Origin: Smithella sp.
GTDB taxonomy: Bacteria; Desulfobacterota; Syntrophia; Syntrophales; Smithellaceae
NCBI GenBank assembly: GCA_012510495.1
Contig: JAAZHX010000183.1
Location: 1-64,000 of the forward strand
Direction of reading: 5' to 3'
DNA length: 64,000 nucleotides
Each line of letters begins with the position of its first letter. Positions within the stretch are counted from its first letter, which is position 1. The notes below the pieces were generated by a model. That model was not told the origin of the DNA. It searched no databases and was given only the letters and a program-made list of their open reading frames with translations. The position numbers and the translations under genes are program-made. Shown one piece after another: positions 1 to 64,000 of this stretch.

Positions 1-1119
1 CCCTGGGTCATCAAACCCCTGTGGAGTCCTTTTGTCGATCTTCTGCGCACCAAGCGCTTCTGGATCATCGTCATGCAGCTGGCCATCGGCGGGTCGCTCG
101 CCTGCGTCGCCCTGACGCTGCCGGCAAACAATTTTGTCCGCTATACGCTGGCCATGTTCTGGATCATGGCTTTTTCTTCCGCCACCCATGACATCGCCGC
201 CGACGGCTTTTACATGCTGGGGCTTTCCACCCCCGAGCAGGCCGCCTTTGTCGGCGTGCGCACCGTTTTTTACCGCGTGGCCACCATCGCCTCCAAGGGC
301 GGTCTGGTCATTCTGGCCGGCACGTTGCATCAGCGCGGCTATCCGGTTGCTTCCGCCTGGTCGGTCACCTTTGTGGTCGTCGGGGCCTTTTTTCTGGCGT
401 TGTGCCTGTATCATTTTTTTATCCTGCCCCGCCCCGAAGCGGACCGCAGCGCGCCGCTGGATAAAGGCAGAGGCGTCGTGTCCGAATATTTCCGGATCAT
501 TACCCTCTTTTTCCGGCAAAAAGATATTCTCATTATCATCTGTTTCTTTTTGTTCTACCGGTTTGCCGAAGCGCAGCTGGTAAAAATGGTTGCGCCATTC
601 CTCCTGGACGCGCGGGAAAAAGGAGGGCTGGGGCTCTCCACCGCCGAAGTCGGCTGGATTTACGGCACGGTGGGCGTGGTCGCGCTGATGCTGGGAGGGT
701 TACTCGGCGGGTATGTCATTTATCGCAACGGCCTGAAATTCTGGCTCTGGCCGATGGTGATCGTCATGCATCTGCCGGATCTGGCTTTTGTGTATCTGTC
801 TCACGCGCAGCCGGAGAATCTCTGGATCATCGGCGCCGCCGTGGCCTTTGAGCAGTTCGGCTACGGCTTCGGCTTCACCGCCTACACCATGTTCATGATC
901 ATGGTCTCGCGGGGCGAATACAAAACCGTCTTTTACGCCATCGGCACGGGAATCATGGCCCTGGGCATGATGCTTCCGGCCATGTCGAGCGGCTGGATCC
1001 AGGAAAAACTGGGCTATATCCATTTTTACTACTGGATATTGCTCACGACCATCCCGAGCTTCATTGTGACGGCGCTGGTCAAAATCGATCCGGAATACGG
1101 AAAGAAGGCGTCAGGTTAA
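1..1119 (+). CDS. AmpG-like MFS transporter, C-terminal part (5' end outside window)
   Basis: The frame is open from base 1 and ends with TAA at 1117-1119, so the gene begins upstream of the window. The visible 372 residues form about ten hydrophobic membrane segments. The opening PWVIKPLWSPFVD matches the conserved loop of AmpG/acetyl-CoA-transporter-like MFS permeases (family knowledge), as does the later HDIAADG motif. Family members carry muropeptides or other small solutes across the inner membrane; the substrate here cannot be read. No operon partner is visible on this strand downstream, where a 186-bp inverted-repeat element follows at once. Family is fairly sure, substrate unknown. 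Confidence 0.75.
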   Translation, partial: PWVIKPLWSPFVDLLRTKRFWIIVMQLAIGGSLACVALTLPANNFVRYTLAMFWIMAFSSATHDIAADGFYMLGLSTPEQAAFVGVRTVFYRVATIASKGGLVILAGTLHQRGYPVASAWSVTFVVVGAFFLALCLYHFFILPRPEADRSAPLDKGRGVVSEYFRIITLFFRQKDILIIICFFLFYRFAEAQLVKMVAPFLLDAREKGGLGLSTAEVGWIYGTVGVVALMLGGLLGGYVIYRNGLKFWLWPMVIVMHLPDLAFVYLSHAQPENLWIIGAAVAFEQFGYGFGFTAYTMFMIMVSRGEYKTVFYAIGTGIMALGMMLPAMSSGWIQEKLGYIHFYYWILLTTIPSFIVTALVKIDPEYGKKASG

Positions 1120-1123
1120 AACA

Positions 1124-1309
1124 GGCTGTTGCCCAAGGCTATCTCTTTGAGCGGCCATTGAGAGCGTTTTGTAATACAATCTTGGCGAAGCGAAAGATCA
1201 GCAATGACAACTGTTTGAGCCGAAGGCGAGTTTTGTCATTGCCTGAAGCAAGCCTTAGATTTATACAAAACGCTCGCAGGTAAGCGAAAAGGGTGTTTGG
1301 GCAACAGCC
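1124..1309. repeat. 186-bp nested inverted repeat, MITE-like
   Basis: Three nested pairs of perfect arms are visible. The outer pair is GGCTGTTGCCCAA (1124-1136) with its complement at 1297-1309. The middle pair is GAGCGTTTTGT (1162-1172) with its complement at 1265-1275. The inner pair is GCAATGACAA (1201-1210) with its complement at 1233-1242. No coding frame lies inside. The compact palindromic layout with IS-like ends suggests a non-autonomous mobile element or a large extragenic palindrome. No clear target duplication is seen at the edges. Confidence 0.7.
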
Positions 1310-1412
1310 CAAAAAGTTCCGGCGGCAGCAGGGTTATGGAGGATGTTTTACGGAGAATCCAGGCCTGAATTCATCAGAGCCACTTTGAGCCCGAAAACCA
1401 CAATCCGGTGTT

Positions 1413-2177
1413 TCAGCACGCATCCGGTGAGACAACTTTCATGTAGCGCCATCCCATGTAAACCGCCACCAGGACAAACATCCAGCGCAGAGGCTCCTCC
1501 GGAATAAACTGAGCGATGCCGGCGCCGGTAAAGGCGCCCAACATAATGCCCGGCACCATGCCGAAAAGCAGTTCACCCGCCACATTGCCCAGCTTCCAGT
1601 GCGTGAAAGCGCCGACGAATCCGGAGGGAATCATGACCAGCAGGGCGGTTCCCTGCGCGACGTGCTGTGTAAAGCCTCCCAGCAGGATCATGACGGGAAT
1701 CATGATGGTTCCGCCGCCGATCCCCATCAGTCCGGAAAGAAACCCTGTGGCGGCGCCCGTCGCAATGAATGCCGCGCCGGAAACAGCATCCGGCAGAACG
1801 TACATCCAATCGGCAAAGAGGGGCTTCAAAAGCAACAGCGCGGAGCAAAAAATTAAAAACGCGCCGAAAGACCTTTTCAATTTCCAATCCGGCAGCCGGT
1901 CGGCCAGGCGGGCGCCCACCGCGGCGAGCAGCATGGCCGGAACCGCCAGCAAAACGGCCGCTTTCCAATTCACCTGGTCGTACAATCCGTAAAAAAGTCC
2001 CCCGCTGATTCCCGTAAAAATCAACACCACCAGGGACGTGCCGTGGGCACGGCACTGATCCACATGGAGCAGCTCCACCATCAGGGGAATCATGATGATT
2101 CCGCCGCCGATCCCCATCAGACCGCCGAAGCAACCAGCGACAAGGCCGATGGCAAAACTGATCCACTGCGTCTTCAT
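1413..2177 (-). CDS. TauE/SafE-family sulfite/anion exporter-like membrane protein
   Basis: The protein has 254 aa and about eight membrane segments in two homologous halves. Each half carries the family glycine motif GLMGIGGG (residues about 19-26 and 149-156), the hallmark of TauE/SafE (DUF81) permeases. Members export sulfite, sulfoacetate or related organic anions, or are of unknown substrate. The ATG at 2175-2177 follows a GGAGTGG ribosome site. It is the last gene of a minus-strand run after murI, the ThyX-like gene and an MFS gene. Sulfite export would suit a genome with DsrAB and Xsc, but the genes are distant, so that role is inference. Confidence 0.8.
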   Translation of the reverse strand: MKTQWISFAIGLVAGCFGGLMGIGGGIIMIPLMVELLHVDQCRAHGTSLVVLIFTGISGGLFYGLYDQVNWKAAVLLAVPAMLLAAVGARLADRLPDWKLKRSFGAFLIFCSALLLLKPLFADWMYVLPDAVSGAAFIATGAATGFLSGLMGIGGGTIMIPVMILLGGFTQHVAQGTALLVMIPSGFVGAFTHWKLGNVAGELLFGMVPGIMLGAFTGAGIAQFIPEEPLRWMFVLVAVYMGWRYMKVVSPDAC

Positions 2178-2237
2178 TGTCCACTCCGTTTACAAAAAAC
2201 ATCGCCGGTCCTGATCATACGGATCGCTGCCTGAAAA

Positions 2238-3614
2238 TCAAGCCTTATGCACGCGCCCCCGGGCCAGCGAAGAAAATACACCCGCCGCGCAGACGGCGGC
2301 CAGAACCGCAAAAATTATCTTTGTGCTGACAATCAGAAGCGCGCCGCTCTCATGGTCAATGCCGTGGTTGCCGATGACCCAGGCGAACACCAGCATGGCA
2401 ATGCCCATGCTCAGCATTTGCCCCACCATCCTCATGGTCGCCAGCGTCGCCGAAGCGATGCCGTAAAATTTCTCGTCCACCGAACTCATGACGGCGTTGA
2501 CATTGGGAGAAGAAAAAAGCGCGAAGCCGATTCCCAAAAGCGCCAGACAAAACCAAATATCATAAAGAGGCGTATTCCGGGTGATGAAAACCAAACCGGC
2601 AAGTCCGATGACCGTGATCGACATGCCGATGGAAGCAATGATCCGGGGTTCGTAGCGATCGGACAGCCGTCCGGCCAGCGGAGAGAAAACCGCCTGCAGC
2701 AGGGGTGCGATGACCAGCAAGAAGCCGGTTTGAAAAGGCGAAAGTCCTTTGACATGCTGCAGATAAAGACTCAGCAGGAAAGTGATCGCAAAGGTGGCGC
2801 AATAGTGAATCAAAGCGGCAAGATTGGAAAAAGCAAAAACCCGGTTGTCCATAAACAGCCGGATGTTGATCAGCGGAGAAGGATTTTTCAGCTGCCGGCG
2901 GATGAAAAAGACAAAACAGCTTCCACCTGCGAAAATCAGAACAGCGCCGCGAAAAGAGGGCAGCTGCGAAAAGCCGTACATCAGGGCAAAAAGCGCCGCC
3001 GCGTACAGAAAAGAGCCGCTCAGATCAAAAGATTCCCCCGCCGCGGCAGAGGGCTTTTCCTCCTCCATCCAAGCGGCCAGCGCGGCGGCGGCCAACCCCA
3101 ATGCGGCATTAACGATAAAAATGGCCTGCCATCCCAGGTGCTGGGTCAGCAGACCGCCGATAAAAGGACCGGCGGTGAGTCCGGTGTAAACCGCGGCAAT
3201 GTTGATTCCCAGCATCTTGCCGCGTTCGCCCGCAGGATAGGCGGAAACCAGCAGCGCCGTGCCGGTGCTGAAGATCATTGCAGCGCCGATTCCCTGAATC
3301 ACGCGCAGTGCGATAAAAAGGCTTTCCGTCTCCGGCCAGACGCTCAGAAGCGAAGACAGGGAAAAAATCAGCGAGCCGGACAGAAAAAATATTCTGCGTC
3401 CGAAAAGATCCGCCAGACGCCCCATCGGCAACAGCATGATGGCCGAAGCCAAAAGAAAGGACGACGCCACCCAGCTCAGGAAAATCGCATCCATGGAAAA
3501 ATCCCGGCCGATCGCGGGAAGGGCGACATTCACGGCCGACCCCATGAAGGGCGTCGTAAACGAGCTGATGGCGGTGGCCAGAAGGACAATGGGGAATTTT
3601 CGAGGAGTGGTCAT
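2238..3614 (-). CDS. MFS transporter, DHA2/EmrB-QacA-like (multidrug type)
   Basis: About 458 aa with up to 14 hydrophobic segments. The first is followed by AVNVALPAIGRDF, typical of the EmrB/QacA (DHA2) drug:proton antiporters, and the loop GRLADLFGRRIFF is the standard MFS motif A. An in-frame GTG at 3624-3626 is an alternative start four codons earlier; neither start has a convincing ribosome site. It lies 23-29 nt downstream of the ThyX-like gene on the same strand, so co-transcription is plausible. The substrate cannot be predicted. Confidence 0.8.
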   Translation of the reverse strand: MTTPRKFPIVLLATAISSFTTPFMGSAVNVALPAIGRDFSMDAIFLSWVASSFLLASAIMLLPMGRLADLFGRRIFFLSGSLIFSLSSLLSVWPETESLFIALRVIQGIGAAMIFSTGTALLVSAYPAGERGKMLGINIAAVYTGLTAGPFIGGLLTQHLGWQAIFIVNAALGLAAAALAAWMEEEKPSAAAGESFDLSGSFLYAAALFALMYGFSQLPSFRGAVLIFAGGSCFVFFIRRQLKNPSPLINIRLFMDNRVFAFSNLAALIHYCATFAITFLLSLYLQHVKGLSPFQTGFLLVIAPLLQAVFSPLAGRLSDRYEPRIIASIGMSITVIGLAGLVFITRNTPLYDIWFCLALLGIGFALFSSPNVNAVMSSVDEKFYGIASATLATMRMVGQMLSMGIAMLVFAWVIGNHGIDHESGALLIVSTKIIFAVLAAVCAAGVFSSLARGRVHKA

Positions 3615-3637
3615 GGGGCCCGTCACAGGAAAGGGGG

Positions 3638-5107
3638 TTACTTCCCGGGGAAAACTTTTTGATGCAGCGCGTCAAAGCCGTCCTTGCCGCAGGCCATCAT
3701 CAGCGTCAGCGGCATGAGGCGGCGCGCCTGCCGGAGCATTTTTTCCGACACATTCCGGATATCCCACTGGGCATGCGCGTCCGCCCGCAGGCGGGAAAGA
3801 TGATAAAGCTCCCGGGCGTTGAATTTCATGAGCACCCTTCTGCGGTGGGCGTTGGTAAGCAAATAAGGCGGCGCCGACGGCAGTTTTTCCCGAATGCGAT
3901 CGTGCGCTCTTTGGGTCGCCCGCATAACGTCCATGAATTTCTTCTGCCGGCCTGTGGCGCGCACGGAGGGCGGAACGGTCACCCCCAGCCCGGGGGCGTA
4001 GTCTTGGGCAATAACAGTCGCCATGCGGTGGCGCTTCAACTGGGCAAAGCAACTCGCGCTGACCGCCAGCTCGTAGCACAGATCGATGTTCTCCAGTTCC
4101 CGAAGCGCGGCGTCGTAAGGCTGCATGTTTTCAAACGCGGTTTGAAACAGACTTTTCAGCCCGCGTTGGCTCAGTCCGGCGGCGCGGTTCCGGCACTGCC
4201 TGTAGCTCAAACCGGAGGACGCGAACATCAGCGCGGCGGCGGCCTGCCGGTCCGCGCCGGGCGTCGCGGACACGAGCCGAACGTCGGCAAACCTTTCCGG
4301 CTCAGCCCCTTGAGAACGCTTCTCCAGAAGAATTTCGGCCTTCATCCGAAGCCGCGGCCGGGTCAGACGGTCGTAATCCGTCGCCCGCGCATAGCGGATC
4401 AGCGACGGCGCGATGTCCCGGGTTGCGGCATAGAGCTTTTCGCCGCAAAGGCGCGCCTCCGCAAGCGGCAGCGAGGCCAGCCGGCGCAGCATCAGCTCCA
4501 GATTGCGGGCATTGATCGTCATGCCCAACTGCGTCCGGGTCGCCAGCGAGATGACGTAGCGCGCGTCTTCTTTGGCCCAGCCTTCCAGCAAAGAGCGGTT
4601 GGCGGGATTTTCGGCCAGTTCCCTGTTTTGAGCAAAGACCCAGGGCCGAAGCTGCTCGTAGAGCTCACGGTAAGAATCGTTTTGCATCCGGATCGTTTCG
4701 GCAAAATCTTTCTCCATCCCCGCCCGGACGATTTCTTCAGGCACAACGAAGTCCCGGTCAAACAGCACGTACCGCTGGGATTTTTCCGTATAGGAGCAAA
4801 GGCGGAACTTTTCGATTTCTTCGACCAGCAGACGGGAAACGCCGATGACGTCGATATTGAAAACGGCGTGTTCAGCCACCGAGCTGTGCCCCATTTCAAA
4901 CACGATACTCCGGTTGGATCGGCGGGCTTTTTCGACCTCGGCCCGGGCGTCAACGCGCAGTTGATCGACAGGTTTGGGGCTGCGGCTGATGCGGGCATAG
5001 GCGGCGGAAATCGTTTCCGGCGTAATGTCCTGTGTGAGCCCGCTCTTTTCGCGAAGTTCGCGGATTAAATCGTAATCGACATTGTAACCGGCAAGAAGTA
5101 CTTTCAT
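3638..5107 (-). CDS. Tandem ThyX-like protein (FAD-dependent thymidylate synthase family)
   Basis: 489 aa, about twice the length of a single ThyX (roughly 220-250 aa). The N-terminal half carries HSSVAEHAVFNID and then FRLCSYTEKSQRYV, a modified form of the ThyX signature (RHR-x7-S followed by an SxRY-like end). It closes with TINARNLELMLRR, the usual C-terminal nucleotide-binding region. The C-terminal half repeats the plan with CFAQLKRHRMATV and KFNARELYHLSRLR. ThyX methylates dUMP with methylene-THF, FAD and NADPH; whether this double form does so is unproven because neither half has a textbook signature. It starts 2 nt after murI and is likely in the same operon. Confidence 0.75.
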   Translation of the reverse strand: MKVLLAGYNVDYDLIRELREKSGLTQDITPETISAAYARISRSPKPVDQLRVDARAEVEKARRSNRSIVFEMGHSSVAEHAVFNIDVIGVSRLLVEEIEKFRLCSYTEKSQRYVLFDRDFVVPEEIVRAGMEKDFAETIRMQNDSYRELYEQLRPWVFAQNRELAENPANRSLLEGWAKEDARYVISLATRTQLGMTINARNLELMLRRLASLPLAEARLCGEKLYAATRDIAPSLIRYARATDYDRLTRPRLRMKAEILLEKRSQGAEPERFADVRLVSATPGADRQAAAALMFASSGLSYRQCRNRAAGLSQRGLKSLFQTAFENMQPYDAALRELENIDLCYELAVSASCFAQLKRHRMATVIAQDYAPGLGVTVPPSVRATGRQKKFMDVMRATQRAHDRIREKLPSAPPYLLTNAHRRRVLMKFNARELYHLSRLRADAHAQWDIRNVSEKMLRQARRLMPLTLMMACGKDGFDALHQKVFPGK

Positions 5108-5109
5108 GA

Positions 5110-5940
5110 TTAAAGCCTCACCATTTCCACCCGCGGCAGCGTCCGGCCGAGAAAGCGTTCACCGATGGTTTGAAAACGGTACGGCACATCGCTGACGCAA
5201 AAAAGATACTCCGGAGGGCGGCGGCCCGTGTTGCCCAGGTTTTGTTGTTTGATCAGGCCGGCGGCAATATCCGCCATGGCTTCCGCCGAATCGATCAGCC
5301 GGATCCGCCCGCCCGTGATGTCCTGAAAGAGGGGTTTGAGAAGCGGATAATGCGTGCAGCCGAGGACCAGCGTGTCCACTCGTTCGGCCATGACGGGCTT
5401 TACGTATTCCTCGGCGACCAGCCGGGTGGCCGGATGATCAAACCAGCCTTCCTCCACCAGCGGGACCAGCAGGGGGCACGCCTGCGAAAAAACCTTCGCG
5501 TCGGGTTCCAGAAGATGAATGGCTCTGGCGTAGGCGTTCGAGTTGATCGTGGCGGGCGTCCCGATCACGCCGATAACTTTGCTGCGCGTCCGCTCAACAG
5601 CGATTTTTGCGCCGGCTTCGATCACTTCCAGCACCGGCACGGGCGAGAGATCCCGGATCGCCCGATAGGCGACTGCCGCCATGGTGTTGCAGGCGACGAT
5701 CAGCAGCTTCACGTCTTTCTTCAGCAGGAATTCAGCAATTTGCAGCGCATAACGGTTGATGGTCTCCACCGACTTGACGCCGTAAGGCACACGCGCCGTA
5801 TCCCCGAAATAAATGATGTTCTCAAACGGCAGCCGCTCCATGAGAGAACGCACCACGGTCAGTCCGCCGATGCCGGAATCAAAAATGCCGATCGCCCGAT
5901 GGGCCTGGATATTCATGCTCCTGTCTCGCATCCCGATCAT
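5110..5940 (-). CDS. murI: Glutamate racemase MurI
   Basis: The protein interconverts L- and D-glutamate for peptidoglycan precursors in the cytosol. The 276-aa product shows IGIFDSGIGGLTVV near the N-terminus with the catalytic-region Asp/Ser, and both catalytic-cysteine motifs: VACNTMAA (about residue 83) and LGCTHYPLL (about residue 194). Length is normal. Several in-frame starts (5940, 5931, 5916) lie close together and none has an ideally spaced Shine-Dalgarno, so the exact N-terminus is uncertain. It is the first gene of the minus-strand group murI, thyX-like, MFS, tauE-like. Confidence 0.93.
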   Translation of the reverse strand: MIGMRDRSMNIQAHRAIGIFDSGIGGLTVVRSLMERLPFENIIYFGDTARVPYGVKSVETINRYALQIAEFLLKKDVKLLIVACNTMAAVAYRAIRDLSPVPVLEVIEAGAKIAVERTRSKVIGVIGTPATINSNAYARAIHLLEPDAKVFSQACPLLVPLVEEGWFDHPATRLVAEEYVKPVMAERVDTLVLGCTHYPLLKPLFQDITGGRIRLIDSAEAMADIAAGLIKQQNLGNTGRRPPEYLFCVSDVPYRFQTIGERFLGRTLPRVEMVRL

Positions 5941-6145
5941 TGCCTAATCGAACTTTTCCGGACGTATCGGATAAAAGCGCCGTGTGGAAGAGTCGACGAG
6001 AAAACTGGTTTTTTGTATCATAACTTTCTGAAACATGCCAAGAGTTCTTCAAAAGATTTAAATTTGCCGCACAGGGAGAGGGGCAACACCTTGATTCGGG
6101 AAAGAATCCTTTGTTTATGCCGAGGATGCACTGGACAAAGCCCCG

Positions 6146-6358
6146 GTGGATGGTGTAAGAATAGAAAAGATGCCCGGTAAACCTGTTTTGGGCCGCAAGA
6201 TCCGGGTGCTCTTCAAGGACGGCGAGGAAATGATCGGAACCACCCGGGGGTATCAGTTGAACCGGCAGGGATTTTTCGTTATTCCCGCTGATCCCCAGTC
6301 CAATGTAGAGCGCTGCTGCGTGGTCACGAAGGCAACGCGCGAAGTGAGGTTTGTTTAA
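6146..6358 (+). CDS. Small conserved protein, DUF6982-like
   Basis: Up to 70 aa. The core (IRVLFKDGEEMIGTT, then GFFVIPADP, then REVRFV) resembles the small beta-rich DUF6982 domain that also occurs as a C-terminal domain in other deltaproteobacterial proteins; this is a recollection of the family pattern, not a search. The frame begins with GTG at 6146, but an internal ATG at 6170 (after AGAATAGAAAAG) is an equally likely start and would give 62 aa. It is divergent from murI and precedes another small gene. Function unknown. Confidence 0.55.
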   Translation: MDGVRIEKMPGKPVLGRKIRVLFKDGEEMIGTTRGYQLNRQGFFVIPADPQSNVERCCVVTKATREVRFV

Positions 6359-6419
6359 CGGCAATCCCAAAAGTCCGGAGGCGCGCATATTCCGCTTCCG
6401 GCATGAAAAAAATACTCCT

Positions 6420-6743
6420 ATGCCTGTTTATGCACAAATCATTTTATTGGTTGCCGGCTTTATGGTCTTCGTTCTGGCGACGATGTATTTGACGGGATTG
6501 GGCCTGCGGCGGGTATGCTTCAAAATCATTGCCGAACTGGAAGAGGCGGGCGCCGTCAAAGCGTCCCGGGCCATCAAACTTCAGGATGAGCGTAAAAATT
6601 TCTTTCGGGTCGGAACGGGCAATTTGCGCCCCCGGGCGCTTCATCTCCTGCAATCGGACAAACTGGTCATCAGAACGTCCGACGGCAAATACTATCTGGA
6701 CCAAGAAAAGCTCGCGGAAATGAAAAGTACGCTCGGCAAATAA
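6420..6743 (+). CDS. Small single-pass membrane protein, unknown function
   Basis: About 107 aa from the ATG at 6420. One strong hydrophobic helix spans residues about 5-29 (AQIILLVAGFMVFVLATMYL). A charged soluble tail follows, containing FRVGTGNLRPRALHLL and SDGKYYLDQEKL, which looks like a small winged-helix-like fold. An in-frame TTG at 6351 would overlap the end of the preceding gene and is a possible longer start. The gene follows the DUF6982-like ORF on the same strand and converges with ettA. I do not recognise the family. Confidence 0.55.
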   Translation: MPVYAQIILLVAGFMVFVLATMYLTGLGLRRVCFKIIAELEEAGAVKASRAIKLQDERKNFFRVGTGNLRPRALHLLQSDKLVIRTSDGKYYLDQEKLAEMKSTLGK

Positions 6744-6769
6744 ATCCCGCCGGATCGTGAACGCCGGGG

Positions 6770-8455
6770 CTATCTTCTGGTGAGTTGCCTGTACTTGATC
6801 CGGTGGGGCTGGCTGGCGGCCGCACCCAGCCGTCTTTTGCGGTCTTCTTCGTATTCGGAGTAGTTGCCGTCGAAAAACAGCACTTTGCTGTCTCCCTCAA
6901 AAGCCAGGATGTGCGTGCAGATGCGGTCCAGAAACCAACGGTCGTGGCTGATCACAACAACGCAGCCGGCAAAGTTCTCCAAGGCGTCTTCCAGCGCGCG
7001 CAGCGTGTTCACATCCAGGTCGTTGGTCGGCTCGTCCAAAAGCAGAACATTGCCGCCTTCCTTGAGCATGCGCGCCAGATGCACGCGGTTGCGCTCTCCG
7101 CCGGAGAGCGTTCCCACTTTTTTCTGCTGGTCCGTCCCGGAAAAGTTGAAGCGCGACACATACGCGCGGGAGTTGATCTGCCGGTCGCCAACCGGGATGA
7201 TGTCCTGGCCGTCGGAAATCATCTCCCAGATGTTTTTCTCCGGATCGAGCGCGTCGCGGCTCTGATCAACGTAGGCCAGTTTGACGGTTTCGCCGATGCG
7301 GATGGCGCCCGCATCGGGGCTTTCCTGGCCGGTGATCATGCGGAACAGCGTGGTCTTACCCGCGCCGTTGGGGCCGATGACGCCGATAATACCGCCGGGC
7401 GGCAACGAAAACGTCATGTCTTCGACCAGCAGTTTTTCGCCGTAGCTCTTGGCAACTCCGTCGGCCTCGATGACCACGTCGCCCAGACGGGGGCCGGGCG
7501 CGATAAAGAGTTCGCGCGTGCCGGATTCCTTTTCCAGGTTTTTGTCCAGCAGTTCTTCATATGCCTTGATACGCGCCTTGGATTTGGCATGCCGTCCTTT
7601 GGGGGACATGCGGATCCATTCCAGTTCACGCTCCAGAGTTTTACTTCTGGCGCTTTCCGATTTTTCCTCGTTTTTCAGCCGGTTTTGTTTCTGCTCCAGC
7701 CAGGAGGAATAATTGCCCTGCCAGGGGATGCCCTGGCCGCGGTCCAGCTCCAGAATCCAGCCCGCGACATTGTCGAGGAAGTAGCGATCATGCGTGACAG
7801 CAATGATGGTTCCTTCGTATTTTTGCAGGTGGTGTTCCAGCCAGGCCACGGATTCGGCGTCCAGATGGTTGGTCGGCTCATCCAAAAGAAGAATATCGGG
7901 TTTCTGCAGGAGCAGGCGGCAGAGCGCGACGCGGCGTCTCTCACCGCCGGAGAGAATTTTAACAGGCGTATCGCCCGGCGGGCAGCGCAGAACGTCCATG
8001 GCCATCTCCAGGCGAGAGTCGATGTCCCAGGCGTCCAACGCGTCCATTTTTTCCTGCAGCGCGGCCTGCAGGTCCACCAGTTTGGCCATGGCGTCATCGG
8101 ACATTTCTTCGGAGAATTTCTCGTTGACGGCGTTGTATTCGTTGACCACATCCATCGTGGCCTGCACGCCTTCTTCCACGATCCGGCGAACGGTTTTGGT
8201 CTCGTCCAGCCGCGGTTCCTGCTCCAGATACCCCACCGTGTGCCCGGGGGAAAGAATGGTCTTCCCCAGAAATTCATCGTCCACGCCGGCAAGGATTTTC
8301 AAAAGCGAGCTTTTTCCCGAACCGTTCAGACCGATCACGCCGATCTTCGCGCCGTAGAAATACGACAGATAAATGTCCTTCAGCACGGGTTTCTTGTCAT
8401 AGATCTTGCTGACTCCAATCATGGAGTAAATGACTTTGTTGCCTTCATTGGCCAT
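6770..8455 (-). CDS. ettA: Energy-dependent translational throttle protein EttA (ABC-F)
   Basis: A 561-aa ABC-F protein with two ATPase domains and no membrane part. Walker A motifs are GLNGSGKSS (about residues 42-50) and GPNGAGKTT (about 363-371); the ABC signatures are LSGGERRRVAL and LSGGERNRVHL. The long charged linker between the domains and the end RIKYRQLTRR fit EttA rather than Uup or drug-resistance ABC-F proteins. EttA binds the ribosomal E site and gates the first peptide bond according to the ADP/ATP ratio. ATG follows GGGAGG about 10 nt upstream. A short palindrome separates it from the upstream hydrolase gene. Confidence 0.93.
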   Translation of the reverse strand: MANEGNKVIYSMIGVSKIYDKKPVLKDIYLSYFYGAKIGVIGLNGSGKSSLLKILAGVDDEFLGKTILSPGHTVGYLEQEPRLDETKTVRRIVEEGVQATMDVVNEYNAVNEKFSEEMSDDAMAKLVDLQAALQEKMDALDAWDIDSRLEMAMDVLRCPPGDTPVKILSGGERRRVALCRLLLQKPDILLLDEPTNHLDAESVAWLEHHLQKYEGTIIAVTHDRYFLDNVAGWILELDRGQGIPWQGNYSSWLEQKQNRLKNEEKSESARSKTLERELEWIRMSPKGRHAKSKARIKAYEELLDKNLEKESGTRELFIAPGPRLGDVVIEADGVAKSYGEKLLVEDMTFSLPPGGIIGVIGPNGAGKTTLFRMITGQESPDAGAIRIGETVKLAYVDQSRDALDPEKNIWEMISDGQDIIPVGDRQINSRAYVSRFNFSGTDQQKKVGTLSGGERNRVHLARMLKEGGNVLLLDEPTNDLDVNTLRALEDALENFAGCVVVISHDRWFLDRICTHILAFEGDSKVLFFDGNYSEYEEDRKRRLGAAASQPHRIKYRQLTRR

Positions 8456-8480
8456 ATGACGCCGAGCCTCCCCGTCCTCG

Positions 8481-8503
8481 GGGAACGGTCGCCGACCGTT
8501 CCC
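8481..8503. repeat. Palindromic extragenic repeat, family A copy 1
   Basis: Perfect 10-bp arms GGGAACGGTC and GACCGTTCCC separated by GCC. The same core recurs at 27307-27340, 30494-30524 and 55742-55769, always between genes. It sits between the hydrolase stop and the ettA ribosome site on the minus strand. Confidence 0.8.
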
Positions 8504-8517
8504 TGCATTTTTTCTCC

Positions 8518-9183
8518 TTAAATGTAGGGGAAAATATTCTGAATGATGATGTTGAAATTGTCCTGAATTTTGTCGTGACCCTCGATAATGCCCATATGGC
8601 CGGGCAGAAGCAAATCGATGTCCAGATCGGACAGCGTCACGATGCTCCTTTTCAACAGGGCGCCGTTGCCTCCGGGAAAATCCGTGCGGCCGACGTTCTG
8701 TTGAAACACCACGTCGCCGCAGAAGAGGACTTTCTTTGCCGGCCAGTAAAGCCCGATAGATCCTGGCGTGTGTCCGGGAATGGAAATGACCCGAAAGGTC
8801 TGGTCCCCCAGTCCGAGCTTGCCGTCTTCCAGCTGCATGTTGATTTGCATCTGCGGAATCGTGATGCCGAACAGGCCGTACAGCTCGCCGCCGACGCCTT
8901 TGAGGAAGTCCACTTCCTTGCGGTGCAGGGCGATTTTCACCTTTTCCTGGTCAAAAAGCTCGGAGCCCTGAAAGTGGTCGGGATGCGAGTGCGTGTTGAT
9001 CACATACCGGATGTCTTTCTTCTTAATGCCGTCGTTCGCCATCTGGTTGAGCAGGTCCGGCAGATAGCGGGAGAGGCCGGGATCAATCAGCGCTTGTACG
9101 CCGCCGCCGATGTAGTAGCTGTTGCAGTTGTTGTCAAAATAGTTTGCCCACTCATAAATATAAATATCGTCCCGAAATTTCAT
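8518..9183 (-). CDS. MBL-fold metallohydrolase (glyoxalase II-like)
   Basis: 221 aa with the metallo-beta-lactamase metal motif THSHPDHF (residues 64-71), then GHTPGS (about 137) and a final GHMGI, giving the usual di-metal ligand set. The fold hydrolyses thioesters, lactones or phosphodiesters, or oxidises persulfides; the sequence does not single out one. No transmembrane segment is present, so it is cytosolic. ATG follows GGAAAGGG. It lies upstream of ettA on the same strand, about 60 nt apart with a palindrome between them. A persulfide dioxygenase role is unlikely in an anaerobe. Confidence 0.85.
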   Translation of the reverse strand: MKFRDDIYIYEWANYFDNNCNSYYIGGGVQALIDPGLSRYLPDLLNQMANDGIKKKDIRYVINTHSHPDHFQGSELFDQEKVKIALHRKEVDFLKGVGGELYGLFGITIPQMQINMQLEDGKLGLGDQTFRVISIPGHTPGSIGLYWPAKKVLFCGDVVFQQNVGRTDFPGGNGALLKRSIVTLSDLDIDLLLPGHMGIIEGHDKIQDNFNIIIQNIFPYI

Positions 9184-9230
9184 GGTAAACCCTTTCCTGT
9201 TTCAAAAAATCCTTTGATTTCTGTTCAGCC

Positions 9231-9440
9231 TCACTCTGTCCGGGCCTTGCGCGGAACGAAAATCCAAAGCAGAAGGTAGAGAAGGAATCCGGTCCCGAAT
9301 CCAACAGCCAGCAGGACAAACAGCAAACGCCAGACCCACGAAGGAGCAGGCGTGTGCTCTCCCAAACCGCCGCAGACACCGCCGATCCAGCGATCGGTTT
9401 CAGATTTGGAAAATTCGGCAAACCAGTTGCTTGTGGTCAT
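9231..9440 (-). CDS. PspC-domain small membrane protein
   Basis: About 69 aa from the ATG at 9438-9440. It holds the PspC signature DRWIGGVCGGLGE followed by a hydrophobic helix (VWRLLFVLLAVGFG and on) and the closing FVPRKART. PspC domains occur in the phage-shock envelope-stress system, but here there is no pspA or pspF beside it, so the role is a generic membrane-stress guess. The frame extends upstream to 9479, but the extra N-terminal residues do not fit the family. It lies between the MBL hydrolase and the TlpA-like gene on the same strand. Confidence 0.8.
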   Translation of the reverse strand: MTTSNWFAEFSKSETDRWIGGVCGGLGEHTPAPSWVWRLLFVLLAVGFGTGFLLYLLLWIFVPRKARTE

Positions 9441-9492
9441 GGTTCCATCCTTCCCCGAGGAAGTCAGCGCCCCGCCCAAAACGGCGGTTATC

Positions 9493-9999
9493 TTATTTTA
9501 CCGGCAACACTTTGTCCAGCGGCATTTGCGAGGAGCTGAAGCCGACTTTTACAACGGCGCCGTTTTTATCCACCAGGATCATCATGGGAACGCCGATCGC
9601 GTTGTACGCCGCGCCGACGGAACCGTCCTCGTCCAGCAGCGTCCGGTAAGGCAGGGCGTTGGCCTGGGCGAATCGCGCGACTTTTTTGGCCGGTTCCATG
9701 ATGTTGATGTAAATCACTTCCAGTCCTTTGGGCGAATACGTCTCGTAAACCTTTTTATATTTTGGAATCTCGGCCCTGCATCCCGGACACCAGGTGGTTC
9801 CGAAAAAGATCAGCACGGGCTTGCCCAACTGGGCGCTCATGCGAAAGGTCTTGCCCTGCAGATCTTTAAGGGTGAAATCCGGAACGGCAAAAACCTGCGG
9901 CTTAAACGGCGCGTTGGGAATATACTGACCCCGGGAAGCCGACACAACGGCCAGAGCCAGAAAGAAAACCAGCGCCAGGACAATGCTGTTTTTGTGCAT
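9493..9999 (-). CDS. TlpA/ResA-like thioredoxin-fold protein
   Basis: 168 aa from the ATG at 9997-9999. An N-terminal hydrophobic signal/anchor (residues 5-20) is followed by an AhpC/TSA-Redoxin domain with the active site WCPGC (70-74) and the cis-Pro region GVPMMILVDKNG. Such proteins act outside the cytoplasmic membrane as thiol-disulfide reductants, for instance in cytochrome c maturation. The upstream neighbour, 14 nt away, is a CcdA-like electron carrier that would supply it with electrons. This fits the multiheme cytochrome DsrJ encoded nearby, although that link is inference. Confidence 0.88.
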   Translation of the reverse strand: MHKNSIVLALVFFLALAVVSASRGQYIPNAPFKPQVFAVPDFTLKDLQGKTFRMSAQLGKPVLIFFGTTWCPGCRAEIPKYKKVYETYSPKGLEVIYINIMEPAKKVARFAQANALPYRTLLDEDGSVGAAYNAIGVPMMILVDKNGAVVKVGFSSSQMPLDKVLPVK

Positions 10000-10013
10000 G
10001 ATGACCCTTTTCG

Positions 10014-10727
10014 CTAAAAAGAAAGTGTGCCGGCAGCATACAGAAAATATTCGGCCGCGCCAATCAAAATAACACCGAAAGCCCTGGTGACCATCGTCAT
10101 CCATCGGCCTGAGCGCGGAAGCGCCGCAATCAGACCGGCGAACGTGCCGGCCAGAATCAGGAGCGTCCCCATGCCAAAGGCAAAAACAAACAACAGACCG
10201 ACCCCCATCACCAGATGGGTTTTCAGCGCCACAAAACCGAGCAGCACCCCCAGCACCGGCGCGGTGCAGGGGCCGATCACAAACCCGGAAGCCGCGCCCA
10301 GCAGAAAGCTGGAGAGGAAACCTTTCCTGCTGCCGCCGCCGGAATAGGCCGCCAGTTTTTGCGGAACGGGAATAGAAATTTTAAAAACATCAAGCATGGC
10401 CAATCCCATCACCAGACAAATATTGGCCATGATAAAATACACCAGCGGCGTCGTCTGCATCTGTCCGAACAGTCTTCCCGACCAGGCCGCCGTCGCCCCC
10501 AGGGCGGCGTAGGTGACGGAAAGCCCCAGTACGTAAGAAACAGACAGCAGAAATCCGCGCAGCTTTGACCCCGATCCCTGGGCGCCGATGAAGCCGACCG
10601 TCAGGGGAACGAGCGGATACGTGCAGGGAGTGAAGCTGATCAGCACCCCGCCCAGATAGGCCGCCGCGAAGGCCAGCAGCGCGGACCCCTGAAGGTATAA
10701 GGATAGATTGTCGATCAGGCTTTCCAT
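10014..10727 (-). CDS. CcdA/DsbD-like transmembrane thiol-redox protein
   Basis: 237 aa with six hydrophobic segments. The two redox cysteines lie in SFTPCTYPLVPLTV (Cys35) and IGPCTAPVLG (about Cys155), the classic CcdA/DsbD-beta pattern that moves electrons from cytosolic thioredoxin to extracytoplasmic partners. It precedes the TlpA-like gene by 14 nt, a normal partner pairing. The pair is divergent from the dsr operon, with about 217 nt between start codons. Confidence 0.88.
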   Translation of the reverse strand: MESLIDNLSLYLQGSALLAFAAAYLGGVLISFTPCTYPLVPLTVGFIGAQGSGSKLRGFLLSVSYVLGLSVTYAALGATAAWSGRLFGQMQTTPLVYFIMANICLVMGLAMLDVFKISIPVPQKLAAYSGGGSRKGFLSSFLLGAASGFVIGPCTAPVLGVLLGFVALKTHLVMGVGLLFVFAFGMGTLLILAGTFAGLIAALPRSGRWMTMVTRAFGVILIGAAEYFLYAAGTLSF

Positions 10728-10832
10728 TTCTCTTTATGCTCTTACCGGGTTGGTGTGTGACTGAACGATAGACAAATTATTTGCCCTTCGTCAAGATAAA
10801 TCAGGTGTTTTCGCCAATCCAAAAGAAATTTC

Positions 10833-10860
10833 TTGACAGAAAACAAAAAAAGAATACCAT
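10833..10860 (+). promoter_or_regulatory. Probable sigma70-type promoter of the dsrAB operon
   Basis: A perfect -35 TTGACA (10833-10838) is followed after 16 nt by TACCAT (10855-10860), 4 of 6 matches to the -10. It points at dsrA, whose start lies about 85 nt downstream, after a strong AAAGGAGGC ribosome site. Confidence 0.6.
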
Positions 10861-10944
10861 TCGGTAAAAATGTGATCCTCCAGACGCAAACGCTCCCGGA
10901 TGGTCACCATAAAAGAATCGCTTACCCCTAAAGGAGGCAAACGC

Positions 10945-12132
10945 ATGGCGAAATCCGAAACCCCCCTGCTGGACGAACTGGAAAAGGGGAAATGGCCCAG
11001 TTTTGTAAAGGACTTGAAGCAGGCCGCCCGGAAAAACTCCATGGCGGAAGATTTGCTTCGCCAACTGGAGCTTTCCTACAAGGACAAGATTGGACACTGG
11101 AAACATGGAGGCATTGTCGGCGTCAAGGGCTACGGCTCGGGAGTGATCGGCCGGTATTCGGACCGTCCGGATTTATTCCCTAATGTTCAGGCGTTTCACA
11201 CCATGCGCGTCAATCATCCGGCGGGCTGGTTCTACCGTACGGAAACGCTGCGCAAGCTCTGCGATATCTGGGACAAGCACGGCAGCGGGCTGACCAACAT
11301 GCACGGCTCCACAGGCGACGCCATTTTGCTGGGGACGACCACCAATCAACTCCAGCCCTGCTTCAACGATCTGTCGGATGCCGGTTTCGATCTCGGAGGC
11401 TCCGGCTCAGCGCTGCGCACCCCCAGCGCCTGCGTGGGGCCGGCGCGCTGCGAGTGGGCCTGCATCGACAGTCTGGATCTCTGTTACAATCTCACCATGA
11501 CCTATCAGGATCAAATGCACCGCCCGATGTTCCCCTACAAATTCAAAATCAAAATTTCCGCCTGTGCCAACGATTGCGTGGCCGCAATCGCCCGGTCCGA
11601 CCTTTCCATCCTCGGCACCTGGAAAGACACCATTCAAATCGATCCGCAAGAAGCCGCCTTCTACGCGGAAAAGATCGACATTCAAAAAGAAGTCTGCGAT
11701 CTGTGCCCGACACGCTGCATGGAATGGAACGGCAAAGAACTAAAAATATACGATGAAGACTGCACACGTTGCATGCACTGCATCAATCTGATGCCGAAAG
11801 CCCTGCGGCCCGGAAAGGAAAGAGGCGCGTCCATTCTCGTCGGCGGCAAAGCGCCCATCGTCAAAGGCGCCCTGCTCTCCTGGGTCATCGTCCCGTTTAT
11901 GAAACTCGAACCGCCCTATGATGAACTGAAAGACCTGATCGAACGGATTCAGGACTGGTGGGACGAGCACGGAAGATCACGCGAACGACTGGGTGAACTG
12001 ATTCAGCGTCTGGGCATGCGGGTCTTTTTAAAGGCCGTGAATCTCCCCCCCGTCCCGCAGATGGTGAAAGCGCCGAGAACCAATCCCTACGTGTTCTTCT
12101 GGCCCGAAGACCTTAAAAAGGAGGTGAAGTAA
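10945..12132 (+). CDS. dsrA: Dissimilatory sulfite reductase alpha subunit DsrA
   Basis: Catalytic-complex subunit that reduces sulfite to the sulfur atom carried by DsrC. From the ATG at 10945, behind AAAGGAGGC, the product has 395 aa. The siroheme-[4Fe-4S] ligands appear as C-x5-C (Cys163, Cys169 in CVGPARC) and C-x3-C (Cys207, Cys211 in CANDC). A ferredoxin domain follows with CDLCPTRC (251-258) and CTRCMHC (273-279). It is followed after 1 nt by dsrB and then dsrD and dsrN, the normal order of sulfate/sulfite reducers. The strong promoter-like site upstream suggests this is the operon head. Confidence 0.97.
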
Positions 12133-12133
12133 G

Positions 12134-13195
12134 ATGGCCAAAACGGATATCGGCCCCCCTGATTATAAGACCATGCTTCCTCCCGTGATCCAGAGAAACT
12201 ACGGAAAATGGCTCTGGCATGAAATTCTGAAACCCGGCGTGCTGATGCACATCTCCGAATCGGGCGAAGCGCTTTACAGTGTGCGCGCCGGCTCGCCCAG
12301 GCTCGTTTCGACGGATCACATCCGTGAAATCTGCGACATCGCCGAAAAATACTGCGGGGGCTTCCTGCGGTTCACCAGCCGCCACAACATCGAGTTTCTC
12401 CTCGACGACCGGGACAAGATCGAACCGCTGCTGGAGGAACTGCAGAGCCGCGGCTACCCCGTGGGCGGCACGGGACATTCCATCTCCAACATTGTCCACA
12501 CCCAGGGATGGGTGCACTGCCATACACCCGCGACCGACGCTTCCGGTCCGGTCAAAGCCCTAATGGATGAAATTTACGAACACTTTGTGGAGGCCAAGCT
12601 GCCGGCGCATGTCCGGATTGCCCTGGCCTGCTGCCTGAACATGTGCGGCGCGGTTCACTGCTCGGACATCGCCATTCTGGGCATTCACCGGACGGCGCCG
12701 AAAACCGACAACGAGCGCGTTCCAAATGTCTGTGAAATTCCTTCGACGATCGCCTCCTGCCCGACGGGCGCTATCCGCGGGGACATGAAAAACAAAACCC
12801 TGACGGTCAACGAGGAAAAATGCATGTACTGCGGCAACTGCTACACAGTCTGCCCGGCCATGCCGATCGCCAATCCGGACAACGACGGCATCTCCATCTG
12901 GGTGGGCGGCAAGGTGTCCAACGCCCGCAGCGCACCGATGTTTTCCAAGCTGGCCATTCCCTTCCTGCCCAACAATCCGCCGCGCTGGCCGGAAGTTGTG
13001 CATGCCGTCAAAAACATCATCGAAGTTTATGCCGGCCACGCTCGGAAACACGAGCGCATCGGCGAATGGATCGAACGGGTCGGCTGGGAACGCTTCTTCA
13101 GTTTGACGGGCATTCCGTTTACAGATCAGCATATCGACGATTTCGATATGGCATCGGAGACGTTCCGGACGTCCGCCCAGTTTAAATGGAGGTAA
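12134..13195 (+). CDS. dsrB: Dissimilatory sulfite reductase beta subunit DsrB
   Basis: 353 aa, the usual DsrB length. The siroheme-binding half contains [16 protein letters not shown] (Cys129) and ACCLNMCGA (Cys166, Cys167, Cys171). A ferredoxin domain with [12 protein letters not shown] (about 230-241) supplies the second cluster set. In the alpha2beta2 enzyme DsrB carries the catalytically active siroheme. An AAAAAGGAGGTG ribosome site overlaps the dsrA end, so translation is coupled. The sequence fits the reductive bacterial type by context (dsrD downstream, no dsrEFH). Confidence 0.97.
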
Positions 13196-13197
13196 TC

Positions 13198-13422
13198 ATG
13201 AGTGATGATCTGAAATCCCGGGTCACCGAACTGTTCCGGGAAAAATCCAAAGGCGATAAAAAAATGTTTTACATTCGGGACGTCACCAAATGGCTGCCCG
13301 GCGAAGATCGCCACGCCATTCAAAACGCCGTGAAGGAACTCCTCGATGAGGAAGTTTTGAAATACTGGTCCAGCGGAAGTTCAACTTACCTCATCCTGAC
13401 TGAATTCTTTCCAAAGGAATAA
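13198..13422 (+). CDS. dsrD: DsrD, allosteric activator of sulfite reductase
   Basis: 74 aa from the ATG at 13198, right behind a TGGAGGT site at the dsrB end. The small basic winged-helix protein shows MFYIRDVTKWLP and SSGSSTYLIL, typical of DsrD. DsrD binds DsrAB and speeds up sulfite reduction; it is found essentially in organisms using Dsr in the reductive direction. It is the best single marker here that the pathway reduces sulfite rather than oxidising sulfur. Confidence 0.95.
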   Translation: MSDDLKSRVTELFREKSKGDKKMFYIRDVTKWLPGEDRHAIQNAVKELLDEEVLKYWSSGSSTYLILTEFFPKE

Positions 13423-13450
13423 AGGGGCTGTTTTAGAAGAGGTAACGGAT

Positions 13451-14872
13451 ATGAATCAACAACGCCCGCGCTTCATCATGGCCGCCTTGCGCGGCGGAGC
13501 GGGAAAAACCACCCTCTCTGTGGCAATGACTGTCGCCCTGCGCGAGCAGGGCATTGCGGTCACCCCTTTCAAAAAGGGACCGGATTATATTGATGCCGCC
13601 TGGCTTTCCCGGGCGGCATCCGGTCCCGCTTTTAATCTGGACACGTATCTGATGAGACCAGAACGGGTGGTGCAGTCTTTTTCGCGCCACGCCGCAAAGA
13701 ACGGTGTTTCCGTCGTCGAAGGAAACCGCGGTTTGTTTGACGGCGTCAACGCCGCCGGTGAGTTCAGCACCGCCGAACTGGCCAAGCTGCTGCATGCGCC
13801 GGTAATTCTGATTGTAGATTGCGATAAGGTTACCCGGACGGCGGCAGCCATGGTTCTGGGCTGCCTGCATCTCGATCCCGCAGTGGATATCCGCGGTGTG
13901 ATTTTGAGCCGGGTGAACGGAAACCGCCACGCATCCGTGATCCGCCGGTCCATCGAAGAGGAAACCGGGCTGCCGGTTTACGGGATGGTTCCGCGTCTGC
14001 CGGATCTGCCCTTTGTTCAGCGGCGTCCGGGTCTGGTTCCCCCCGCGGAACACGCCCACGTCCGGCGGGCGCTCGACACGGTCGGTGCCATTGCCCGCGA
14101 CTATCTGGACATCAGGTCTCTTGTAGAGGTTGCGCAAAGCGCGCCGCCCTGGAAAGTCGGCGCGTTTCCAAAAGCGGCGACCCGCGGCAGAAACAGGGGA
14201 AATCCTGTGACCATCGGCGTGATCTCAGATGCGGCATTTCAGTTTTATTATACGGAAAACCTCGAGGCGCTGACCGACCGGGGCGCACGGGTGATTCGGA
14301 TCAGCGCGCTGGCCGATGCGGTTCTGCCGCCTGTGGACGCCCTTTACATCGGCGGGGGATTTCCCGAATCCCACGCCGAAAAGCTTGCCGCGAACGAATC
14401 GTTTCGTCTCTGCGTAAAACAGGCGGCGGAAGACGGACTGCCCGTTTACGCCGAGGGCGGAGGCTTCATCTACCTTAGTGAATCCCTGACCGTCGGCGGC
14501 CGCTGTTACCCCATGGCCGGCGCGCTGCCGGTTACCTTCGGCATGGAAGATCGACCGCAGGGGCACGGCTATACCGCCCTTGCCGTTGACCGGGAAAATC
14601 CTTTTTTCTCCCCGGGCACCCGGATCACCGGCCATGAATTCCGCTACTGCCGGATTCTATCGCGCCGGGAGGAAGGAACGCACACCGCCTTTCGCGTCCT
14701 GAAGGGGACGGGGATCGACGGACAACGGGAGGGACTGTGCCGGAAAAATGTGCTGGCCGTCTTTACCCATATCCACGCGCTGGGCACACCCGAATGGGCG
14801 GACGCCCTGATGGCCGGAGCAAAGCCATATCGCGACGAAAACAAAAAAGACGAAATACTATCAACATCATGA
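13451..14872 (+). CDS. dsrN: DsrN, CbiA-type amidase (siroheme amidation)
   Basis: 473 aa of the cobyrinic acid a,c-diamide synthase family. The N-terminal ATPase domain has the P-loop-like RGGAGKTTLSVAM (about residues 14-26) and KKGPDYID. The C-terminal class I glutamine amidotransferase-like domain has PVDALYIGGGFPE and the AEGGGFIYL region. In this domain the usual nucleophile Cys (AECGG) reads Gly (AEGGG), a feature that deserves checking. DsrN makes siroheme amide, the DsrAB prosthetic group. It lies 28 nt after dsrD and 13 nt before dsrC, in the same operon. A general CbiA role is less likely given this position. Confidence 0.9.
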   Translation: MNQQRPRFIMAALRGGAGKTTLSVAMTVALREQGIAVTPFKKGPDYIDAAWLSRAASGPAFNLDTYLMRPERVVQSFSRHAAKNGVSVVEGNRGLFDGVNAAGEFSTAELAKLLHAPVILIVDCDKVTRTAAAMVLGCLHLDPAVDIRGVILSRVNGNRHASVIRRSIEEETGLPVYGMVPRLPDLPFVQRRPGLVPPAEHAHVRRALDTVGAIARDYLDIRSLVEVAQSAPPWKVGAFPKAATRGRNRGNPVTIGVISDAAFQFYYTENLEALTDRGARVIRISALADAVLPPVDALYIGGGFPESHAEKLAANESFRLCVKQAAEDGLPVYAEGGGFIYLSESLTVGGRCYPMAGALPVTFGMEDRPQGHGYTALAVDRENPFFSPGTRITGHEFRYCRILSRREEGTHTAFRVLKGTGIDGQREGLCRKNVLAVFTHIHALGTPEWADALMAGAKPYRDENKKDEILSTS

Positions 14873-14885
14873 GGAGGTCTTAACC

Positions 14886-15206
14886 ATGCCGCAGATCGAA
14901 TTAGCAGGCAAAACGTATGAAGTGGATGAAGACGGGTTTTTACAGGAACTCGACAAGTGGAACGAGGAATTTGCCGAAGCCTACGCGCATGCCGAAGAAA
15001 TCGAGGGCAAACTGACGGAAGAGCATTGGAAAGTCATCAACTACCTGCGGAACTATTATCATCAGTTCGGCATCGCCCCCATGATCCGGAAGATCTGTAA
15101 AGATCTGAAGATTGACATGAAGAAACTCTACGAGCTTTTTCCGACCGGACCGGCGAAAGGAGCGTGTAAACTGGCGGGGCTCTCGAAGCCGACGGGCTGC
15201 GTTTAG
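14886..15206 (+). CDS. dsrC: DsrC sulfur carrier
   Basis: 106 aa. The swinging C-terminal arm carries both conserved cysteines, Cys94 and Cys105 (CKLAGLSKPTGC, spacing C-x10-C, penultimate Cys), so it is a true DsrC rather than TusE or another relative. DsrC takes the sulfite-derived sulfur from DsrAB as a trisulfide and delivers it to the membrane complex DsrMKJOP for reduction to sulfide. A strong AGGAGG precedes the ATG. Being located directly between dsrN and dsrM-like genes is tighter than in many sulfate reducers, where dsrC is often elsewhere. Confidence 0.96.
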   Translation: MPQIELAGKTYEVDEDGFLQELDKWNEEFAEAYAHAEEIEGKLTEEHWKVINYLRNYYHQFGIAPMIRKICKDLKIDMKKLYELFPTGPAKGACKLAGLSKPTGCV

Positions 15207-15307
15207 CAGGATGGTTTTGTTTTCGGTTATCCCGCCGATCTGCTCCGTTTGCTGTTGTTGAAAAAATCATTCAGCCGGTTGCCGGCCCTCCGGCGGCCGC
15301 GGGACTC

Positions 15308-16252
15308 ATGAACGTTATGGGATATTACATTTTCACTTATTGCTGTCTGGCGGTCTTTGCGGCTGCCGTTCTTCTGCGAATTTACCGTCAGATGACCCTT
15401 CCCCTGCACTTGCGCTGGGAACTCTACCCGGTGCAGCATGAACCGGCCGGTAAGGTGGCTTACGGCGGCTCGTACATGGAAGAGCTGGACTGGTGGGAGA
15501 AAAAGCGGGAAGGCTCGCCGGTCAACGAGATCCGGTACATGACGCCGGAAATCCTGTTCATGCGGGGGCTGTGGAAGGAAAACCGAATCCTGTGGCGGTT
15601 CTCCTTTCCCTTTCATCTGGGACTGTACCTGATGCCGGTTGCCTTTGCGCTGCTGTTGACATCCGCCGTCCTGACCCTGCTCGGTTTTGCCGAAGACGGT
15701 GTCCTCCCCACGACAGTGAACGCGCTGATCGTTGCCGCCGGATGGATCGGCCTGGTCGCGGGTACCGCCGGATCGCTGGGACTTTTGTACAAGCGCCTGA
15801 CCGACCGTGAAATGAGGGCCTACGCGACGGTTGCCGATTATTTCAATCTTCTCTTGATTCTGATGTTTTTCATTTGCGCCCTTCTTGCCCTGATTGCGGC
15901 CGATCCTTTCTTTGCTGCGGCCAGGCTCTACGTGCTCGGTCTGCTGACCGCCGGCGCATCCGTTCCCGGCTATGCGCCGGGGCAAAGCCTCCCCGGCGCT
16001 CTGACGATTGTGCTGGGATCGCTCCTGACGGCGTACATCCCCCTGACGCACATGTCGCACATGTTCATGAAATTTTTCCTGTATCACAAGGTCAAATGGG
16101 ACGATTCACCCACCACCCCCGGCTCACCGCTCGAATCGGCCGTGCGGCGGAATTTGCAGCACCGTCCGACATGGAAGGCAGCGCATATTGACGCAGATGG
16201 AAAGAAGACCTGGCGGGACATCGCCGCGCAGGCGCCCCGGGAGATGAAATGA
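15308..16252 (+). CDS. DsrM-like cytochrome b subunit (paralog, first of two)
   Basis: 314 aa, about five membrane helices (residues about 5-23, 95-120, 135-160, 185-205, 235-265). It has histidines in likely heme positions, such as FPFHLGLYL and PLTHMSHMFMKF. It resembles the nitrate reductase gamma/DsrM cytochrome b family but differs from the canonical DsrM encoded at 17875, which has the SPTRNQINNNR tail. It overlaps its partner gene by 4 nt (ATGA). The pair could pass menaquinol electrons to cytosolic DsrC trisulfide or a similar substrate. Start could also be the ATG at 15317. Confidence 0.85.
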   Translation: MNVMGYYIFTYCCLAVFAAAVLLRIYRQMTLPLHLRWELYPVQHEPAGKVAYGGSYMEELDWWEKKREGSPVNEIRYMTPEILFMRGLWKENRILWRFSFPFHLGLYLMPVAFALLLTSAVLTLLGFAEDGVLPTTVNALIVAAGWIGLVAGTAGSLGLLYKRLTDREMRAYATVADYFNLLLILMFFICALLALIAADPFFAAARLYVLGLLTAGASVPGYAPGQSLPGALTIVLGSLLTAYIPLTHMSHMFMKFFLYHKVKWDDSPTTPGSPLESAVRRNLQHRPTWKAAHIDADGKKTWRDIAAQAPREMK

Positions 16253-17859
16253 AAACGCTGTTGAAACCATCGGAAATTTCCACCGCGTCCGGCCGGCTGT
16301 GCCGGATCGAATCGGGTGAACTTGCGCCGTTGCCCCAGCCCTACGAGGATTTCAACGCAACCGTCCCGAAGCCGCTTAACGAAGAAAGAATCAAAAACAT
16401 TGAAGCCTCGCTAGACGACACGGTAGCCATCGGCATTCCCCGGCCCGCAACCCGGGAGGAAGAAGAGGAACTGGTCCGCCGGTTTCTTTCCGGTCTGAAA
16501 AAACTCTTTGAGAAGGAAAACAACTGGACCTTCCTGCAGCCCCTGCTGCTGTCCATGGAGCATTGCGCCCGCTGCCAGACCTGCTCGGAGGCCTGCCCCG
16601 TTTTCAAAATGAGCGGACGGCAGGAAATTTACCGGCCGATTTTCCGTTCGGAAGTCCTCAGGCGGATCTACAAAAAATATCTTACGCCGGGCGGAAAAAT
16701 GACGGCAAAATGGACCGGCGATATCGATTTGAACTGGACGGCCATCGCGCGCCTGGCGGAGCTGTCCTACCGCTGTTCCCTGTGCCGACGCTGCGCCTCG
16801 GTTTGCCCCATCGGCGTGGACAACGGACTGATTGCGCACGAAATCCGCAAACTCTTTTCCCAGGAATTGGACATCGCCCCCAAGGAACTTCATGAGAAGG
16901 GCACCGTTCTGCATCTGCGGGCCGGATCTTCGACGGGAATGAATCCGCTGGCGGCAAAAGACAGCGTCGAGTTCATTCAGGAAGAAATGGAAGGGATCAC
17001 CGGCTATCCGGTCGAAATCCCCTGGGACAGGGAAGGCGCGGACATTCTGCTTCTGCACAACGCCGGTGAAATCCTGGCCTGGCCGGAAAACGTAGGCGCT
17101 TTTGCGATCCTCTTCCAGGCGGCGGGTTTGTCCTGGACGATGTCGTCGGAGACAGTCGGCTATGACGCCGTCAACTACGGCCTCTGGTACGACGACGTTC
17201 AACTTGCGCGTATCGCCGTCAAACACGCCGACATTGCGCGCCGGTTGAAAGTCAAAAAGATCGTCCTGGGCGAATGCGGCCACGCGCACAAGGCGCTGAC
17301 GGTTGTTGCCGACCGCCTGCTGACCGGGGAGCTGAGCATCCCGCGGGAATCGGCGATGGTGACACTGGAGAATGTCGTGATGAGCGGAAAACTGTCGTTC
17401 GATCCGCAAAAAAACGATTTTCCCGTCACGCTGCACGACCCCTGCAATGTTGTCCGGGCAATGGGCATCGTGGAGCCGCAGAGAAGAATTCTGCGAACCA
17501 TTGCTCCGCGCTTCCGGGAAATGACGCCGCACGGTGTAAATAACTATTGCTGCGGCGGCGGATCAGGCTTTGCCATTATGCCGGGATATAACTTTGCCGA
17601 ATGGCGCAACCTGATCAGTTCGAGAAAAAAATTTCTCCAGATATTGAAGGCCTTTGAAAACGAACCTCATGATGCCCCCAAATATGTCTGCACGCCCTGC
17701 TCCAATTGCAAGGGCGCCATTCGGGACATCATCGGCTATTACAAAGCGGAAGAGCGAAGCCGTCTGTATTACGGCGGCCTGGTGGAACTAATCGTCAACG
17801 CGCTGGACGGCATGAAAAAACCGATCATTCAATTCGGCGAAGAGCCGTCATGGAAATGA
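16249..17859 (+). CDS. DsrK-like heterodisulfide-reductase-type iron-sulfur protein (paralog)
   Basis: 536 aa. Two [4Fe-4S] motifs, CARCQTCSEACPVF (about residues 105-118) and CSLCRRCASVCPIG (about 177-190), precede the HdrD-like CCG region with HDPCNVVRAMG and NYCCGGGSGF. A further CTPCSNCKG closes the domain. HdrD/DsrK proteins reduce disulfides or trisulfides at a non-cubane cluster. It overlaps the DsrM-like gene by 4 nt and ends 15 nt before the canonical dsrM, so one transcript probably encodes two MK pairs. Its exact partner substrate is unknown. Confidence 0.88.
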   Translation: MKTLLKPSEISTASGRLCRIESGELAPLPQPYEDFNATVPKPLNEERIKNIEASLDDTVAIGIPRPATREEEEELVRRFLSGLKKLFEKENNWTFLQPLLLSMEHCARCQTCSEACPVFKMSGRQEIYRPIFRSEVLRRIYKKYLTPGGKMTAKWTGDIDLNWTAIARLAELSYRCSLCRRCASVCPIGVDNGLIAHEIRKLFSQELDIAPKELHEKGTVLHLRAGSSTGMNPLAAKDSVEFIQEEMEGITGYPVEIPWDREGADILLLHNAGEILAWPENVGAFAILFQAAGLSWTMSSETVGYDAVNYGLWYDDVQLARIAVKHADIARRLKVKKIVLGECGHAHKALTVVADRLLTGELSIPRESAMVTLENVVMSGKLSFDPQKNDFPVTLHDPCNVVRAMGIVEPQRRILRTIAPRFREMTPHGVNNYCCGGGSGFAIMPGYNFAEWRNLISSRKKFLQILKAFENEPHDAPKYVCTPCSNCKGAIRDIIGYYKAEERSRLYYGGLVELIVNALDGMKKPIIQFGEEPSWK

Positions 17860-17874
17860 AAACAGGCGCATGAA

Positions 17875-18876
17875 ATGAAACAAAGCACGAACATTTTGCT
17901 ATCCTTCATCGCGATTCTGGCGATCGCCCTGGCGGCCGCAGCCGTTGCGGAAAGCCAGATTGCGGGTAATGTTCTGACCGGGATTGCGCCATATCTTGTA
18001 TTGGCGGTTTTTCTGCTTGGCTTTGTTTACCGTATCATCCGGTGGGCGAAATCCCCCGTTCCCTTCCGCATCCCCACGACCTGCGGCCAGGGGAAAAGCC
18101 TTCCCTGGGTCCAAAACAATCCCGTGGAAAATCCCGCCGGGCCGCTGGGCGCAATCGGCCGGATGGCGGGAGAAATCTTTTTGTTCCGTTCTCTGTTCAG
18201 AAACTCTCAAGCGGAAATTGTAAACGGGCGGCCGGTTTACGACAGCGCCAAATGGCTTTGGTTTTTTGGCCTGATGTTTCATCTGTCGCTGCTGGTGGTC
18301 GCGTTCAGGCATCTGCGTTTTTTCACCGAGCCGGTCGTTCCTTTTGTCATGGGTCTTTCCGCGCTGGACGGCTTTTTGGAAATCGGCATTCCGGCGCTTT
18401 ATATCAGCGATGCAACACTCCTTGCGGGGCTGGTTTTTCTCTTTCTGCGCAGAGTCTTCCTGCCGCAGGTCCGCTACATCTCCCTGTTCACCGATTATTT
18501 CGCGCTGCTTTTGATTGCGGCCATCGCGGCAACCGGCCTTTTGATGCGCCACTTCTTCCCGGTCGATCTCAACGCCGTCAAAACCCTGGCCATGAGCTGG
18601 GTGTCGTTTGCGCCGCCTGCGCCTGCGAACGCGAATGTTTTATTTTATCTGCACCTTTTCTTTGTTTTTGTCCTTATCGCCTGGCTCCCCTGGAGTAAGC
18701 TCACGCATATGGCCGGAATATTCCTGAGCCCCACGCGCAACCAAATCAACAACAACCGCAGCCAAAGACACCTCAATCCCTGGAACGCCCCGGTAAAGGT
18801 TCATTCCTACGAAGAATACGAAGATGAGTTCCGGGATAAAATGAAAGCGGCCGGTCTGCCGGTGGAGAAGGAGTAG
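17875..18876 (+). CDS. dsrM: DsrM, cytochrome b subunit of DsrMKJOP
   Basis: 333 aa with about six membrane helices. It has the conserved DsrM features IPTTCGQGKSLPWV, FLFRSLFRN, WLWFFGLMFHLSLL, FTDYFALLLI and HMAGIFLSPTRNQ, closely following remembered Desulfovibrio DsrM. The histidines in these helices bind the b hemes that accept menaquinol electrons. It starts 15 nt after the DsrK-like paralog and is followed after 2 nt by dsrK. This is the canonical M subunit, while the copy at 15308 is the divergent one. Confidence 0.95.
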   Translation: MKQSTNILLSFIAILAIALAAAAVAESQIAGNVLTGIAPYLVLAVFLLGFVYRIIRWAKSPVPFRIPTTCGQGKSLPWVQNNPVENPAGPLGAIGRMAGEIFLFRSLFRNSQAEIVNGRPVYDSAKWLWFFGLMFHLSLLVVAFRHLRFFTEPVVPFVMGLSALDGFLEIGIPALYISDATLLAGLVFLFLRRVFLPQVRYISLFTDYFALLLIAAIAATGLLMRHFFPVDLNAVKTLAMSWVSFAPPAPANANVLFYLHLFFVFVLIAWLPWSKLTHMAGIFLSPTRNQINNNRSQRHLNPWNAPVKVHSYEEYEDEFRDKMKAAGLPVEKE

Positions 18877-18878
18877 CC

Positions 18879-20480
18879 ATGTCGTTTGCGAAAATTCCCA
18901 AACCGGATGAGCTGATGCAGATCAAATACGCGCCGCCGCAAACCGCCTGGATGGAAACGCCGGTCGATTTCCGCCCCGGCACCTGGAGCTACAGCGCCGC
19001 CGCGAAAAATCTCGCGGCTCTGGACATGCCCAATCCCCGGACCTGGCAGCCCGGCGACGCCGACTGGAAACTGCCGGAGAACTGGCGGCAGATTATTCTC
19101 GACGGCATGAAGGAACGGCTCGAAAAATACCGCTCTTTCCGCCTGTTCATGGACATCTGCGTGCGCTGCGGCGCCTGCGCGGACAAATGCCATTTCTACA
19201 TCGGCTCCGGCGATCCGAAAAACATGCCGGTTCTGCGGGCCGAGCTGATCCGGTCGGTTTACCGGCGCTACTTTACGGCAGCGGGGCGCTGCTTCGGATT
19301 GCTTGCGGGCGCGCGAGACCTGACCCAGGATGTTCTCAAAGAATGGTTTTACTACTTCTACCAGTGCACCGAGTGCCGCCGCTGCTCGGTGTTCTGCCCC
19401 TACGGCATCGATCAGGCGGAAATCACCATGATCGGCCGCGAACTGCTCAACCTGGTCGGCTGCAACATCAACTGGGCGCTGGAGCCCGTGGCCAACTGCT
19501 TCCGCACCGGGAATCACCTGGGCATACAGCCGGGCGGCATCAAGGACATGCTGGAATTTCTGGCGGACGATATTGAGGATCGCACCGGCGTCCGCGTGGA
19601 AGTGCCGATCAACAAAAAAGGCGCCGACATCCTGTTTGTCACGCCGTCGGCCGACTACTTCGCCGATCCGGGAACTTACACCTGCATGGGCTACATGATG
19701 CTCTTCCACGAAATCGGCCTCAACTACACCTTCAGTACGTATGCCTCGGAGGGCGGCAACTTCGGCCTGTTCACTTCCCACGAGATGATCAAGCGCCTGA
19801 ACGCCAAGATTTACGCGGAGGCCAAACGCCTGGGCGTCAAATGGATTCTGGGCGGAGAGTGCGGCCACATGTGGCGGGTCATTCACCAGTACATGGATAC
19901 GATGAACGGCCCGGCCGACTTCCTCGAAGAACCCGTGTCTCCGGTTACCGGTACGCGTTTTGAAAACGCGCGCGCGACCAAAATGGTGCATATCGTCGAG
20001 TTCACGGCAGACCTGATCAAAAACGGCAAGCTGAAGCTCGACCCGTCGCGCAACGACCACGTCCGGCTGACGTTTCACGATTCGTGCAATCCCGCCCGGG
20101 CCATGGGGCTCTTTGAAGAGCCGCGCTGCATCATTCAAAACACCTGCAACCATTTTTACGAAATGGCCGAAGACACGATCCGCGAAAAAACCTTCTGCTG
20201 TGGCGCGGGCGCGGGACTGGGCAACGACGAAAATCTGGAGATGCGGATGCGCGGCGGCATGCCGCGGGCCATGGCCGTCCGGGACGTCGTGCAAAAGCAC
20301 GGCGTGAACCGCCTGGGCTGCATCTGCGCCATCGACCGGGCGACGCTGACGACGCTCATGGACTACTGGACGCCGGGCGTGGCCGTCATGGGCGTTCACG
20401 AGCTTCTCGGCAATGCTCTGGTGATGAAAGAAGAAAAGGAAAGAACGACTGATTTAAGAGGCGAGGAAATCGGCGGTTAG
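18879..20480 (+). CDS. dsrK: DsrK, catalytic iron-sulfur subunit of DsrMKJOP
   Basis: 533 aa, cytosolic-side subunit. Order of motifs: CVRCGACADKCHFY and CTECRRCSVFCPYG ([4Fe-4S] sites, about residues 95-108 and 164-177), then FHDSCNPARAMG and FCCGAGAGLG (CCG domain, non-cubane cluster for DsrC trisulfide reduction). Long stretches match remembered DsrK almost word for word, such as GGECGHMWRVI and QYMDTMNGPADFLE. ATG follows GGAGAAGGAG. A 74-bp gap with junk-like repeats separates it from dsrJ. Confidence 0.96.
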   Translation: MSFAKIPKPDELMQIKYAPPQTAWMETPVDFRPGTWSYSAAAKNLAALDMPNPRTWQPGDADWKLPENWRQIILDGMKERLEKYRSFRLFMDICVRCGACADKCHFYIGSGDPKNMPVLRAELIRSVYRRYFTAAGRCFGLLAGARDLTQDVLKEWFYYFYQCTECRRCSVFCPYGIDQAEITMIGRELLNLVGCNINWALEPVANCFRTGNHLGIQPGGIKDMLEFLADDIEDRTGVRVEVPINKKGADILFVTPSADYFADPGTYTCMGYMMLFHEIGLNYTFSTYASEGGNFGLFTSHEMIKRLNAKIYAEAKRLGVKWILGGECGHMWRVIHQYMDTMNGPADFLEEPVSPVTGTRFENARATKMVHIVEFTADLIKNGKLKLDPSRNDHVRLTFHDSCNPARAMGLFEEPRCIIQNTCNHFYEMAEDTIREKTFCCGAGAGLGNDENLEMRMRGGMPRAMAVRDVVQKHGVNRLGCICAIDRATLTTLMDYWTPGVAVMGVHELLGNALVMKEEKERTTDLRGEEIGG

Positions 20481-20554
20481 TGGGTGGTGCATAGTGGATG
20501 GGGTGCAGCTCGTAGCTCATAGCTGAACGTAAGCACATTACGGAATATGTAAAG
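20481..20554. other. Spacer inside the dsr operon with short decayed repeats
   Basis: The longest gap within dsrMKJOP. It contains AGCTCGTAGCTCATAGCT and TAGTGGATGG-type sequence, similar in flavour to the stretch before rpe (54955-55005). No terminator is seen, so read-through into dsrJ is expected. Confidence 0.4.
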
Positions 20555-20956
20555 ATGAAACAACATAAATGGGGCTTGATAATTCTGGGACTGGCGATCT
20601 TCGCCGTCGCGGTCACGTTTCCCTTCTGGTACGGCAAGGGAAAGACCGCCCCGCCCGTTCTCAGCCTGGAGACGCCGGAAATCAAAGGATTGGCGGATAA
20701 GAAATGCATCGAGGACAAGGACTTCATGCGCGCCAACCACATGAAGCTTTTGAATGCCTGGCGCGACGAAGCCGTCCGCAAAGGAAAGCGCGTTTATACG
20801 GCGAAAGACGGACGGACGTTCGAGAAGAGCCTCACCGGCTCCTGCATCCGATGCCACAGCAACAAGGAGCAGTTCTGCGACAGCTGCCACAATTACGTGG
20901 GCGCAAAGCCCTCCTGTTTTGACTGTCACATCGTTCCCGCGGAGGTGAAAAAATGA
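20555..20956 (+). CDS. dsrJ: DsrJ, periplasmic triheme cytochrome c
   Basis: 133 aa with an uncleaved N-terminal anchor (residues 7-25) and three heme c sites: CIRCH (97-101), CDSCH (108-112) and CFDCH (121-125). Cys51 in KKCIEDKDFM matches the conserved cysteine thought to be an unusual distal heme ligand in DsrJ. It faces the periplasm in the DsrMKJOP complex with DsrO and DsrP. Its stop overlaps the dsrO start by 4 nt. The ribosome site is weak. Confidence 0.95.
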   Translation: MKQHKWGLIILGLAIFAVAVTFPFWYGKGKTAPPVLSLETPEIKGLADKKCIEDKDFMRANHMKLLNAWRDEAVRKGKRVYTAKDGRTFEKSLTGSCIRCHSNKEQFCDSCHNYVGAKPSCFDCHIVPAEVKK

Positions 20957-21735
20957 CGCCGAGCCGCAGAGACTTTCTGAAAATCGCGGGAGTGTCCGCT
21001 TTGACGATAATGACGCCGGCGATCTTTATCCCGGCCTGGGCAAAAGACGGCGTCGTGATTCCTCCGGGGCAGGATCTTGCGCCTAAAAAGGCGCTTGCGG
21101 CCAGACGCTGGGCTATGGCGGTGGATCTGACGAAATGCACGGTGAACTGCACCGACTGTATCGTCGCCTGCCACGCGGTTCACAATGTTCCGGACTTCGG
21201 CAATCCCAAGGACGAAATCAAATGGATCTGGACGGAGCCTTTTGCCTCCGTCTTTCCCGGCGAATCGCACGCCTATTCCGGCAAAAAGCCGCGAAACCTC
21301 CGTCCGCCCGTTTTGTGCAACCACTGCGAAAATCCGCCCTGCGTCCGCGTGTGTCCGACCCGCGCCACGTTCCAGCGGACCGACGGCATCGTGATGATGG
21401 ACTACCACCGCTGCATCGGCTGCCGGCTGTGCATGGCCGCCTGCCCCTACGGCGCGCGGAGCATGAATTACCGGGATGCGCGGCCGTTTATCGCCAAAAT
21501 CAATCCGGACTTTCCGACGCGAACCAAAGGCGTCGTGGAAAAATGCAATTTCTGTGAGGAGCGGCTCGCCAAGGGAACGCTGCCCGCCTGTGTCCTTGCG
21601 TGCAGGCAAAAAGCGCTCACCTTCGGCGACGTGGACGATCCGCGCTCGGAAATCCGGCGTCTTTTAGAGACGCGTTTCAGCCTGCGGAGGCGCACGCACC
21701 TGGGCGTCGGCCCGCAGATATACTATTTGTTATGA
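20953..21735 (+). CDS. dsrO: DsrO, periplasmic ferredoxin-like iron-sulfur protein
   Basis: 260 aa. The twin-arginine signal SRRDFLK (residues 4-10) sends the folded protein to the periplasm. Four cysteine groups follow: CTVNCTDCIVACH, CNHCENPPCVRVCPT, CIGCRLCMAACPYG and CNFCEERLAKGTLPACVLAC. This fits the usual set of [4Fe-4S] clusters of DsrO/NrfC-like subunits. It links DsrJ with the quinone-reactive DsrP. It is coupled to dsrJ (ATGA overlap), and dsrP follows after 7 nt. Confidence 0.95.
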   Translation: MTPSRRDFLKIAGVSALTIMTPAIFIPAWAKDGVVIPPGQDLAPKKALAARRWAMAVDLTKCTVNCTDCIVACHAVHNVPDFGNPKDEIKWIWTEPFASVFPGESHAYSGKKPRNLRPPVLCNHCENPPCVRVCPTRATFQRTDGIVMMDYHRCIGCRLCMAACPYGARSMNYRDARPFIAKINPDFPTRTKGVVEKCNFCEERLAKGTLPACVLACRQKALTFGDVDDPRSEIRRLLETRFSLRRRTHLGVGPQIYYLL

Positions 21736-21742
21736 GGGCGCT

Positions 21743-22903
21743 ATGCTGGAAAAAGCTTTACACGGCAGCTTAAGGTACTGGATCGGGATCGCCTGTCTGA
21801 CTCTTGTCTTCTGCGCCGGATTTTTCTTCTACCTGCTCCAGCTCGATTGCGGTCTGGGCATCACGGGCATGAGCCGGGATGTTTCCTGGGGGCTCTACAT
21901 TGCGCAGTTTACCTTTCTGGTCGGCGTGGCCGCTTCGGCCGTGATGCTGGTGCTGCCCTACTATCTGCATGACTACAAGGCCTTCGGCCAGATCACCGTT
22001 CTGGGCGAGTTTCTGGCGGTTTCCGCTGTCGTCATGTGCATTCTTTTCGTTTTTGTCGATCTCGGCCGGCCTTCCCGCGTGATGAACGTGCTTCTGCATC
22101 CGCAGCCGTCATCCCTCCTCTTCTGGGATATGGTCGTTCTTTCCGGCTATCTGCTCATCAACCTCGTGATCGGCTGGGTCATTTTGTCCTGCGCAAAAAA
22201 AGAGATTCCGCCGCCAGCCTGGGCCAAGCCGATCATCTACCTGTCCATTCCCTGGGCGATCAGCATTCATACCGTCACCGCGTTCATTTACGCCGGCTTG
22301 CCCGGCCGAAGCTTCTGGCTCACCGCGATCATGGCCCCCCGCTTTCTGGCCTCCGCGTTTGCTTCGGGACCCGCGCTCCTGATTCTTGTCTGTCTGATTC
22401 TCAAGCGCTGGGGGCGTTTTGACGCCGGGGAAAAGGCCGTTCAGGCGCTGGCGAAAATCGTTGCCTATGCGCTGGCCGTGAGCATTTTCTTTGTTCTCGT
22501 GGAGCTGTTTACGGTGTTTTACAGCCAGATTCCGGAGCATATGCATCATTTTCAGTACCTCTTCGCGGGACTGGACGGGCGTCACAGCCTTGTGGCTTGG
22601 ATGTGGGCCTTTGCCGTTTTAGCGATTGCCGCTTTTGCCATCCTGATCCTTCCCGGGGTCCGCCGGCAGGAAGGCTGGCTGGCGCTGGCGTGTGTTCTTG
22701 TGTTTGTCTCCCTCTGGATCGAGAAAGGTCTGGGGCTGGTCATTCCCGGCTTCATTCCGTCTCCGCTGGGAGCGATCACCGAATATACCCCGACCGGACC
22801 CGAAATCGCCATCACCCTGGGCGTCTGGGCCGCCGGCTTTCTGATCCTGACGCTGTTGTACCGGATCTTTACGGCCGTGCATTTTGAAAGGGAGAATCGA
22901 TGA
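21743..22903 (+). CDS. dsrP: DsrP, NrfD/PsrC-family quinone-reactive membrane subunit
   Basis: 386 aa with about ten hydrophobic helices, beginning YWIGIACLTLVFCAGFFFYL and containing SRDVSWGLYIAQFTF and WAISIHTVTAFIY, characteristic of NrfD-type quinol oxidase subunits. It completes the periplasmic half of DsrMKJOP. The stop overlaps the next gene, a pyridine nucleotide-disulfide reductase, by 4 nt (ATGA), so that enzyme is translated as part of the dsr transcript. Confidence 0.93.
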   Translation: MLEKALHGSLRYWIGIACLTLVFCAGFFFYLLQLDCGLGITGMSRDVSWGLYIAQFTFLVGVAASAVMLVLPYYLHDYKAFGQITVLGEFLAVSAVVMCILFVFVDLGRPSRVMNVLLHPQPSSLLFWDMVVLSGYLLINLVIGWVILSCAKKEIPPPAWAKPIIYLSIPWAISIHTVTAFIYAGLPGRSFWLTAIMAPRFLASAFASGPALLILVCLILKRWGRFDAGEKAVQALAKIVAYALAVSIFFVLVELFTVFYSQIPEHMHHFQYLFAGLDGRHSLVAWMWAFAVLAIAAFAILILPGVRRQEGWLALACVLVFVSLWIEKGLGLVIPGFIPSPLGAITEYTPTGPEIAITLGVWAAGFLILTLLYRIFTAVHFERENR

Positions 22904-24594
22904 AGCCGAAACAGGTCATCATCATTGGAGCATCCGCGTGCGGCGCGAAAGCCGCGGCACGCATCAAAAGGCTTCGTCCGGATTATGATGTTGCCGTTCT
23001 TGATCGAAGCTCCTATATTTCCTATGCCGCGTGCGGCATGCCCTACTATCTGGAAGGAAAAGTCCGCGATCCGGACGATCTGCTGAAGACCACTTACGGT
23101 AGAGTCCGCGATATCCAGTATTTCAAGGATCTGAAAGATATCGCCATTCACGCGAATGTGAAGGCTCTGCGGATCGACCGCGAAAATAGGCGGATTGAGG
23201 CAACACACACGGCGACAGGCGAATCCCTGACCTTTGACTATGACGCCCTGGTTCTGGCGCTGGGCGCCCGCCCGAAGATGCCTCCGATTCCGGGAACCGA
23301 TCTCAAAGGCATCTATCATCTGACCCGCATGGAAGATACCCAGGGCATCGCCCGGGAAATCCAAAATCACGAACGAGGCCGCGCCGTCATCGTCGGCGGA
23401 GGATTTATCGGCGTCGAAGCCGCGGAAGCCCTGAGAGCAAAAAAATGGAATGTTACGCTGCTGGAGCGCGAAAATCAGCTCTTCCCGGACATGATTGATT
23501 TCGAGATTGCGGCGATGATCCGGGAACATTTTTATGAGCAGATGGTGGAGACGGAGTTCGACGCCGGGATTCTGTCCTTCGAAGGAGAGAACGGACAGGT
23601 TCAAAAAGTCATTACCCGGCATCATTCGTATTCCGCCGATATCGTCATCGTTGCAGCGGGGCTTGCCCCCGAGACGGAACTGACGCAGGCTGCCGATCTG
23701 GAACGGGGAGAGACAGGCGCGCTGAAAGTCAATGCGCAGATGCAGACCAGCGACCCGGCTATTTATGCCGGCGGCGACCTGGTTGAAAATACGCACATCG
23801 TCACGGGAAGGCCCTGCTACATCCCGCTGGGGTCCACCGCCAACAAGCACGGCAGGGTGATTGCCGACAATATCTGCGGCAATCCGTCAACGTTTCCCGG
23901 CGTACAGGGCACGTTCATCTGCAAGGCATTCGATTACGCCGTCGGCGCCACCGGCCTTTCGGAGGCGCAGGCAAAGCGAATGGAAATCGACGCATTTGCG
24001 ATTTCCGTCTGCGGGTTTGATAAGGCCCACTACTATCCGAACAGTCAGATCATCGCGCTGAAGCTGATTTTTGAAAACGGCACGCATAAGCTTTTGGGCT
24101 TGCAGGCTGTGGGGAAAGGCGATGTTGCGCGCCGCATCGATGTGGCCGCCACGGCGATAAGGCTGGGCGCAACGATTTCGGATATCGATGATCTGGATAT
24201 GGCTTATGCGCCTCCGTTTTCGCCGGCGCTGGATGTATTTGTCACGGCGCTCAACGTCGCGCAAAATGTAAAATCCGGCATGATGAAGCCGGTGACCGCA
24301 CAGGAGGCCAAAAAACTTCTGGATGAGGACGACAGCGTTCTGATGATCGACGTCCGGTCGGATCTGGAATTCCGGCGCGCGCACATCAGCAGCCCCAGGG
24401 TTGTCAATATTCCTCTGGATGAACTGCGCCGGAGAATTCAGGAAGTCCCGAAAGACAAAAAGATTATTTGCGTCTGTCTGCTTGGTTTACGGGGATTTTC
24501 CGCTCAGCGGATTCTGGAAGAGGCCGGCTATTCCGACGTCCGGACCCTGGAAGGCGGGATATTTTTGTGGCCCTGGAAAGAAGATCTGGATTGA
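22900..24594 (+). CDS. CoA-disulfide / persulfide reductase with C-terminal rhodanese domain
   Basis: 564 aa in three parts. First is a FAD/NAD(P)-binding oxidoreductase with GASACGAKAAA and the active-site SYAACGMPY (Cys45). Next come the NAD-binding motif VIVGGGFIGVEAAE (about 162-175) and the dimerisation domain with KMFHV-like AYAPPFSPALD. Last is a rhodanese domain (about 470-564) with ICVCLLGLRG as the active-cysteine loop. This is the CDR-RHD/Npsr architecture, which reduces CoA disulfide or CoA persulfide with NAD(P)H and releases sulfide. Translational coupling to dsrP argues for a role in sulfur reduction with Dsr, an inference. Confidence 0.9.
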   Translation: MKPKQVIIIGASACGAKAAARIKRLRPDYDVAVLDRSSYISYAACGMPYYLEGKVRDPDDLLKTTYGRVRDIQYFKDLKDIAIHANVKALRIDRENRRIEATHTATGESLTFDYDALVLALGARPKMPPIPGTDLKGIYHLTRMEDTQGIAREIQNHERGRAVIVGGGFIGVEAAEALRAKKWNVTLLERENQLFPDMIDFEIAAMIREHFYEQMVETEFDAGILSFEGENGQVQKVITRHHSYSADIVIVAAGLAPETELTQAADLERGETGALKVNAQMQTSDPAIYAGGDLVENTHIVTGRPCYIPLGSTANKHGRVIADNICGNPSTFPGVQGTFICKAFDYAVGATGLSEAQAKRMEIDAFAISVCGFDKAHYYPNSQIIALKLIFENGTHKLLGLQAVGKGDVARRIDVAATAIRLGATISDIDDLDMAYAPPFSPALDVFVTALNVAQNVKSGMMKPVTAQEAKKLLDEDDSVLMIDVRSDLEFRRAHISSPRVVNIPLDELRRRIQEVPKDKKIICVCLLGLRGFSAQRILEEAGYSDVRTLEGGIFLWPWKEDLD

Positions 24595-24685
24595 GACTTT
24601 CGTCTATGAAAATACTGGTTTTCAATTTAGGGAAAGAACTTGTCTCAAAAAGACACTTAACGTTTGAATGTGTTGGAGGTTTAAA

Positions 24686-26449
24686 ATGAAAAAAGTTAAA
24701 ATGACACCCAGCGAAGCAATAGTCGAAACCCTGTTGGCCGAAGGCGTGGATCATGTCTGCGGCATCGTGGGTTCGGCCTTCATGGACATGCTGGACCTTT
24801 TCCCGACGGCAGGAATTAAATTCATTCCTGTGCGCCACGAACAAAGCGCGGCCCATATGGAAGACGCCTACTGCCGCATATCGGGCCGCTGCGGCGTCGT
24901 GACCGGCCAGAACGGTCCCGGCATCACCAACATGGTAACGTCGGTGGCGGCGGCCAACATGGGCCATACACCCCTGGTGATCATCTCGCCTTCAGCGGGA
25001 ACGCCGACCATCGGCTGGGACGGCTTCCAGGAATGCGACCAGATGTCCGTGTTCCGCTCGATCACCAAAGCAGTTGTTCGCGTGCCCCATCCGAAACGGG
25101 CCACCGACTGCCTGCGAACCGCTTTCCGCATTGCCTACGCCGACCGGGGCGCCGTCCTGTATGATATTCCCCGCGATTACTTCTACGGTGAGATGGAAGA
25201 AAAAATTCTAAAACCTTCGCAGTATCGCGTGGACGCTCGCGGTTGCGGTTCCATCGAGCAACTGAACCGGGCCGCCGAGCTTCTGTCCAGGGCGAAGAAT
25301 CCCGTCATTGTCTCCGGCCGCGGCGCGGTGGACAGCGATGCGCTGGAGATCGTCAAAGCCATTGCCGAGCATCTGACGGCACCGGTGGCGGTGACGTATC
25401 TGCACAATGATGCGTTTTACGGAAATCATCCTCTGTCCGTCGGGCCCATCGGCTACATGGGATCCAAAGCCGCCATGAAGACGCTTGCCAAAGCCGACGT
25501 CATGCTGGCCATCGGCACGCGGCTTTCCGTTTTCGGCACACTGCCGCAGTATGACATCAACTACTTCCCGGAAAACGCGAAGATCATCCAGGTGGACATC
25601 AATCCCAAGCATATCGCCCGGACGCACCCCATCGAGGTCGGCATCATCGGCGACGCCAAGGAAGCTTCCGCGGAAATCCTGAAACGACTGAAAGCGCTGG
25701 ACGGCAAACGCAAACCGGATGAGAGACGCCTGGCGGCCGTGGCCCGGGAAAACAAGAAATGGGAAAAGGAAATTGTCGATCTGGCGATGGTGGACGGCAA
25801 TCCCATCAACCCGCGCCGCGTTCTGCTGGAAATGTCGCGGGCGCTGCCGGACGACGCCATCGTGACTACGGATATCGGCAACGTCTCCTCGACAGCCAAC
25901 AGTTACCTGAAGTTCAACCATCCGCGCCGGCATATCGCGGCGCTGACCTTCGGCAACACGGGTTTTGCCTATCCCGCGGCGCTGGGCGCGCAGATTGCCC
26001 GCCCGAAAGCGCCGGTAATCGCCATCATCGGCGACGGCGCGTGGGGCATGAGCCTTCACGAAGTCAGCACCGCCGTAGAACATAACCTGCCCGTGATCGC
26101 CTGCGTCTTCCGCAACATGTGGTGGGGCGCGGAGGCCAAAAATCAGGTGGACTTCTACAACAACCGCTTTGTCGGCGTCGATATCCCAACCCCGGAAAGC
26201 TTTGTGCCGGTGGCGAAGGCGATGGGCGCCAATGCAATGCGGGTCAGCCGCCCTCAGGATATCCGGGAAGCTTTCCAATCCTGCCTGAAGAGCCGCAAAC
26301 CCACCGTGCTCGAATTCCTGGTGGACGGCAAGCAGCTCGCGCCGCCTTTCCGCAAGGACGCGCTGGCCCTGCCCACGCGCTTTCTTTCCAAGTACGCCCA
26401 TCTGGACCATCGCCACTGGGTCGATGAAGGAGGAGCCGATGATTTATAA
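24686..26449 (+). CDS. xsc: Sulfoacetaldehyde acetyltransferase (Xsc) homologue
   Basis: 587 aa from the ATG at 24686 behind GGAGG. It is a three-domain ThDP enzyme with catalytic Glu52 ([12 protein letters not shown]) and the Mg-ThDP motif [11 protein letters not shown] (about 450). It also has Xsc-specific stretches: [49 protein letters not shown] and the end [16 protein letters not shown]. Xsc converts sulfoacetaldehyde and phosphate to acetyl phosphate and sulfite. No pta or ald is adjacent. The gene lies 91 nt after the dsr-linked reductase on the same strand, so released sulfite could go straight to DsrAB. An acetolactate synthase is less likely given these motifs. Confidence 0.85.
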
Positions 26450-27278
26450 TGATTTGAAAGGAAAAACAGCGATTGTCACCGGCGCCGGTAAAAAAACAGG
26501 CATCGGCTGCGCCATCGCGGAAAAACTGGCCGCCAGCGGCTGCAACATTGTAATTGCCGATCTGGGCAAACCGCCCGTACCGGGAGAATCTCTGAACCCC
26601 GCGACCAGTGAAGAAATGAATGCGATTGCCGGGGAGCTGGCCAAAAATTACAACGTAAAAACGCTGGCCGTGCCCGTGGACGTCACGGACAACCAGGCCA
26701 TCGGCGCGATGGTGGAGACCATCAAAAAAAGCTTCGATCACATCGACATTCTCTGCAACAACGCGGGAGCGTCCTTCGGCGTTCCCAACACGGTGCTCAG
26801 CTATGACGAGGCGGCCTGGATGAAAACGATCGAAGTGAATCTGTTTTCTGTTTTTCGCATGTCACGGGCCGTTCTTCCCCTGATGGCGGGCAAGCCGGCA
26901 TCTATCATCAACACGGCCTCGCGGGCCGGCAAGGTGCCTCCCATTTTCAACAGCGCCTACGCCGTGGCCAAAGCAGGCGTTATCATGCTGACCAAAGTCA
27001 TGGCCAAAGAACTGGGCGGGGGCATGATTCGGGTCAACGCCATCTGTCCGGGACAAATCGCCACGGATCTGGAAAAATGGCGATTCGGCCTGGAGGCGTC
27101 GTTTTTCGGCACAACGATCGAAGAGCGGGAAAAGGAAATGTGCAAAACCATCCCGCTGGGATATATCGGTCTGCCCCGCGACGCGGGCGACCTGGTTGCT
27201 TTTCTGGCATCTGACGCCTCCCGTTACATTACCGGACAGGCCGTCAATCTCGACGGAGGCCAGTGCATGGAACTGTAG
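26439..27278 (+). CDS. Short-chain dehydrogenase/reductase (SDR)
   Basis: 279 aa from the ATG at 26439, whose GAAGGAGG ribosome site lies inside the xsc 3' end; the 11-bp overlap implies coupling. The cofactor motif [10 protein letters not shown] (14-23), the NNAG motif, catalytic Ser about 160 and Tyr/Lys about 173/177 (SAYAVAKAG) are all present. The [11 protein letters not shown] and [10 protein letters not shown] closing elements are classical SDR. In sulfonate pathways SDRs oxidise isethionate, DHPS or sulfolactate-type alcohols; a role in feeding Xsc is inferred from position only. Substrate unknown. Confidence 0.85.
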
Positions 27279-27306
27279 GGTCAATTTCACATCAAAGCAA
27301 CGAATA

Positions 27307-27340
27307 CCGGCAGGGAACGGTCGCGACCGCTCCCTGCCGG
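27307..27340. repeat. Palindromic extragenic repeat, family A copy 2
   Basis: 34 bp with 17-bp arms, CCGGCAGGGAACGGTCG pairing with CGACCGCTCCCTGCCGG, one mismatch. It lies between the SDR and the second ThDP enzyme gene. It shares the GGGAACGG core with the copies near 8481, 30494 and 55742. Confidence 0.85.
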
Positions 27341-27413
27341 CGGGATACATCAACAGTATTTTTGATTTAGCATCGGTATAAAATAACGTATCGATTGATT
27401 AGGAGGATTCATC

Positions 27414-29111
27414 ATGGATAACATTATCGGCGGCAAGCTCGTTGCGGACGCCCTGGTCGAACGGGGCGTGGATTACGTTTTTTCGTTGAGCGGCGGGCAC
27501 ATCACACCCATTTACCAGTTTCTGGAAAAGTCACCCGTCACCATCTTTGACGTGCGCCATGAACAGGCGGCGGTTTTCATGGCTGAAGCCTGGGCCAGGC
27601 TCAGCCGTAAACCCGCTGTGGCGATGGTCACGGCCGGGCCGGGATTCACCAACGCACTCACCGGGATCGCCAGCACGAGACTGTCCAACGCGCCGGTGAT
27701 TCTGATTTCCGGATGCGTGGGACTCGACAGCGTTGAAAAACTGGACCTGCAGGACATGACCCAGCTCCCCGTCATCGAACCGATGGTGAAAAAAGCGCTG
27801 GTCTGCTACCTGCCGGAGCGCATTCCCGAGTATATCGACATGGCCTTCCGCGCCGCTATGAGCGGGCGGCCCGGGCCGGTTTATCTGGAGTTTCCCTGCA
27901 ACATTCTGAACGCCAAAGTAGATATGGCCGCGGTCAAGAAACCAGGCACAACACTATTATCCAAGCCGGTTGACCGCGAAAACACCCGGAAGGTTGTCGA
28001 TTTGCTCAAGGCAGCCAAAAATCCCGTCGTTATCGGCGGCAGCGGCCTGTGGTATTCGGATGCGGAAAAGGAAATTCTCGAATTCGTCGAAAAAACCGGC
28101 ATTCCGATTTACACGGCAGGCGCGGGCCGCGGCGTCGTGCCGGATACGCATCCGCTTTGCTTTGAAGGCTCTCTGGCCATCCGGCCGGGTTCGGCGATGC
28201 TTGCGCTGATGACGACCGACCTGGTGCTCTTTTTGGGCGGCCGGCTGAGTCTTTTCTACATCTTCGGCGAAATTTTCCCATCGACGGCCAAATTTGTTCA
28301 GGTTGATATCGCCGCCGATGAAATCGGCCGCAACCGCACGATCGATCTCGGCATCGTCAGCGACATCAAGGCGTTTCTGAAGGAGCTCAACGCCATCCTC
28401 GACGAGCAGAAAATCGGCGGGACGCTGAAAAAGCAGTTCCAGCCCTGGGTGGATACCGTCCGGGCGGCTCACGAGGCCGGCAAAAAAGACGCCAAAGCGA
28501 TGTGGGAGTGCGAAACCCTGCCCATGCATCCCATGCGGCTGGCCAGAGAAATCAACGAATTCATGAACCGCGAGGATGACATTGTCGTCGCGGACGGCGG
28601 GGACACGGCAACCTGGATGGGCATGACGAGAACCGTCAGAAAGGGCGGTACGTATCTGGACTACGGCCTTTACGGCTGTCTGGCCGTCGGCATTCCCTAC
28701 GCCAACGCGGCCAAGCTCAGAAATCCGGACAAGCGCGTCTTGCTCATCATGGGCGACGGATCGGCCGGCTTCAACTTCATGGAATTTCACACGGCGATCC
28801 GCAAAAATCTGCCCATCGTTGTCGTGATCGGCAACGATCAGTCTTGGGGTATGATCATGCACAGCCAGACCCTCCGGCTGGGGCACCATATCCCCGACGG
28901 CACGGAGCTGGGGTGGGTCGATTACCACAAGATGGTGGAAGCCCTGGGCGGCTTCGGCGCGATGGTGGAAAAACCCGAAGACATCAAGCCCGCGCTGGAA
29001 GCGGCTTTTGCCTCCGGGAAAACCGCCTGCATCAATGTCAAGGTAGATCCTTCCGTGATCAGCCCCGGCAGCGTTGCCCTGGCCAATCTCGGCGGATACA
29101 AATGTGAATGA
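27414..29111 (+). CDS. ThDP-dependent enzyme of the acetolactate synthase-like superfamily
   Basis: 565 aa, full three-domain ThDP enzyme. Catalytic Glu50 is in DVRHEQAAVFMAE, the N-terminal domain has TAGPGFTNALTGIA, and the cofactor motif is GDGSAGFNFMEF (about 447) followed by NDQSWG. It is clearly different from the Xsc gene 1 kb upstream (no KNQVDFY motif). Family members decarboxylate 2-oxo acids, cleave 2-hydroxyacyl-CoA or join aldehydes. A decarboxylase acting on a sulfonated 2-oxo acid such as sulfopyruvate would fit the context, but nothing in the sequence proves it. AGGAGG precedes the ATG. Confidence 0.8.
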   Translation: MDNIIGGKLVADALVERGVDYVFSLSGGHITPIYQFLEKSPVTIFDVRHEQAAVFMAEAWARLSRKPAVAMVTAGPGFTNALTGIASTRLSNAPVILISGCVGLDSVEKLDLQDMTQLPVIEPMVKKALVCYLPERIPEYIDMAFRAAMSGRPGPVYLEFPCNILNAKVDMAAVKKPGTTLLSKPVDRENTRKVVDLLKAAKNPVVIGGSGLWYSDAEKEILEFVEKTGIPIYTAGAGRGVVPDTHPLCFEGSLAIRPGSAMLALMTTDLVLFLGGRLSLFYIFGEIFPSTAKFVQVDIAADEIGRNRTIDLGIVSDIKAFLKELNAILDEQKIGGTLKKQFQPWVDTVRAAHEAGKKDAKAMWECETLPMHPMRLAREINEFMNREDDIVVADGGDTATWMGMTRTVRKGGTYLDYGLYGCLAVGIPYANAAKLRNPDKRVLLIMGDGSAGFNFMEFHTAIRKNLPIVVVIGNDQSWGMIMHSQTLRLGHHIPDGTELGWVDYHKMVEALGGFGAMVEKPEDIKPALEAAFASGKTACINVKVDPSVISPGSVALANLGGYKCE

Positions 29112-29184
29112 GTTACCGGCAGGTTGTCAACTCTGAAAAGAAGCAGGATGAATATCAACGAATTCATAGAAAAAAGGAGGCCCC

Positions 29185-30486
29185 ATGAATAACGTCGCTG
29201 CTCCAAAGGAATACAAGCTGTCCACCCGAAGCACCTACTACATCTTCGCCCTGCTCTTTCTGCTGTATTTCTTCGATTATGTGGATCGGATGGTCGTGAC
29301 GTCCCTTTTTCCCTTCATTCAAAAGGAATGGGGGCTGACCGACACCCAGTCCGGATTGCTTGTGTCGGTAGTTTACTGGTCTATCGTCGCTTTCGTGCTT
29401 CCCGTTTCCATCCTTGTGGATCGCTGGAGCCGGAAAAAAACCATCGGCATCATGGCCTTTGTGTGGAGCATGGCCACGTTGGCCTGCGCTTTCACCAAGA
29501 CCTTCCCCCAGCTGATCATGACCCGGGCCGCCATCGGAATCGGCGAGGCCGGATACGCCCCGGCCGGCACGGCCATGCTTTCGGGTCTGTTCCCTGAAGA
29601 GAAACGGTCCCGGATGATGGGGCTCTGGAATATGTCCATTCCTCTCGGAACAGCCGTCGGAATCGGGCTGGGAGGCTTCATTGCCGCGCACTGGGGATGG
29701 CGTCACGCTTTCGGCGTGGTGGCGATTCCCGGGGCAATAGTGGCCCTCCTGTTTTTCTTCGTCAAGGATTACAAGACGGTGGAGCTGGTCAAGACCGACA
29801 AGACCGATGTTGCGTACGAGGGCCGTTCAAAAAAAATGAGCAAAATGGATATCGTGCGGGAATTTCTCCACACCCCTTCGCTGATCTTCACCAACCTCGG
29901 ATTTATCGGTTGTATCTTCGCCAACAATGCGATCATGGTCTGGCTTCCCACCTATTTTCACCGGACGACGGGCATCCCCATGAGCGAAGCGGGCATCAAG
30001 GTGAGTATGCTCATGATCCTGGCCATTATCGGGCTGCCTTTGGGGGGATGGCTGGCGGATATGTGGTTTAAGAAGCGGCCAAGCGCACGGCTGCTGCTTC
30101 CCGCAATCACAACAATCCTGAATGCCCTCTTTATCTTTATTGCTTTTTCCTTTATGGAGGGGAAAACACAGTATATCACTCTTCTGGGCATGGGCGTGCT
30201 GGCCTCCGCTTTTGCCCCGGCGGCGATTATCGCCACGCAGGAGGTTATCCATCCCGGCCTTCGGGCGATCTCCTACTCGGTTTGCGTAATTGTCCAGAAT
30301 CTCCTGGGGGCCTCGCTGGCGCCCATTGTAATCGGGAAGATCTCCGATCTGCATGGCATCAAGGCAGCCATGTCGATCATTCCAATTTTTCTTGTGATTT
30401 CAGCCCTGCTGTTTTTTACCGGCTCCTTTTTCTACAAGAAGGATCTGGATAAAGTGGAAAAGATTACCCTGGAATGCGAGGACTAA
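29185..30486 (+). CDS. MFS transporter (anion/organic acid carrier type)
   Basis: 433 aa, twelve predicted helices in two bundles. It has DYVDRMVVTSLFPFIQKEWGL near the start and the motif A loop VDRWSRKKTIG between helices 2 and 3, as in the ACS/GudP-like and spinster-like MFS carriers of organic anions. A strong AAAAAAGGAGG precedes the ATG. It lies 73 nt after the second ThDP enzyme and before the alcohol dehydrogenase. Uptake of the substrate metabolised by this cluster (a sulfonate by hypothesis) is the natural guess. Confidence 0.85.
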   Translation: MNNVAAPKEYKLSTRSTYYIFALLFLLYFFDYVDRMVVTSLFPFIQKEWGLTDTQSGLLVSVVYWSIVAFVLPVSILVDRWSRKKTIGIMAFVWSMATLACAFTKTFPQLIMTRAAIGIGEAGYAPAGTAMLSGLFPEEKRSRMMGLWNMSIPLGTAVGIGLGGFIAAHWGWRHAFGVVAIPGAIVALLFFFVKDYKTVELVKTDKTDVAYEGRSKKMSKMDIVREFLHTPSLIFTNLGFIGCIFANNAIMVWLPTYFHRTTGIPMSEAGIKVSMLMILAIIGLPLGGWLADMWFKKRPSARLLLPAITTILNALFIFIAFSFMEGKTQYITLLGMGVLASAFAPAAIIATQEVIHPGLRAISYSVCVIVQNLLGASLAPIVIGKISDLHGIKAAMSIIPIFLVISALLFFTGSFFYKKDLDKVEKITLECED

Positions 30487-30493
30487 AATATGT

Positions 30494-30524
30494 GGCAGGG
30501 AACGGTTTGAAACCGTTCCCTGCC
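30494..30524. repeat. Palindromic extragenic repeat, family A copy 3
   Basis: Perfect 15-bp arms GGCAGGGAACGGTTT and AAACCGTTCCCTGCC around a single G. It lies between the MFS stop and the dehydrogenase ribosome site. Confidence 0.85.
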
Positions 30525-30542
30525 GCGAAGGAAAGAGATTTT

Positions 30543-31565
30543 ATGAAAGCCGTTGTATATCGCAAGGACCGGGATCTGGTTTATGAAGAGATCCCCGATT
30601 ATACAGTTGCTGAAGACGAGGTGTTGGTGAAAGTGGCCAACACGGGATTTTGCGGCTCCGATCATTCCCTGGTCGCCAGCGGTCATCTGGCCGACGGCGT
30701 TATCCTGGGACATGAAATCAGCGCCGTCATCGTAGAAAAAGGCGCGGCCGCCGGCGGTCCCCCCGTGGGAACGAAAGTCTGCATCCGCCCCACCTACTGC
30801 GGCAAATGCGCCAACTGCCTTTCCGGCAGGCCGCACCTGTGCCGGGTTCACCGGCGGACCACGGGAATCGGCGATTTGCCGGGCGGCTTCGCGGAGTATG
30901 TCAAAGTCTATCCGCAAATGCTGATTCCCATCCCGGACGGCGTGGATTCCCGAAACGCGGCGCTCGCGGAAACCTTTGCCTCCGCCCTGCACGCCATCGG
31001 CTGCACCAGCGACCGGAAAGGATCGGCGCTGATCATGGGAGGCGGCCCCATCGGCCTTTGCGCCGTCCGGCTGCTCAAAATCCTCGGCTACGGCCCGGTA
31101 GTTCTTTTCGAACCGGTCGCGACCAAGCGCGAAATCGCCGTTTTGTACGGAGCCGATCAGGTCCTCGATCCGCTGGAAAAAGACGCGGATCAGAAAGCGA
31201 TGGCGGCTGCGCCCGGAGGCTATGGGAAAATATTCGAGTGCTCCGGCGTCAAGGCCAACATCAACCGCGCCGTGCTCCTGGCCGGAGACGCGGGGGAAAT
31301 CTGCATCGTGAGCATGATCTTCTCCCCGGTCAGCCTGGAGGCGCCTTTCCTGGTTAATCTCAAGGAGATCCGACTGACGGCTTCCAACTCCAACACGCAC
31401 GCGGAAAACATTCAGTGCCTGAACTGGATGGCCCAAGGCAAACTGGACGCGCGGCCGCTGATCTCCGACTATGAGCCGCTTGCACGCCTGCCCGACGTTT
31501 ATCGGGAAAGAATCGACACCGGCCTGACCGTCAAAGTGCTGTTGAAAATCGGCGAGGAATTTTAG
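30543..31565 (+). CDS. Zinc-dependent alcohol dehydrogenase (MDR family)
   Basis: 340 aa from the ATG at 30543. Catalytic zinc ligands are Cys37 (FCGSDH) and His57/Glu58 (LGHEIS). The structural zinc site is Cys86, 89, 92 and 100 (YCGKCANCLSGRPHLC). The nucleotide fold has IMGGGPIGLCAVRLL. The layout resembles threonine/sorbitol dehydrogenases. It probably oxidises the secondary or primary alcohol of the cluster's substrate to the aldehyde or ketone; if the cluster handles sulfonates, DHPS, sulfolactate or isethionate are candidates, untested. A longer in-frame start at 30474 would read through the palindrome and is rejected. Confidence 0.85.
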   Translation: MKAVVYRKDRDLVYEEIPDYTVAEDEVLVKVANTGFCGSDHSLVASGHLADGVILGHEISAVIVEKGAAAGGPPVGTKVCIRPTYCGKCANCLSGRPHLCRVHRRTTGIGDLPGGFAEYVKVYPQMLIPIPDGVDSRNAALAETFASALHAIGCTSDRKGSALIMGGGPIGLCAVRLLKILGYGPVVLFEPVATKREIAVLYGADQVLDPLEKDADQKAMAAAPGGYGKIFECSGVKANINRAVLLAGDAGEICIVSMIFSPVSLEAPFLVNLKEIRLTASNSNTHAENIQCLNWMAQGKLDARPLISDYEPLARLPDVYRERIDTGLTVKVLLKIGEEF

Positions 31566-31579
31566 GAGGCACAGCAAGC

Positions 31580-31849
31580 GTGGTCGAATCCTATGAATTG
31601 ATTTACGGCTTTGTGCATTGCCGGGGAAGAACCGAATACAGCGCCGGAGAAGTCGATTCAAAAGAAGAAGCCGAAGCCTGGGTAAAAAACCACCGGGAAG
31701 GCCTGCTGCCGAAGATCAAAATACCGCCCGAGGATCCGATACGATATTGTCGGGCGGCCTGGTGCCCTTTTAAAAAGCAAAAGCCGTGGTTTGACATGAG
31801 GCCCAAAGGGGATGCCCAGACAGTAAAGATGAAAAAAGATCAAGGATGA
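31580..31849 (+). CDS. Small conserved-looking protein, unknown
   Basis: 89 aa with a GTG start behind AGGAGG (10-nt spacing). It is acidic/basic mixed with no membrane segment. YSAGEVDSKEEAEAWVKNHREG looks like a short alpha-beta unit, and three cysteines occur (CRGRTEY, RYCRAAWCPF). It overlaps the following TetR gene by 4 nt and follows the dehydrogenase by 14 nt, so it is part of the operon. I do not recognise the family. Confidence 0.6.
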   Translation: MVESYELIYGFVHCRGRTEYSAGEVDSKEEAEAWVKNHREGLLPKIKIPPEDPIRYCRAAWCPFKKQKPWFDMRPKGDAQTVKMKKDQG

Positions 31850-32475
31850 AAGATATGGGAGCCAAAGAAAGACGGAAAAGAGAAAAAGAACAGCGCAAAA
31901 ATCATATTCTGGATACGGCCCGGGAGCTTCTCCTGGAAAAGGGAATGAACGCCACCTCCATCAACCAGATTGCCCGGCGCTCCGAACTCAGCATCGGCGC
32001 CATCTATTTTCACTACAAGGACAAGGAAGAAATTTTCGCGGCGCTTCAGGTGGAGGGGCTGGAGCTGCTGTACCGGACGATCCTTGCGGCCGTCGAAAAA
32101 AAATCGACGCCCGAGAAAAAAATCCGTTCCATCGCCCGGGCCTATTTGCGCTTCAGCGAAGAGCACAAAAACTACTTCGACATCATCAATTACTTCCTGA
32201 CATCGCCGGGAACCATCTTTTCCCCCGTGCTGAAAAAAGAAATCGACGAGCACGGCAAAGCCAGCCTCGCTCTTTTAGCCGACGCGATCCGCGAGGGGAT
32301 CGAGCGGGACCAGTTCAAAAAAGTGGATCCCCGGCGGCAGGCCATAATCCTCTGGAGCACCTTCAACGGCGTGATCCAGATCAAGAAACTGGAAAAAACC
32401 ATCATCGGCAAAGGCGAACATCATTCCCTGTATATGGAAGCCCTGGAACATTTTCTGAGCGGCCTGCGCACGTGA
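31846..32475 (+). CDS. TetR/AcrR-family transcriptional regulator
   Basis: 209 aa. The N-terminal helix-turn-helix is typical: RILD-like NHILDTARELLLEKGMNATS, then INQIARRSELSIGAIYFHYKDKEEIF (about residues 17-60). A variable ligand-binding domain follows. The ATGA overlap with the preceding gene couples it to the putative sulfonate operon, which it likely regulates in response to a pathway intermediate. A second ATG nine bases later is possible. No operator could be defined by eye. Confidence 0.9.
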   Translation: MKDMGAKERRKREKEQRKNHILDTARELLLEKGMNATSINQIARRSELSIGAIYFHYKDKEEIFAALQVEGLELLYRTILAAVEKKSTPEKKIRSIARAYLRFSEEHKNYFDIINYFLTSPGTIFSPVLKKEIDEHGKASLALLADAIREGIERDQFKKVDPRRQAIILWSTFNGVIQIKKLEKTIIGKGEHHSLYMEALEHFLSGLRT

Positions 32476-32762
32476 GCAGGGATCATCATCCGGCATTGTA
32501 GCTATCACGGACGATCAAAAACCGTGAACGGTCAGCATGACAAAAGAGGGATAAAACGACTTTTTACGAGACGGCTTTGCTGATGCGTTTTCTTGTAGGG
32601 CGGGTTCGCCGGACACGCCGCACCTGCTTCCCCGTTTCCTGAAGAGAAAGCAGGGGAATATTTTCAAAATCCACCCCAACCCTCCTTTAGAAAAGGAGGG
32701 AGCAGTATAAACATCTTTTCCCGGCGCAATCGGGGATTGCACCCTACCAGACGTTGCGAACG
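32476..32762. other. Non-coding stretch with fragments of extragenic repeats
   Basis: No credible gene. It holds GACTTTTTACGAG (an arm like that of the element at 44570), a 15-bp match GGCTTTGCTGATGCG to the methylase gene tail (32573-32587), and the hairpin at 32680. The stretch marks the transition from the metabolic operon to the defence/graveyard region. Confidence 0.5.
32680..32700. repeat. Short perfect hairpin
   Basis: CCCTCCTTT and AAAGGAGGG arms around AGA. It may be an extragenic palindrome; there is no T-run, so a terminator is unlikely. Confidence 0.55.
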
Positions 32763-33011
32763 TTGCTGATGCGGTTTGCGACGAGGAGGCAGACGGCGCG
32801 ATAGACCTCTTTGCGTTCCTATTTCGTCGGATTCAACGCATCAAAAACAATGTTGTCCAGTTACGTCCAGTCGGACCTCAGGGATAAAATAATGCCCCGC
32901 TCACTCTATAGCACTCGCAAGAGGCAACCACCACCTCTGTCATTCCCCGGCTCACAGACCGACGCATGCCGGTTGGCCGTGGAATCCAGAACTATTAATT
33001 TAAATGGAACC
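32763..33011. repeat. Degenerate duplicated tail, copy 1 (methylase 3' end plus 130-bp extension)
   Basis: The first part, read on the minus strand, matches the last 40 or so codons of the methylase gene at 36334 (LDNIVFDALN, ERKEVYRAVC) but with in-frame stops. The second part (about 32880-33011) matches 34877-35011 with shared blocks such as TAGCACTCGCAAGAGGCA and ACTATTAATTTAAAT. The whole block is therefore a direct repeat of copy 3 at 34746-35011. Confidence 0.75.
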
Positions 33012-33099
33012 GTCCCCGTTATTTCCAAAAGTGGATACAAAACAGTTGCTATTTTCCGGTAATTCGCTTAACGTCTATTCAAACAAATATAGGATTAAT

Positions 33100-33291
33100 A
33101 TGAGAAAAAACTCTCTTACGTTGATAAAAACAAATCCTTACTTAAAGAATGACCGGGAGCTGGAATCCCGTCTAATCCGTTCCGTAATATCCTCATCGGC
33201 TATAGAAGGTGTCCATGCAGCCGCATATCGTGCATTCGGGGTAAAAAGAAATTTTAAAAAAGCAAAAGTTATTAACCGCCTCTCAAAGTAG
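33100..33291 (+). CDS. Candidate Fic antitoxin (SxxxEG motif), convergent to fic
   Basis: 63 aa from the ATG at 33100 behind AGGA. The product carries SSAIEG (residues 32-37), which matches the (S/T)xxxE(G/N) inhibitory motif of Fic antitoxins such as VbhA and of the N-terminal inhibitory helix of longer Fic proteins. The rest (NPYLKNDRELESRLIRSVIS before it) is a helical leader. The fic gene at 33272 lacks such a motif of its own, and the two genes overlap tail to tail by 20 bp. Function is inferred from motif and position. Confidence 0.6.
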   Translation: MRKNSLTLIKTNPYLKNDRELESRLIRSVISSSAIEGVHAAAYRAFGVKRNFKKAKVINRLSK

Positions 33292-33916
33292 TCTCGATAA
33301 CACCGTCAAATATTTCTTCCATCGGATAATAGTTATAATCCATCCCCGCCTGCACTGCCCGAAAATAATTCTGCCGTTTATGACCTTTAAGATTTCCAAA
33401 ATCAAGTGGAGGCAATCCCGCCTGTGTCGCCATTACAATAGCCAACATACGAGCGACACGACCGTTACCTTCCCGAAAAGGATGGATGAGCACCAACTCC
33501 GTATGAACAACAGCGAGAGCGTGAACCACGGCAGATTTTTTCTTAAACAGACAAGGGGTAAATTGCCTCAAGGATTTTCTTTCAAATTCAGCCATAAGAT
33601 GAGGGACTTGCTCAGCGGCAGCAAAAGGGAAAGTCCCTTTCGTCAAATTGACACGCCTGTACTGTCCAGCCCACTGATATATTTCGCCAAGCCACATCTT
33701 ATGCATTAAGCATATATCCGTAGCTTTGAAATGATGATGTGAACTGTATAATGAGAACATATCCCGCAATGCCCGCTTCTGCGCCCTGGCTTCGACCTCA
33801 TCCATTATCCGCTTGCTGGTAATACCTAGCAAGTTTCGCAGAACGCGTCCGCGAGAGCGAGGCTGATATTGTGCTTCTATTAAATCAGAAACATCATAAC
33901 GGTCAGTTCCAGTCAT
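33272..33916 (-). CDS. Fic-domain protein (AMPylase-type toxin candidate)
   Basis: 214 aa with the complete Fic active-site motif HPFREGNGRVAR (His145 catalytic) and the flap region VNLTKGTFPFAAAEQVP. Fic proteins transfer AMP or other phosphate-containing groups to target proteins. The length and single-domain form match class I Fic toxins that need a separate antitoxin; the small convergent ORF at 33100 provides an SxxxEG motif. The gene lies between two decayed tail repeats (copies 1 and 2) and has an 11-bp-arm hairpin about 44 bp upstream. Confidence 0.88.
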   Translation of the reverse strand: MTGTDRYDVSDLIEAQYQPRSRGRVLRNLLGITSKRIMDEVEARAQKRALRDMFSLYSSHHHFKATDICLMHKMWLGEIYQWAGQYRRVNLTKGTFPFAAAEQVPHLMAEFERKSLRQFTPCLFKKKSAVVHALAVVHTELVLIHPFREGNGRVARMLAIVMATQAGLPPLDFGNLKGHKRQNYFRAVQAGMDYNYYPMEEIFDGVIETTLRGG

Positions 33917-33959
33917 GCACTTTCCTTCTTAACACCAATTTTGACAACATTCTTCTATG

Positions 33960-33988
33960 CTTGTTCAACCGGAGAACGGTTGAACAAG
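33960..33988. promoter_or_regulatory. Hairpin upstream of fic, possible operator
   Basis: Perfect 11-bp arms CTTGTTCAACC and GGTTGAACAAG around GGAGAAC, about 44 bp before the fic start codon. It could be a protein-binding palindrome or a leftover terminator. Nothing else is visible in 33917-34003. Confidence 0.4.
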
Positions 33989-34003
33989 CAGTTATATTGT
34001 GCC

Positions 34004-34065
34004 TCACACACTTTTGGCTTTGCTGATGCGGTTTGCGACGAGGCGGCAGACGGCACGATCCGGCA
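34004..34065. repeat. Degenerate methylase tail, copy 2 (internally deleted)
   Basis: On the minus strand it reads PDRAVCRLVANRISKAKSV and a stop. Against the tail of the intact gene, the stretch between DRA and VCRLV is missing. The intact gene has ATCGCGCCG at both deletion ends, so the loss looks like recombination between 9-bp direct repeats. Confidence 0.7.
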
Positions 34066-34184
34066 ACGGCTCATAGGGTCACCCATATAAAAGGCCCTCA
34101 AATATTCCATGGCAATTTATTGTTTCACGCGATTCCACTTCATTGCCCTGCTGCCGTAGTTTCTTCAGGTTTGGATGCCAGTCT
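34066..34184. other. Unassigned sequence in the decayed region
   Basis: No convincing gene or motif. It lies between tail copy 2 and the truncated rhuM piece. Confidence 0.3.
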
Positions 34185-34514
34185 TCACAGTGGCATGCTC
34201 ATAGGCTCAGGTCTTGAAATATCAGAAATCTTATATGGCAAGGCCTGAGCCCAAGCCACACACTCAACCTCATACGTCTTACCATCCGCGGCAGTTGTTC
34301 GGAATTTCCGAACAACTGAATCCTGATCCAGTTCTTTCTCCTCGAAAATATGTTTTATATGCTCACTGACATTTGATTTGCTTGACTGGAAAAGAGCCAC
34401 CAGCTGGGCTTGAGTAAGCCAGGTCGTCTCGCCTTGAAATCTGACGTCAACACTCGTCCTCCCATCGTCGGACTGATATATGATAATTTGGCTGTTCTGG
34501 CTGTCATCTTTCAT
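34185..34514 (-). pseudogene. Truncated RhuM-family gene
   Basis: From the ATG at 34512-34514 (AGGAG in the hsdM remnant) about 95 residues follow the RhuM family pattern: IIIYQSDDGRTSVDVRF, ETTWLTQAQLVALFQ, SNVSEHIKHIFEE, VVRKFRTTAADGKTYEVE. RhuM genes often sit between hsdM and hsdS of type I restriction systems. After about residue 92 the sequence departs from the family and soon stops, so the gene is a 5' fragment. Normal members exceed 300 aa. Confidence 0.7.
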
Positions 34515-34515
34515 A

Positions 34516-34710
34516 TTATTCTCCTCCAATATCAGCCACAATTTCATCAATCGCCCTGCGCAGTTTGTCTTGCCGGGCAACGATGTCTTTCGGCATTGAG
34601 TTTCTTAATATCAATTACCTCGCGGGTGTCCTTTTGCGCCACATAAGTGGATACAGCGACATTGTAATCGTTTTCTTTAATGATTTTGTTATCCACCCAA
34701 TTCAAAAGTC
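34516..34710 (-). pseudogene. 3' remnant of a type I methyltransferase gene (hsdM), frameshifted
   Basis: Read on the minus strand, [20 protein letters not shown] and [19 protein letters not shown] match the C-terminal region of HsdM. A one-base frameshift near 34600 moves the end ([20 protein letters not shown], then GGE and a stop) to another frame. It is followed at once by the rhuM fragment, as in intact type I loci. No hsdS or hsdR is nearby. Confidence 0.7.
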
Positions 34711-34745
34711 GCTATAATTTGAAATATATTAGTATTCCCTCAAAA

Positions 34746-35011
34746 TCACACGCTTTTGGCTTTGCTGATGCGATTCCAGACGAGGCGGCAGACGGCGCGA
34801 TAGACTTCCTTGCGTTCTTCTTTTGTCAAGTTCAGTGCGTAAAAAACGATGTTGTTCAGCTCGGCGCGATCCGGCATCAGCTATAAAATAATGTGCCACT
34901 CCTTCTAGCACTCGCAAGAGGCAGCCACCACCTCAGTCATTCCCCGGCTCGCAGACCGACGCATACCGGTTGACCGGGAAATTCAGAACTATTAATTTAA
35001 ATAGAACCCCA
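34746..35011. repeat. Duplicated methylase tail, copy 3 (with 130-bp extension)
   Basis: The part 34746-34876 encodes, on the minus strand, an open 43-codon tail (RAELNNIVFYALNLTKEERK, then EVYRAVCRLVWNRISKAKSV and a stop) nearly identical to the end of the intact methylase. The extension 34877-35011 matches that of copy 1. The extension also forms the 3' end of the 156-aa gene at 34933. Confidence 0.8.
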
Positions 35012-35403
35012 TTTATCTTGACATTACTATGGAGACCGTCTTTTCCTTTGCTTGATAATATATCGTAGGCGCCCTTGATATTGTCTATTTCTTTATTGAT
35101 GTCAATATCAAGGATACTCGAATCAACAAGATGCCCAATGAAACCGTTCACCTTTTGTAGCTTATTAAATAGTTTAGTAGCAAAACCGTTCTTTGAGATA
35201 TCGTACTTTTGTTCATATCGTTTCCCCATCATTCTATCCATATCAAACGAGATTAAGCCGGCGACGATGTAAGGCAGATAATCGGCTCCAAATGGATCGG
35301 GACACTGTTTCCGGCATGCGTATATACTTTCAGCTACGAAGTTATAATGATAGCCGATTGCGTTGAATTTCGCTATTTTTGATGCGGCGTTGCTTGTAAT
35401 CAT
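34933..35403 (-). CDS. Hypothetical protein, 156 aa
   Basis: A soluble-looking protein, no membrane segment. It contains FDMDRMMGKRYEQKYD and LVDSSILDIDINKEID. I do not recognise the family. The last 26 or so codons (FKLIVLNFPVNRYASVCEPG) lie in the repeated block shared with 32763-33011, where the equivalent frame is also kept (FKLIVLDSTANRHASVCEPG). The gene may thus be a chimera whose end was replaced when the repeat arrived. AT-rich compared with the core genes. Confidence 0.5.
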   Translation of the reverse strand: MITSNAASKIAKFNAIGYHYNFVAESIYACRKQCPDPFGADYLPYIVAGLISFDMDRMMGKRYEQKYDISKNGFATKLFNKLQKVNGFIGHLVDSSILDIDINKEIDNIKGAYDILSSKGKDGLHSNVKINGVLFKLIVLNFPVNRYASVCEPGND

Positions 35404-35435
35404 ATAAAAACCAAAATAGTCAATTACAAATACTT

Positions 35436-36254
35436 TTAAACAACGGGTATTGGAATTTGATTAATAAAATATTTTTTATCTTGATACTCAAAAAATCCTT
35501 TTTCTTTAAACTCATTTAAAACACGCGATGCCTCTTTATCACAGCGCATTATAAGATCATTCAGGATGTTTTCTTTTGAACTGTCGCCCTTCCCATACAT
35601 TAGCACAATATTCGGTGGAAGATAAATATCTCTGAAAATAGGCAATTCTCTACTATTGTATAGGGCATGTTTATCAAGATCGTGGTCTGTGACTAAACAA
35701 TATTTTTTCTTAATACTGTCAGGTTCACGGCAAAATTTATTGATAGTAATTCGCCATCCGTATTTTTCAGGAGATAGTTCCGGAGGACAGTTTCTAAAAA
35801 GACAGGCACCATGTGGCAGGAATTCAAGAGCATAATTGTTATGACTTTCAGGACGCACATGGCACGGAATAATGCCACTGACAGACAACACATCAGCACC
35901 GATTTTCTTTGTATTTGTGTCCACAGCAATGATCATGTCAAATGACGATAAATATAAAAATAAATCCTTTACGTTGGGGATAGCTTTATCTTGTATACGT
36001 GAAAGAACCTTCTCTTTACCTGATTCGCCAATATAATGAGTTTCAGAAAAGGTTATGGGAAGATTCACATTTTGGTCGTCATAGGAAATACCTGCATCTA
36101 TTGTCATGGTCTCTCTGTCATAGTGAAATCCTTTAAGCGGGACGGGCGAACCGACCATTACTATATTTTGCCTAGGCTTCTTATCACGACAGCATTTCTT
36201 ATATTTTTTTCCACTACCACATGGACATAGATCATTATTGCCGAATTTGCTCAT
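35436..36254 (-). CDS. SEC-C motif protein of unknown function
   Basis: 272 aa. The N-terminus carries a full SEC-C zinc-binding motif, CPCGSGKKYKKCC (residues 10-22), as in the SecA tail and in many defence-island proteins. The remainder (for example DMIIAVDTNTKKIGADVLSV) is not recognised. The single gene sits between the decayed repeats and the methylase gene. Low G+C compared with the core suggests acquisition. A role in defence is a guess from location. Confidence 0.7.
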   Translation of the reverse strand: MSKFGNNDLCPCGSGKKYKKCCRDKKPRQNIVMVGSPVPLKGFHYDRETMTIDAGISYDDQNVNLPITFSETHYIGESGKEKVLSRIQDKAIPNVKDLFLYLSSFDMIIAVDTNTKKIGADVLSVSGIIPCHVRPESHNNYALEFLPHGACLFRNCPPELSPEKYGWRITINKFCREPDSIKKKYCLVTDHDLDKHALYNSRELPIFRDIYLPPNIVLMYGKGDSSKENILNDLIMRCDKEASRVLNEFKEKGFFEYQDKKYFINQIPIPVV

Positions 36255-36333
36255 AATTCTAGAACCAATATGGGATCAACTTAATTATAATATAAAAATG
36301 ACTAATTATTTAATCGACCAGCCGCCGTGCTCA

Positions 36334-39300
36334 TCAGACACTTTTGGCTTTGCTGATGCGGTTCCAGACCAGGCGGCAGACGGCGCGATAGACTTCCTTG
36401 CGTTCCTCTTTCGTCAGGTTCAGCGCGTCAAAAACGATGTTGTCCAGCTCGGCGCGATCCGGCAGGGGTTTGGGCTCCTGTTCTTCGATCGGAATATTGG
36501 ATTTTGGGTCTATACCGCATTCTTCGAAAATGGACTTTATTGCTCTCTCAAAGAAATCTTTCAGCAATTTATTTTTTTTAATAATTAATCCATGTGGAAG
36601 AAAAAACATTCCAATATCGTCACCACTGAATTTTAGTGCCCCTCCGCCCAGATTAGTCAAACCAAACAATTCTCTTTCTAAGATGAAAAAGGTCGAATTG
36701 GCAAAGGCAGCAATTGTCACTGTCTCTTCATCTTTTTTAGGAATAATCTTATAAAACTCTTTTCCAATAATACCTTCTGGATTGAATATTACCAAGTGAT
36801 CACGGCCATAAGTTCTCGCCATCAAAATTGGTGCTTTAACACGGGAATTACCTTCATTCTTTACTCCATATTTAATGACACCTTCACTATTATTCTTCAA
36901 GTAAATCGTTCTAGTGTTTTTAACTGATTTGATAAAATTGGCCTTTGGAAAGCGCTCACCTGTGTTATTATCATGCACATAACCGTCAATTTGACAAACG
37001 CTGGATAATTTTCTTATCTGTTTATTACTTTTTATTACCTTAATAAAAAAATCTGGCGCTCGCAGATACTTGCCGCCCCATTTGTCACCTTCATATTTTC
37101 CGGCACCCAGTTTTTTCTCTTCTTCGTTTTTGTATTCTGTTCCGGCATCCAGCAGCTCTTTGATCGTAACGGGATAAACGCGAAAAATATCATTTGAGAT
37201 GACTTTATCTGCATCTTCAATCGCCAGTAAATTTTCCGTGAAGATGGCCTCTTCAAACGGCTTTTTGAAGGCGACAAATTTCACCCGGTGCTGCGGGTTA
37301 ATCTTTTTTTGCGGCGCGTGAATAACAGAAATAATCGTGTTGATGTCCGCCGCTTCAAAACCGCGTTTGGCGTGATTGTCAATAATCAATTCCACCGGAC
37401 AACGGTTAAGCAAAAATTCCTGAAGCCAGACACCATAGCCTACATCCAGCCAGGAATTAGAACAAATGAAGGTGTGGATGCCTTGCGGGTTGAGCAGGCG
37501 CAATGCCCGGATATAAAAATAAGTGTAAAGGTCGGATTTGGCATTGATTTTCTTTTTGGCTGGAAAGTCGTCTTTAAAGTCCAGCCGCACCATTTCCTGC
37601 AAATAGCCTTTGTATTCTTTTTTGTCTTTCACCTTATCCATCGGGTTGGCGATTTCTTCCAGCCGCACATAGGGCGGATTGCCAATGATAATGTCAAAGC
37701 CTTCCTTTTCCACAAATATTTCGGCAAATTCGATGTTCCAGATTAGCGGCTTGTCCTTGCGGATGTTTTTCTTTTGTTCTTGCAGATCATCCAACTCTCT
37801 GGTTAGTCGTTCAATTTTGTCTTTATCCAATTCAATCTTCGTTTGCCGCGGCACCGTGTCCATAATATCAAAAGATGATTGATCATGCGGTTTGCTACCT
37901 TTTAAAGCATTTAAGTAATCGCTTTTTTCTTTAATCTCCGTCTGAAGAATTTCTTCAAAAACGGCGAGTTCGCGCTGTCTGATTTCCCATTCATCGACGG
38001 AAGCCTTGTTGTAAAAATATTCGGTTTTCAGGTTTTTGAGTTGCGTTACTTTCTTCTTGATGGAATCTTTGATGACCGCATGGTCGGATACGGGAAACGT
38101 TTTATTGCCGATGCGCTGGACAAGAGAATCGCCCTGACGGATTTTGAAATCAAGACTGGGCAGGATGGGCGTGGGCGATAGGCGCATGTCTTCCGGAGCA
38201 TCCACAAAAAGCGAAAGCCACAGGCGTAACTGACAGATCCAGACCGCCCATCCCTTGACTTCCACGCCGTAGAGCGACTGGGAAATAATCTGCTTTTTCC
38301 GTTCAAAAATATCCGACGCCGGCAGATGCGCTTTTTCCCTCAATTTTTGCTCGATTTCATCGAGCACCTGCATCATGCCGACCACAAAAGCGCCTGATCC
38401 CACCGCCGGATCGCAGATGGCCAAGCGCTCCAGAAGCAAAAGGAGTTCCCTTGCCTCTTTGGGCGAAAAACTTCCGTCTTTCTGGTCTTCCTCGGCTTCG
38501 CCTTCGCGGAAAAACAATTCATAAAGATTAACCGGCGTTATCGGCAGAGACAGATTCTTCATCAGCCACTTGACGAGGCTCAGCCGGCACATCAAATCCA
38601 CTTCGGTGCGCGGGGTGTAAACCGCACCGTCGGCCTTATTGACCAGTCGTTCGAAGATAATACCCAGAAATTCCGGGTTGATCTGGAGTTCGGCGTCATC
38701 CAGCGAGCTTTCCTCAATGGTGAAGCTGTGAGAAAAGAGAAATTCAAAGAAACTTTCTATTTCCTTGTCGGGTATCGTCCAGCCTTTTTCATCGTATTCC
38801 GGTTTCTTTTTGAACAACTCGCCGTTGAGATGGGGCGCAAGAATCAAGGCGTCATTGATTTCTTTGGGCAGGTGCTTACGTGGCGTGAATTTATGATTCA
38901 GCGCCTCAAAAAATAAAATGGTCAGCCAGTCTTCATAAAATTTATTATCGGCTTTGCTCTTTTGGTAAGCCTGAAAGAAATCTTGAATGAATTTTTCGTT
39001 GCCGCCCAGCCATTTTCTTTTTTGAATGAACCCCAGAAATATGGTGCGGATGGCAAAAAGTAGAACAAAGTCCCTAGCTTTGTCTTCATCTATTTTATTG
39101 ATTTTTCTAACGGCCTGAACCAGTTTATCGTATTCGACAAAGAATTCTTTATAGAAGAGATCGGTAACCGGCGCGACGGCGAACGCTTCCTTGACGATGT
39201 TCAGTGTTGTAAAATCATCATCACGGGAGGCAAGGCGCTGCAAAAATGTTTTGTTGGTAAATTCACGACTGACAAAATACGTAAATCGGCGGAAGTTGGA

Positions 39301-39684
39301 CCATACTTTTTTTGTGCCTGCGTATTCGGGATAAACCAGCGAAAAACGGAAATTGCCGTCATCGTCATAAAAGATAAAAATGCCTGCGGAATAAATTTGC
39401 TGCTCTTTGAGTATCTTTTTGGCTTTGTCGTATTGTGCTTTTTTACCGGAGCGTTCGGTTAGGGCCTTTTGCATGGACAGTGTGCAGACGATCAGGCGTT
39501 CAGAATCGGCAAATTCGATCTCGCCCAGTTTCCGGGCCTGGGCAAAGTTTTCATCATTATAGTGCTGCAAGCCTTCTTTCGCCTCTGAAAACCGCGGACT
39601 CTTCCGGCGGAAGAATAAAACAAATTTTTCAGGTTCAAAATCTTCAATTATATTTTCCAGAATCGGACGAGCTTCGTGGGTCAT
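36334..39684 (-). CDS. Eco57I-type N6-adenine DNA methyltransferase (restriction-modification)
   Basis: 1116 aa. After an N-terminal region of about 350 residues come the SAM-binding motif DPAVGSGAFVVGMMQ (about 424-438) with GVEVKGWAVWICQLRLWL, then the catalytic NPPYVRLEEI (about 667-676), and a C-terminal target-recognition-like region. This is the type IIG/BREX PglX-like layout. It lies 83 bp downstream of a PLD-SNF2 helicase gene on the same strand and is probably the modification arm of that system. Its last 40 codons are duplicated several times in the preceding 4 kb. No obvious PD-(D/E)xK nuclease motif was seen at the N-terminus. Confidence 0.85.
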   Translation of the reverse strand: MTHEARPILENIIEDFEPEKFVLFFRRKSPRFSEAKEGLQHYNDENFAQARKLGEIEFADSERLIVCTLSMQKALTERSGKKAQYDKAKKILKEQQIYSAGIFIFYDDDGNFRFSLVYPEYAGTKKVWSNFRRFTYFVSREFTNKTFLQRLASRDDDFTTLNIVKEAFAVAPVTDLFYKEFFVEYDKLVQAVRKINKIDEDKARDFVLLFAIRTIFLGFIQKRKWLGGNEKFIQDFFQAYQKSKADNKFYEDWLTILFFEALNHKFTPRKHLPKEINDALILAPHLNGELFKKKPEYDEKGWTIPDKEIESFFEFLFSHSFTIEESSLDDAELQINPEFLGIIFERLVNKADGAVYTPRTEVDLMCRLSLVKWLMKNLSLPITPVNLYELFFREGEAEEDQKDGSFSPKEARELLLLLERLAICDPAVGSGAFVVGMMQVLDEIEQKLREKAHLPASDIFERKKQIISQSLYGVEVKGWAVWICQLRLWLSLFVDAPEDMRLSPTPILPSLDFKIRQGDSLVQRIGNKTFPVSDHAVIKDSIKKKVTQLKNLKTEYFYNKASVDEWEIRQRELAVFEEILQTEIKEKSDYLNALKGSKPHDQSSFDIMDTVPRQTKIELDKDKIERLTRELDDLQEQKKNIRKDKPLIWNIEFAEIFVEKEGFDIIIGNPPYVRLEEIANPMDKVKDKKEYKGYLQEMVRLDFKDDFPAKKKINAKSDLYTYFYIRALRLLNPQGIHTFICSNSWLDVGYGVWLQEFLLNRCPVELIIDNHAKRGFEAADINTIISVIHAPQKKINPQHRVKFVAFKKPFEEAIFTENLLAIEDADKVISNDIFRVYPVTIKELLDAGTEYKNEEEKKLGAGKYEGDKWGGKYLRAPDFFIKVIKSNKQIRKLSSVCQIDGYVHDNNTGERFPKANFIKSVKNTRTIYLKNNSEGVIKYGVKNEGNSRVKAPILMARTYGRDHLVIFNPEGIIGKEFYKIIPKKDEETVTIAAFANSTFFILERELFGLTNLGGGALKFSGDDIGMFFLPHGLIIKKNKLLKDFFERAIKSIFEECGIDPKSNIPIEEQEPKPLPDRAELDNIVFDALNLTKEERKEVYRAVCRLVWNRISKAKSV

Positions 39685-39767
39685 TTATTCACCCGTGGTT
39701 ATTTTGCGGATACCGCATAGTGCGATACCATTGTATTTAAAATAAAAATCTTTATATTTTACTTTTA

Positions 39768-42700
39768 TTAAAGCATTCTGTTTTCAATCGCGATGATAAT
39801 GTCCTTTTTCAGTTTTTTCTGACCGGCAACGGCCCGATCCAGATAATCACGGCCAAGTTCTTTTTGCATTTGCGCAATGTCTTCAACGGTTTCGTTTAAT
39901 TTGTTTTCCGCGGTAGATAAATTGCTGATCCGGCGCAGGGAATATTCGGATTGCGTGCCATAGTGAAGAATATCTTTCCTCAATTTGCGGAGAAAATCTT
40001 TATAAGGCATCAGTTTTTGTGTCTGCACATTGTTAATCAATGTATTGAGTTGATTGAGCGCTTTTTGCTCCAGGCTTTGTTCGCTGACGCCACCGGGCAT
40101 ATAGGGCTTGTGATTTTTGATGGCATTGTAAGCCGGCCAGAATTGCGGGCTTAACTCAAGAGATTTTTCTTCCGGCGCGCAGGTCACTTTATCAAACACG
40201 TCTTCAAATGCTTTCGTCTCCGGTAGCGGTTTTTCATAGGCATGATTCAGTTCGGTGATATATAGCCTGCCTTTTTTGAAGAAAACTAAAAGCTCATCTT
40301 CTGTGTATTGCTTGGCGACTTTCACGCGCGGCGGATAATTTTCGAGGTTTGCCGAAATTTCTGGATGATTTTTTTGAATTTCTATAAAAGCGCGCAAAGA
40401 CTTGTTATAAAAACTTTCTTCTTCCTTCTCATCCGGATTTTGCTGGATGCGATTATACAGTCCGGCAGGCGTCGGTTCTTCATCCACATCGAATATTTTG
40501 GCGTCTTCTCCCAGCGCGCTGTGAATCAGAAACATTTTGTTTGCGGCAATTTCACGCGACTTGACCAACTCGGCCCCCTGTTCCGTCGGGAAGAAGTTCA
40601 CGATATAGAGTTCATTAAAGACTTTTTTGCTGATTCGGTTAATGCGACCCACGCGCTGAATGACGCGAACGGGGTTCCAGGGAATGTCATAATTAATCAC
40701 CATTCCTGCGCGGTTAAGGTTAAATCCTTCGGATATTTTGTCCGAGGTCAGCAAAATATCAAATTCGTTTTCCTGCTCAGCGTACGAAGCATCATAATTT
40801 CTATTGATCTGCACAATCTTTGCACTGGATAAATCGCCGGCAACGACCAGCATTTTGTTTTCAAAATGTTTTGTTAAGGCTTTCTTCAGATACAAGACTG
40901 TATCCACGTATTCCGAAAAAATGATAACCTTCCGCTGCGGTTCGCCTTTTGCAGGTTTTCGCGCAAGTTCCTCCTGGAGATGCTCAACCAGGCAGGCAGT
41001 TTTGGGATCGTGTTTTACCAAATCCAACCTGGACAATTCGTCCAGTATTTCTTCAAATAAATCTAGATCGGACTGGATATCAGCTTCAAATTTATCTCGC
41101 TCTTTAAATTCTTTCAGCTTGTAGCGCTCATGATTTTTGGGATACTCACCTTTTTTGATTTTCTCTTCATATTCATTGAGCTGCCTTTCGATTTCATCAT
41201 CATCGTATTCTAATATTCTTTCCAGTAAAGCTCTGTCGAGGATGTACTCGCCAGTCTTGTTGATGAATGCCTGCGCGGTTGTAGTAATGCGCTGGAAGTT
41301 GATAATGCTTTGTTTAAATGCACCAAAAGAGCTCTCAAAACGCTTGACCAACATACGCCGCATAAAATCAAACAAGTTACGCTGTTGCATGAATTGCCGG
41401 TTACTTTTTTCGTCCAGCTTTTCTTTTTTGCCCTCTTTGTATTCAAACGGTCGATAGATAGCGCCTTTGAACCGTCTACCGTTGCTCTTACCATTGCTGT
41501 CAAGCTCACCAAAGTAATCTTCAATAATCCGGTCATAAAATTCAGATTGTTCTTTTGTTAATCCGTAGAGCCATTCTATCGGATCGGCGCATTTGGAAAT
41601 CTGCGTTACTTCTTCTTTATAATAAGGATGTCCTTCCAGATCCAGGCGGTTGCGCCGGATTGTCACCGGCTCAATGACATTGCGGATCTGCTTTGCCAGG
41701 TATCGAGAGCGTTGTTCCACTTCTTTAAGATTAATTTTATCGTGCCCGAAAAGCCCCTTGTAACTGTTCTGCGCTCTTGTGCGCTTTTTCTCATCGACCG
41801 AATTATGGTATTTCTTGATGTAACCCAGACGGTCGAAGACGCCCTTAAATCCCCTGAACTGGTCCACTAGGTTGCTGTCCAGTGTTATAGTGGACTGCTT
41901 CGGCATGATAAAGAGGCTCAATAAAGAGAGGATATCTCCCGGCCTATTGTTAAAGGGTGTCGCAGTGAGTAAGATAACGATTTTGTTTCGGCAGATGTTC
42001 TTGAGCAGGTCGTAATCCCGGGTATCCTGATTGCGAAAACGATGTGCTTCATCAACAATGACAACTTCTATATCGTCCAGCTTTTTTACAAAGTTTCTTG
42101 TATTTTCCAAATCACCCAAAGAACGTACTTCCCAATCGGTCAATTTAAATTGCTCAACATACATTTTCCATCCGGCATTTAAATTTTTATCACCGACAAG
42201 CCCCGGCGGGCAGATAACAACACCGCGTTTACCCAGTTGTCTGGCAATGGCGCAGGCGATAATGGTTTTCCCCAGACCGACAACATCCGCGATAATCACA
42301 CCGTTGTAGTCGTCAATGATTTTAAGCGCCTGTTTTACAGCGTCAAGCTGATATTGATAGGGCCTATAGCCGTTCTTTTCCATGATGGAGATAACGGTAT
42401 CACTGATTTTCTTCTGATCAAAAGAATCAAGGTATGTTTTAAGCACAATGCAGAATGCTTCAAACGGCGAGACTTCTTTAATGAGTGTTTCCTTTTCAAT
42501 AACATCTATGAGTTTTTTCTTTGTTTCTTCATATTCCGTAATCTTGACGGCCTGATTCCAGAGATTATCGAAATATTCTTCCGCATCTTCGAAACCGTAA
42601 TCGCTGATTTCGACATTAAATTCATTCTGAGTGGAAAGTCCGGCTTTGGTCAAATTGCTGCTGCCGGTGATAAACAAGGCATTCTTGCCGACCTGATCTT

Positions 42701-43121
42701 GCTCCAGTTTGAAAATGTAGAGTTTGGCGTGGTTGGGTTCGTATGTTTTACGGATAATTAATTGGCCGGTCTTGATTAAATCAACAAAGTATCGCACCTG
42801 CCGATAGAATTCTTCCGTATCGAAGATTTCCGTATTCAGTGATTTTTTTATGGACTCAAAAAATTTGTATGTTTTTTCTTCATCCGAGGATGAATCCGTG
42901 TCGGCGTGCTCTATAAGACCAAAATTGAAACGATCCACATTCAGCCCGACAAGAATTTTGATGGAGACATCCGGATTGGTTTTTAGCGCGGAATAGAGTT
43001 CCCGGATGCCGGAAAAATAAAAAAAGCCGACGAGGAATTTCAGTTCTTCACTTTTTGAAATCAGCTCGACAAGCCGTTTCTTGAGATTACTTTTTTTGCT
43101 GTTGGTGATAAAATTTGCCAT
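39768..43121 (-). CDS. PLD-nuclease/SNF2-helicase fusion (restriction effector candidate)
   Basis: About 1117 aa from the ATG at 43119-43121 (43163 is an alternative start). The N-terminal phospholipase D-like domain has a single HxK motif (NHAKLYIF, about 127-134) and GSSNLTKAGLS (about 150). The SNF2/DEAD helicase follows with DVVGLGKTIIA (about 277), DEAHRFRN (about 355), LLTATPFNN and the C-terminal motifs FSEYVDTVLYL, SDKISEGFNL and QRVGRINRI (about 820). PLD nuclease plus ATP-driven helicase resembles NgoAVII/CglI-like restriction, here in one chain. The methylase gene follows on the same strand. Confidence 0.88.
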   Translation of the reverse strand: MANFITNSKKSNLKKRLVELISKSEELKFLVGFFYFSGIRELYSALKTNPDVSIKILVGLNVDRFNFGLIEHADTDSSSDEEKTYKFFESIKKSLNTEIFDTEEFYRQVRYFVDLIKTGQLIIRKTYEPNHAKLYIFKLEQDQVGKNALFITGSSNLTKAGLSTQNEFNVEISDYGFEDAEEYFDNLWNQAVKITEYEETKKKLIDVIEKETLIKEVSPFEAFCIVLKTYLDSFDQKKISDTVISIMEKNGYRPYQYQLDAVKQALKIIDDYNGVIIADVVGLGKTIIACAIARQLGKRGVVICPPGLVGDKNLNAGWKMYVEQFKLTDWEVRSLGDLENTRNFVKKLDDIEVVIVDEAHRFRNQDTRDYDLLKNICRNKIVILLTATPFNNRPGDILSLLSLFIMPKQSTITLDSNLVDQFRGFKGVFDRLGYIKKYHNSVDEKKRTRAQNSYKGLFGHDKINLKEVEQRSRYLAKQIRNVIEPVTIRRNRLDLEGHPYYKEEVTQISKCADPIEWLYGLTKEQSEFYDRIIEDYFGELDSNGKSNGRRFKGAIYRPFEYKEGKKEKLDEKSNRQFMQQRNLFDFMRRMLVKRFESSFGAFKQSIINFQRITTTAQAFINKTGEYILDRALLERILEYDDDEIERQLNEYEEKIKKGEYPKNHERYKLKEFKERDKFEADIQSDLDLFEEILDELSRLDLVKHDPKTACLVEHLQEELARKPAKGEPQRKVIIFSEYVDTVLYLKKALTKHFENKMLVVAGDLSSAKIVQINRNYDASYAEQENEFDILLTSDKISEGFNLNRAGMVINYDIPWNPVRVIQRVGRINRISKKVFNELYIVNFFPTEQGAELVKSREIAANKMFLIHSALGEDAKIFDVDEEPTPAGLYNRIQQNPDEKEEESFYNKSLRAFIEIQKNHPEISANLENYPPRVKVAKQYTEDELLVFFKKGRLYITELNHAYEKPLPETKAFEDVFDKVTCAPEEKSLELSPQFWPAYNAIKNHKPYMPGGVSEQSLEQKALNQLNTLINNVQTQKLMPYKDFLRKLRKDILHYGTQSEYSLRRISNLSTAENKLNETVEDIAQMQKELGRDYLDRAVAGQKKLKKDIIIAIENRML

Positions 43122-43387
43122 GAGCAGAAATCGCTCCGCAGTTTGTTGATTTTCATCATACAAATTATTGATTACATTGCAAGAATAAAGTGAGAAGAAT
43201 ATTGGGATTATAGACGGAAGGCTGAAGGCTGAAGGGCGCGTTACTTTTTATTCCCCTGCCATGGTTCGCCCGGGATCAGAGGCATCAATCGGTTTATTGC
43301 ATATTCAGTCGCCTTGCTGAAATCAAAGGCGGCTCCTGCAATCAGCAGCGGCGCCACGGTGGAAACATCGGCCAAACCGGAGAAAAT
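43122..43387. other. Intergenic stretch between the restriction module and tRNA-Leu
   Basis: No supported gene. It has a short tandem GGCTGAAGGCTGAAGG (about 43220-43235), a junk-like motif. A minus-strand frame of about 50 codons reads protein-like (LADVSTVAPLLIAGAAFDFS) but has no start or ribosome site and overlaps the tRNA terminator, so it may be a gene remnant. Confidence 0.4.
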
Positions 43388-43423
43388 CAAAAAGGGGCCA
43401 AACAGATTTCCTGTCCGGCCCCT
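43388..43423 (-). terminator. Rho-independent terminator of tRNA-Leu
   Basis: On the minus strand, AGGGGCCGGACAG pairs imperfectly with the later TGTTTGGCCCCT and is followed by TTTTT. It starts 12 nt after the tRNA CCA end. Confidence 0.75.
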
Positions 43424-43434
43424 CTATTTTCTAA

Positions 43435-43521
43435 TGGTGCCGAAGACTGGATTTGAACCAGCACAGGCGTACACCCACTAGACCCTGAACCTAGCGCGTC
43501 TACCAATTCCGCCACTTCGGC
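43435..43521 (-). tRNA. tRNA-Leu (anticodon CAG)
   Basis: The minus strand folds as a class II tRNA with acceptor arms GCCGAAG and CTTCGGC, D-arm GGCGGAATTGGTAGACGC and anticodon stem-loop CTAGG-TTCAGGG-TCTAG. A long variable arm and GGTTCAAATCC follow, then an encoded CCA at 43435-43437. The loop gives anticodon CAG for CUG codons, common in this GC-rich genome. It borders the acquired region at 32.5-43.2 kb and could be an integration landmark. Confidence 0.95.
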
Positions 43522-43632
43522 ACGGGAAAGTGACTATACTGAACGCGGCATCTTGTCAAGTTAAAATGACTTGAATTTAATGCTCAAAATGCTATGTTTC
43601 ACAACTTGTAAACGCGGACGGCGGAGAAGGAC

Positions 43633-44565
43633 ATGATCGTTTTTGAAGGAATCGAATCCATAACTCGGGATTACCGGGGGGCGTTCGTCACTATCGGCAA
43701 TTTTGACGGCGTGCATCTGAGCCATCAGCATATCTGCCGCAAGCTCGCGACGGAAGCGAAGAAAGCAGGGCAGAAATCGCTGGTGATCACCTTTGATCCG
43801 CACCCCAAAATGATTCTGCATCCGAATATCAAACCTTTTTACCTGATTACCACCAGGGCGGAAAAGCTTGAATTCCTTGAGAAATGCGGCGTTGACGCGA
43901 CGGTGGTCATCGCTTTCGACCAGCATTACTCCAAAACCACCGCCCTGGCGTTTGTAGAGGATTTTTTGTGGGGGAAACTGGCCATTTCCAAAATCATTAT
44001 CGGTCACGATTATGTCTTCGGCCAGGCCAGGCAGGGCAACGACGCCTTTCTGAAGACCAGGGGGCGAAAACTCGGTTTTTCCGTGGAGGTGATCCCGGCA
44101 TTTAAAATCGACGACGAAATCGTGAGCAGCACGCTGATCCGCAACTGCATTCTGGAAGGCGACCTCCGGAAGGCGACGAAACTGATGGGACGTCCCTACA
44201 ATGTGGCGGGCGTCGTGGGCAGCGGCGCGGGGCGCGGCGCGGGGCTGGGATTCCCCACCGCCAACATCGAACCGGAAAAGGAACTGCTGCCGCCTCCCGG
44301 CATTTACGCCGCCTTTGTGATGGTGGACGGCCGGCGCTGCATGGGGGCGCTTAATATCGGCGCCAAACCGACCTTTGAAGATTATTCGTCCACGTTCGAG
44401 GTTTTCCTGCTGGATTATTCGGGAGACCTGCGCGGGGAAAAAATAAATGTGCTGTTTGTGGAGAAGCTGCGGGACATTGTCAAGTTCGACGGTCCCGAAA
44501 GTTTGAAGCGACAGATCGCGGCGGACGTGGAGAAAACGAGACAAATACTGAAACAGGAAAAATGA
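43633..44565 (+). CDS. ribF: Bifunctional riboflavin kinase/FAD synthetase RibF
   Basis: 310 aa. The N-terminal FAD synthetase (nucleotidyltransferase) domain has TIGNFDGVHLSHQ and VITFDPHPKM, then HDYVFGQARQGN. The C-terminal flavokinase domain has GRPYNVAGVVGSGAGRG and GLGFPTANIEP. It makes FMN and FAD in the cytosol, needed by the many flavoenzymes of this window. The gene stands alone between the tRNA and asd. No FMN riboswitch is visible in the 110-nt upstream gap. Confidence 0.95.
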   Translation: MIVFEGIESITRDYRGAFVTIGNFDGVHLSHQHICRKLATEAKKAGQKSLVITFDPHPKMILHPNIKPFYLITTRAEKLEFLEKCGVDATVVIAFDQHYSKTTALAFVEDFLWGKLAISKIIIGHDYVFGQARQGNDAFLKTRGRKLGFSVEVIPAFKIDDEIVSSTLIRNCILEGDLRKATKLMGRPYNVAGVVGSGAGRGAGLGFPTANIEPEKELLPPPGIYAAFVMVDGRRCMGALNIGAKPTFEDYSSTFEVFLLDYSGDLRGEKINVLFVEKLRDIVKFDGPESLKRQIAADVEKTRQILKQEK

Positions 44566-44569
44566 TGAA

Positions 44570-44690
44570 CTCGTAAAAAGTAACTCAAATCGTCACCCCG
44601 GCGAAGGCCGGGGTCCATAACCAACTGTAATTACTGGATACCGACTTTCGCCGGTAAGACGAAAAGAGTGCGAAATTGACTTTTTACAAG
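44570..44690. repeat. 121-bp palindromic extragenic element
   Basis: Outer arms CTCGTAAAAAGT (44570-44581) and ACTTTTTACAAG (44679-44690) enclose a second imperfect inverted repeat: GTCACCCCGGCGAAGGCCGG (from 44592) with CCGACTTTCGCCGGTAAGAC (to 44660). It fills the ribF-asd gap. The type is a common small extragenic element in proteobacterial genomes; half-elements occur near 32553 and 59802. Confidence 0.75.
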
Positions 44691-44721
44691 GACGTCAAAA
44701 ATAATTTGGAGGAAAAATTTT

Positions 44722-45801
44722 ATGTTAAAAATCGCCATTGTGGGCGCAACCGGCATCGTAGGACAGCAGGCGATTGTCAGCCTCCTGGAACATCCCTGGT
44801 TTGAAATTTCCAAACTGGTCGCCTCGGAGCGCTCGGCAACAAAAAAATATATCGACGCATTGCGTGACGCCAACGGCTCCATCCGCTGGTGGTGCCCGGA
44901 AGAACTGCCGGAGGACATCGCCAATATGGTTGTGGAGGAAGCGGCAAGCTTCGATCCGACTTCCGTGGACATTATTTTCTCGACAATGGATACAGGACCC
45001 GCCAAGGAGCTGGAACCAAAATACGCCAAAACCACACCGGTTATCAGCACCGCTTCGGCGTTCCGGTATGAAGCGGACACCCCGATTCTGGTGGGCGGCG
45101 TCAACATGGACCACGCAGCGCTTCTGGATGTTCAGAGGAAAAATCGCGGCTGGAAGGGATTCATTTCGCCCAAATCCAACTGCACCATTGCGGGGCTGGT
45201 CGTGTCGCTCAAACCGATCCTCGACAGCTTCGGCGTGAAACAGGTGGTCGCCACCTCGTTGCAGGCCATGTCCGGCGCGGGCCGCACCCCCGGCCTTTCC
45301 GCCATGGATATGACGGAAAATGTCGTTCCGTACATTTCCGGAGAGGAGCCGAAGGTGGAAACCGAGCCGCAGAAGATTCTCGGCAAACTGGCGGGAGACA
45401 AAATCGTCAACGCGCCGTTCGGCATCACCGCCACCTGCACCCGCGTGCCGGTCATCGACGGGCATCTGGTTGTCGCGTTTGTGCAGACCGAAAAACCCTG
45501 CACCCCGGAAGACGTCAAGAAGGCAATGACCGAATACGGAAAGGACTTTGCCGAACTGCATCTGCCCAGCTCGCCCGCGCATCTGATCGACGTCACGGAC
45601 GATCCGTTCCGTCCGCAGCCCCGGATGGACCGCGACAAGGGCGGCGGCATGACCGTCACCGTCGGGCGCATCCGCAAGGACCCGATTCTGGAAAACGGCA
45701 TCAAGTATGTCTGCCTGGCGCACAACACCAAGCTGGGCGCCGCCAAGGGCGCGCTGCAAACCGCGGAGTATCTGGTTAAAAATTATCTGAAGTTGGTCTA
45801 G
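44722..45801 (+). CDS. asd: Aspartate-semialdehyde dehydrogenase
   Basis: 359 aa. NADP-binding GATGIVGQQA (8-17), catalytic Cys154 in SPKSNCTIAGL, and the substrate region SGAGRTPG plus HLVVAFVQTEKP. This set and the length match the archaeal/fungal-type ASADH rather than the E. coli Asd type. The enzyme makes aspartate semialdehyde for lysine/diaminopimelate, threonine and methionine. GGAGG precedes the ATG, and a strong terminator follows, so it is a single-gene unit. Confidence 0.92.
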   Translation: MLKIAIVGATGIVGQQAIVSLLEHPWFEISKLVASERSATKKYIDALRDANGSIRWWCPEELPEDIANMVVEEAASFDPTSVDIIFSTMDTGPAKELEPKYAKTTPVISTASAFRYEADTPILVGGVNMDHAALLDVQRKNRGWKGFISPKSNCTIAGLVVSLKPILDSFGVKQVVATSLQAMSGAGRTPGLSAMDMTENVVPYISGEEPKVETEPQKILGKLAGDKIVNAPFGITATCTRVPVIDGHLVVAFVQTEKPCTPEDVKKAMTEYGKDFAELHLPSSPAHLIDVTDDPFRPQPRMDRDKGGGMTVTVGRIRKDPILENGIKYVCLAHNTKLGAAKGALQTAEYLVKNYLKLV

Positions 45802-45811
45802 ATTCCAACCG

Positions 45812-45857
45812 GGCCGCGGCGGGGAAATCCTTTCCCGCCGCGGCCTTTTTGTTTTTT
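45812..45857 (+). terminator. Rho-independent terminator after asd
   Basis: A GC-rich stem of GGCCGCGGCGGG with CCCGCCGCGGCC around GAAATCCTTT, then TTTTTGTTTTTT. Confidence 0.9.
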
Positions 45858-45993
45858 GGACCGCTTCCGGATACCTTTGAAAAACGGATATTTCGTGGAC
45901 CACGCCGGGATATCTTCTTGAAACATCCAGACAGTTTTGATACGCTCCGCGACACAAATTTGTGCTTCTGTTTAAACGGAAAGGATGATCGAT

Positions 45994-48114
45994 ATGCAAT
46001 TTTCTGAGCGCGTTTTTTGCGGCGAGCTTTCTTCTGAAGACATCGGCCGCCGGGTGCTCCTGGCCGGCTGGGTGGACGCTTTCCGCGATCACGGCGGCCT
46101 TTTGTTTATCCACCTGCGCGACCGCAGCGGTATTGTGCAGATTGTCTTCAGCCCGGACGCCGCCGCGAATGATGTCTGCCGTCAGGCGGCCTTGCTGCGC
46201 TCCGAATACTGTATAGCGGTTTCGGGCGACGTTCGAAAACGCCTCGCGGGGACGGAAAATCCCAACATCGAAACGGGACAGATCGAAGTGTTCGTGACGG
46301 AGCTTGCGGTGCTGTCCGAATCGGACGCTCTGCCCTTCTCCGTTTCCGACAAGGCAATGGTGGCGGGCGCTTTGTCCGTCGGCTCGGACCACGTGGCCGA
46401 GGACCTGCGCCTTCAGTACCGGTATCTGGACATCCGCCGCCCCGCCATGCGCGACAATCTGATGGCGCGGCACCGCATTTTCCGGTGCGTCCGGGAATTT
46501 CTGGATTCCCGGGGATTCGTGGAAATCGAAACGCCGGTGCTTACGGCCAGCACGCCCGAGGGCGCACGCGACTACCTGGTCCCCAGCCGGATCCATCCTC
46601 AGAATTTCTACGCTCTGCCCCAGTCGCCGCAGCTCTTCAAACAGCTGTTGATGATCGGCGGCATGGAGCGCTACTTTCAGCTCGCGCGCTGCTTCCGCGA
46701 CGAGGACCTGCGCCCCAACCGCCAGCCGGAATTCACGCAGCTCGACATCGAAGCGTCCTTCATCGATGAAGAGTTTCTCTACGAACTGATTGAGGAGCTG
46801 ACCGTCCGGATGTTTGCGATCGGCGGCATCGACCTGCCCCGGCCCTTCGCACGCATGACCTACACGGAAGCGATGGACACGACCGGCTCCGACCGGCCCG
46901 ACCTGCGCTTCGGGCTTCGCTTCGTTGACGTGACGGACGTCTTTTCCGAAACCCGTTATTCGATTTTCCGCCAGATCCTCCAGCGCGGCGGCTGCATCAA
47001 GGGCATCAACATTCAGGGCCAGTCGGAAAAACTCAGCAAGAACGTTTTGCAAAACGAATACGCCAGGGAGATCGCGCCGTCGTTCGGCGCCAAGGGCATG
47101 ACGTGGATGCGCGCCGAAGGCGGGAAGCTCGAATCCAACATCGTCCAGTTTTTCAGCGGGCAGGAGCTGGCTGAATTGAAGCGCCTTTTTGCGGTTTCCG
47201 ACGGGGACGTGCTCATTCTGATCGCCGATCCTTCCTACGCGGTGGCGACCTCCGCGCTGGGCCAGCTTCGTCTGCACCTGGCCGACCGCCTGGGCCTGAT
47301 TCCCGAAAACAGTTTTTACCCGGTCTGGATCACGGAGTTCCCGCTCTTTGAACCCACGGATGAAGGGGGCGTCACCTCGAGCCATCATCCGTTCACCGCG
47401 CCGGACCGCGAGGATTTCGATCCGAAAAACCTGGAAGAGCTGCTTTCGCTCAAGTCCCGGGCCTACGATTTGGTCATGAACGGCGAAGAGCTGGGCGGCG
47501 GCAGCATCCGCATCAACAACCGCGACCTGCAGCGCAAGATTTTTGCCGCGCTGGGGCTTTCCGAAGAAGAGACCCGGGAGAAATTCGGCTTTTTCCTGAG
47601 GGCCTTCGATTTCGGCGCGCCGCCGCATGGAGGGCTGGCGCTGGGCATGGACCGCACCGTATCGATGATTCTGCGGACACCGTCCATCCGCGAAGTGATC
47701 GCGTTTCCGAAAAACCGCAGCGCGGTCTGTCCCCTGACGGGCGCGCCTTCGGCGGTCAAGCGCGAGCAGCTCGCCGAGCTGGGCCTTTTGAATCTGGGCG
47801 GCCAGGAGGCGCTGCCGGGAACGGCCGAAAAGGAAGACCCGATCGATCACCTCTCCTGGGTGTCGCGCATCGGCATTTCCGCGGCGGAGCGGCCTGTCAT
47901 GGAGGAGATTCTGGCCGGGGCCGAAGCGCTGGGCCGCCTGGCAAAAGAAAAGGCGGGATCGGAAGAGCCGATCCGCACGGTGACGCCGGTGTCCAACCGG
48001 ATGCGGCCGGGAACAAAGGAGCAACGTTCGGAGCTTGCCGAAAGCGGCAAACTGCTCAAAAGCGCGCCCTCGGTGAAAGGAAATTATTTCAAAGTCGCCA
48101 GCATTCTGGAATAA
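45994..48114 (+). CDS. aspS: Aspartyl-tRNA synthetase fused to GatC
   Basis: 706 aa from the ATG at 45994 (GGAAAGGA 9 nt upstream; an ATG at 45985 is too close). Residues 1-595 are a complete bacterial AspRS, with motif 3 GLALGMDRTVSMI and GAPPHGG. About 110 extra residues (about 597-706) match GatC, including DHLSWVSRIG-like start and PSVKGNYFKVASILE end. The OB domain has His33 (RDHGG) and Gly86 (VRKRLAG), equivalents of Pseudomonas His31/Gly82 linked to non-discriminating AspRS. The enzyme thus probably charges tRNA-Asp and tRNA-Asn. gatA-like and gatB genes follow. Confidence 0.93.
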   Translation: MQFSERVFCGELSSEDIGRRVLLAGWVDAFRDHGGLLFIHLRDRSGIVQIVFSPDAAANDVCRQAALLRSEYCIAVSGDVRKRLAGTENPNIETGQIEVFVTELAVLSESDALPFSVSDKAMVAGALSVGSDHVAEDLRLQYRYLDIRRPAMRDNLMARHRIFRCVREFLDSRGFVEIETPVLTASTPEGARDYLVPSRIHPQNFYALPQSPQLFKQLLMIGGMERYFQLARCFRDEDLRPNRQPEFTQLDIEASFIDEEFLYELIEELTVRMFAIGGIDLPRPFARMTYTEAMDTTGSDRPDLRFGLRFVDVTDVFSETRYSIFRQILQRGGCIKGINIQGQSEKLSKNVLQNEYAREIAPSFGAKGMTWMRAEGGKLESNIVQFFSGQELAELKRLFAVSDGDVLILIADPSYAVATSALGQLRLHLADRLGLIPENSFYPVWITEFPLFEPTDEGGVTSSHHPFTAPDREDFDPKNLEELLSLKSRAYDLVMNGEELGGGSIRINNRDLQRKIFAALGLSEEETREKFGFFLRAFDFGAPPHGGLALGMDRTVSMILRTPSIREVIAFPKNRSAVCPLTGAPSAVKREQLAELGLLNLGGQEALPGTAEKEDPIDHLSWVSRIGISAAERPVMEEILAGAEALGRLAKEKAGSEEPIRTVTPVSNRMRPGTKEQRSELAESGKLLKSAPSVKGNYFKVASILE

Positions 48115-48129
48115 AAGGGAGACCCATCC

Positions 48130-49326
48130 ATGGATTCTATTTTTTTCTACCGCAATCCCGACGGCGCCGTATCCGGCAACGGCCCGCTTGCGGGACTGAA
48201 CATCGCGATTCAACCCAATATCTCAAAGGCGGGCTGGCCGGTTGATGCGGGCTCCCGGGCGTTGGCCAATTTCACAGCGCTCGAAGACGCAACCGTCGTT
48301 GACCGTCTTTCCCGGTCCGGCGCATTTTTATGCGGCTCGACAAAAACAAGTGAATTCGGCTTCGGCCTGGCGGGAAGCCGTGCGGGCGAAGCCGTAAAGC
48401 AGAAGATCGCCGATACGGAACTGGTTTTGGACATGACAGGGGAGGCCCGCCTGGCTGCCGCGGCGGCGGGCGTCTGCGGCTTCAAGCCCAGCTACGGCCT
48501 GGTGTCGCACTTCGGCCTGATCGATCTGATATTTTCGATGGAAGCCTGCGGCGTTCTTTCCTCATCGATTCAAAATACTCGCGAAATATTGAAAGCCGTC
48601 GCCGGTCCGGACGAAAAGGATTTTTCGCTGCCCAATGAAAGTGTTCCGGATTTTACGGCGCCGCCTATCGACCCGACAAAAACTGCGATCGGCGTTCCGG
48701 CCGAAGCGCAAAACGACCTGACGGACGCACAGCGGAAAAAATTCCGCCTGTCGATTGAGGAACTTTCGCAAGCAGGCTTTGCCGTCCGGGAGGCGTCTTT
48801 TCCCGAATGGCCGCTGTTTTTGACGGTTCATAAAATCGTCGGCGCCGTAGAAGCGTCGTCCGCCACGGGCCGCTACGATTCGGTCCGCTACGGCAAACGA
48901 GCGCCGGGCGCCAAAAACTGGAACGAGATGTATCTGGCCTCCCGCGGCGCGGCTTTCGGAACTCTGTTGAAGAGTTTTTTGTTCCAGGGCGCGTTTTTCC
49001 AGTTTCAGCGCTACGCGGCGTATGAAGACGCCTGCCGCATCCGGGCGCGCCTGGTCGCGGATATGAAGAAACGGACCGGTGATGTGGATTTCCTGGCGCT
49101 TCCGGTTTCCGGCGGCGCGCCCGACCCGAATCCGGCGACGCTCGACGAAACCTACCGGCAATTCGCCTGCACGGCGTTTGCCAACGTCACGGGCCAGCCG
49201 GCGCTGGTCCTGCCGCCCGCATCCGAAGGGATGACGCCGCTGCAGTTTACGGGGCCAAGGCTTAGCGACGCGAGGCTGCTGTCCCTGGGCGAACACCTGC
49301 TGAAACTGCGCGAGGGAGGGAAATAG
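48130..49326 (+). CDS. GatA-like amidotransferase subunit lacking the amidase triad
   Basis: 398 aa against about 480 for GatA. The start GPLAGLNIAIQPNISKAGWP follows GatA but the catalytic Lys of IAIKDN is Gln28. The glycine/serine block (GGSSGGS) is deleted, and TGGSIRQPA becomes TGEARLAAA (about 103-111), so the nucleophile Ser is absent too. Later parts such as GVCGFKPSYGLVSHFGL and FANVTGQPALVLPP are kept. It should not hydrolyse glutamine, but may still hold the GatB-GatC complex together. It starts 15 nt after aspS-gatC and ends 2 nt before gatB. Confidence 0.85.
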   Translation: MDSIFFYRNPDGAVSGNGPLAGLNIAIQPNISKAGWPVDAGSRALANFTALEDATVVDRLSRSGAFLCGSTKTSEFGFGLAGSRAGEAVKQKIADTELVLDMTGEARLAAAAAGVCGFKPSYGLVSHFGLIDLIFSMEACGVLSSSIQNTREILKAVAGPDEKDFSLPNESVPDFTAPPIDPTKTAIGVPAEAQNDLTDAQRKKFRLSIEELSQAGFAVREASFPEWPLFLTVHKIVGAVEASSATGRYDSVRYGKRAPGAKNWNEMYLASRGAAFGTLLKSFLFQGAFFQFQRYAAYEDACRIRARLVADMKKRTGDVDFLALPVSGGAPDPNPATLDETYRQFACTAFANVTGQPALVLPPASEGMTPLQFTGPRLSDARLLSLGEHLLKLREGGK

Positions 49327-49328
49327 CC

Positions 49329-50765
49329 ATGGAATTTGAAGCGGTCATCGGATTGGAAATCCACGTTGAACTCAACTGCGCAACCAAAATGTTTTGCGAC
49401 TGTCCCAACAATCCCGGCGACGATCCCAATACGAATATCTGCCCGACCTGCCTGTGGCTGCCGGGCGCGATCCCCCGGTTCAGCGCCGAAGCGCTGGAAA
49501 AGGCGTCGCTTCTGTGTCTGGGACTGGGCGCCGAACTCCAGTCGAAAAGCGCCTTCGACCAGAAGGTTTACTACTACCCCGACCTTCCGAAAGGCTATCA
49601 GCTTTCGCAGGCCCGCCTCCCGCTGGCGCGCGGCGGCGGCATCGACATTGCCGATGAAGACGGCAAGACGAAAAGATTGCGCATTCACCACGTCCACATG
49701 GAAGAAGACGTCGCCAAGCTGGTGCACGAGATGGAGGGGCGCCTTCCGATCAGTCTGGTGGACTTCAACCGCGCCGGCGCCCCGCTCGTGGAAATCGTCA
49801 CCGAGCCGGATTTCCGCACACCGCACCACGCCATGGAATTTCTCAAGGCGCTGCGCACGCAGGTGCGCTATGTCGGGTCCTCCGAGTGCAGCATGGAAAA
49901 CGGCACGATGCGCGTGGATGCCAATATTTCCGTGCGTCCCAAAGGAACCAGCCGGATGAATACGAAGGTGGAAGTCAAAAACATGAACTCCGTCCGCCAC
50001 GTGGGCGACGCGATCGCGCATGAAATCAGCCGCCAGAGTCAGGCGGTGCAGGCGGGCGAGGCGGTGATCCTGCACACAAGGCTGTGGGATCCGGAAAAGA
50101 AAGCTACGCTCCCGATGCGGGACAAATTCGCGGGTCCGTGTGTGCCCGACCCGATGGCGCCGGTCATCGAACTGACGCCGGAATGGATTGAAAAGATGCG
50201 TTTGCGTCTTCCGGAAATGCCGGCCGCGCGCGCCGGGCGCTTCGTGAAGCAGCACGGTCTTACCGGTGAGGAGGCTGCGTTTCTGAGCGAAGATCCCGAA
50301 GTCGCGGTGTATTTCGAAGCGCTGGTCGGCCGGGGAATCGCGCCGCGCACGGCCATGCACTGGCTGGCCACGCAGCTTATTCCGGCCGTCAAAGAACGAA
50401 AAATGGATCTTGCCTCGCAGCCCGTCACGCCGGAGCGCTTCGCGTCGCTTCTGAAGATGCTGGCCGGCGATGAAATCAACGCCAACGCGGCGCGCGAAGT
50501 GCTGACGCATCTGTTCGAAAGCGACGAGCCGCCGGAGGAAATCGTGAAGGCGCGCGGCTTCAGGCAGGTGTCCGACACGGGCGCGCTCGAAGCTATGATC
50601 GATCAGGTGCTCACGGCGCAGGCCGCGGCCGTGGCCGATTTCCGCGCCGGTCAGGGAAAGGCGCTGGGCTTTCTGATCGGCCAGGTGATGCAGGCGTCCG
50701 GCGGAAAGGCCAACCCGAAAATCATCCGGGAGCTGCTCGCGAAAAAGCTGAACGCGGTTTCATAA
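49329..50765 (+). CDS. gatB: Asp/Glu-tRNA amidotransferase subunit B (GatB)
   Basis: 478 aa, normal length. The cradle domain keeps GLEIHVELNCATKMFC, CPTCLWLPGAIP, YYPDLPKGYQLSQ, MEEDVAKL and VDFNRAGAPLVEIVTEPDF; the YqeY tail (about 330-478) is present. The usually strict KEEAxDYRYFPEPDLP stretch is replaced by RDKFAGPCVPDPMAP, a sign of changed function. GatB phosphorylates Asp-tRNA(Asn) or Glu-tRNA(Gln) and amidates it with ammonia. With glnS present in the window, Asp-tRNA(Asn) is the likely substrate. Confidence 0.9.
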   Translation: MEFEAVIGLEIHVELNCATKMFCDCPNNPGDDPNTNICPTCLWLPGAIPRFSAEALEKASLLCLGLGAELQSKSAFDQKVYYYPDLPKGYQLSQARLPLARGGGIDIADEDGKTKRLRIHHVHMEEDVAKLVHEMEGRLPISLVDFNRAGAPLVEIVTEPDFRTPHHAMEFLKALRTQVRYVGSSECSMENGTMRVDANISVRPKGTSRMNTKVEVKNMNSVRHVGDAIAHEISRQSQAVQAGEAVILHTRLWDPEKKATLPMRDKFAGPCVPDPMAPVIELTPEWIEKMRLRLPEMPAARAGRFVKQHGLTGEEAAFLSEDPEVAVYFEALVGRGIAPRTAMHWLATQLIPAVKERKMDLASQPVTPERFASLLKMLAGDEINANAAREVLTHLFESDEPPEEIVKARGFRQVSDTGALEAMIDQVLTAQAAAVADFRAGQGKALGFLIGQVMQASGGKANPKIIRELLAKKLNAVS

Positions 50766-50769
50766 AAAA

Positions 50770-50789
50770 CGCGGACATAAATGTCCGCG
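50770..50789. terminator. Hairpin between convergent gatB and glnS
   Basis: CGCGGACAT and ATGTCCGCG around AA. The A-rich stretch on its left would act as a T-run for minus-strand transcripts from glnS. Confidence 0.55.
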
Positions 50790-50817
50790 CTACGTCTAAA
50801 AAGATAAAAAAGGTGCG

Positions 50818-52506
50818 TCAGCTTTTTTTCAATCCGGCGATTTTGGCCCAGGAATCCCGCAGGGGGACGACACGGTTGAAGACGGGCCCGCCCGCGGTCG
50901 AATCCGGATCCGCACAGAAATACCCCAGCCGTTCAAACTGGTAGCGGTCCCCGGGGCGCGCGTCTTTGAGGCTTGCCTCCGCGCAGCAGGCCGAAAGCGT
51001 TTCCAGGGAATCCGGGTTCAGATAGCTCAGAAACTCATCTTCGCCGCCCGGATCTTCGATCGTGAACAGGCGGTCGTAAAGACGAACCTCGGCAGGCACG
51101 GCATGGGCCGCCGATACCCAGTGGATGACGCCCTGCACCTTGCGTCCGTCTGCGGGCGGCGCGCTGCGGGTGGCCGGATCGTAGGAGCAGTGGATTTCCG
51201 TCGCCTCGCCGGTCTTTTCGTCTTTGAGCATTCTTTCAAATTTGATGATGTAGGCGTTGCGCAGGCGGACTTCCCGCCCGGGTCCGAGGCGGTTGTACTT
51301 CTTGGGAGGATCTTCCATGAAGTCGTCGCGCTCGATATACAGCTCCCGGGAAAAGGGAACCTTTCTCGTTCCCATCTCGGGATGCTGCGGATGGTTGGCG
51401 CAGTCGAATTCTTCCGTCTGGTTTTCCGGATAATTGTCGATGACGACCTTGAGCGGACGCAGAACACACATGGCCCGGGGCGCCTTTTCGTTGAGGTCTT
51501 CGCGGACACAGTGCTCCAGCAGGGAAACGTCGATCAGGTTGTCGTTTTTGGCCACGCCGATCTCGGCGCAGAAATTCCGGATTGCTTCAGGCGTATAGCC
51601 CCGCCGCCGCATCCCCGTCACGGTGGGCATGCGCGGGTCATCCCAGCCTTTCACGTTCTTGCTTCTCACCAGGTCGATGAGCCTGCGCTTGCTCAACACC
51701 GTGTAGCTCAGGTTGAGCCTTGCAAATTCGATCTGCCGGGGCCGATCGCCGGAAATCAGCTTTTCGACGATCCAGTCGTAGAGCGGACGGTTGTTTTCAA
51801 ACTCCAGCGTGCAGATGGAATGCGTGATATTCTCCAGAGCGTCGGAGAGGCAGTGCGCGAAGTCGTACATCGGATAAATCACCCACCGGTCTCCCGTCCG
51901 GTAGTGCGGTTCGCGCTTGATCCGGTATAAAACCGGGTCCCGCATGACGATATTGGGCGCCGCCATATCGATTTTGGCGCGCAGCGTGTGAGCGCCGTCC
52001 GGGAATTCACCGGCCCTCATCCGGACGAACAGGTCCAGGTTTTCTTCCACCGGACGGCCGCGGTAGGGGCTTTCCTTTCCCGGATCGGTAAAGGTTCCGC
52101 GGTGTTCCCGCACTTCGTCGGCGTTCAGGCTGCAGACGTAGGCGTTACCGGTCCGGATGAGCTCTACGGCAAATGCGTAGAGCTTTTCAAAATAGTCTGA
52201 GGCGTAAAACAGACGATCGCCCCAGTCAAATCCCAGCCAGCGGACATCGCGGATAATGGATTCGACGTATTCCATGGACTCGCCCGCCGGATCAGTGTCG
52301 TCAAGCCTCAGGTTGCAGGTTCCCGAATACTGCGCCGCGATGCCGAAATTGAGGCATACGGATTTGGCGTGTCCGATATGAATGTAGCCGTTGGGTTCGG
52401 GCGGGAAGCGGGTCGCCACGCACCCTTCGTGTTTACCGATGCGAAGGCCCTCTTCGATGATATCCCGGATAAAGTCGCCCGGGGAGGGGGTTGACAAAAC
52501 GGACAT
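50818..52506 (-). CDS. glnS: Glutaminyl-tRNA synthetase
   Basis: 562 aa class I synthetase. [14 protein letters not shown] holds the HIGH motif (42-46), and [13 protein letters not shown] the KMSKS equivalent (about 270). [20 protein letters not shown] and the C-terminal anticodon domain agree with GlnRS rather than GluRS. Its presence means Gln-tRNA is made directly, which removes the need for Glu-tRNA(Gln) amidation by the adjacent Gat genes. It is convergent with gatB. Confidence 0.95.
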
Positions 52507-52537
52507 AGCGCAAAAAAACTCCTTTAAAAATTGAAAT

Positions 52538-53521
52538 TCAACAACTGACGGCTTTTCTCAGATCGTCCATTTTCAGGTTGCCGCCGGACATGATCATGAC
52601 CACCTTTTTACCCGCCAGCCGGTCCCTGATTTTATAGGCGGCCATCAAAGAAACGGCGCCCGCGGCTTCGGCCGCGTTGTGGGTGGTCGTCAGCGCCATT
52701 TTCATTCCTTCCAGAATCTCGTCTTCGGTCAGCAGCACGACGTCATTGATGGTGTTTTTGAGAATGGCGAAGGGCAGATGGAACACGCTTCGCGCGGCAA
52801 GGCCGTCGGCCATGGTATGGGCGTCATCCAGCGTGACGATCTCCCCCTTCTTCCAGGACGCGTAAAAGGAAGGAACATTTTGGGGCTCCACGCCGATGAT
52901 CTCGATGGCGGGATTGACGGCGTGGACGGTTTTCAGCAAAGAGGCACACCCCGCACCCCCACCGATGGGGCAAATGATCACATCGACCTGCGGCAGGTCC
53001 TCCAGAATCTCCAGCCCCACGGTGGCCAGACCGTTTAAGATTTCCGGCTCGTTGCCCTGCCGGACATAGTAATATCCGGCGCTGTCCACCAGTTCCTCGC
53101 AGTAGGACTGGGCGTCGTAGAAGTCTTTTCCGTTGACAATGACTTCCGCGCCGTAGTTTTCGATGATGCGATTGATTTCCGGGTTGTTATTTTCCGGAAC
53201 GACCACCGTGCACGGCACGCGGAACCACTGGCCCGCCCAGGCCATCGCCAGGCCATGATTGCCCCGGGTCGCGACCAGAATGCCGGCTTCCAGCTCCTCG
53301 CGGGACATGTGGTGAAAGAAGTTGAGGGCGCCCCGAATCTTGAAGGATCCGGTTGGATTGTGGTTTTCATGCTTGACAAAGGCTTCACAGCCGAGAAGCC
53401 TGGTGAGTTCCGAGTAACAGATCAGATTCGTCCGGTTGAGGTACTTGTAGATCACCGACTTCGCCATCAGAGTCCTGGTCAGATTAACCTGCTCGCTTAG
53501 CGCTTCGTATTTTTTCTGCAT
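52538..53521 (-). CDS. Threonine/serine dehydratase-like PLP enzyme (short form)
   Basis: 327 aa, fold type II PLP enzyme. The cofactor Lys61 is in [11 protein letters not shown], and the phosphate loop is GGGAGCAS (about 182-189). There is no C-terminal ACT regulatory domain, so it is not biosynthetic IlvA of the long type; catabolic threonine dehydratase, serine dehydratase or serine racemase are options. GGGAGGTT precedes the ATG. It lies 31 nt upstream of glnS on the same strand. Confidence 0.85.
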
Positions 53522-53578
53522 AGATAACCTCCCTGGCCGTAGCAGCCGCTTTCTTTTAATCCACTTTTCCCCCCGGCG

Positions 53579-54910
53579 TCAAGTGAACTTCACCTTCGGC
53601 CTTTGATCTTCAGCCTGATCCCCTAAATACTTGATCACCATTTCCGCGTAGCGTTTTGCGGCGCCCCGGTTGGCCAGGACAACCGCCCGGCCCCGTTCGC
53701 CCCGCGCCTGTGCATTCTGTGGATCGGCAAGCGTCTGCAGGATTTTTTCCTGGAGCTCCCGGGCGCCGCGAATGCGGATGCCGGCACCCGCCGCCTCCAG
53801 GAGCGCGGCTTCCGAGCTGAAATCGTCCATGGACGGACCGTAAAAAATCACTTTTCCCCAGGCCGCCGCTTCCAGAATATTCTGGCCGCCCCTCGGCACG
53901 AGCGAGCCGCCGCAGTAAACCACCGTCGCCAGTGAATACACCTTGAAAAGCTCGCCGATCACATCGACGACGATCACTTTCTCCTCCCGGCGGGCCTGAC
54001 CACTGTTGATCTGCGTCGCCGTGATGATATCCTGGAATCCCGCCTCCCGCAGAAGCCGGAGCACATCGCCTCCGCGTTCAATGTGGCGCGGCACAACAAT
54101 CATCCGAAAATCAGGATCGCGCGCCAGCAGCTCCCGATATACCCGGATCACAGCTTCCTCTTCGCCCGGATGCGTGCTTCCCGCGACAAGAAATTTCTCG
54201 CGGGGACGCACATGGAAGCGGCGGGCAATCTCTTCCTGCAGGACCGGCGACGCCATTGCCGCCAGGGCATCGTATTTGGTGTTGCCCAGAACGCGGATCT
54301 TTCCCGGGTCCATTCCCATGCCGGCGATCCGGGAAGCGTCCACTTCGGAAATCATCCCGGCGGCGTCCACGTTTTTCAGAATCCGACGCCAGAAAAAGCG
54401 CGTCCGGCGGTACCTGGCAAAAGAGCGGGGGGAAAGACGGCCGTTCACCATCACAACGGAAACGCTTCGCTTCCGGCAGGCGGCCAGAAAATTGGGCCAC
54501 AGCTCCGTCTCCACCGGGACAAACACCTCCGGACGGACGACATCCAGCATATGACCGACGCTGAAAGAAAGATCAAGAGGGAAATAAATAAACGCATCCG
54601 CGCCCTTTACCAGTCTTTGCGCCATGCCCTGGCCGGTTTCCGTCGAAGTTGAAAAAACAATCCGAACGTCCGGCCTTTTCGCCTTCAACGCCGCGACGAC
54701 CGGAGCGGCAGCCGTCACCTCTCCCACGGAAACCGCGTGAATCCAGACGCGCCGGCCGGGCGTGATGCCCGCCAGCAGGTGGTCCTGGCGCGTGCCCAGC
54801 TTCTGAAGGAAACTATGGCGGTACTTGCCCGCGAAAGCCATTTTGAAAAAAACAAACAGCAGCCCCGGAACCGCCGCGATCGTCAGAAGCATGTTATAGA
54901 CCAGTCTCAT
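53579..54910 (-). CDS. waaA: 3-deoxy-D-manno-octulosonic acid transferase WaaA
   Basis: 443 aa. An N-terminal membrane anchor (residues 5-25) is followed by the GT30 glycosyltransferase domain: WIHAVSVGEVTAA, STSTETGQGMAQ, PVETELWPNFLA and VNGRLSPRSF. The C-terminal half has VAGSTHPGEEE and GGSLVPRGGQNILEAAAWGK. It transfers Kdo to lipid A at the inner membrane, showing that the cell makes LPS. Single gene with its own upstream region; it follows rpe divergently. Confidence 0.94.
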   Translation of the reverse strand: MRLVYNMLLTIAAVPGLLFVFFKMAFAGKYRHSFLQKLGTRQDHLLAGITPGRRVWIHAVSVGEVTAAAPVVAALKAKRPDVRIVFSTSTETGQGMAQRLVKGADAFIYFPLDLSFSVGHMLDVVRPEVFVPVETELWPNFLAACRKRSVSVVMVNGRLSPRSFARYRRTRFFWRRILKNVDAAGMISEVDASRIAGMGMDPGKIRVLGNTKYDALAAMASPVLQEEIARRFHVRPREKFLVAGSTHPGEEEAVIRVYRELLARDPDFRMIVVPRHIERGGDVLRLLREAGFQDIITATQINSGQARREEKVIVVDVIGELFKVYSLATVVYCGGSLVPRGGQNILEAAAWGKVIFYGPSMDDFSSEAALLEAAGAGIRIRGARELQEKILQTLADPQNAQARGERGRAVVLANRGAAKRYAEMVIKYLGDQAEDQRPKVKFT

Positions 54911-55007
54911 GCGCGCATCTTTGATTTTTTCAGCTTTGGTGTCAAGAAGAAAGGAGTGGATGGTGAATGGTTGATAATTGAACTTTAACTATCCACTATC
55001 CTGTAGG

Positions 55008-55034
55008 TTGACATGTGCAATACTTTGGTATATT
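55008..55034 (+). promoter_or_regulatory. Possible promoter of rpe
   Basis: TTGACA (55008-55013) and TATATT (55029-55034) with a short 15-nt spacer, about 28 nt before the rpe start. The preceding stretch 54955-55005 is an imperfect inverted repeat of GGATGGTGAATGG type. Confidence 0.45.
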
Positions 55035-55061
55035 CGATCCCTTAACGAAAGGAGAACTTTG

Positions 55062-55721
55062 ATGAAACTGATTGCTCCTTCGATACTTTCCGCCGACGGC
55101 GGGAAGCTCGCCGAAGAAATTACCGCGGTGGAAAAAGCCGGTGCGGACTGGATCCACGTGGATGTCATGGACGGACACTTTGTCCCCAACATCACGATGG
55201 GACCGGCCGTCATCGGAGCTTTGCGAAAAGCCACCCGGCTGCCGTTTGACGTGCACCTGATGATTCAAAACCCCGACGATTACATCGAAGCCTTCGCGAA
55301 CGCGGGCGCGGATTATATTACCGTCCACGTGGAGGCGGCCGCGCATCTGCACCGTACGCTGGGCCAGATCAAAAAAGCCGGGAAAAAGGCCGGCGTTTCA
55401 TTGAACCCCTCCACGCCGCTGGGCTTGCTGGAGGAAATCCTCCCCGACCTCGACCTGCTTTTGATCATGTCGGTCAATCCCGGATTCGGCGGGCAGCAGT
55501 TCATTCCAGGGTCGCTTGCCAAAATCAAACGGGCGGCCGGTCTGCTTGCCGGCCTGCCGCAAAAACCTCTGCTGGAAGTGGACGGAGGGGTGAATCTGGC
55601 CAATATCGCCGCCATTGCGGGCGCGGGCGCGGATGTGCTGGTAGCGGGCGCGGCGGTTTTCGGAACGCCCGACTACGCGCAAACCATCGCCGCCCTCAAA
55701 GCCGAAGCCAACAAATCATAA
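55062..55721 (+). CDS. rpe: Ribulose-phosphate 3-epimerase
   Basis: 219 aa from the ATG at 55062 behind AAAGGAG. All family motifs are present: IAPSILSAD at the start, HVDVMDGHFVPNIT, DVHLMIQNPD, MSVNPGFGGQ and EVDGGVN. It interconverts ribulose 5-phosphate and xylulose 5-phosphate in the pentose phosphate pathway. It stands alone, divergent from waaA. The frame extends upstream to 54978, but that part covers the putative promoter and is not coding. Confidence 0.96.
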   Translation: MKLIAPSILSADGGKLAEEITAVEKAGADWIHVDVMDGHFVPNITMGPAVIGALRKATRLPFDVHLMIQNPDDYIEAFANAGADYITVHVEAAAHLHRTLGQIKKAGKKAGVSLNPSTPLGLLEEILPDLDLLLIMSVNPGFGGQQFIPGSLAKIKRAAGLLAGLPQKPLLEVDGGVNLANIAAIAGAGADVLVAGAAVFGTPDYAQTIAALKAEANKS

Positions 55722-55741
55722 ATTTCTTCAACGGGGTATTC

Positions 55742-55769
55742 GCAGGGAGCGGTCGCGACCGTTCCCTGC
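55742..55769. repeat. Palindromic extragenic repeat, family A copy 4
   Basis: GCAGGGAGCGGTCG pairs with CGACCGTTCCCTGC with one mismatch. Same family as 8481, 27307 and 30494. Confidence 0.85.
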
Positions 55770-55796
55770 AAGGTAATCGATTGTTTACGTCCATGA

Positions 55797-55822
55797 GAGC
55801 AAGGGGTTGCAATCCCTTGCTC
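55797..55822. repeat. Second palindromic repeat, family B
   Basis: GAGCAAGGGGTTGC and its near complement ATCCCTTGCTC follow family A copy 4 by 27 bp in the gap between convergent rpe and hbd; they may also serve as transcription ends. Confidence 0.65.
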
Positions 55823-55844
55823 CCAAAAAACAAATTACCGGAAA

Positions 55845-56702
55845 TTATTTCTTGCTGTAGTCATACACGCCGCGGCCGGATTTGCGTCCCAGGTTGCCGG
55901 CGCGGACAAGCTTGCGCAACAACGGCGACGGGCGGTACTTGTCGCCCAGCTCGCGGTGCATGCCCTCACAGATCCGAAGCTGCGTGTCCAGACCGATCAG
56001 GTCGCCCAGCGCCAGCGGGCCGATGGGATGGTTGCAGCCCAACTGCATCGCCTTGTCGATGTCCTCCGCCGTGGCCAAACCTTCATCCAGCACAAAAAAA
56101 GCTTCGTTGATCATCGAGCATAAAATGCGGTTGACGACAAACGCGGGGGCTTCGTTGACCATGACGACTTCCTTGCCCAGCTTCTTGCCCCAGGCTTTGG
56201 CGATTTCCACCGTCTCATCGGAGGTCTGCTGGCCGCGGATGACTTCCAGCAGCCTCATCACCGGAGCCGGGTTGAAAAAGTGGGTGCCGATGAAGCGCTC
56301 CGGCCTTTTCGTGATGGCCGCCATTTCCGTGATGCTCAACCCCGAAGTATTGGTGAAAAACAGGCAGTGCGGGGGAACGACCGCTTCGAGCTCCGCATAT
56401 ACTTTTTTCTTCAGGTCCATCAGCTCGATGACCACTTCCACGACGATATCTGCGTCTTTGGCGGCTTGGGCGACATCCAGCGTCGGCTTGATCCGGCCTA
56501 AAACCGCTTCCATCTGCTCTTTCGTAATTTTCCCTTTTTCCGCGTCGCGGCCCAGATTTTTTTTGATGGTGTTCATGCCGTTGTCGATGAAACGCTGTTC
56601 AATGTCCCTGAGGGTCACCTCGAAGCCCGCCGCCGCGCAAACCTGCGCGATGCCGTTACCCATCAACCCCGCGCCCAAAACGCATATTTTTTTAATGTCC
56701 AT
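55845..56702 (-). CDS. 3-hydroxyacyl-CoA (3-hydroxybutyryl-CoA) dehydrogenase
   Basis: 285 aa. The NAD fold begins [18 protein letters not shown] (GxGxxG, residues 10-15). The catalytic region [19 protein letters not shown] (about His140) and [15 protein letters not shown] are standard for the Hbd/FadB-type family. The length is that of the single-domain Hbd enzyme of butyrate or beta-oxidation metabolism. GGAGG precedes the ATG. It stands alone between rpe (convergent) and the NYN gene (divergent). Confidence 0.93.
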
Positions 56703-56855
56703 AACAACCTCCGAATGGCTTATTGTTCAGCGGTTCCCCGCTTTTTGACCGGTCCGTTCAAACGTGCCCGACGGTAACAGACGGACAAGCCTCCCGTCAA
56801 GATAAATACCCGCTTTTTTCATTGAATCCATTGCTTCAATGTGCAAAAATCCCCC

Positions 56856-57389
56856 ATGCATATTTACATCGACGGCTATAATATGATCCGGCAGTCCATC
56901 CGCCTGCGTCGTTTCGAGCGTCACAGCCTCGAAGCCGGCCGCACAGCGCTTATCGACTGGCTGGCGCAGTACCGAACCAGGAAAAATCACCGGATTACCG
57001 TTGTTTTTGACGGCTGGGTAAGCGGCGCCGCCCGGGAAGAGCGCGACTACAGCGGAGGCATTGGCATGATTTACTCGCCCAAAGGCGTCAAGGCCGACGA
57101 CGTGCTCAAAAGAATCATCGCCTCTTCGGACGAGGAAATTCTGGTGGTTTCTTCCGACCGCGAAATCGTCTCCTATGCCGTCCGCCGGGGCAAGGCTGCA
57201 ATGCCTTCTCCGGAGTTCGAGTCGATTGTGGACCGGCAGCTTGCGAAGCCGGAGACCGACATGGCCTTCGGGAAAGAGGAAGAAGATGATGATGACAACG
57301 ACAGCGGCCGCTTCAGGCATAAGAAAGGGCCGGCCCGCCGACTTTCCCGCGCCGAAAAACAGGCCAGGGCCAGGATCCGGAAGCTTTAA
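56856..57389 (+). CDS. NYN-domain RNase-like protein (YacP family)
   Basis: About 177 aa from the ATG at 56856 (a GTG at 56841 is possible). HIYIDGYNMIRQS opens the PIN-like NYN fold, with further acidic residues in TVVFDGW, GVKADDVLKRI and VVSSDREIVSYA as likely metal ligands. YacP-type proteins (e.g. Rae1) cleave mRNA on ribosomes. An acidic run of residues (EEEDDDDND) and a basic tail end the protein. It overlaps the end of holA by 4 bp, convergent. Confidence 0.82.
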   Translation: MHIYIDGYNMIRQSIRLRRFERHSLEAGRTALIDWLAQYRTRKNHRITVVFDGWVSGAAREERDYSGGIGMIYSPKGVKADDVLKRIIASSDEEILVVSSDREIVSYAVRRGKAAMPSPEFESIVDRQLAKPETDMAFGKEEEDDDDNDSGRFRHKKGPARRLSRAEKQARARIRKL

Positions 57390-58732
57390 GCGCAGACTTT
57401 GATCAGAAATCGCTCCAGGAGCAGCCGTGGGTCCGTGGTCGTGGATTTCATGGCGAGATCCATCTCCAGCAGCTCATCCAGATAACCGACCAGGACGCTG
57501 TAGGAAAACCGCCGACAGTGACGCAGCGCATTGAAAATCACAAAGGGATGCTTGCCGACCAGAAAATCTTCTTTGCGGGCCATGCCTTGCGCCATGGCCG
57601 AAACGGAGGGATAGACATTTTTTTGAAAAGAGGGGAATTCCATGCCCGGCGTCACGGGGGGCAGTTTGCCGGATTGCACTAGGATGGACGCCTGCAGCAG
57701 CAGACGAATCTCCCTGCTGATCATGGCCAGGATCATCAAAGGCGGCTCGCCCTGATCCAGCAGGGCTTGGAGCGCCAGAAGCGCCGCCTTCGCCTTTTTC
57801 TCGCTCAAAGCGTTCGTCAGTTCAAAAATGCTGTCTTCTTTGGTTTTGCCGACGACGGTTTCAACGTCCTCCTCGCCGATCACGGCCTTTTCCCCGGCAA
57901 AAACGACGAGTTTCTGCAGCTCATTGAGGGAAGGACGGAGCCGGAATCCCGTCTTTTTTCCCAGCGCGGCCCAGGCCGCGGACGTCAGACTCTTTCCGCA
58001 ACCGTCCAGCAGCTTCCGTGCTTCGCCTTTGAGCGTTTCCCGGGTGGCGGCTTCCTTGATTTTGCCGAAGTGCAGGACTACGCCGGTTTTTTGAATGACC
58101 TTGAATATCTTCTTTCTCTTGTCCACCGCGTCAGCGGTCAGCATCAGGCAATTCCCCGCCGGAAGCCCGTCGGCAAGGAGTTTTTCCAACGGATCGGGGA
58201 GGTCGGCATCGCCGCCTGACGCCATGTCCCGGCCGGCGCAGATTTCAACGATCCGGGGCAGCCATGTGTGGCGGTCGTCTCCCGGATCGCCTTCCACGGC
58301 GCGGCCCCATTGTTCATCGGAAATTTTCTGCCAGCCCGCGCCCTGCAGGTCTTCCCACGTGAATCCCGACAACCTTAAAAACGCCTGGAATGACCGGACG
58401 GCTTTGTCCTGGTTCTCTCCGAGATTCTCGCGGATTTTTTGGATCAGACCGCCCAGATTTTCACGGGATTGAAATATTTCCGTGTTTTTGATGACGACCA
58501 CTTTCCGGCCGCCCAAAAGCGACGGCGTCGAAAGGCGGTCCCGGAGCAGATCGAAATCCGCGTCGTTCCCGTCAACCCAAAAAAGACCGAAATCCCGGTC
58601 GGACGGGGGAACGAGAAGATCCAGAATATCGCCAAGGGCTTCCTGAATCAGGTATTCCTCCTCCCCGTAAAGAAGGTAACAGGGCGCAACCTTGCTCTTT
58701 TTGAGGTCAAGCAGGACTTTTTCCAGGGACAT
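57386..58732 (-). CDS. holA: DNA polymerase III delta subunit HolA
   Basis: 448 aa from the ATG at 58730-58732 (GGAGAG 8 nt upstream; 58750 is an alternative). The start YLLYGEEEYLIQEAL is the HolA Walker-A-less AAA+ entry, and the C-terminal helical domain contains LLALQALLDQGEPPLMILAM. HolA opens the beta clamp in the clamp loader. It is about 100 residues longer than usual, with the extra part at about residues 80-200 (SGFTWEDLQGAGWQK and on). It lies 33 nt downstream of the LOG gene. Confidence 0.9.
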   Translation of the reverse strand: MSLEKVLLDLKKSKVAPCYLLYGEEEYLIQEALGDILDLLVPPSDRDFGLFWVDGNDADFDLLRDRLSTPSLLGGRKVVVIKNTEIFQSRENLGGLIQKIRENLGENQDKAVRSFQAFLRLSGFTWEDLQGAGWQKISDEQWGRAVEGDPGDDRHTWLPRIVEICAGRDMASGGDADLPDPLEKLLADGLPAGNCLMLTADAVDKRKKIFKVIQKTGVVLHFGKIKEAATRETLKGEARKLLDGCGKSLTSAAWAALGKKTGFRLRPSLNELQKLVVFAGEKAVIGEEDVETVVGKTKEDSIFELTNALSEKKAKAALLALQALLDQGEPPLMILAMISREIRLLLQASILVQSGKLPPVTPGMEFPSFQKNVYPSVSAMAQGMARKEDFLVGKHPFVIFNALRHCRRFSYSVLVGYLDELLEMDLAMKSTTTDPRLLLERFLIKVCA

Positions 58733-58765
58733 CAACAACTCTCCGGGCAAGAAACCGGGCGGTGT

Positions 58766-59416
58766 CTATACGATGACGTATTTCTGAATGTGTTTGACAA
58801 CCTCTTCCGGCTCATCGATGATTTGAATCATTTCAATGTCAAAGGGCAGGATCATGTTTTGTTGCAGCATGGAGCACTTCAGCCAGTCCAGAAGCCCCTG
58901 CCAGTATTCGCGGCCCATCACGATGACGGGAAAGCTTCTCACCCGCTTGGTCTGGATCAGCGTGAGGGCTTCAAAAAACTCGTCCATGGTGCCGTAGCCG
59001 CCCGGCATGATGATATAGGCGACGGCATACTTGACGAACATCACCTTGCGGATGAAGAAATATTTGTAATCGATCTGCAGATTGGCGTAGGGATTGGGCT
59101 TTTGTTCAAAGGGCAGTTTGATGTTCATCCCCACGGACAGGCCGCCGGCTTCCGCCGCGCCCTTGTTCGCCGCTTCCATGATGCCGGGACCGCCGCCGGT
59201 GATTACAGAGAATCCGCTTTGCACCAGAAGCTTTCCCAGTTTTTCCGCCATTTGATAATAGGGATCCCCCGGCTTGACACGAGCTGAGCCGAAAACGGTC
59301 ACGCCGTTGTGAATCCGCGAAAGGTCTTCGATCGAATCCACGAATTCCGCCATGATGCGAAAAATCCGCCACGATTCTTCCTTGGACAATGCGTCGATGA
59401 GGTATTGCTTTTCCAT
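58766..59416 (-). CDS. LOG-family protein (TIGR00730-type nucleotide phosphoribohydrolase)
   Basis: 216 aa Rossmann-like protein with GGGPGIMEAANKGA and the signature PGGYGTMDEFFEAL. These are the motifs of lysine-decarboxylase-like LOG proteins, which release the base from cytokinin-type or purine nucleotides. Substrate in bacteria is mostly AMP-like. ATG follows GGAGGGAA. It is the gene before holA on the same strand. Confidence 0.9.
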   Translation of the reverse strand: MEKQYLIDALSKEESWRIFRIMAEFVDSIEDLSRIHNGVTVFGSARVKPGDPYYQMAEKLGKLLVQSGFSVITGGGPGIMEAANKGAAEAGGLSVGMNIKLPFEQKPNPYANLQIDYKYFFIRKVMFVKYAVAYIIMPGGYGTMDEFFEALTLIQTKRVRSFPVIVMGREYWQGLLDWLKCSMLQQNMILPFDIEMIQIIDEPEEVVKHIQKYVIV

Positions 59417-59566
59417 GCGGTTCCCTCCTTCAGGATGTGGCCGGGTTTGCTTCGCGAAGGGCGCTCCAGCGTCTGGACGCCGCTTCGCCGGACCCGCGGG
59501 AAATCAGGTCGTCCGCGCCTGCCGCGGCGCGTCGGGAGAGCGGATCAAAAAACCCGCGCTGTTTTT

Positions 59567-59758
59567 CTAATTGCTGCGGCGGCGCTGAACTTTTGCCAGT
59601 CTGCGGCGCGCTTCAATGGTTTTTCTTTTCTTCTTGATCGAGGGCTTTTCATAGGCCCGGCGGACCTTCAGCTCCTTGAACAATCCGCTTTTCGACAGTT
59701 TGTTTTTCAGAATTTTGAGTGCTTTCTCCACATCGTTGTCAATGACTTTTACTTCCAA
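59567..59758 (-). CDS. rpsU: 30S ribosomal protein S21
   Basis: 63 aa, highly basic. VKVIDNDVEKALKILKN and EVRRAYEKPS-like KVRRAYEKPSIKKKRK are typical S21. The start codon is TTG (complement of 59756-59758), six nt after a strong GAGGAGG site; no ATG fits the conserved N-terminus. S21 helps the small subunit pair with Shine-Dalgarno sequences. Single gene with about 310 bp of upstream non-coding DNA. Confidence 0.95.
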   Translation of the reverse strand: MEVKVIDNDVEKALKILKNKLSKSGLFKELKVRRAYEKPSIKKKRKTIEARRRLAKVQRRRSN

Positions 59759-60071
59759 TGTCTGCCTCCTCGTAAATCATGAATTTGGTGTTCAAATCAG
59801 TGTCATCCTGAGCCTGTCGAAGACGACAAGCTCTTTGCCTTTTAAACGCAAAAAAAGGGCAGTCCGGCGCACCGCCTGCGCCGTCAACTACCCTCAAATT
59901 TTCACTCGGTTTTTAAATCACGCTCCCTGCCCGAAAAGCCCTTTACCAAGGTTTCTCCGCGGTTGTTGCCCGCGTCAGATATGCCCCCGCGGCCTTGCTC
60001 CTGCTTTATCCGCCGTGGAAGTGTTCCTATATTCGATCCCCGTATAAATTGCAACAAAAATAACGGCCTCC
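59759..60071. other. Non-coding stretch upstream of rpsU
   Basis: It holds the half-element GTCATCCTGAGCCTGTCGAA (59802-59821), the hairpin at 59865 and GC-rich sequence further up. No gene and no clear promoter found. Confidence 0.4.
59850..59883 (-). terminator. Possible terminator of the lipM-like/gcvH/pepQ run
   Basis: On the minus strand CGGCGCA and TGCGCCG form a stem around GGCGG; GACTGCCC and TTTTTTT follow. It lies about 190 nt after the ligase stop codon, so the assignment is uncertain. Confidence 0.45.
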
Positions 60072-60881
60072 TCAGCCGGCCTCAAAATCTTCCTTTTTGC
60101 GCGTCAGCGTCCAGCTGTCGCTTTCGTATTTTTCGATCAGCCCGGCGCTCAAATCTCTTTCCGCCTGCGTCAATTCGCCCGGAGCAAAATCGATGCCCAG
60201 CGCGTCGCCAAACCCCGCAAGGAGTGCCTCGCAGATCTCTTCCGCGCTCACGGGGGTCCCGACCAGCTCGTTTACGCCGACCACGCGGTTTCTCAACTGT
60301 TCCGGCGGCGCAGGCGACTGGATCAGGGCGGCGGTCGCGGCCGGGTCGAACGTCATCAAAAGCGAGCCGTGCTGCAGGAAGCCGCCGTGCGACCGGATCT
60401 GTGCGCTGCCGCAGATTTTCCGGCCGCCGACCAACAGCTCCTTGCCGGCCGGCTCGGAAAAGCAGTTTGGCGTCCTTTCGGCTTTCCGGCCAGGTTCGGC
60501 CAGGCTCGCGCGGATGCCCAACTCGGCCAGGCCGCGCGCCAGGCAGGAACTGATGATCTCATACGTCCGGACGATGTCGTCGGGAAACCGGCGCTCCCAA
60601 CGTCCGGCCGAAAGCGAATAGGTGACTTCATCGAGGTGATACACGGCTTTCCCGCCGGTGATTCTGCGGACAACCTCCACCCCGGCCGATCGGCACCGGC
60701 CGGCATGGATTTCTTTTGGAACGTCCTGAAAATAACCGACAGAAACCGCCGCCTTGCGCCAGCCGAAAAAACGAAGCGTCGGCGGTTTCCTGTTTTTCAG
60801 GGTGTCCCGGAAAATGGCCTCGTCGATGGCCATGTTTTGAAAGGAGCTATGGGATTGATACGAGATGAGCCGCCAGATCAT
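60072..60881 (-). CDS. Lipoate-protein ligase / octanoyltransferase (LplA/LipM family)
   Basis: 269 aa of the BPL/LplA/LipB fold: FQNMAIDEAIF, TLRFFGWRKAAVSVGYFQ, VVRRITGGKAVYHLDEVTYS and GGRKICGSAQIR followed by LQHGSLLM. The Lys in RKICGSAQ is the conserved ligase/transferase lysine. It modifies a lipoyl domain, and the gene right upstream (9 nt) is gcvH, the obvious acceptor. LipM versus LplA cannot be settled by eye. Confidence 0.87.
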   Translation of the reverse strand: MIWRLISYQSHSSFQNMAIDEAIFRDTLKNRKPPTLRFFGWRKAAVSVGYFQDVPKEIHAGRCRSAGVEVVRRITGGKAVYHLDEVTYSLSAGRWERRFPDDIVRTYEIISSCLARGLAELGIRASLAEPGRKAERTPNCFSEPAGKELLVGGRKICGSAQIRSHGGFLQHGSLLMTFDPAATAALIQSPAPPEQLRNRVVGVNELVGTPVSAEEICEALLAGFGDALGIDFAPGELTQAERDLSAGLIEKYESDSWTLTRKKEDFEAG

Positions 60882-60890
60882 AGAAGGGTT

Positions 60891-61286
60891 TCAGTCCGCT
60901 TCCTGCTGCAGAATATAATCGTGATAACCTGCCGCGTCCAGAAGATCATCGAGCTGCTCCATGTCGTCCATCTCGATCACCACCAGCCATCCCGTGTCAT
61001 GGGGATCGCTGTTGACGATGCCGATGTCGTCGTTGATGTCTTCGTTGACGCCGACGATGGTCCCGCTGACCGAAGCGATCAGGTCCACCACGGCTTTGGT
61101 GGACTCAATGGAACCGAAGGCTTCGTCGCGCTCCACATACGTGTCGATTTCAGGAAATTCAACCGAAAGAATTTCCCCCAGACTCTCCTGGGCGTAATCC
61201 GTAATTCCCAGCGTCGCCATGTCCCCGTCAACCCGTACCCATACATGTTCGCGACTGTACAGCAGATCTTCTGGAAATACCTTCAT
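60891..61286 (-). CDS. gcvH: Glycine cleavage system H protein
   Basis: 131 aa. HVWVRVDGDMATLGITDYA and the lipoyl site GSIESTKAVVDL (Lys64) are typical. GcvH carries the aminomethyl group between P, T and L proteins of glycine cleavage or synthesis. No gcvP/T/L are in the window. In sulfate reducers such H proteins may also act in the reductive glycine route. It is coupled with the lipoate transferase gene after it. Confidence 0.95.
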   Translation of the reverse strand: MKVFPEDLLYSREHVWVRVDGDMATLGITDYAQESLGEILSVEFPEIDTYVERDEAFGSIESTKAVVDLIASVSGTIVGVNEDINDDIGIVNSDPHDTGWLVVIEMDDMEQLDDLLDAAGYHDYILQQEAD

Positions 61287-61304
61287 AACCGGGTCGTCTC
61301 ACTC

Positions 61305-62393
61305 CTATTCAATGGTGATGAGGTCTTTGCTCATCGAGGTAATCATTTCACAGCCGTTTTTTTTCACAACCACCGTGTCTTCAATCCGAATGCCCCACAG
61401 GCCGGGGTAATAAAGGCCGGGTTCAACCGTCACCGCCATACCGCTTTGTAAAACATCCTTCGACGTCGGCGCCAGACGCGGCGCTTCGTGAACCTCCAGC
61501 CCGACGCCGTGGCCCGTCCCGTGGACAAAATAGCGGCTGTATTTTTTCCCCAGCGTCCGGCGCGCCAGGGCATCGATCTCCGCCGCGGCCGCGCCCGCCC
61601 CAATGGCAGCAATGGCTTCATCATGAGCCCGCTTGACGGCACGATAAGCATTTTTTTGATTCCGTGTCAATTCCCCAATTGCAAAGGTGCAGGTTTCATC
61701 GGAACAGTATCCCTGATAGCGGACGCCGAAATCCACCACGACAAAATCCCCGTGCCGGATCTTCCGGCAGGAAGGCTGCGCGTGAGGAAACGCCCCGTTT
61801 TCTCCGGAGGCGACAATCGTCTCAAAGGCCATCTGTTCGGCGCCTCCCTGCCGCGCCTGCATTTCCAGATACAGGGCCGCTTCGCGCTCCGTCCAGCCCG
61901 GCCGCAGAGCCTCGGCAAGACCGGACGCCGCCCTGGCCGCGATCGCCGCGGCTTTTTTCATCAGGACGATTTCCGCCGCGTCCTTGCGGGCCCGCAGCAT
62001 CCTCAACTCTTCTCCCAAGGGAATCAGATTCACGTTCTTCAAGCGCCGGATCAGCCGGTCATGGTCGCTCACGTTCATGTGCAACGGCTCGAAACCGATT
62101 TTTTGAAGTCTCATTTTTGCGGCCGCCTGTTCGACGCCCTCCAGCCGGTCGGCAAATTCGAAAACGGGAATTCCGCAAACCTCCCTCCGGGCCTGCGCCG
62201 TGTAGCGTCCGTCCACCAGCAGCCTGACGCCTTCAGGGCTCGCCAGCAGAAGACCTTCGCTGCCGGTAAACCCCGACAGATAGCGGATGTTGCAAATGTC
62301 GGCAAGGAGGATTCCGTCCACTCCCCAGCGGGAAATTTTTTTCTGCACCAAAGATCTTCTTCGCGAAAATACGTTCAGGGGAGGGTGCTGCAT
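61305..62393 (-). CDS. M24-family Xaa-Pro aminopeptidase
   Basis: 362 aa, creatinase-N domain plus pita-bread peptidase. Metal ligands are visible: VVDFGVRYQGYCSDET (two Asp), HGTGHGVGLEVHE (His), TVEPGLYY (Glu) and RIEDTVVV (Glu). It removes N-terminal residues before proline or splits X-Pro dipeptides. Start codon uncertain; the first 12 residues may not be coding. It lies 18 nt upstream of gcvH on the same strand. Confidence 0.92.
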   Translation of the reverse strand: MQHPPLNVFSRRRSLVQKKISRWGVDGILLADICNIRYLSGFTGSEGLLLASPEGVRLLVDGRYTAQARREVCGIPVFEFADRLEGVEQAAAKMRLQKIGFEPLHMNVSDHDRLIRRLKNVNLIPLGEELRMLRARKDAAEIVLMKKAAAIAARAASGLAEALRPGWTEREAALYLEMQARQGGAEQMAFETIVASGENGAFPHAQPSCRKIRHGDFVVVDFGVRYQGYCSDETCTFAIGELTRNQKNAYRAVKRAHDEAIAAIGAGAAAAEIDALARRTLGKKYSRYFVHGTGHGVGLEVHEAPRLAPTSKDVLQSGMAVTVEPGLYYPGLWGIRIEDTVVVKKNGCEMITSMSKDLITIE

Positions 62394-62431
62394 GAAGGGT
62401 GTTCCTGTGAATTAGCCGGTTATCCCGGCGG

Positions 62432-63196
62432 TTACGGCAATGTCTTCAAATATTCCCGGGATTTTTGCCCCAAAGCCGAGTTCGGCGCAAGCCGGACCAC
62501 CTGTTCGAAGTATCTTTTGGCCCTGGCCTTGTCCCGCATGTTCAGGAAAATCTCCGCCAGGTAAAAATGCGCCTCATAAAGGGAGGGGTTGAGCGCCGCC
62601 GCTTTTTCCAGATGCTCCAGCGCCCGAGCGGGATCAGATTTTTTCAGATAGGCCAGCCCGATATTCAGTTCGATCTGCGGCTGCCAGGCGGCCGCCCCAT
62701 CCTGGCTCAGGGCCTGCCGGTAGCGCGACAGGGCCATGTCATAATTTTCAAGATTGTAATAGGCCAGCCCGGAGTTGTACAGCGCGAACGCGGGCGTCAT
62801 ATAGAGATAATTTTTCAGCGCCCGGTCGAAGGAATCGATGGCCTTCTGCCATTCACCTGCATCCATCCGCATGACGCCGATGTAGTTATGGGCTTCCGAA
62901 TAATCTTTCCTGAGGGACACGGCCTTCTGAAACTGTTCCAGCGCCTGGTCTTTCAGGCCGCGGCCGAGGTAGGCAATGCCCAGATAATAATGAATTTCCG
63001 GATCATCGGGCGCGTTTTTTTCCGCTTCCAGAAGCTCTTTAAGCGCGCTGATATACTGCCCGATCTGAATGAAAGACACGCCTTTTTGCAAATGAATGTC
63101 CGCCTGATTCCGGTGATAAGGCGTGCTGGTGCAGGACACAAGCAACAGCGTTCCCGCAAGCAGAAAAAAAATAAGAGCAGTTTTCAGTTTCATCAT
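62432..63196 (-). CDS. TPR lipoprotein, PilW/PilF-like
   Basis: About 254 aa from the ATG at 63194-63196. A lipoprotein signal ends in the lipobox LLVSC (about residue 23). About six tetratricopeptide repeats follow, e.g. PEIHYYLGIAYLGRGLKDQA and YSEAHNYIGVMRMDAGEWQK. PilW/PilF pilotins assemble the PilQ secretin in the outer membrane, and pilQ lies just upstream. The frame is open up to 63355, but that overlaps pilQ and lacks a lipobox-type start. Confidence 0.88.
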   Translation of the reverse strand: MMKLKTALIFFLLAGTLLLVSCTSTPYHRNQADIHLQKGVSFIQIGQYISALKELLEAEKNAPDDPEIHYYLGIAYLGRGLKDQALEQFQKAVSLRKDYSEAHNYIGVMRMDAGEWQKAIDSFDRALKNYLYMTPAFALYNSGLAYYNLENYDMALSRYRQALSQDGAAAWQPQIELNIGLAYLKKSDPARALEHLEKAAALNPSLYEAHFYLAEIFLNMRDKARAKRYFEQVVRLAPNSALGQKSREYLKTLP

Positions 63197-63303
63197 TCCA
63201 TCAGTTCCGTTGATTTTGCCGGGGCAAGCTTTACAGGAACGGTTGCACAAAATTCCTCCGCGGAACGGCACACGGAGGGAGAAATATTTAAAATGGCAAC
63301 GGC

Positions 63304-64000
63304 TTATTTCCGGCCGCGGCAGCGATCCAGATTGTCCACCTTCGTCTTGTCGCATTCATCTTCGATGTATCCGGATTCCGTCAGAATCTTCGGCGTGATA
63401 AAAACCATCAACTGCCGTTTATTGATTTCGATATTTTCCGTTTTAAACAGCCACCCCAGAACCGGAATCTTATAAAACCAGGGGACGCCGGCAGTAGTTT
63501 TAGACTCATTAAGCTTGGAAATTCCGCCGATCACGACCGTATCGCCGTCTCGCACGACCACTTTGGATTCCACCTCGTTTTTAACAATTGGCGGATTCTC
63601 GCCTTGAGCATTGACCTTGGTGAAGTCCGCCCAGTCGTTGGAGGCCTTGATATCCATGGAAACCCGGTTGTCATCCGTGATTTTCGGCTTGACCTCCAGT
63701 TTCAAAAGGGCGTCTTTAAAGGCGACAGTTGCAGGCGTGTTAGGCGTCTCTGCTGTGACGTAGGGCACCTCCTCGCCTTGCTTGATTACGGCTTTGACGT
63801 CATCCATCGTCACAATCCTGGGCGAAGAAATGATCTTGCCCCGCGTGGTTTTTTCCAGCGCCTGAAGCTGCGCTTCGATAAAACCGTGAGCGCCGCCGAA
63901 AACCAGGCCCAACGTCGGCGCCGTCACGGCGGACGGCATATTGACCGCGGCCATCGTGCCCGTCATCCCTGCCGGATTAATTTCCTTGGGATACGCATAA
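63304..64000 (-). CDS. pilQ: Type IV pilus secretin PilQ, C-terminal part (5' end outside window)
   Basis: The frame is open to the window edge; 231 codons are visible. The sequence is the secretin domain: LQALEKTTRGKIISSPRIV, QGEEVPYVT, VVVRDGDTVVIGGI, VPWFYKIPVLGWLFK and RQLMVFITPKIL. PilQ forms the outer-membrane pore for type IV pili. The closing residues are followed after about 107 nt by the TPR lipoprotein gene. Type II secretion GspD is less likely given the VPWFYKIPVLGWLF pattern. Confidence 0.92.
   Translation of the reverse strand, partial: YAYPKEINPAGMTGTMAAVNMPSAVTAPTLGLVFGGAHGFIEAQLQALEKTTRGKIISSPRIVTMDDVKAVIKQGEEVPYVTAETPNTPATVAFKDALLKLEVKPKITDDNRVSMDIKASNDWADFTKVNAQGENPPIVKNEVESKVVVRDGDTVVIGGISKLNESKTTAGVPWFYKIPVLGWLFKTENIEINKRQLMVFITPKILTESGYIEDECDKTKVDNLDRCRGRK

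Follow-up and report, generated by a model that had tools for sequence, protein, structure and literature searches.

Gene content of the locus

The window, which is the whole 64,000-nucleotide stretch analysed here and belongs to a draft genome with 6.56% contamination and with Smithellaceae as its closest named relatives, contains an operon of six genes: xsc, an SDR dehydrogenase gene, the gene for a second ThDP enzyme (referred to as ThDP2), genes for an MFS carrier and a Zn-dependent alcohol dehydrogenase (Zn-ADH), and tetR (Table 1). The preliminary description had listed these genes on one strand, next to the dsr genes; all six are open on the forward strand, and the operon is placed right after dsrAB-dsrC-dsrMKJOP, with the CoA-disulfide-reductase-like/rhodanese fusion as the single gene between dsrP and xsc. 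Upstream of the operon, equivalog cut-offs were passed by dsrA, dsrB, cobB, dsrM, dsrK, dsrJ, dsrO, and dsrP. A scan for promoters and terminators gave numbers as in shuffled sequence.

Table 1. Positions of the dsr genes, the operon, and the gene between them in the window.
Feature	Position	Strand	Basis or remark
dsrA and dsrB	10900-13195	+	TIGR02064 561 bits, TIGR02066 528 bits, both above cut-off
Small ORF (78 aa) at the place of dsrD	13186-13422	+	Size and place only
dsrC/tusE family protein	14886-15206	+	TIGR03342 119.7 bits, cut-off 53.5 (subfamily)
dsrMKJOP	17875-22903	+	NF038037, NF045796, NF038038, NF045797, NF045798, all above cut-off
CoA-disulfide-reductase-like protein fused to rhodanese	22900-24594	+	PF07992 and PF00581; TIGR03385 421 bits, below cut-off 579
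xsc, sulfoacetaldehyde acetyltransferase (P0001)	24686-26449	+	ORF opens at 24668; conserved Met at 24686
SDR dehydrogenase (P0002), proposed first sulfonate-alcohol dehydrogenase	26424-27278	+	PF13561, PF00106; start may be 26439
ThDP2 (P0003), benzaldehyde-lyase/2-hydroxyacyl-CoA-lyase-like, proposed C-C lyase	27414-29111	+	
MFS carrier (P0004), D-galactonate-transporter-like, proposed sulfonate importer	29185-30486	+	PF07690
Zn-dependent medium-chain alcohol dehydrogenase (P0005)	30474-31565	+	PF08240/PF00107; likely start 30543
TetR-family regulator (P0006)	31846-32475	+	PF00440

In relatives, the gene order is dsr-ackA-xsc-SDR-ThDP2-MFS-ZnADH, and tetR closes the operon in several of them. 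Among 30 loci of relatives, Xsc was called in 18 at 85-97% identity and in one more at 48%, and SDR and ThDP2 mostly adjoin it. Because Xsc, mostly together with SDR and ThDP2, recurs in these loci, the operon is more than a chance arrangement. The ackA gene was recognised in one relative's locus (L059), and it was found neither in the window nor in the remainder of its contig.

Xsc and the fate of sulfite

The start of xsc agrees with that given previously: it is the Met at which two of three compared Smithellaceae Xsc proteins begin, and the third contains this Met. The protein shares 50% identity with an annotated Xsc from Rhodococcus and scores 841.8 bits with the equivalog model TIGR03457 (cut-off 676.4). 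Placement outside the Xsc clade had been named beforehand as a refutation. In a quick tree, which carries a long-branch warning for the Halomarina row, three acetolactate synthase rows are separated (SH-aLRT 99) from 21 Xsc rows, among them that of the window, and the window protein groups with annotated Xsc, an outcome that does not refute the earlier interpretation. It keeps E489 and Q121, homologous to E510 and Q125 of Q84H41, the Glu and Gln given in Table 1 of PMC13327070. The Glu489 site is Glu in 21/21 Xsc rows, and Val or Ile in the three acetolactate synthases and ThDP2; the Gln121 site is Gln in all 25 rows, and only the Glu is discriminating. All these enzymes belong to one fold family and the window protein reaches 404 bits with TIGR00118, as might be expected if it were really an acetolactate synthase or another ThDP enzyme. 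However, that score lies below its cut-off of 538, whereas TIGR03457 is passed, and the tree and the Val/Ile at the Glu489 site set the acetolactate synthases apart. This alternative is extremely improbable, and the acetolactate synthase assignment was rejected on curated scores and tree. By score, tree position, and signature Glu, the homologue is a genuine Xsc with predicted activity.

The window organism has dsrAB, dsrC, and dsrMKJOP, the gene set of a dissimilatory sulfite reducer. Sulfate reduction was rejected since neither sat nor aprA was found in its genome, where the best aprA-like match is 26 bits. The Xsc-Dsr link is statistical as well as local: in a set of 59 genomes (its own and 58 relatives), dsrA is present in 18 of the 20 genomes with Xsc (all except G021 and G033) and in 8 of the 39 others, the p-values for co-occurrence taking genomes as independent though relatives are not. 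In the same set, sat and aprA each occur in a single genome (G045), which is without Xsc. Because dsrA accompanies Xsc in this way and sat and aprA occur only in an Xsc-less genome, the window organism and its relatives with Xsc look like sulfonate-fed sulfite reducers, not sulfate reducers.

A comparable system is the Tpa-Ald-Xsc and DsrAB pathway of Taurinivorans muris (PMC10507020), an anaerobe in which Xsc frees sulfite, AckA takes acetyl phosphate, DsrAB-DsrC reduce the sulfite, and sulfate is not respired. There, sulfoacetaldehyde comes from taurine via Tpa, whereas here an SDR, a Zn-ADH, and a benzaldehyde-lyase-like enzyme are found instead, and no Tpa is among the operon genes. The IslA/HpsG glycyl-radical routes (PMC8473560, PMC12890257) also supply sulfite respiration by anaerobic C-S cleavage, but none of the 59 genomes has a match over the cut-off of 1000 to the HpsG model NF048011, the nearest glycyl radical enzyme (GRE) model, which was used as a stand-in for IslA; the best match in the window genome is 475.8 bits. 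The GRE route was ruled out in the window organism on this basis. For the sulfopyruvate decarboxylase ComE, TIGR03846 finds no member above its cut-off in the 59 genomes; there are three weak matches, none in the window genome. The earlier statement that islA and comDE are missing held for the HpsG model and ComE at curated cut-offs.

ThDP2, the dehydrogenases, and the carrier

ThDP2 passes the curated cut-off of no NCBIfam family, and its score with NF058623, the equivalog of AcHACL-type 2-hydroxyacyl-CoA lyase, is 341 bits (cut-off 600). For its AF2 model (pLDDT 84.1), the nearest PDB folds are HACL/HACS and benzaldehyde lyase/formolase, at 25-33% identity in the matches listed. G28, H29, E50, T73, and Q113 are conserved in 81/81 sequences, the locus search having been limited to the 80 best of 365 relatives, without the weaker ones. 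Arg406 is also invariant in 81/81 and is a candidate for the basic residue at the sulfonate. H29, E50, T73, and Q113 align with benzaldehyde lyase, in which H29, E50, and Q113 belong to the active site. Tyr397, a pocket residue of benzaldehyde lyase, is replaced by Ala399 in the window protein and mostly by Gln, Ser, or Thr in the others. The five conserved residues correspond, by numbering only and with a constant shift of 15, to G43/H44/E65/T88/Q128 of AcHACL (PMC13327070). The carbanion-protonating Glu493 of AcHACL is absent; Ile481, present in 81/81 ThDP2 sequences, aligns with Thr481 of benzaldehyde lyase, the homologue of Glu493 (PMC13327070). In fold and in the G-H/E/T/Q site residues, ThDP2 is like benzaldehyde lyase/formolase and 2-hydroxyacyl-CoA lyase, but unlike for these enzymes, the context calls for a small, sulfonated natural substrate. 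What is new in the module is ThDP2, and its reaction would be a C-C cleavage.

Of the 73 ThDP2 loci with 900 nt or more of upstream sequence, 70 have an SDR of at least 55% identity; S166 and K170 are invariant, and R167 is kept by at least 97% of 68 sequences. The HpsO/HpsP system likewise pairs one SDR with one Zn-dependent MDR dehydrogenase, encoded along with transporters and a regulator. There, R-2,3-dihydroxypropanesulfonate (R-DHPS) is oxidised to sulfolactaldehyde by HpsO (SDR), and S-DHPS by HpsP (Zn MDR); this path continues to sulfolactate, and the available part of its description includes no ThDP lyase step (PMC11131964). HpsO is marked by Ser145/Gln147 (PMC11131964), whereas the window SDR reads S166-R167-A168 and lacks the Gln two residues past the catalytic Ser; HpsO itself (8WWF) is absent among the 60 of 80 PDB matches listed for the SDR. 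DsHpsP (8wwd) is fifth of 30 PDB matches of the Zn-ADH, at 8.6e-28 and 100 bits, and the HpsP cut-off in PMC11131964, 137 bits, refers to RpHpsP and was set for other data. With the marker residue lacking and the HpsP score low, the SDR and, less firmly, the Zn-ADH were rejected as HpsO and HpsP, and the comparison is retained only in the sense that they may work like them. The MFS carrier scores 184 bits with TIGR00893, under the cut-off of 395.

A possible route from sulfonate to sulfite and acetate

Overall, the operon probably degrades a small sulfonate to sulfite and acetate, along a route that seems not to have been described. The wider claim, to which we give a probability of about 0.85, is that Xsc and Dsr are supplied by an organosulfonate along a path that includes SDR and ThDP2. 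We give somewhat less than even odds to the full chain, in which this sulfonate is DHPS and ThDP2 cleaves a C-C bond; it can be described as follows. The MFS carrier would import a hydroxy-sulfonate, most likely DHPS, and the SDR would oxidise it to a 2-hydroxy-carbonyl compound, either 3-sulfolactaldehyde or the ketone isomer, while the Zn-ADH perhaps handles the other DHPS enantiomer. ThDP2, as a benzaldehyde-lyase-like C-C lyase, would split oxidised DHPS into sulfoacetaldehyde and formaldehyde, both isomers yielding the same products. From sulfoacetaldehyde and phosphate, Xsc would form sulfite and acetyl phosphate; acetate kinase, whose gene lies beside xsc in relatives, would make ATP, and Dsr would reduce the sulfite to sulfide. 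A point against this chain is that the cluster has no gene dedicated to formaldehyde. As the preliminary description suggested, the path to sulfoacetaldehyde may be new, a view well motivated by ThDP2. Among the open-licence PMC papers listed, no title or abstract opening describes sulfonate breakdown with a ThDP or benzaldehyde-lyase step, or sulfonate use by Smithella or Syntrophales.

The main rival to the C-C lyase chain takes ThDP2 as a one-chain sulfopyruvate decarboxylase: the SDR and Zn-ADH would oxidise both sulfolactate enantiomers to sulfopyruvate, from which ThDP2 would form sulfoacetaldehyde and CO2 for Xsc. The SlcC/ComC-ComDE-Xsc route has the same topology with unrelated enzymes. 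Such a scheme accounts for two dehydrogenases and needs no formaldehyde handling, and since ComE is absent over cut-off from the 59 genomes, it would need another decarboxylase, a part that ThDP2 could play. However, six non-CoA 2-oxoacid decarboxylases have His or Leu at the Gln128 site of AcHACL and Glu or Leu at the Glu493 site (Table 1 of PMC13327070), whereas ThDP2 has Gln113 and Ile481; the His/Leu signature of this group (PDC, IPDC, BFD, PPDC) is found in none of the 81 ThDP2 sequences, all of which have Gln113. Moreover, His29 and Thr73 match by number the AcHACL residues facing the substrate hydroxyl. ThDP2 as a standard 2-oxoacid decarboxylase was rejected on the residue signature, though retained as a rival. 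Gln113 is no proof against decarboxylation because acetohydroxyacid synthases and pyruvate oxidase also have Gln at the Gln128 site, yet decarboxylate (Table 1, PMC13327070). On balance, sulfopyruvate decarboxylation appears rather unlikely.

The acyloin-lyase site would also fit another ketol with a sulfoacetaldehyde half, such as 4-deoxy-4-sulfoerythrulose, an intermediate of the sulfo-TK pathway (SqwGH), in which a ThDP transketolase is known to cleave this compound to sulfoacetaldehyde (PMC12890257). That pathway resembles the proposed C-C cleavage by ThDP2 in that a ThDP enzyme yields sulfoacetaldehyde, but SqwGH, as a transketolase, works on sulfosugars, whereas ThDP2 belongs to the pyruvate-oxidase/acetolactate-synthase family. 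The scanned dsr and operon genes include no recognisable sulfosugar isomerase or other gene of sulfoglycolysis, and cleavage of such a ketol by SDR-ThDP2 seems quite improbable.

The distribution of ThDP2 bears on whether it feeds Xsc. At 65% identity or more, ThDP2 is present in 19 of the 20 genomes with Xsc and in 5 of the 39 others in the 59-genome set; the five include G014, with a broken Xsc, and G024, where Xsc (672 bits) is just under the cut-off. Across 395 genomes of the phylum, Xsc occurs in 13/23 genomes with ThDP2 and 17/372 without, and outside the order in 9/17 and 17/362, respectively. The SDR-ThDP2 pair extends to Spirochaetes and Desulfobacterales, and it adjoins three Xsc lineages. 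It is a core separable from Xsc and widespread, which the earlier description did not foresee: Xsc is lacking in 27 of the 70 ThDP2 genomes that were scored, 11 of the 81 rows being left out of this count for want of an Xsc state. The genome-wide Xsc search covered 50 of 80 ThDP2 loci; in the count of 70, L127 and L149 rest on Xsc fragments under cut-off, and L089, L099, L105, and L108 were scored through matching contigs of the 59-genome search. In the comparison of ThDP2 loci, the 26 with Xsc include L088, where it is broken. Eight Xsc-less genomes carry aldehyde:ferredoxin oxidoreductase (AOR) at the SDR-ThDP2 locus, and the two do not meet, Xsc being present in 0/8 AOR genomes and 43/62 others. 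Because of the 27 genomes without Xsc, eight of them with AOR, the ThDP2 product might be another aldehyde. In L124, L125, and L153, ThDP2 without SDR lies beside an IslA/HpsG-type GRE, that of L124 reaching 1182 bits with the model for HpsG, the DHPS enzyme (cut-off 1000), and having IslA 5YMR as its best PDB match. An aminotransferase separates Xsc from SDR-ThDP2 in L164, and this Xsc may therefore serve taurine.

The genomes without Xsc, the separation of AOR and Xsc, and the L164 aminotransferase would suit a scheme in which Xsc is fed otherwise, by isethionate via the Zn-ADH or by taurine via an unlinked aminotransferase, while SDR-ThDP2 acts on an unrelated acyloin and the resulting aldehydes are passed to AOR in other genomes. 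However, the pair adjoins three Xsc lineages in distant groups, ThDP2 alone adjoins the HpsG/IslA-type GRE, and exclusion of AOR and Xsc is also expected from two fates of one aldehyde. Separate feeding is considered unlikely. We tentatively propose instead a ThDP2 route splitting oxidised DHPS, spread over several anaerobe phyla with Xsc, an HpsG/IslA-type GRE, or AOR, and by which Smithellaceae would respire organosulfonates.

DHPS, sulfolactate, and isethionate are abundant algal and plant products, and their anaerobic breakdown is known mainly via radical enzymes of gut bacteria. Smithellaceae are known as syntrophs. If the proposed route is true, the module would be a thiamine-based one for anaerobic sulfonate breakdown, and the window organism and its relatives would be sulfonate-breathing bacteria. 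It would also give a purpose to the dsr genes that Smithellaceae carry in the absence of sat and aprA; in a survey of dsrAB, an uncultured DsrAB lineage falls within the order Syntrophales (PMC10591310). The route gives an assayable prediction for the uncharacterised ThDP2 enzyme family, of which the isolate Desulfatibacillum alkenivorans DSM 16219 (L157) has a member.

Order of the dsr and xsc genes and identity of Xsc

The preliminary description had placed the six-gene operon (xsc, SDR, the second ThDP enzyme ThDP2, MFS carrier, Zn-ADH, and tetR) next to the dsr genes, and this arrangement is seen in the window: dsrMKJOP is followed by a gene for a CoA-disulfide-reductase-like protein fused to rhodanese, and then by the six genes. 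From dsrP onward, the intergenic spacing is 73 bases or overlaps, except for 135 bases before ThDP2 and 280 before tetR. The rhodanese fusion is also called in five of 30 loci of relatives, and relatives also show a second DsrM-like/DsrK-like pair before dsrMKJOP. The contig is 101 kb long, in a draft genome of 2.8 Mb (completeness 100%, contamination 6.56%); the nearest named relatives by ThDP2 protein are MAGs titled Smithellaceae (95%) and Smithella sp. (92%).

Features of the window
Feature	Position	Remarks
dsrA, dsrB, 78-aa ORF, cobB, dsrC, second DsrM-like/DsrK-like pair, dsrMKJOP	10900-22903	
78-aa ORF		at the dsrD place, after dsrB
DsrM-like/DsrK-like pair, second copy	15308-17859	before dsrMKJOP; scores below cut-offs
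CoA-disulfide-reductase-like protein fused to rhodanese	22900-24594	between dsrP and xsc
Six-gene operon	24686-32475	+ strand
Partial copy of inverted repeat	27309-27323	between SDR and ThDP2
ThDP2	27414-29111	
Perfect 14-bp inverted repeat, 3-base loop	30494-30524	between MFS gene and likely Zn-ADH start
Stretch after the operon	about 32500-43560	looks like an inserted island
tRNA-Leu	43435-43521	near the end of that stretch

The Xsc homologue, whose clade had been set as a check, groups with Xsc rows and apart from acetolactate synthases: in a quick 25-row tree, which carries a tool warning on long branches (a Halomarina row among them), 21 Xsc rows are separated from three acetolactate synthases with an SH-aLRT of 99. 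It scores 842 bits vs a cut-off of 676 in the Xsc equivalog model, and shares 50% identity with a protein of Rhodococcus that is annotated as Xsc and 25% with ThDP2. Both active-site residues of Xsc tabulated in Table 1 of PMC13327070, a Glu and a Gln, are kept (E489 and Q121); the Glu is found in 21/21 Xsc rows and 0/3 acetolactate synthases, and the Gln in all 25 rows.

Co-occurrence of Xsc, DsrA, and ThDP2

Among 59 genomes (the window's own and 58 relatives), Xsc over the cut-off is present in 20, dsrA in 26, and ThDP2 at at least 65% identity in 24, while aprA and sat are each found in one, G045, which has dsrA and is without Xsc. ThDP2 occurs in 19 of the 20 Xsc genomes vs 5 of the 39 others (Fisher p 5e-10), and dsrA in 18/20 vs 8/39 (p 3e-7), with related genomes treated as independent in both p-values. 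In G018, the sole Xsc genome lacking ThDP2, the 5-kb contig that carries Xsc breaks off within the SDR gene. Five genomes have ThDP2 and no Xsc over the cut-off; in one of them (G024) Xsc reaches 672 bits, just below the cut-off of 676, and in another (G014) it is broken. The broken frame has 448 aa with the middle missing (L079 5942-7288; L088 is the same gene), and the adjoining operon genes are called whole. Xsc and ThDP2 are present and dsrA is absent in G021 and G033; dsrA without an Xsc over the cut-off occurs in eight genomes.

An acetate-kinase match is found in 12 of 14 Syntrophales loci with an intact window-type xsc, and the remaining two reach a contig edge before any such match; ackA was not found in the window nor on the rest of its contig. 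A 2-hydroxyglutaryl-CoA dehydratase D-like protein precedes ackA-xsc-SDR-ThDP2 in G021 (L068 7177-8478), and an acyl-CoA dehydratase activase stands before SDR-ThDP2 in another locus (L117 8367-9137).

A wider scan, of the species genome collection, found 365 relatives, and the 80 best of these were analysed. An SDR at at least 55% identity is present in 70 of the 73 loci holding 900 nt upstream of ThDP2. The other three (L124, L125, and L153) have no SDR; a glycyl radical enzyme of IslA/HpsG type (GRE) adjoins ThDP2, with Xsc also in L124. The L124 GRE scores 1182 bits in the HpsG model, above the cut-off of 1000, yet its closest PDB chain is IslA 5YMR (966 bits; 889 bits for 6LON, an HpsG chain), so it may be either HpsG or IslA. 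Its counterparts in L125 and L153 share 91% and 86% identity with it.

Of these 80 loci, whose flanks are often short, 66 have a labelled carrier (MFS, SBF, or DASS type) and 54 a second dehydrogenase, either a Zn-ADH or a further SDR. Xsc is labelled in 26, aldehyde:ferredoxin oxidoreductase (AOR) in eight, and GRE in three, one of which also has Xsc. Where the genome-wide state is known, Xsc is present in 43 of 70 ThDP2 rows and in 0/8 AOR genomes (p 2e-4, related genomes again taken as independent). Three Xsc lineages occur in ThDP2 loci: the window type, a Desulfobacula/Desulfatibacillum/Spirochaetes type, and a Roseobacter type. The last is found in L164, from a MAG whose title reads only 'bacterium'; here an aminotransferase lies between Xsc and SDR-ThDP2, with an NF005812 score of 481 bits, just below the cut-off of 488. 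Across the phylum (395 genomes), Xsc occurs in 13/23 genomes with ThDP2 vs 17/372 without, and outside the window's order in 9/17 ThDP2 genomes vs 17/362 others.

ThDP2 as a putative lyase and the proposed pathway

No NCBIfam model matches ThDP2 over its cut-off. The closest PDB folds to its AlphaFold2 model (pLDDT 84.1, 23 sequences) are 2-hydroxyacyl-CoA lyase/synthases (best E 2.7e-46), followed by benzaldehyde lyase and formolase (TM by query 0.85-0.87). All 81 ThDP2 sequences keep G28, H29, E50, T73, and Q113, the last four of which align with benzaldehyde lyase. By a constant shift of 15, these five match in numbering G43, H44, E65, T88, and Q128 of AcHACL, the 2-hydroxyacyl-CoA lyase from an actinobacterium, as given in PMC13327070, where G43, H44, and T88 are described as facing the substrate hydroxyl. 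In contrast to AcHACL, which has a carbanion-protonating Glu (PMC13327070), ThDP2 has Ile481 at that site, and where six non-CoA 2-oxoacid decarboxylases in Table 1 of the same source have His or Leu, ThDP2 has Gln. These residues suggest that ThDP2 may be a lyase for a 2-hydroxy-carbonyl compound.

On the gene content, the cluster would cover the whole way from the carrier to sulfite, with ThDP2 as the putative middle step. In Roseobacteraceae, the SDR HpsO and the Zn MDR HpsP are described as oxidising R- and S-DHPS (2,3-dihydroxypropanesulfonate) to sulfolactaldehyde (PMC11131964). A ThDP2-type lyase acting on sulfolactaldehyde or its ketone isomer would yield sulfoacetaldehyde and formaldehyde, and this sulfoacetaldehyde would be the substrate for Xsc. 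In the SDR, Arg167 and Lys170 are conserved beside the catalytic Ser166, which is suggestive of an anionic substrate. Genomes with AOR may oxidise this aldehyde rather than desulfonate it; the mutual exclusion of AOR and Xsc fits two fates of one aldehyde, and equally a different aldehyde.

The end of the pathway is already known: for taurine, Xsc is described as supplying DsrAB in the anaerobe Taurinivorans muris (PMC10507020). Its start is probably new, since neither the SDR-ThDP2 entry step nor the use of Xsc by Smithellaceae had a match in the literature, among the matches listed.

Repeats and the stretch after the operon

The palindrome before the likely Zn-ADH start is also found before ThDP2 in L080/L089, and half of the repeat has three matches in the window vs 0.17 expected. 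The stretch after the operon encodes a Fic-like protein, a protein with a short SEC-C-like motif, and two proteins of more than 1100 aa, one of them weakly similar to the DISARM DrmD helicase (146 of 610 bits). It looks like an inserted island because in G011 (L069, L090) the gene at 43633 comes directly after tetR.
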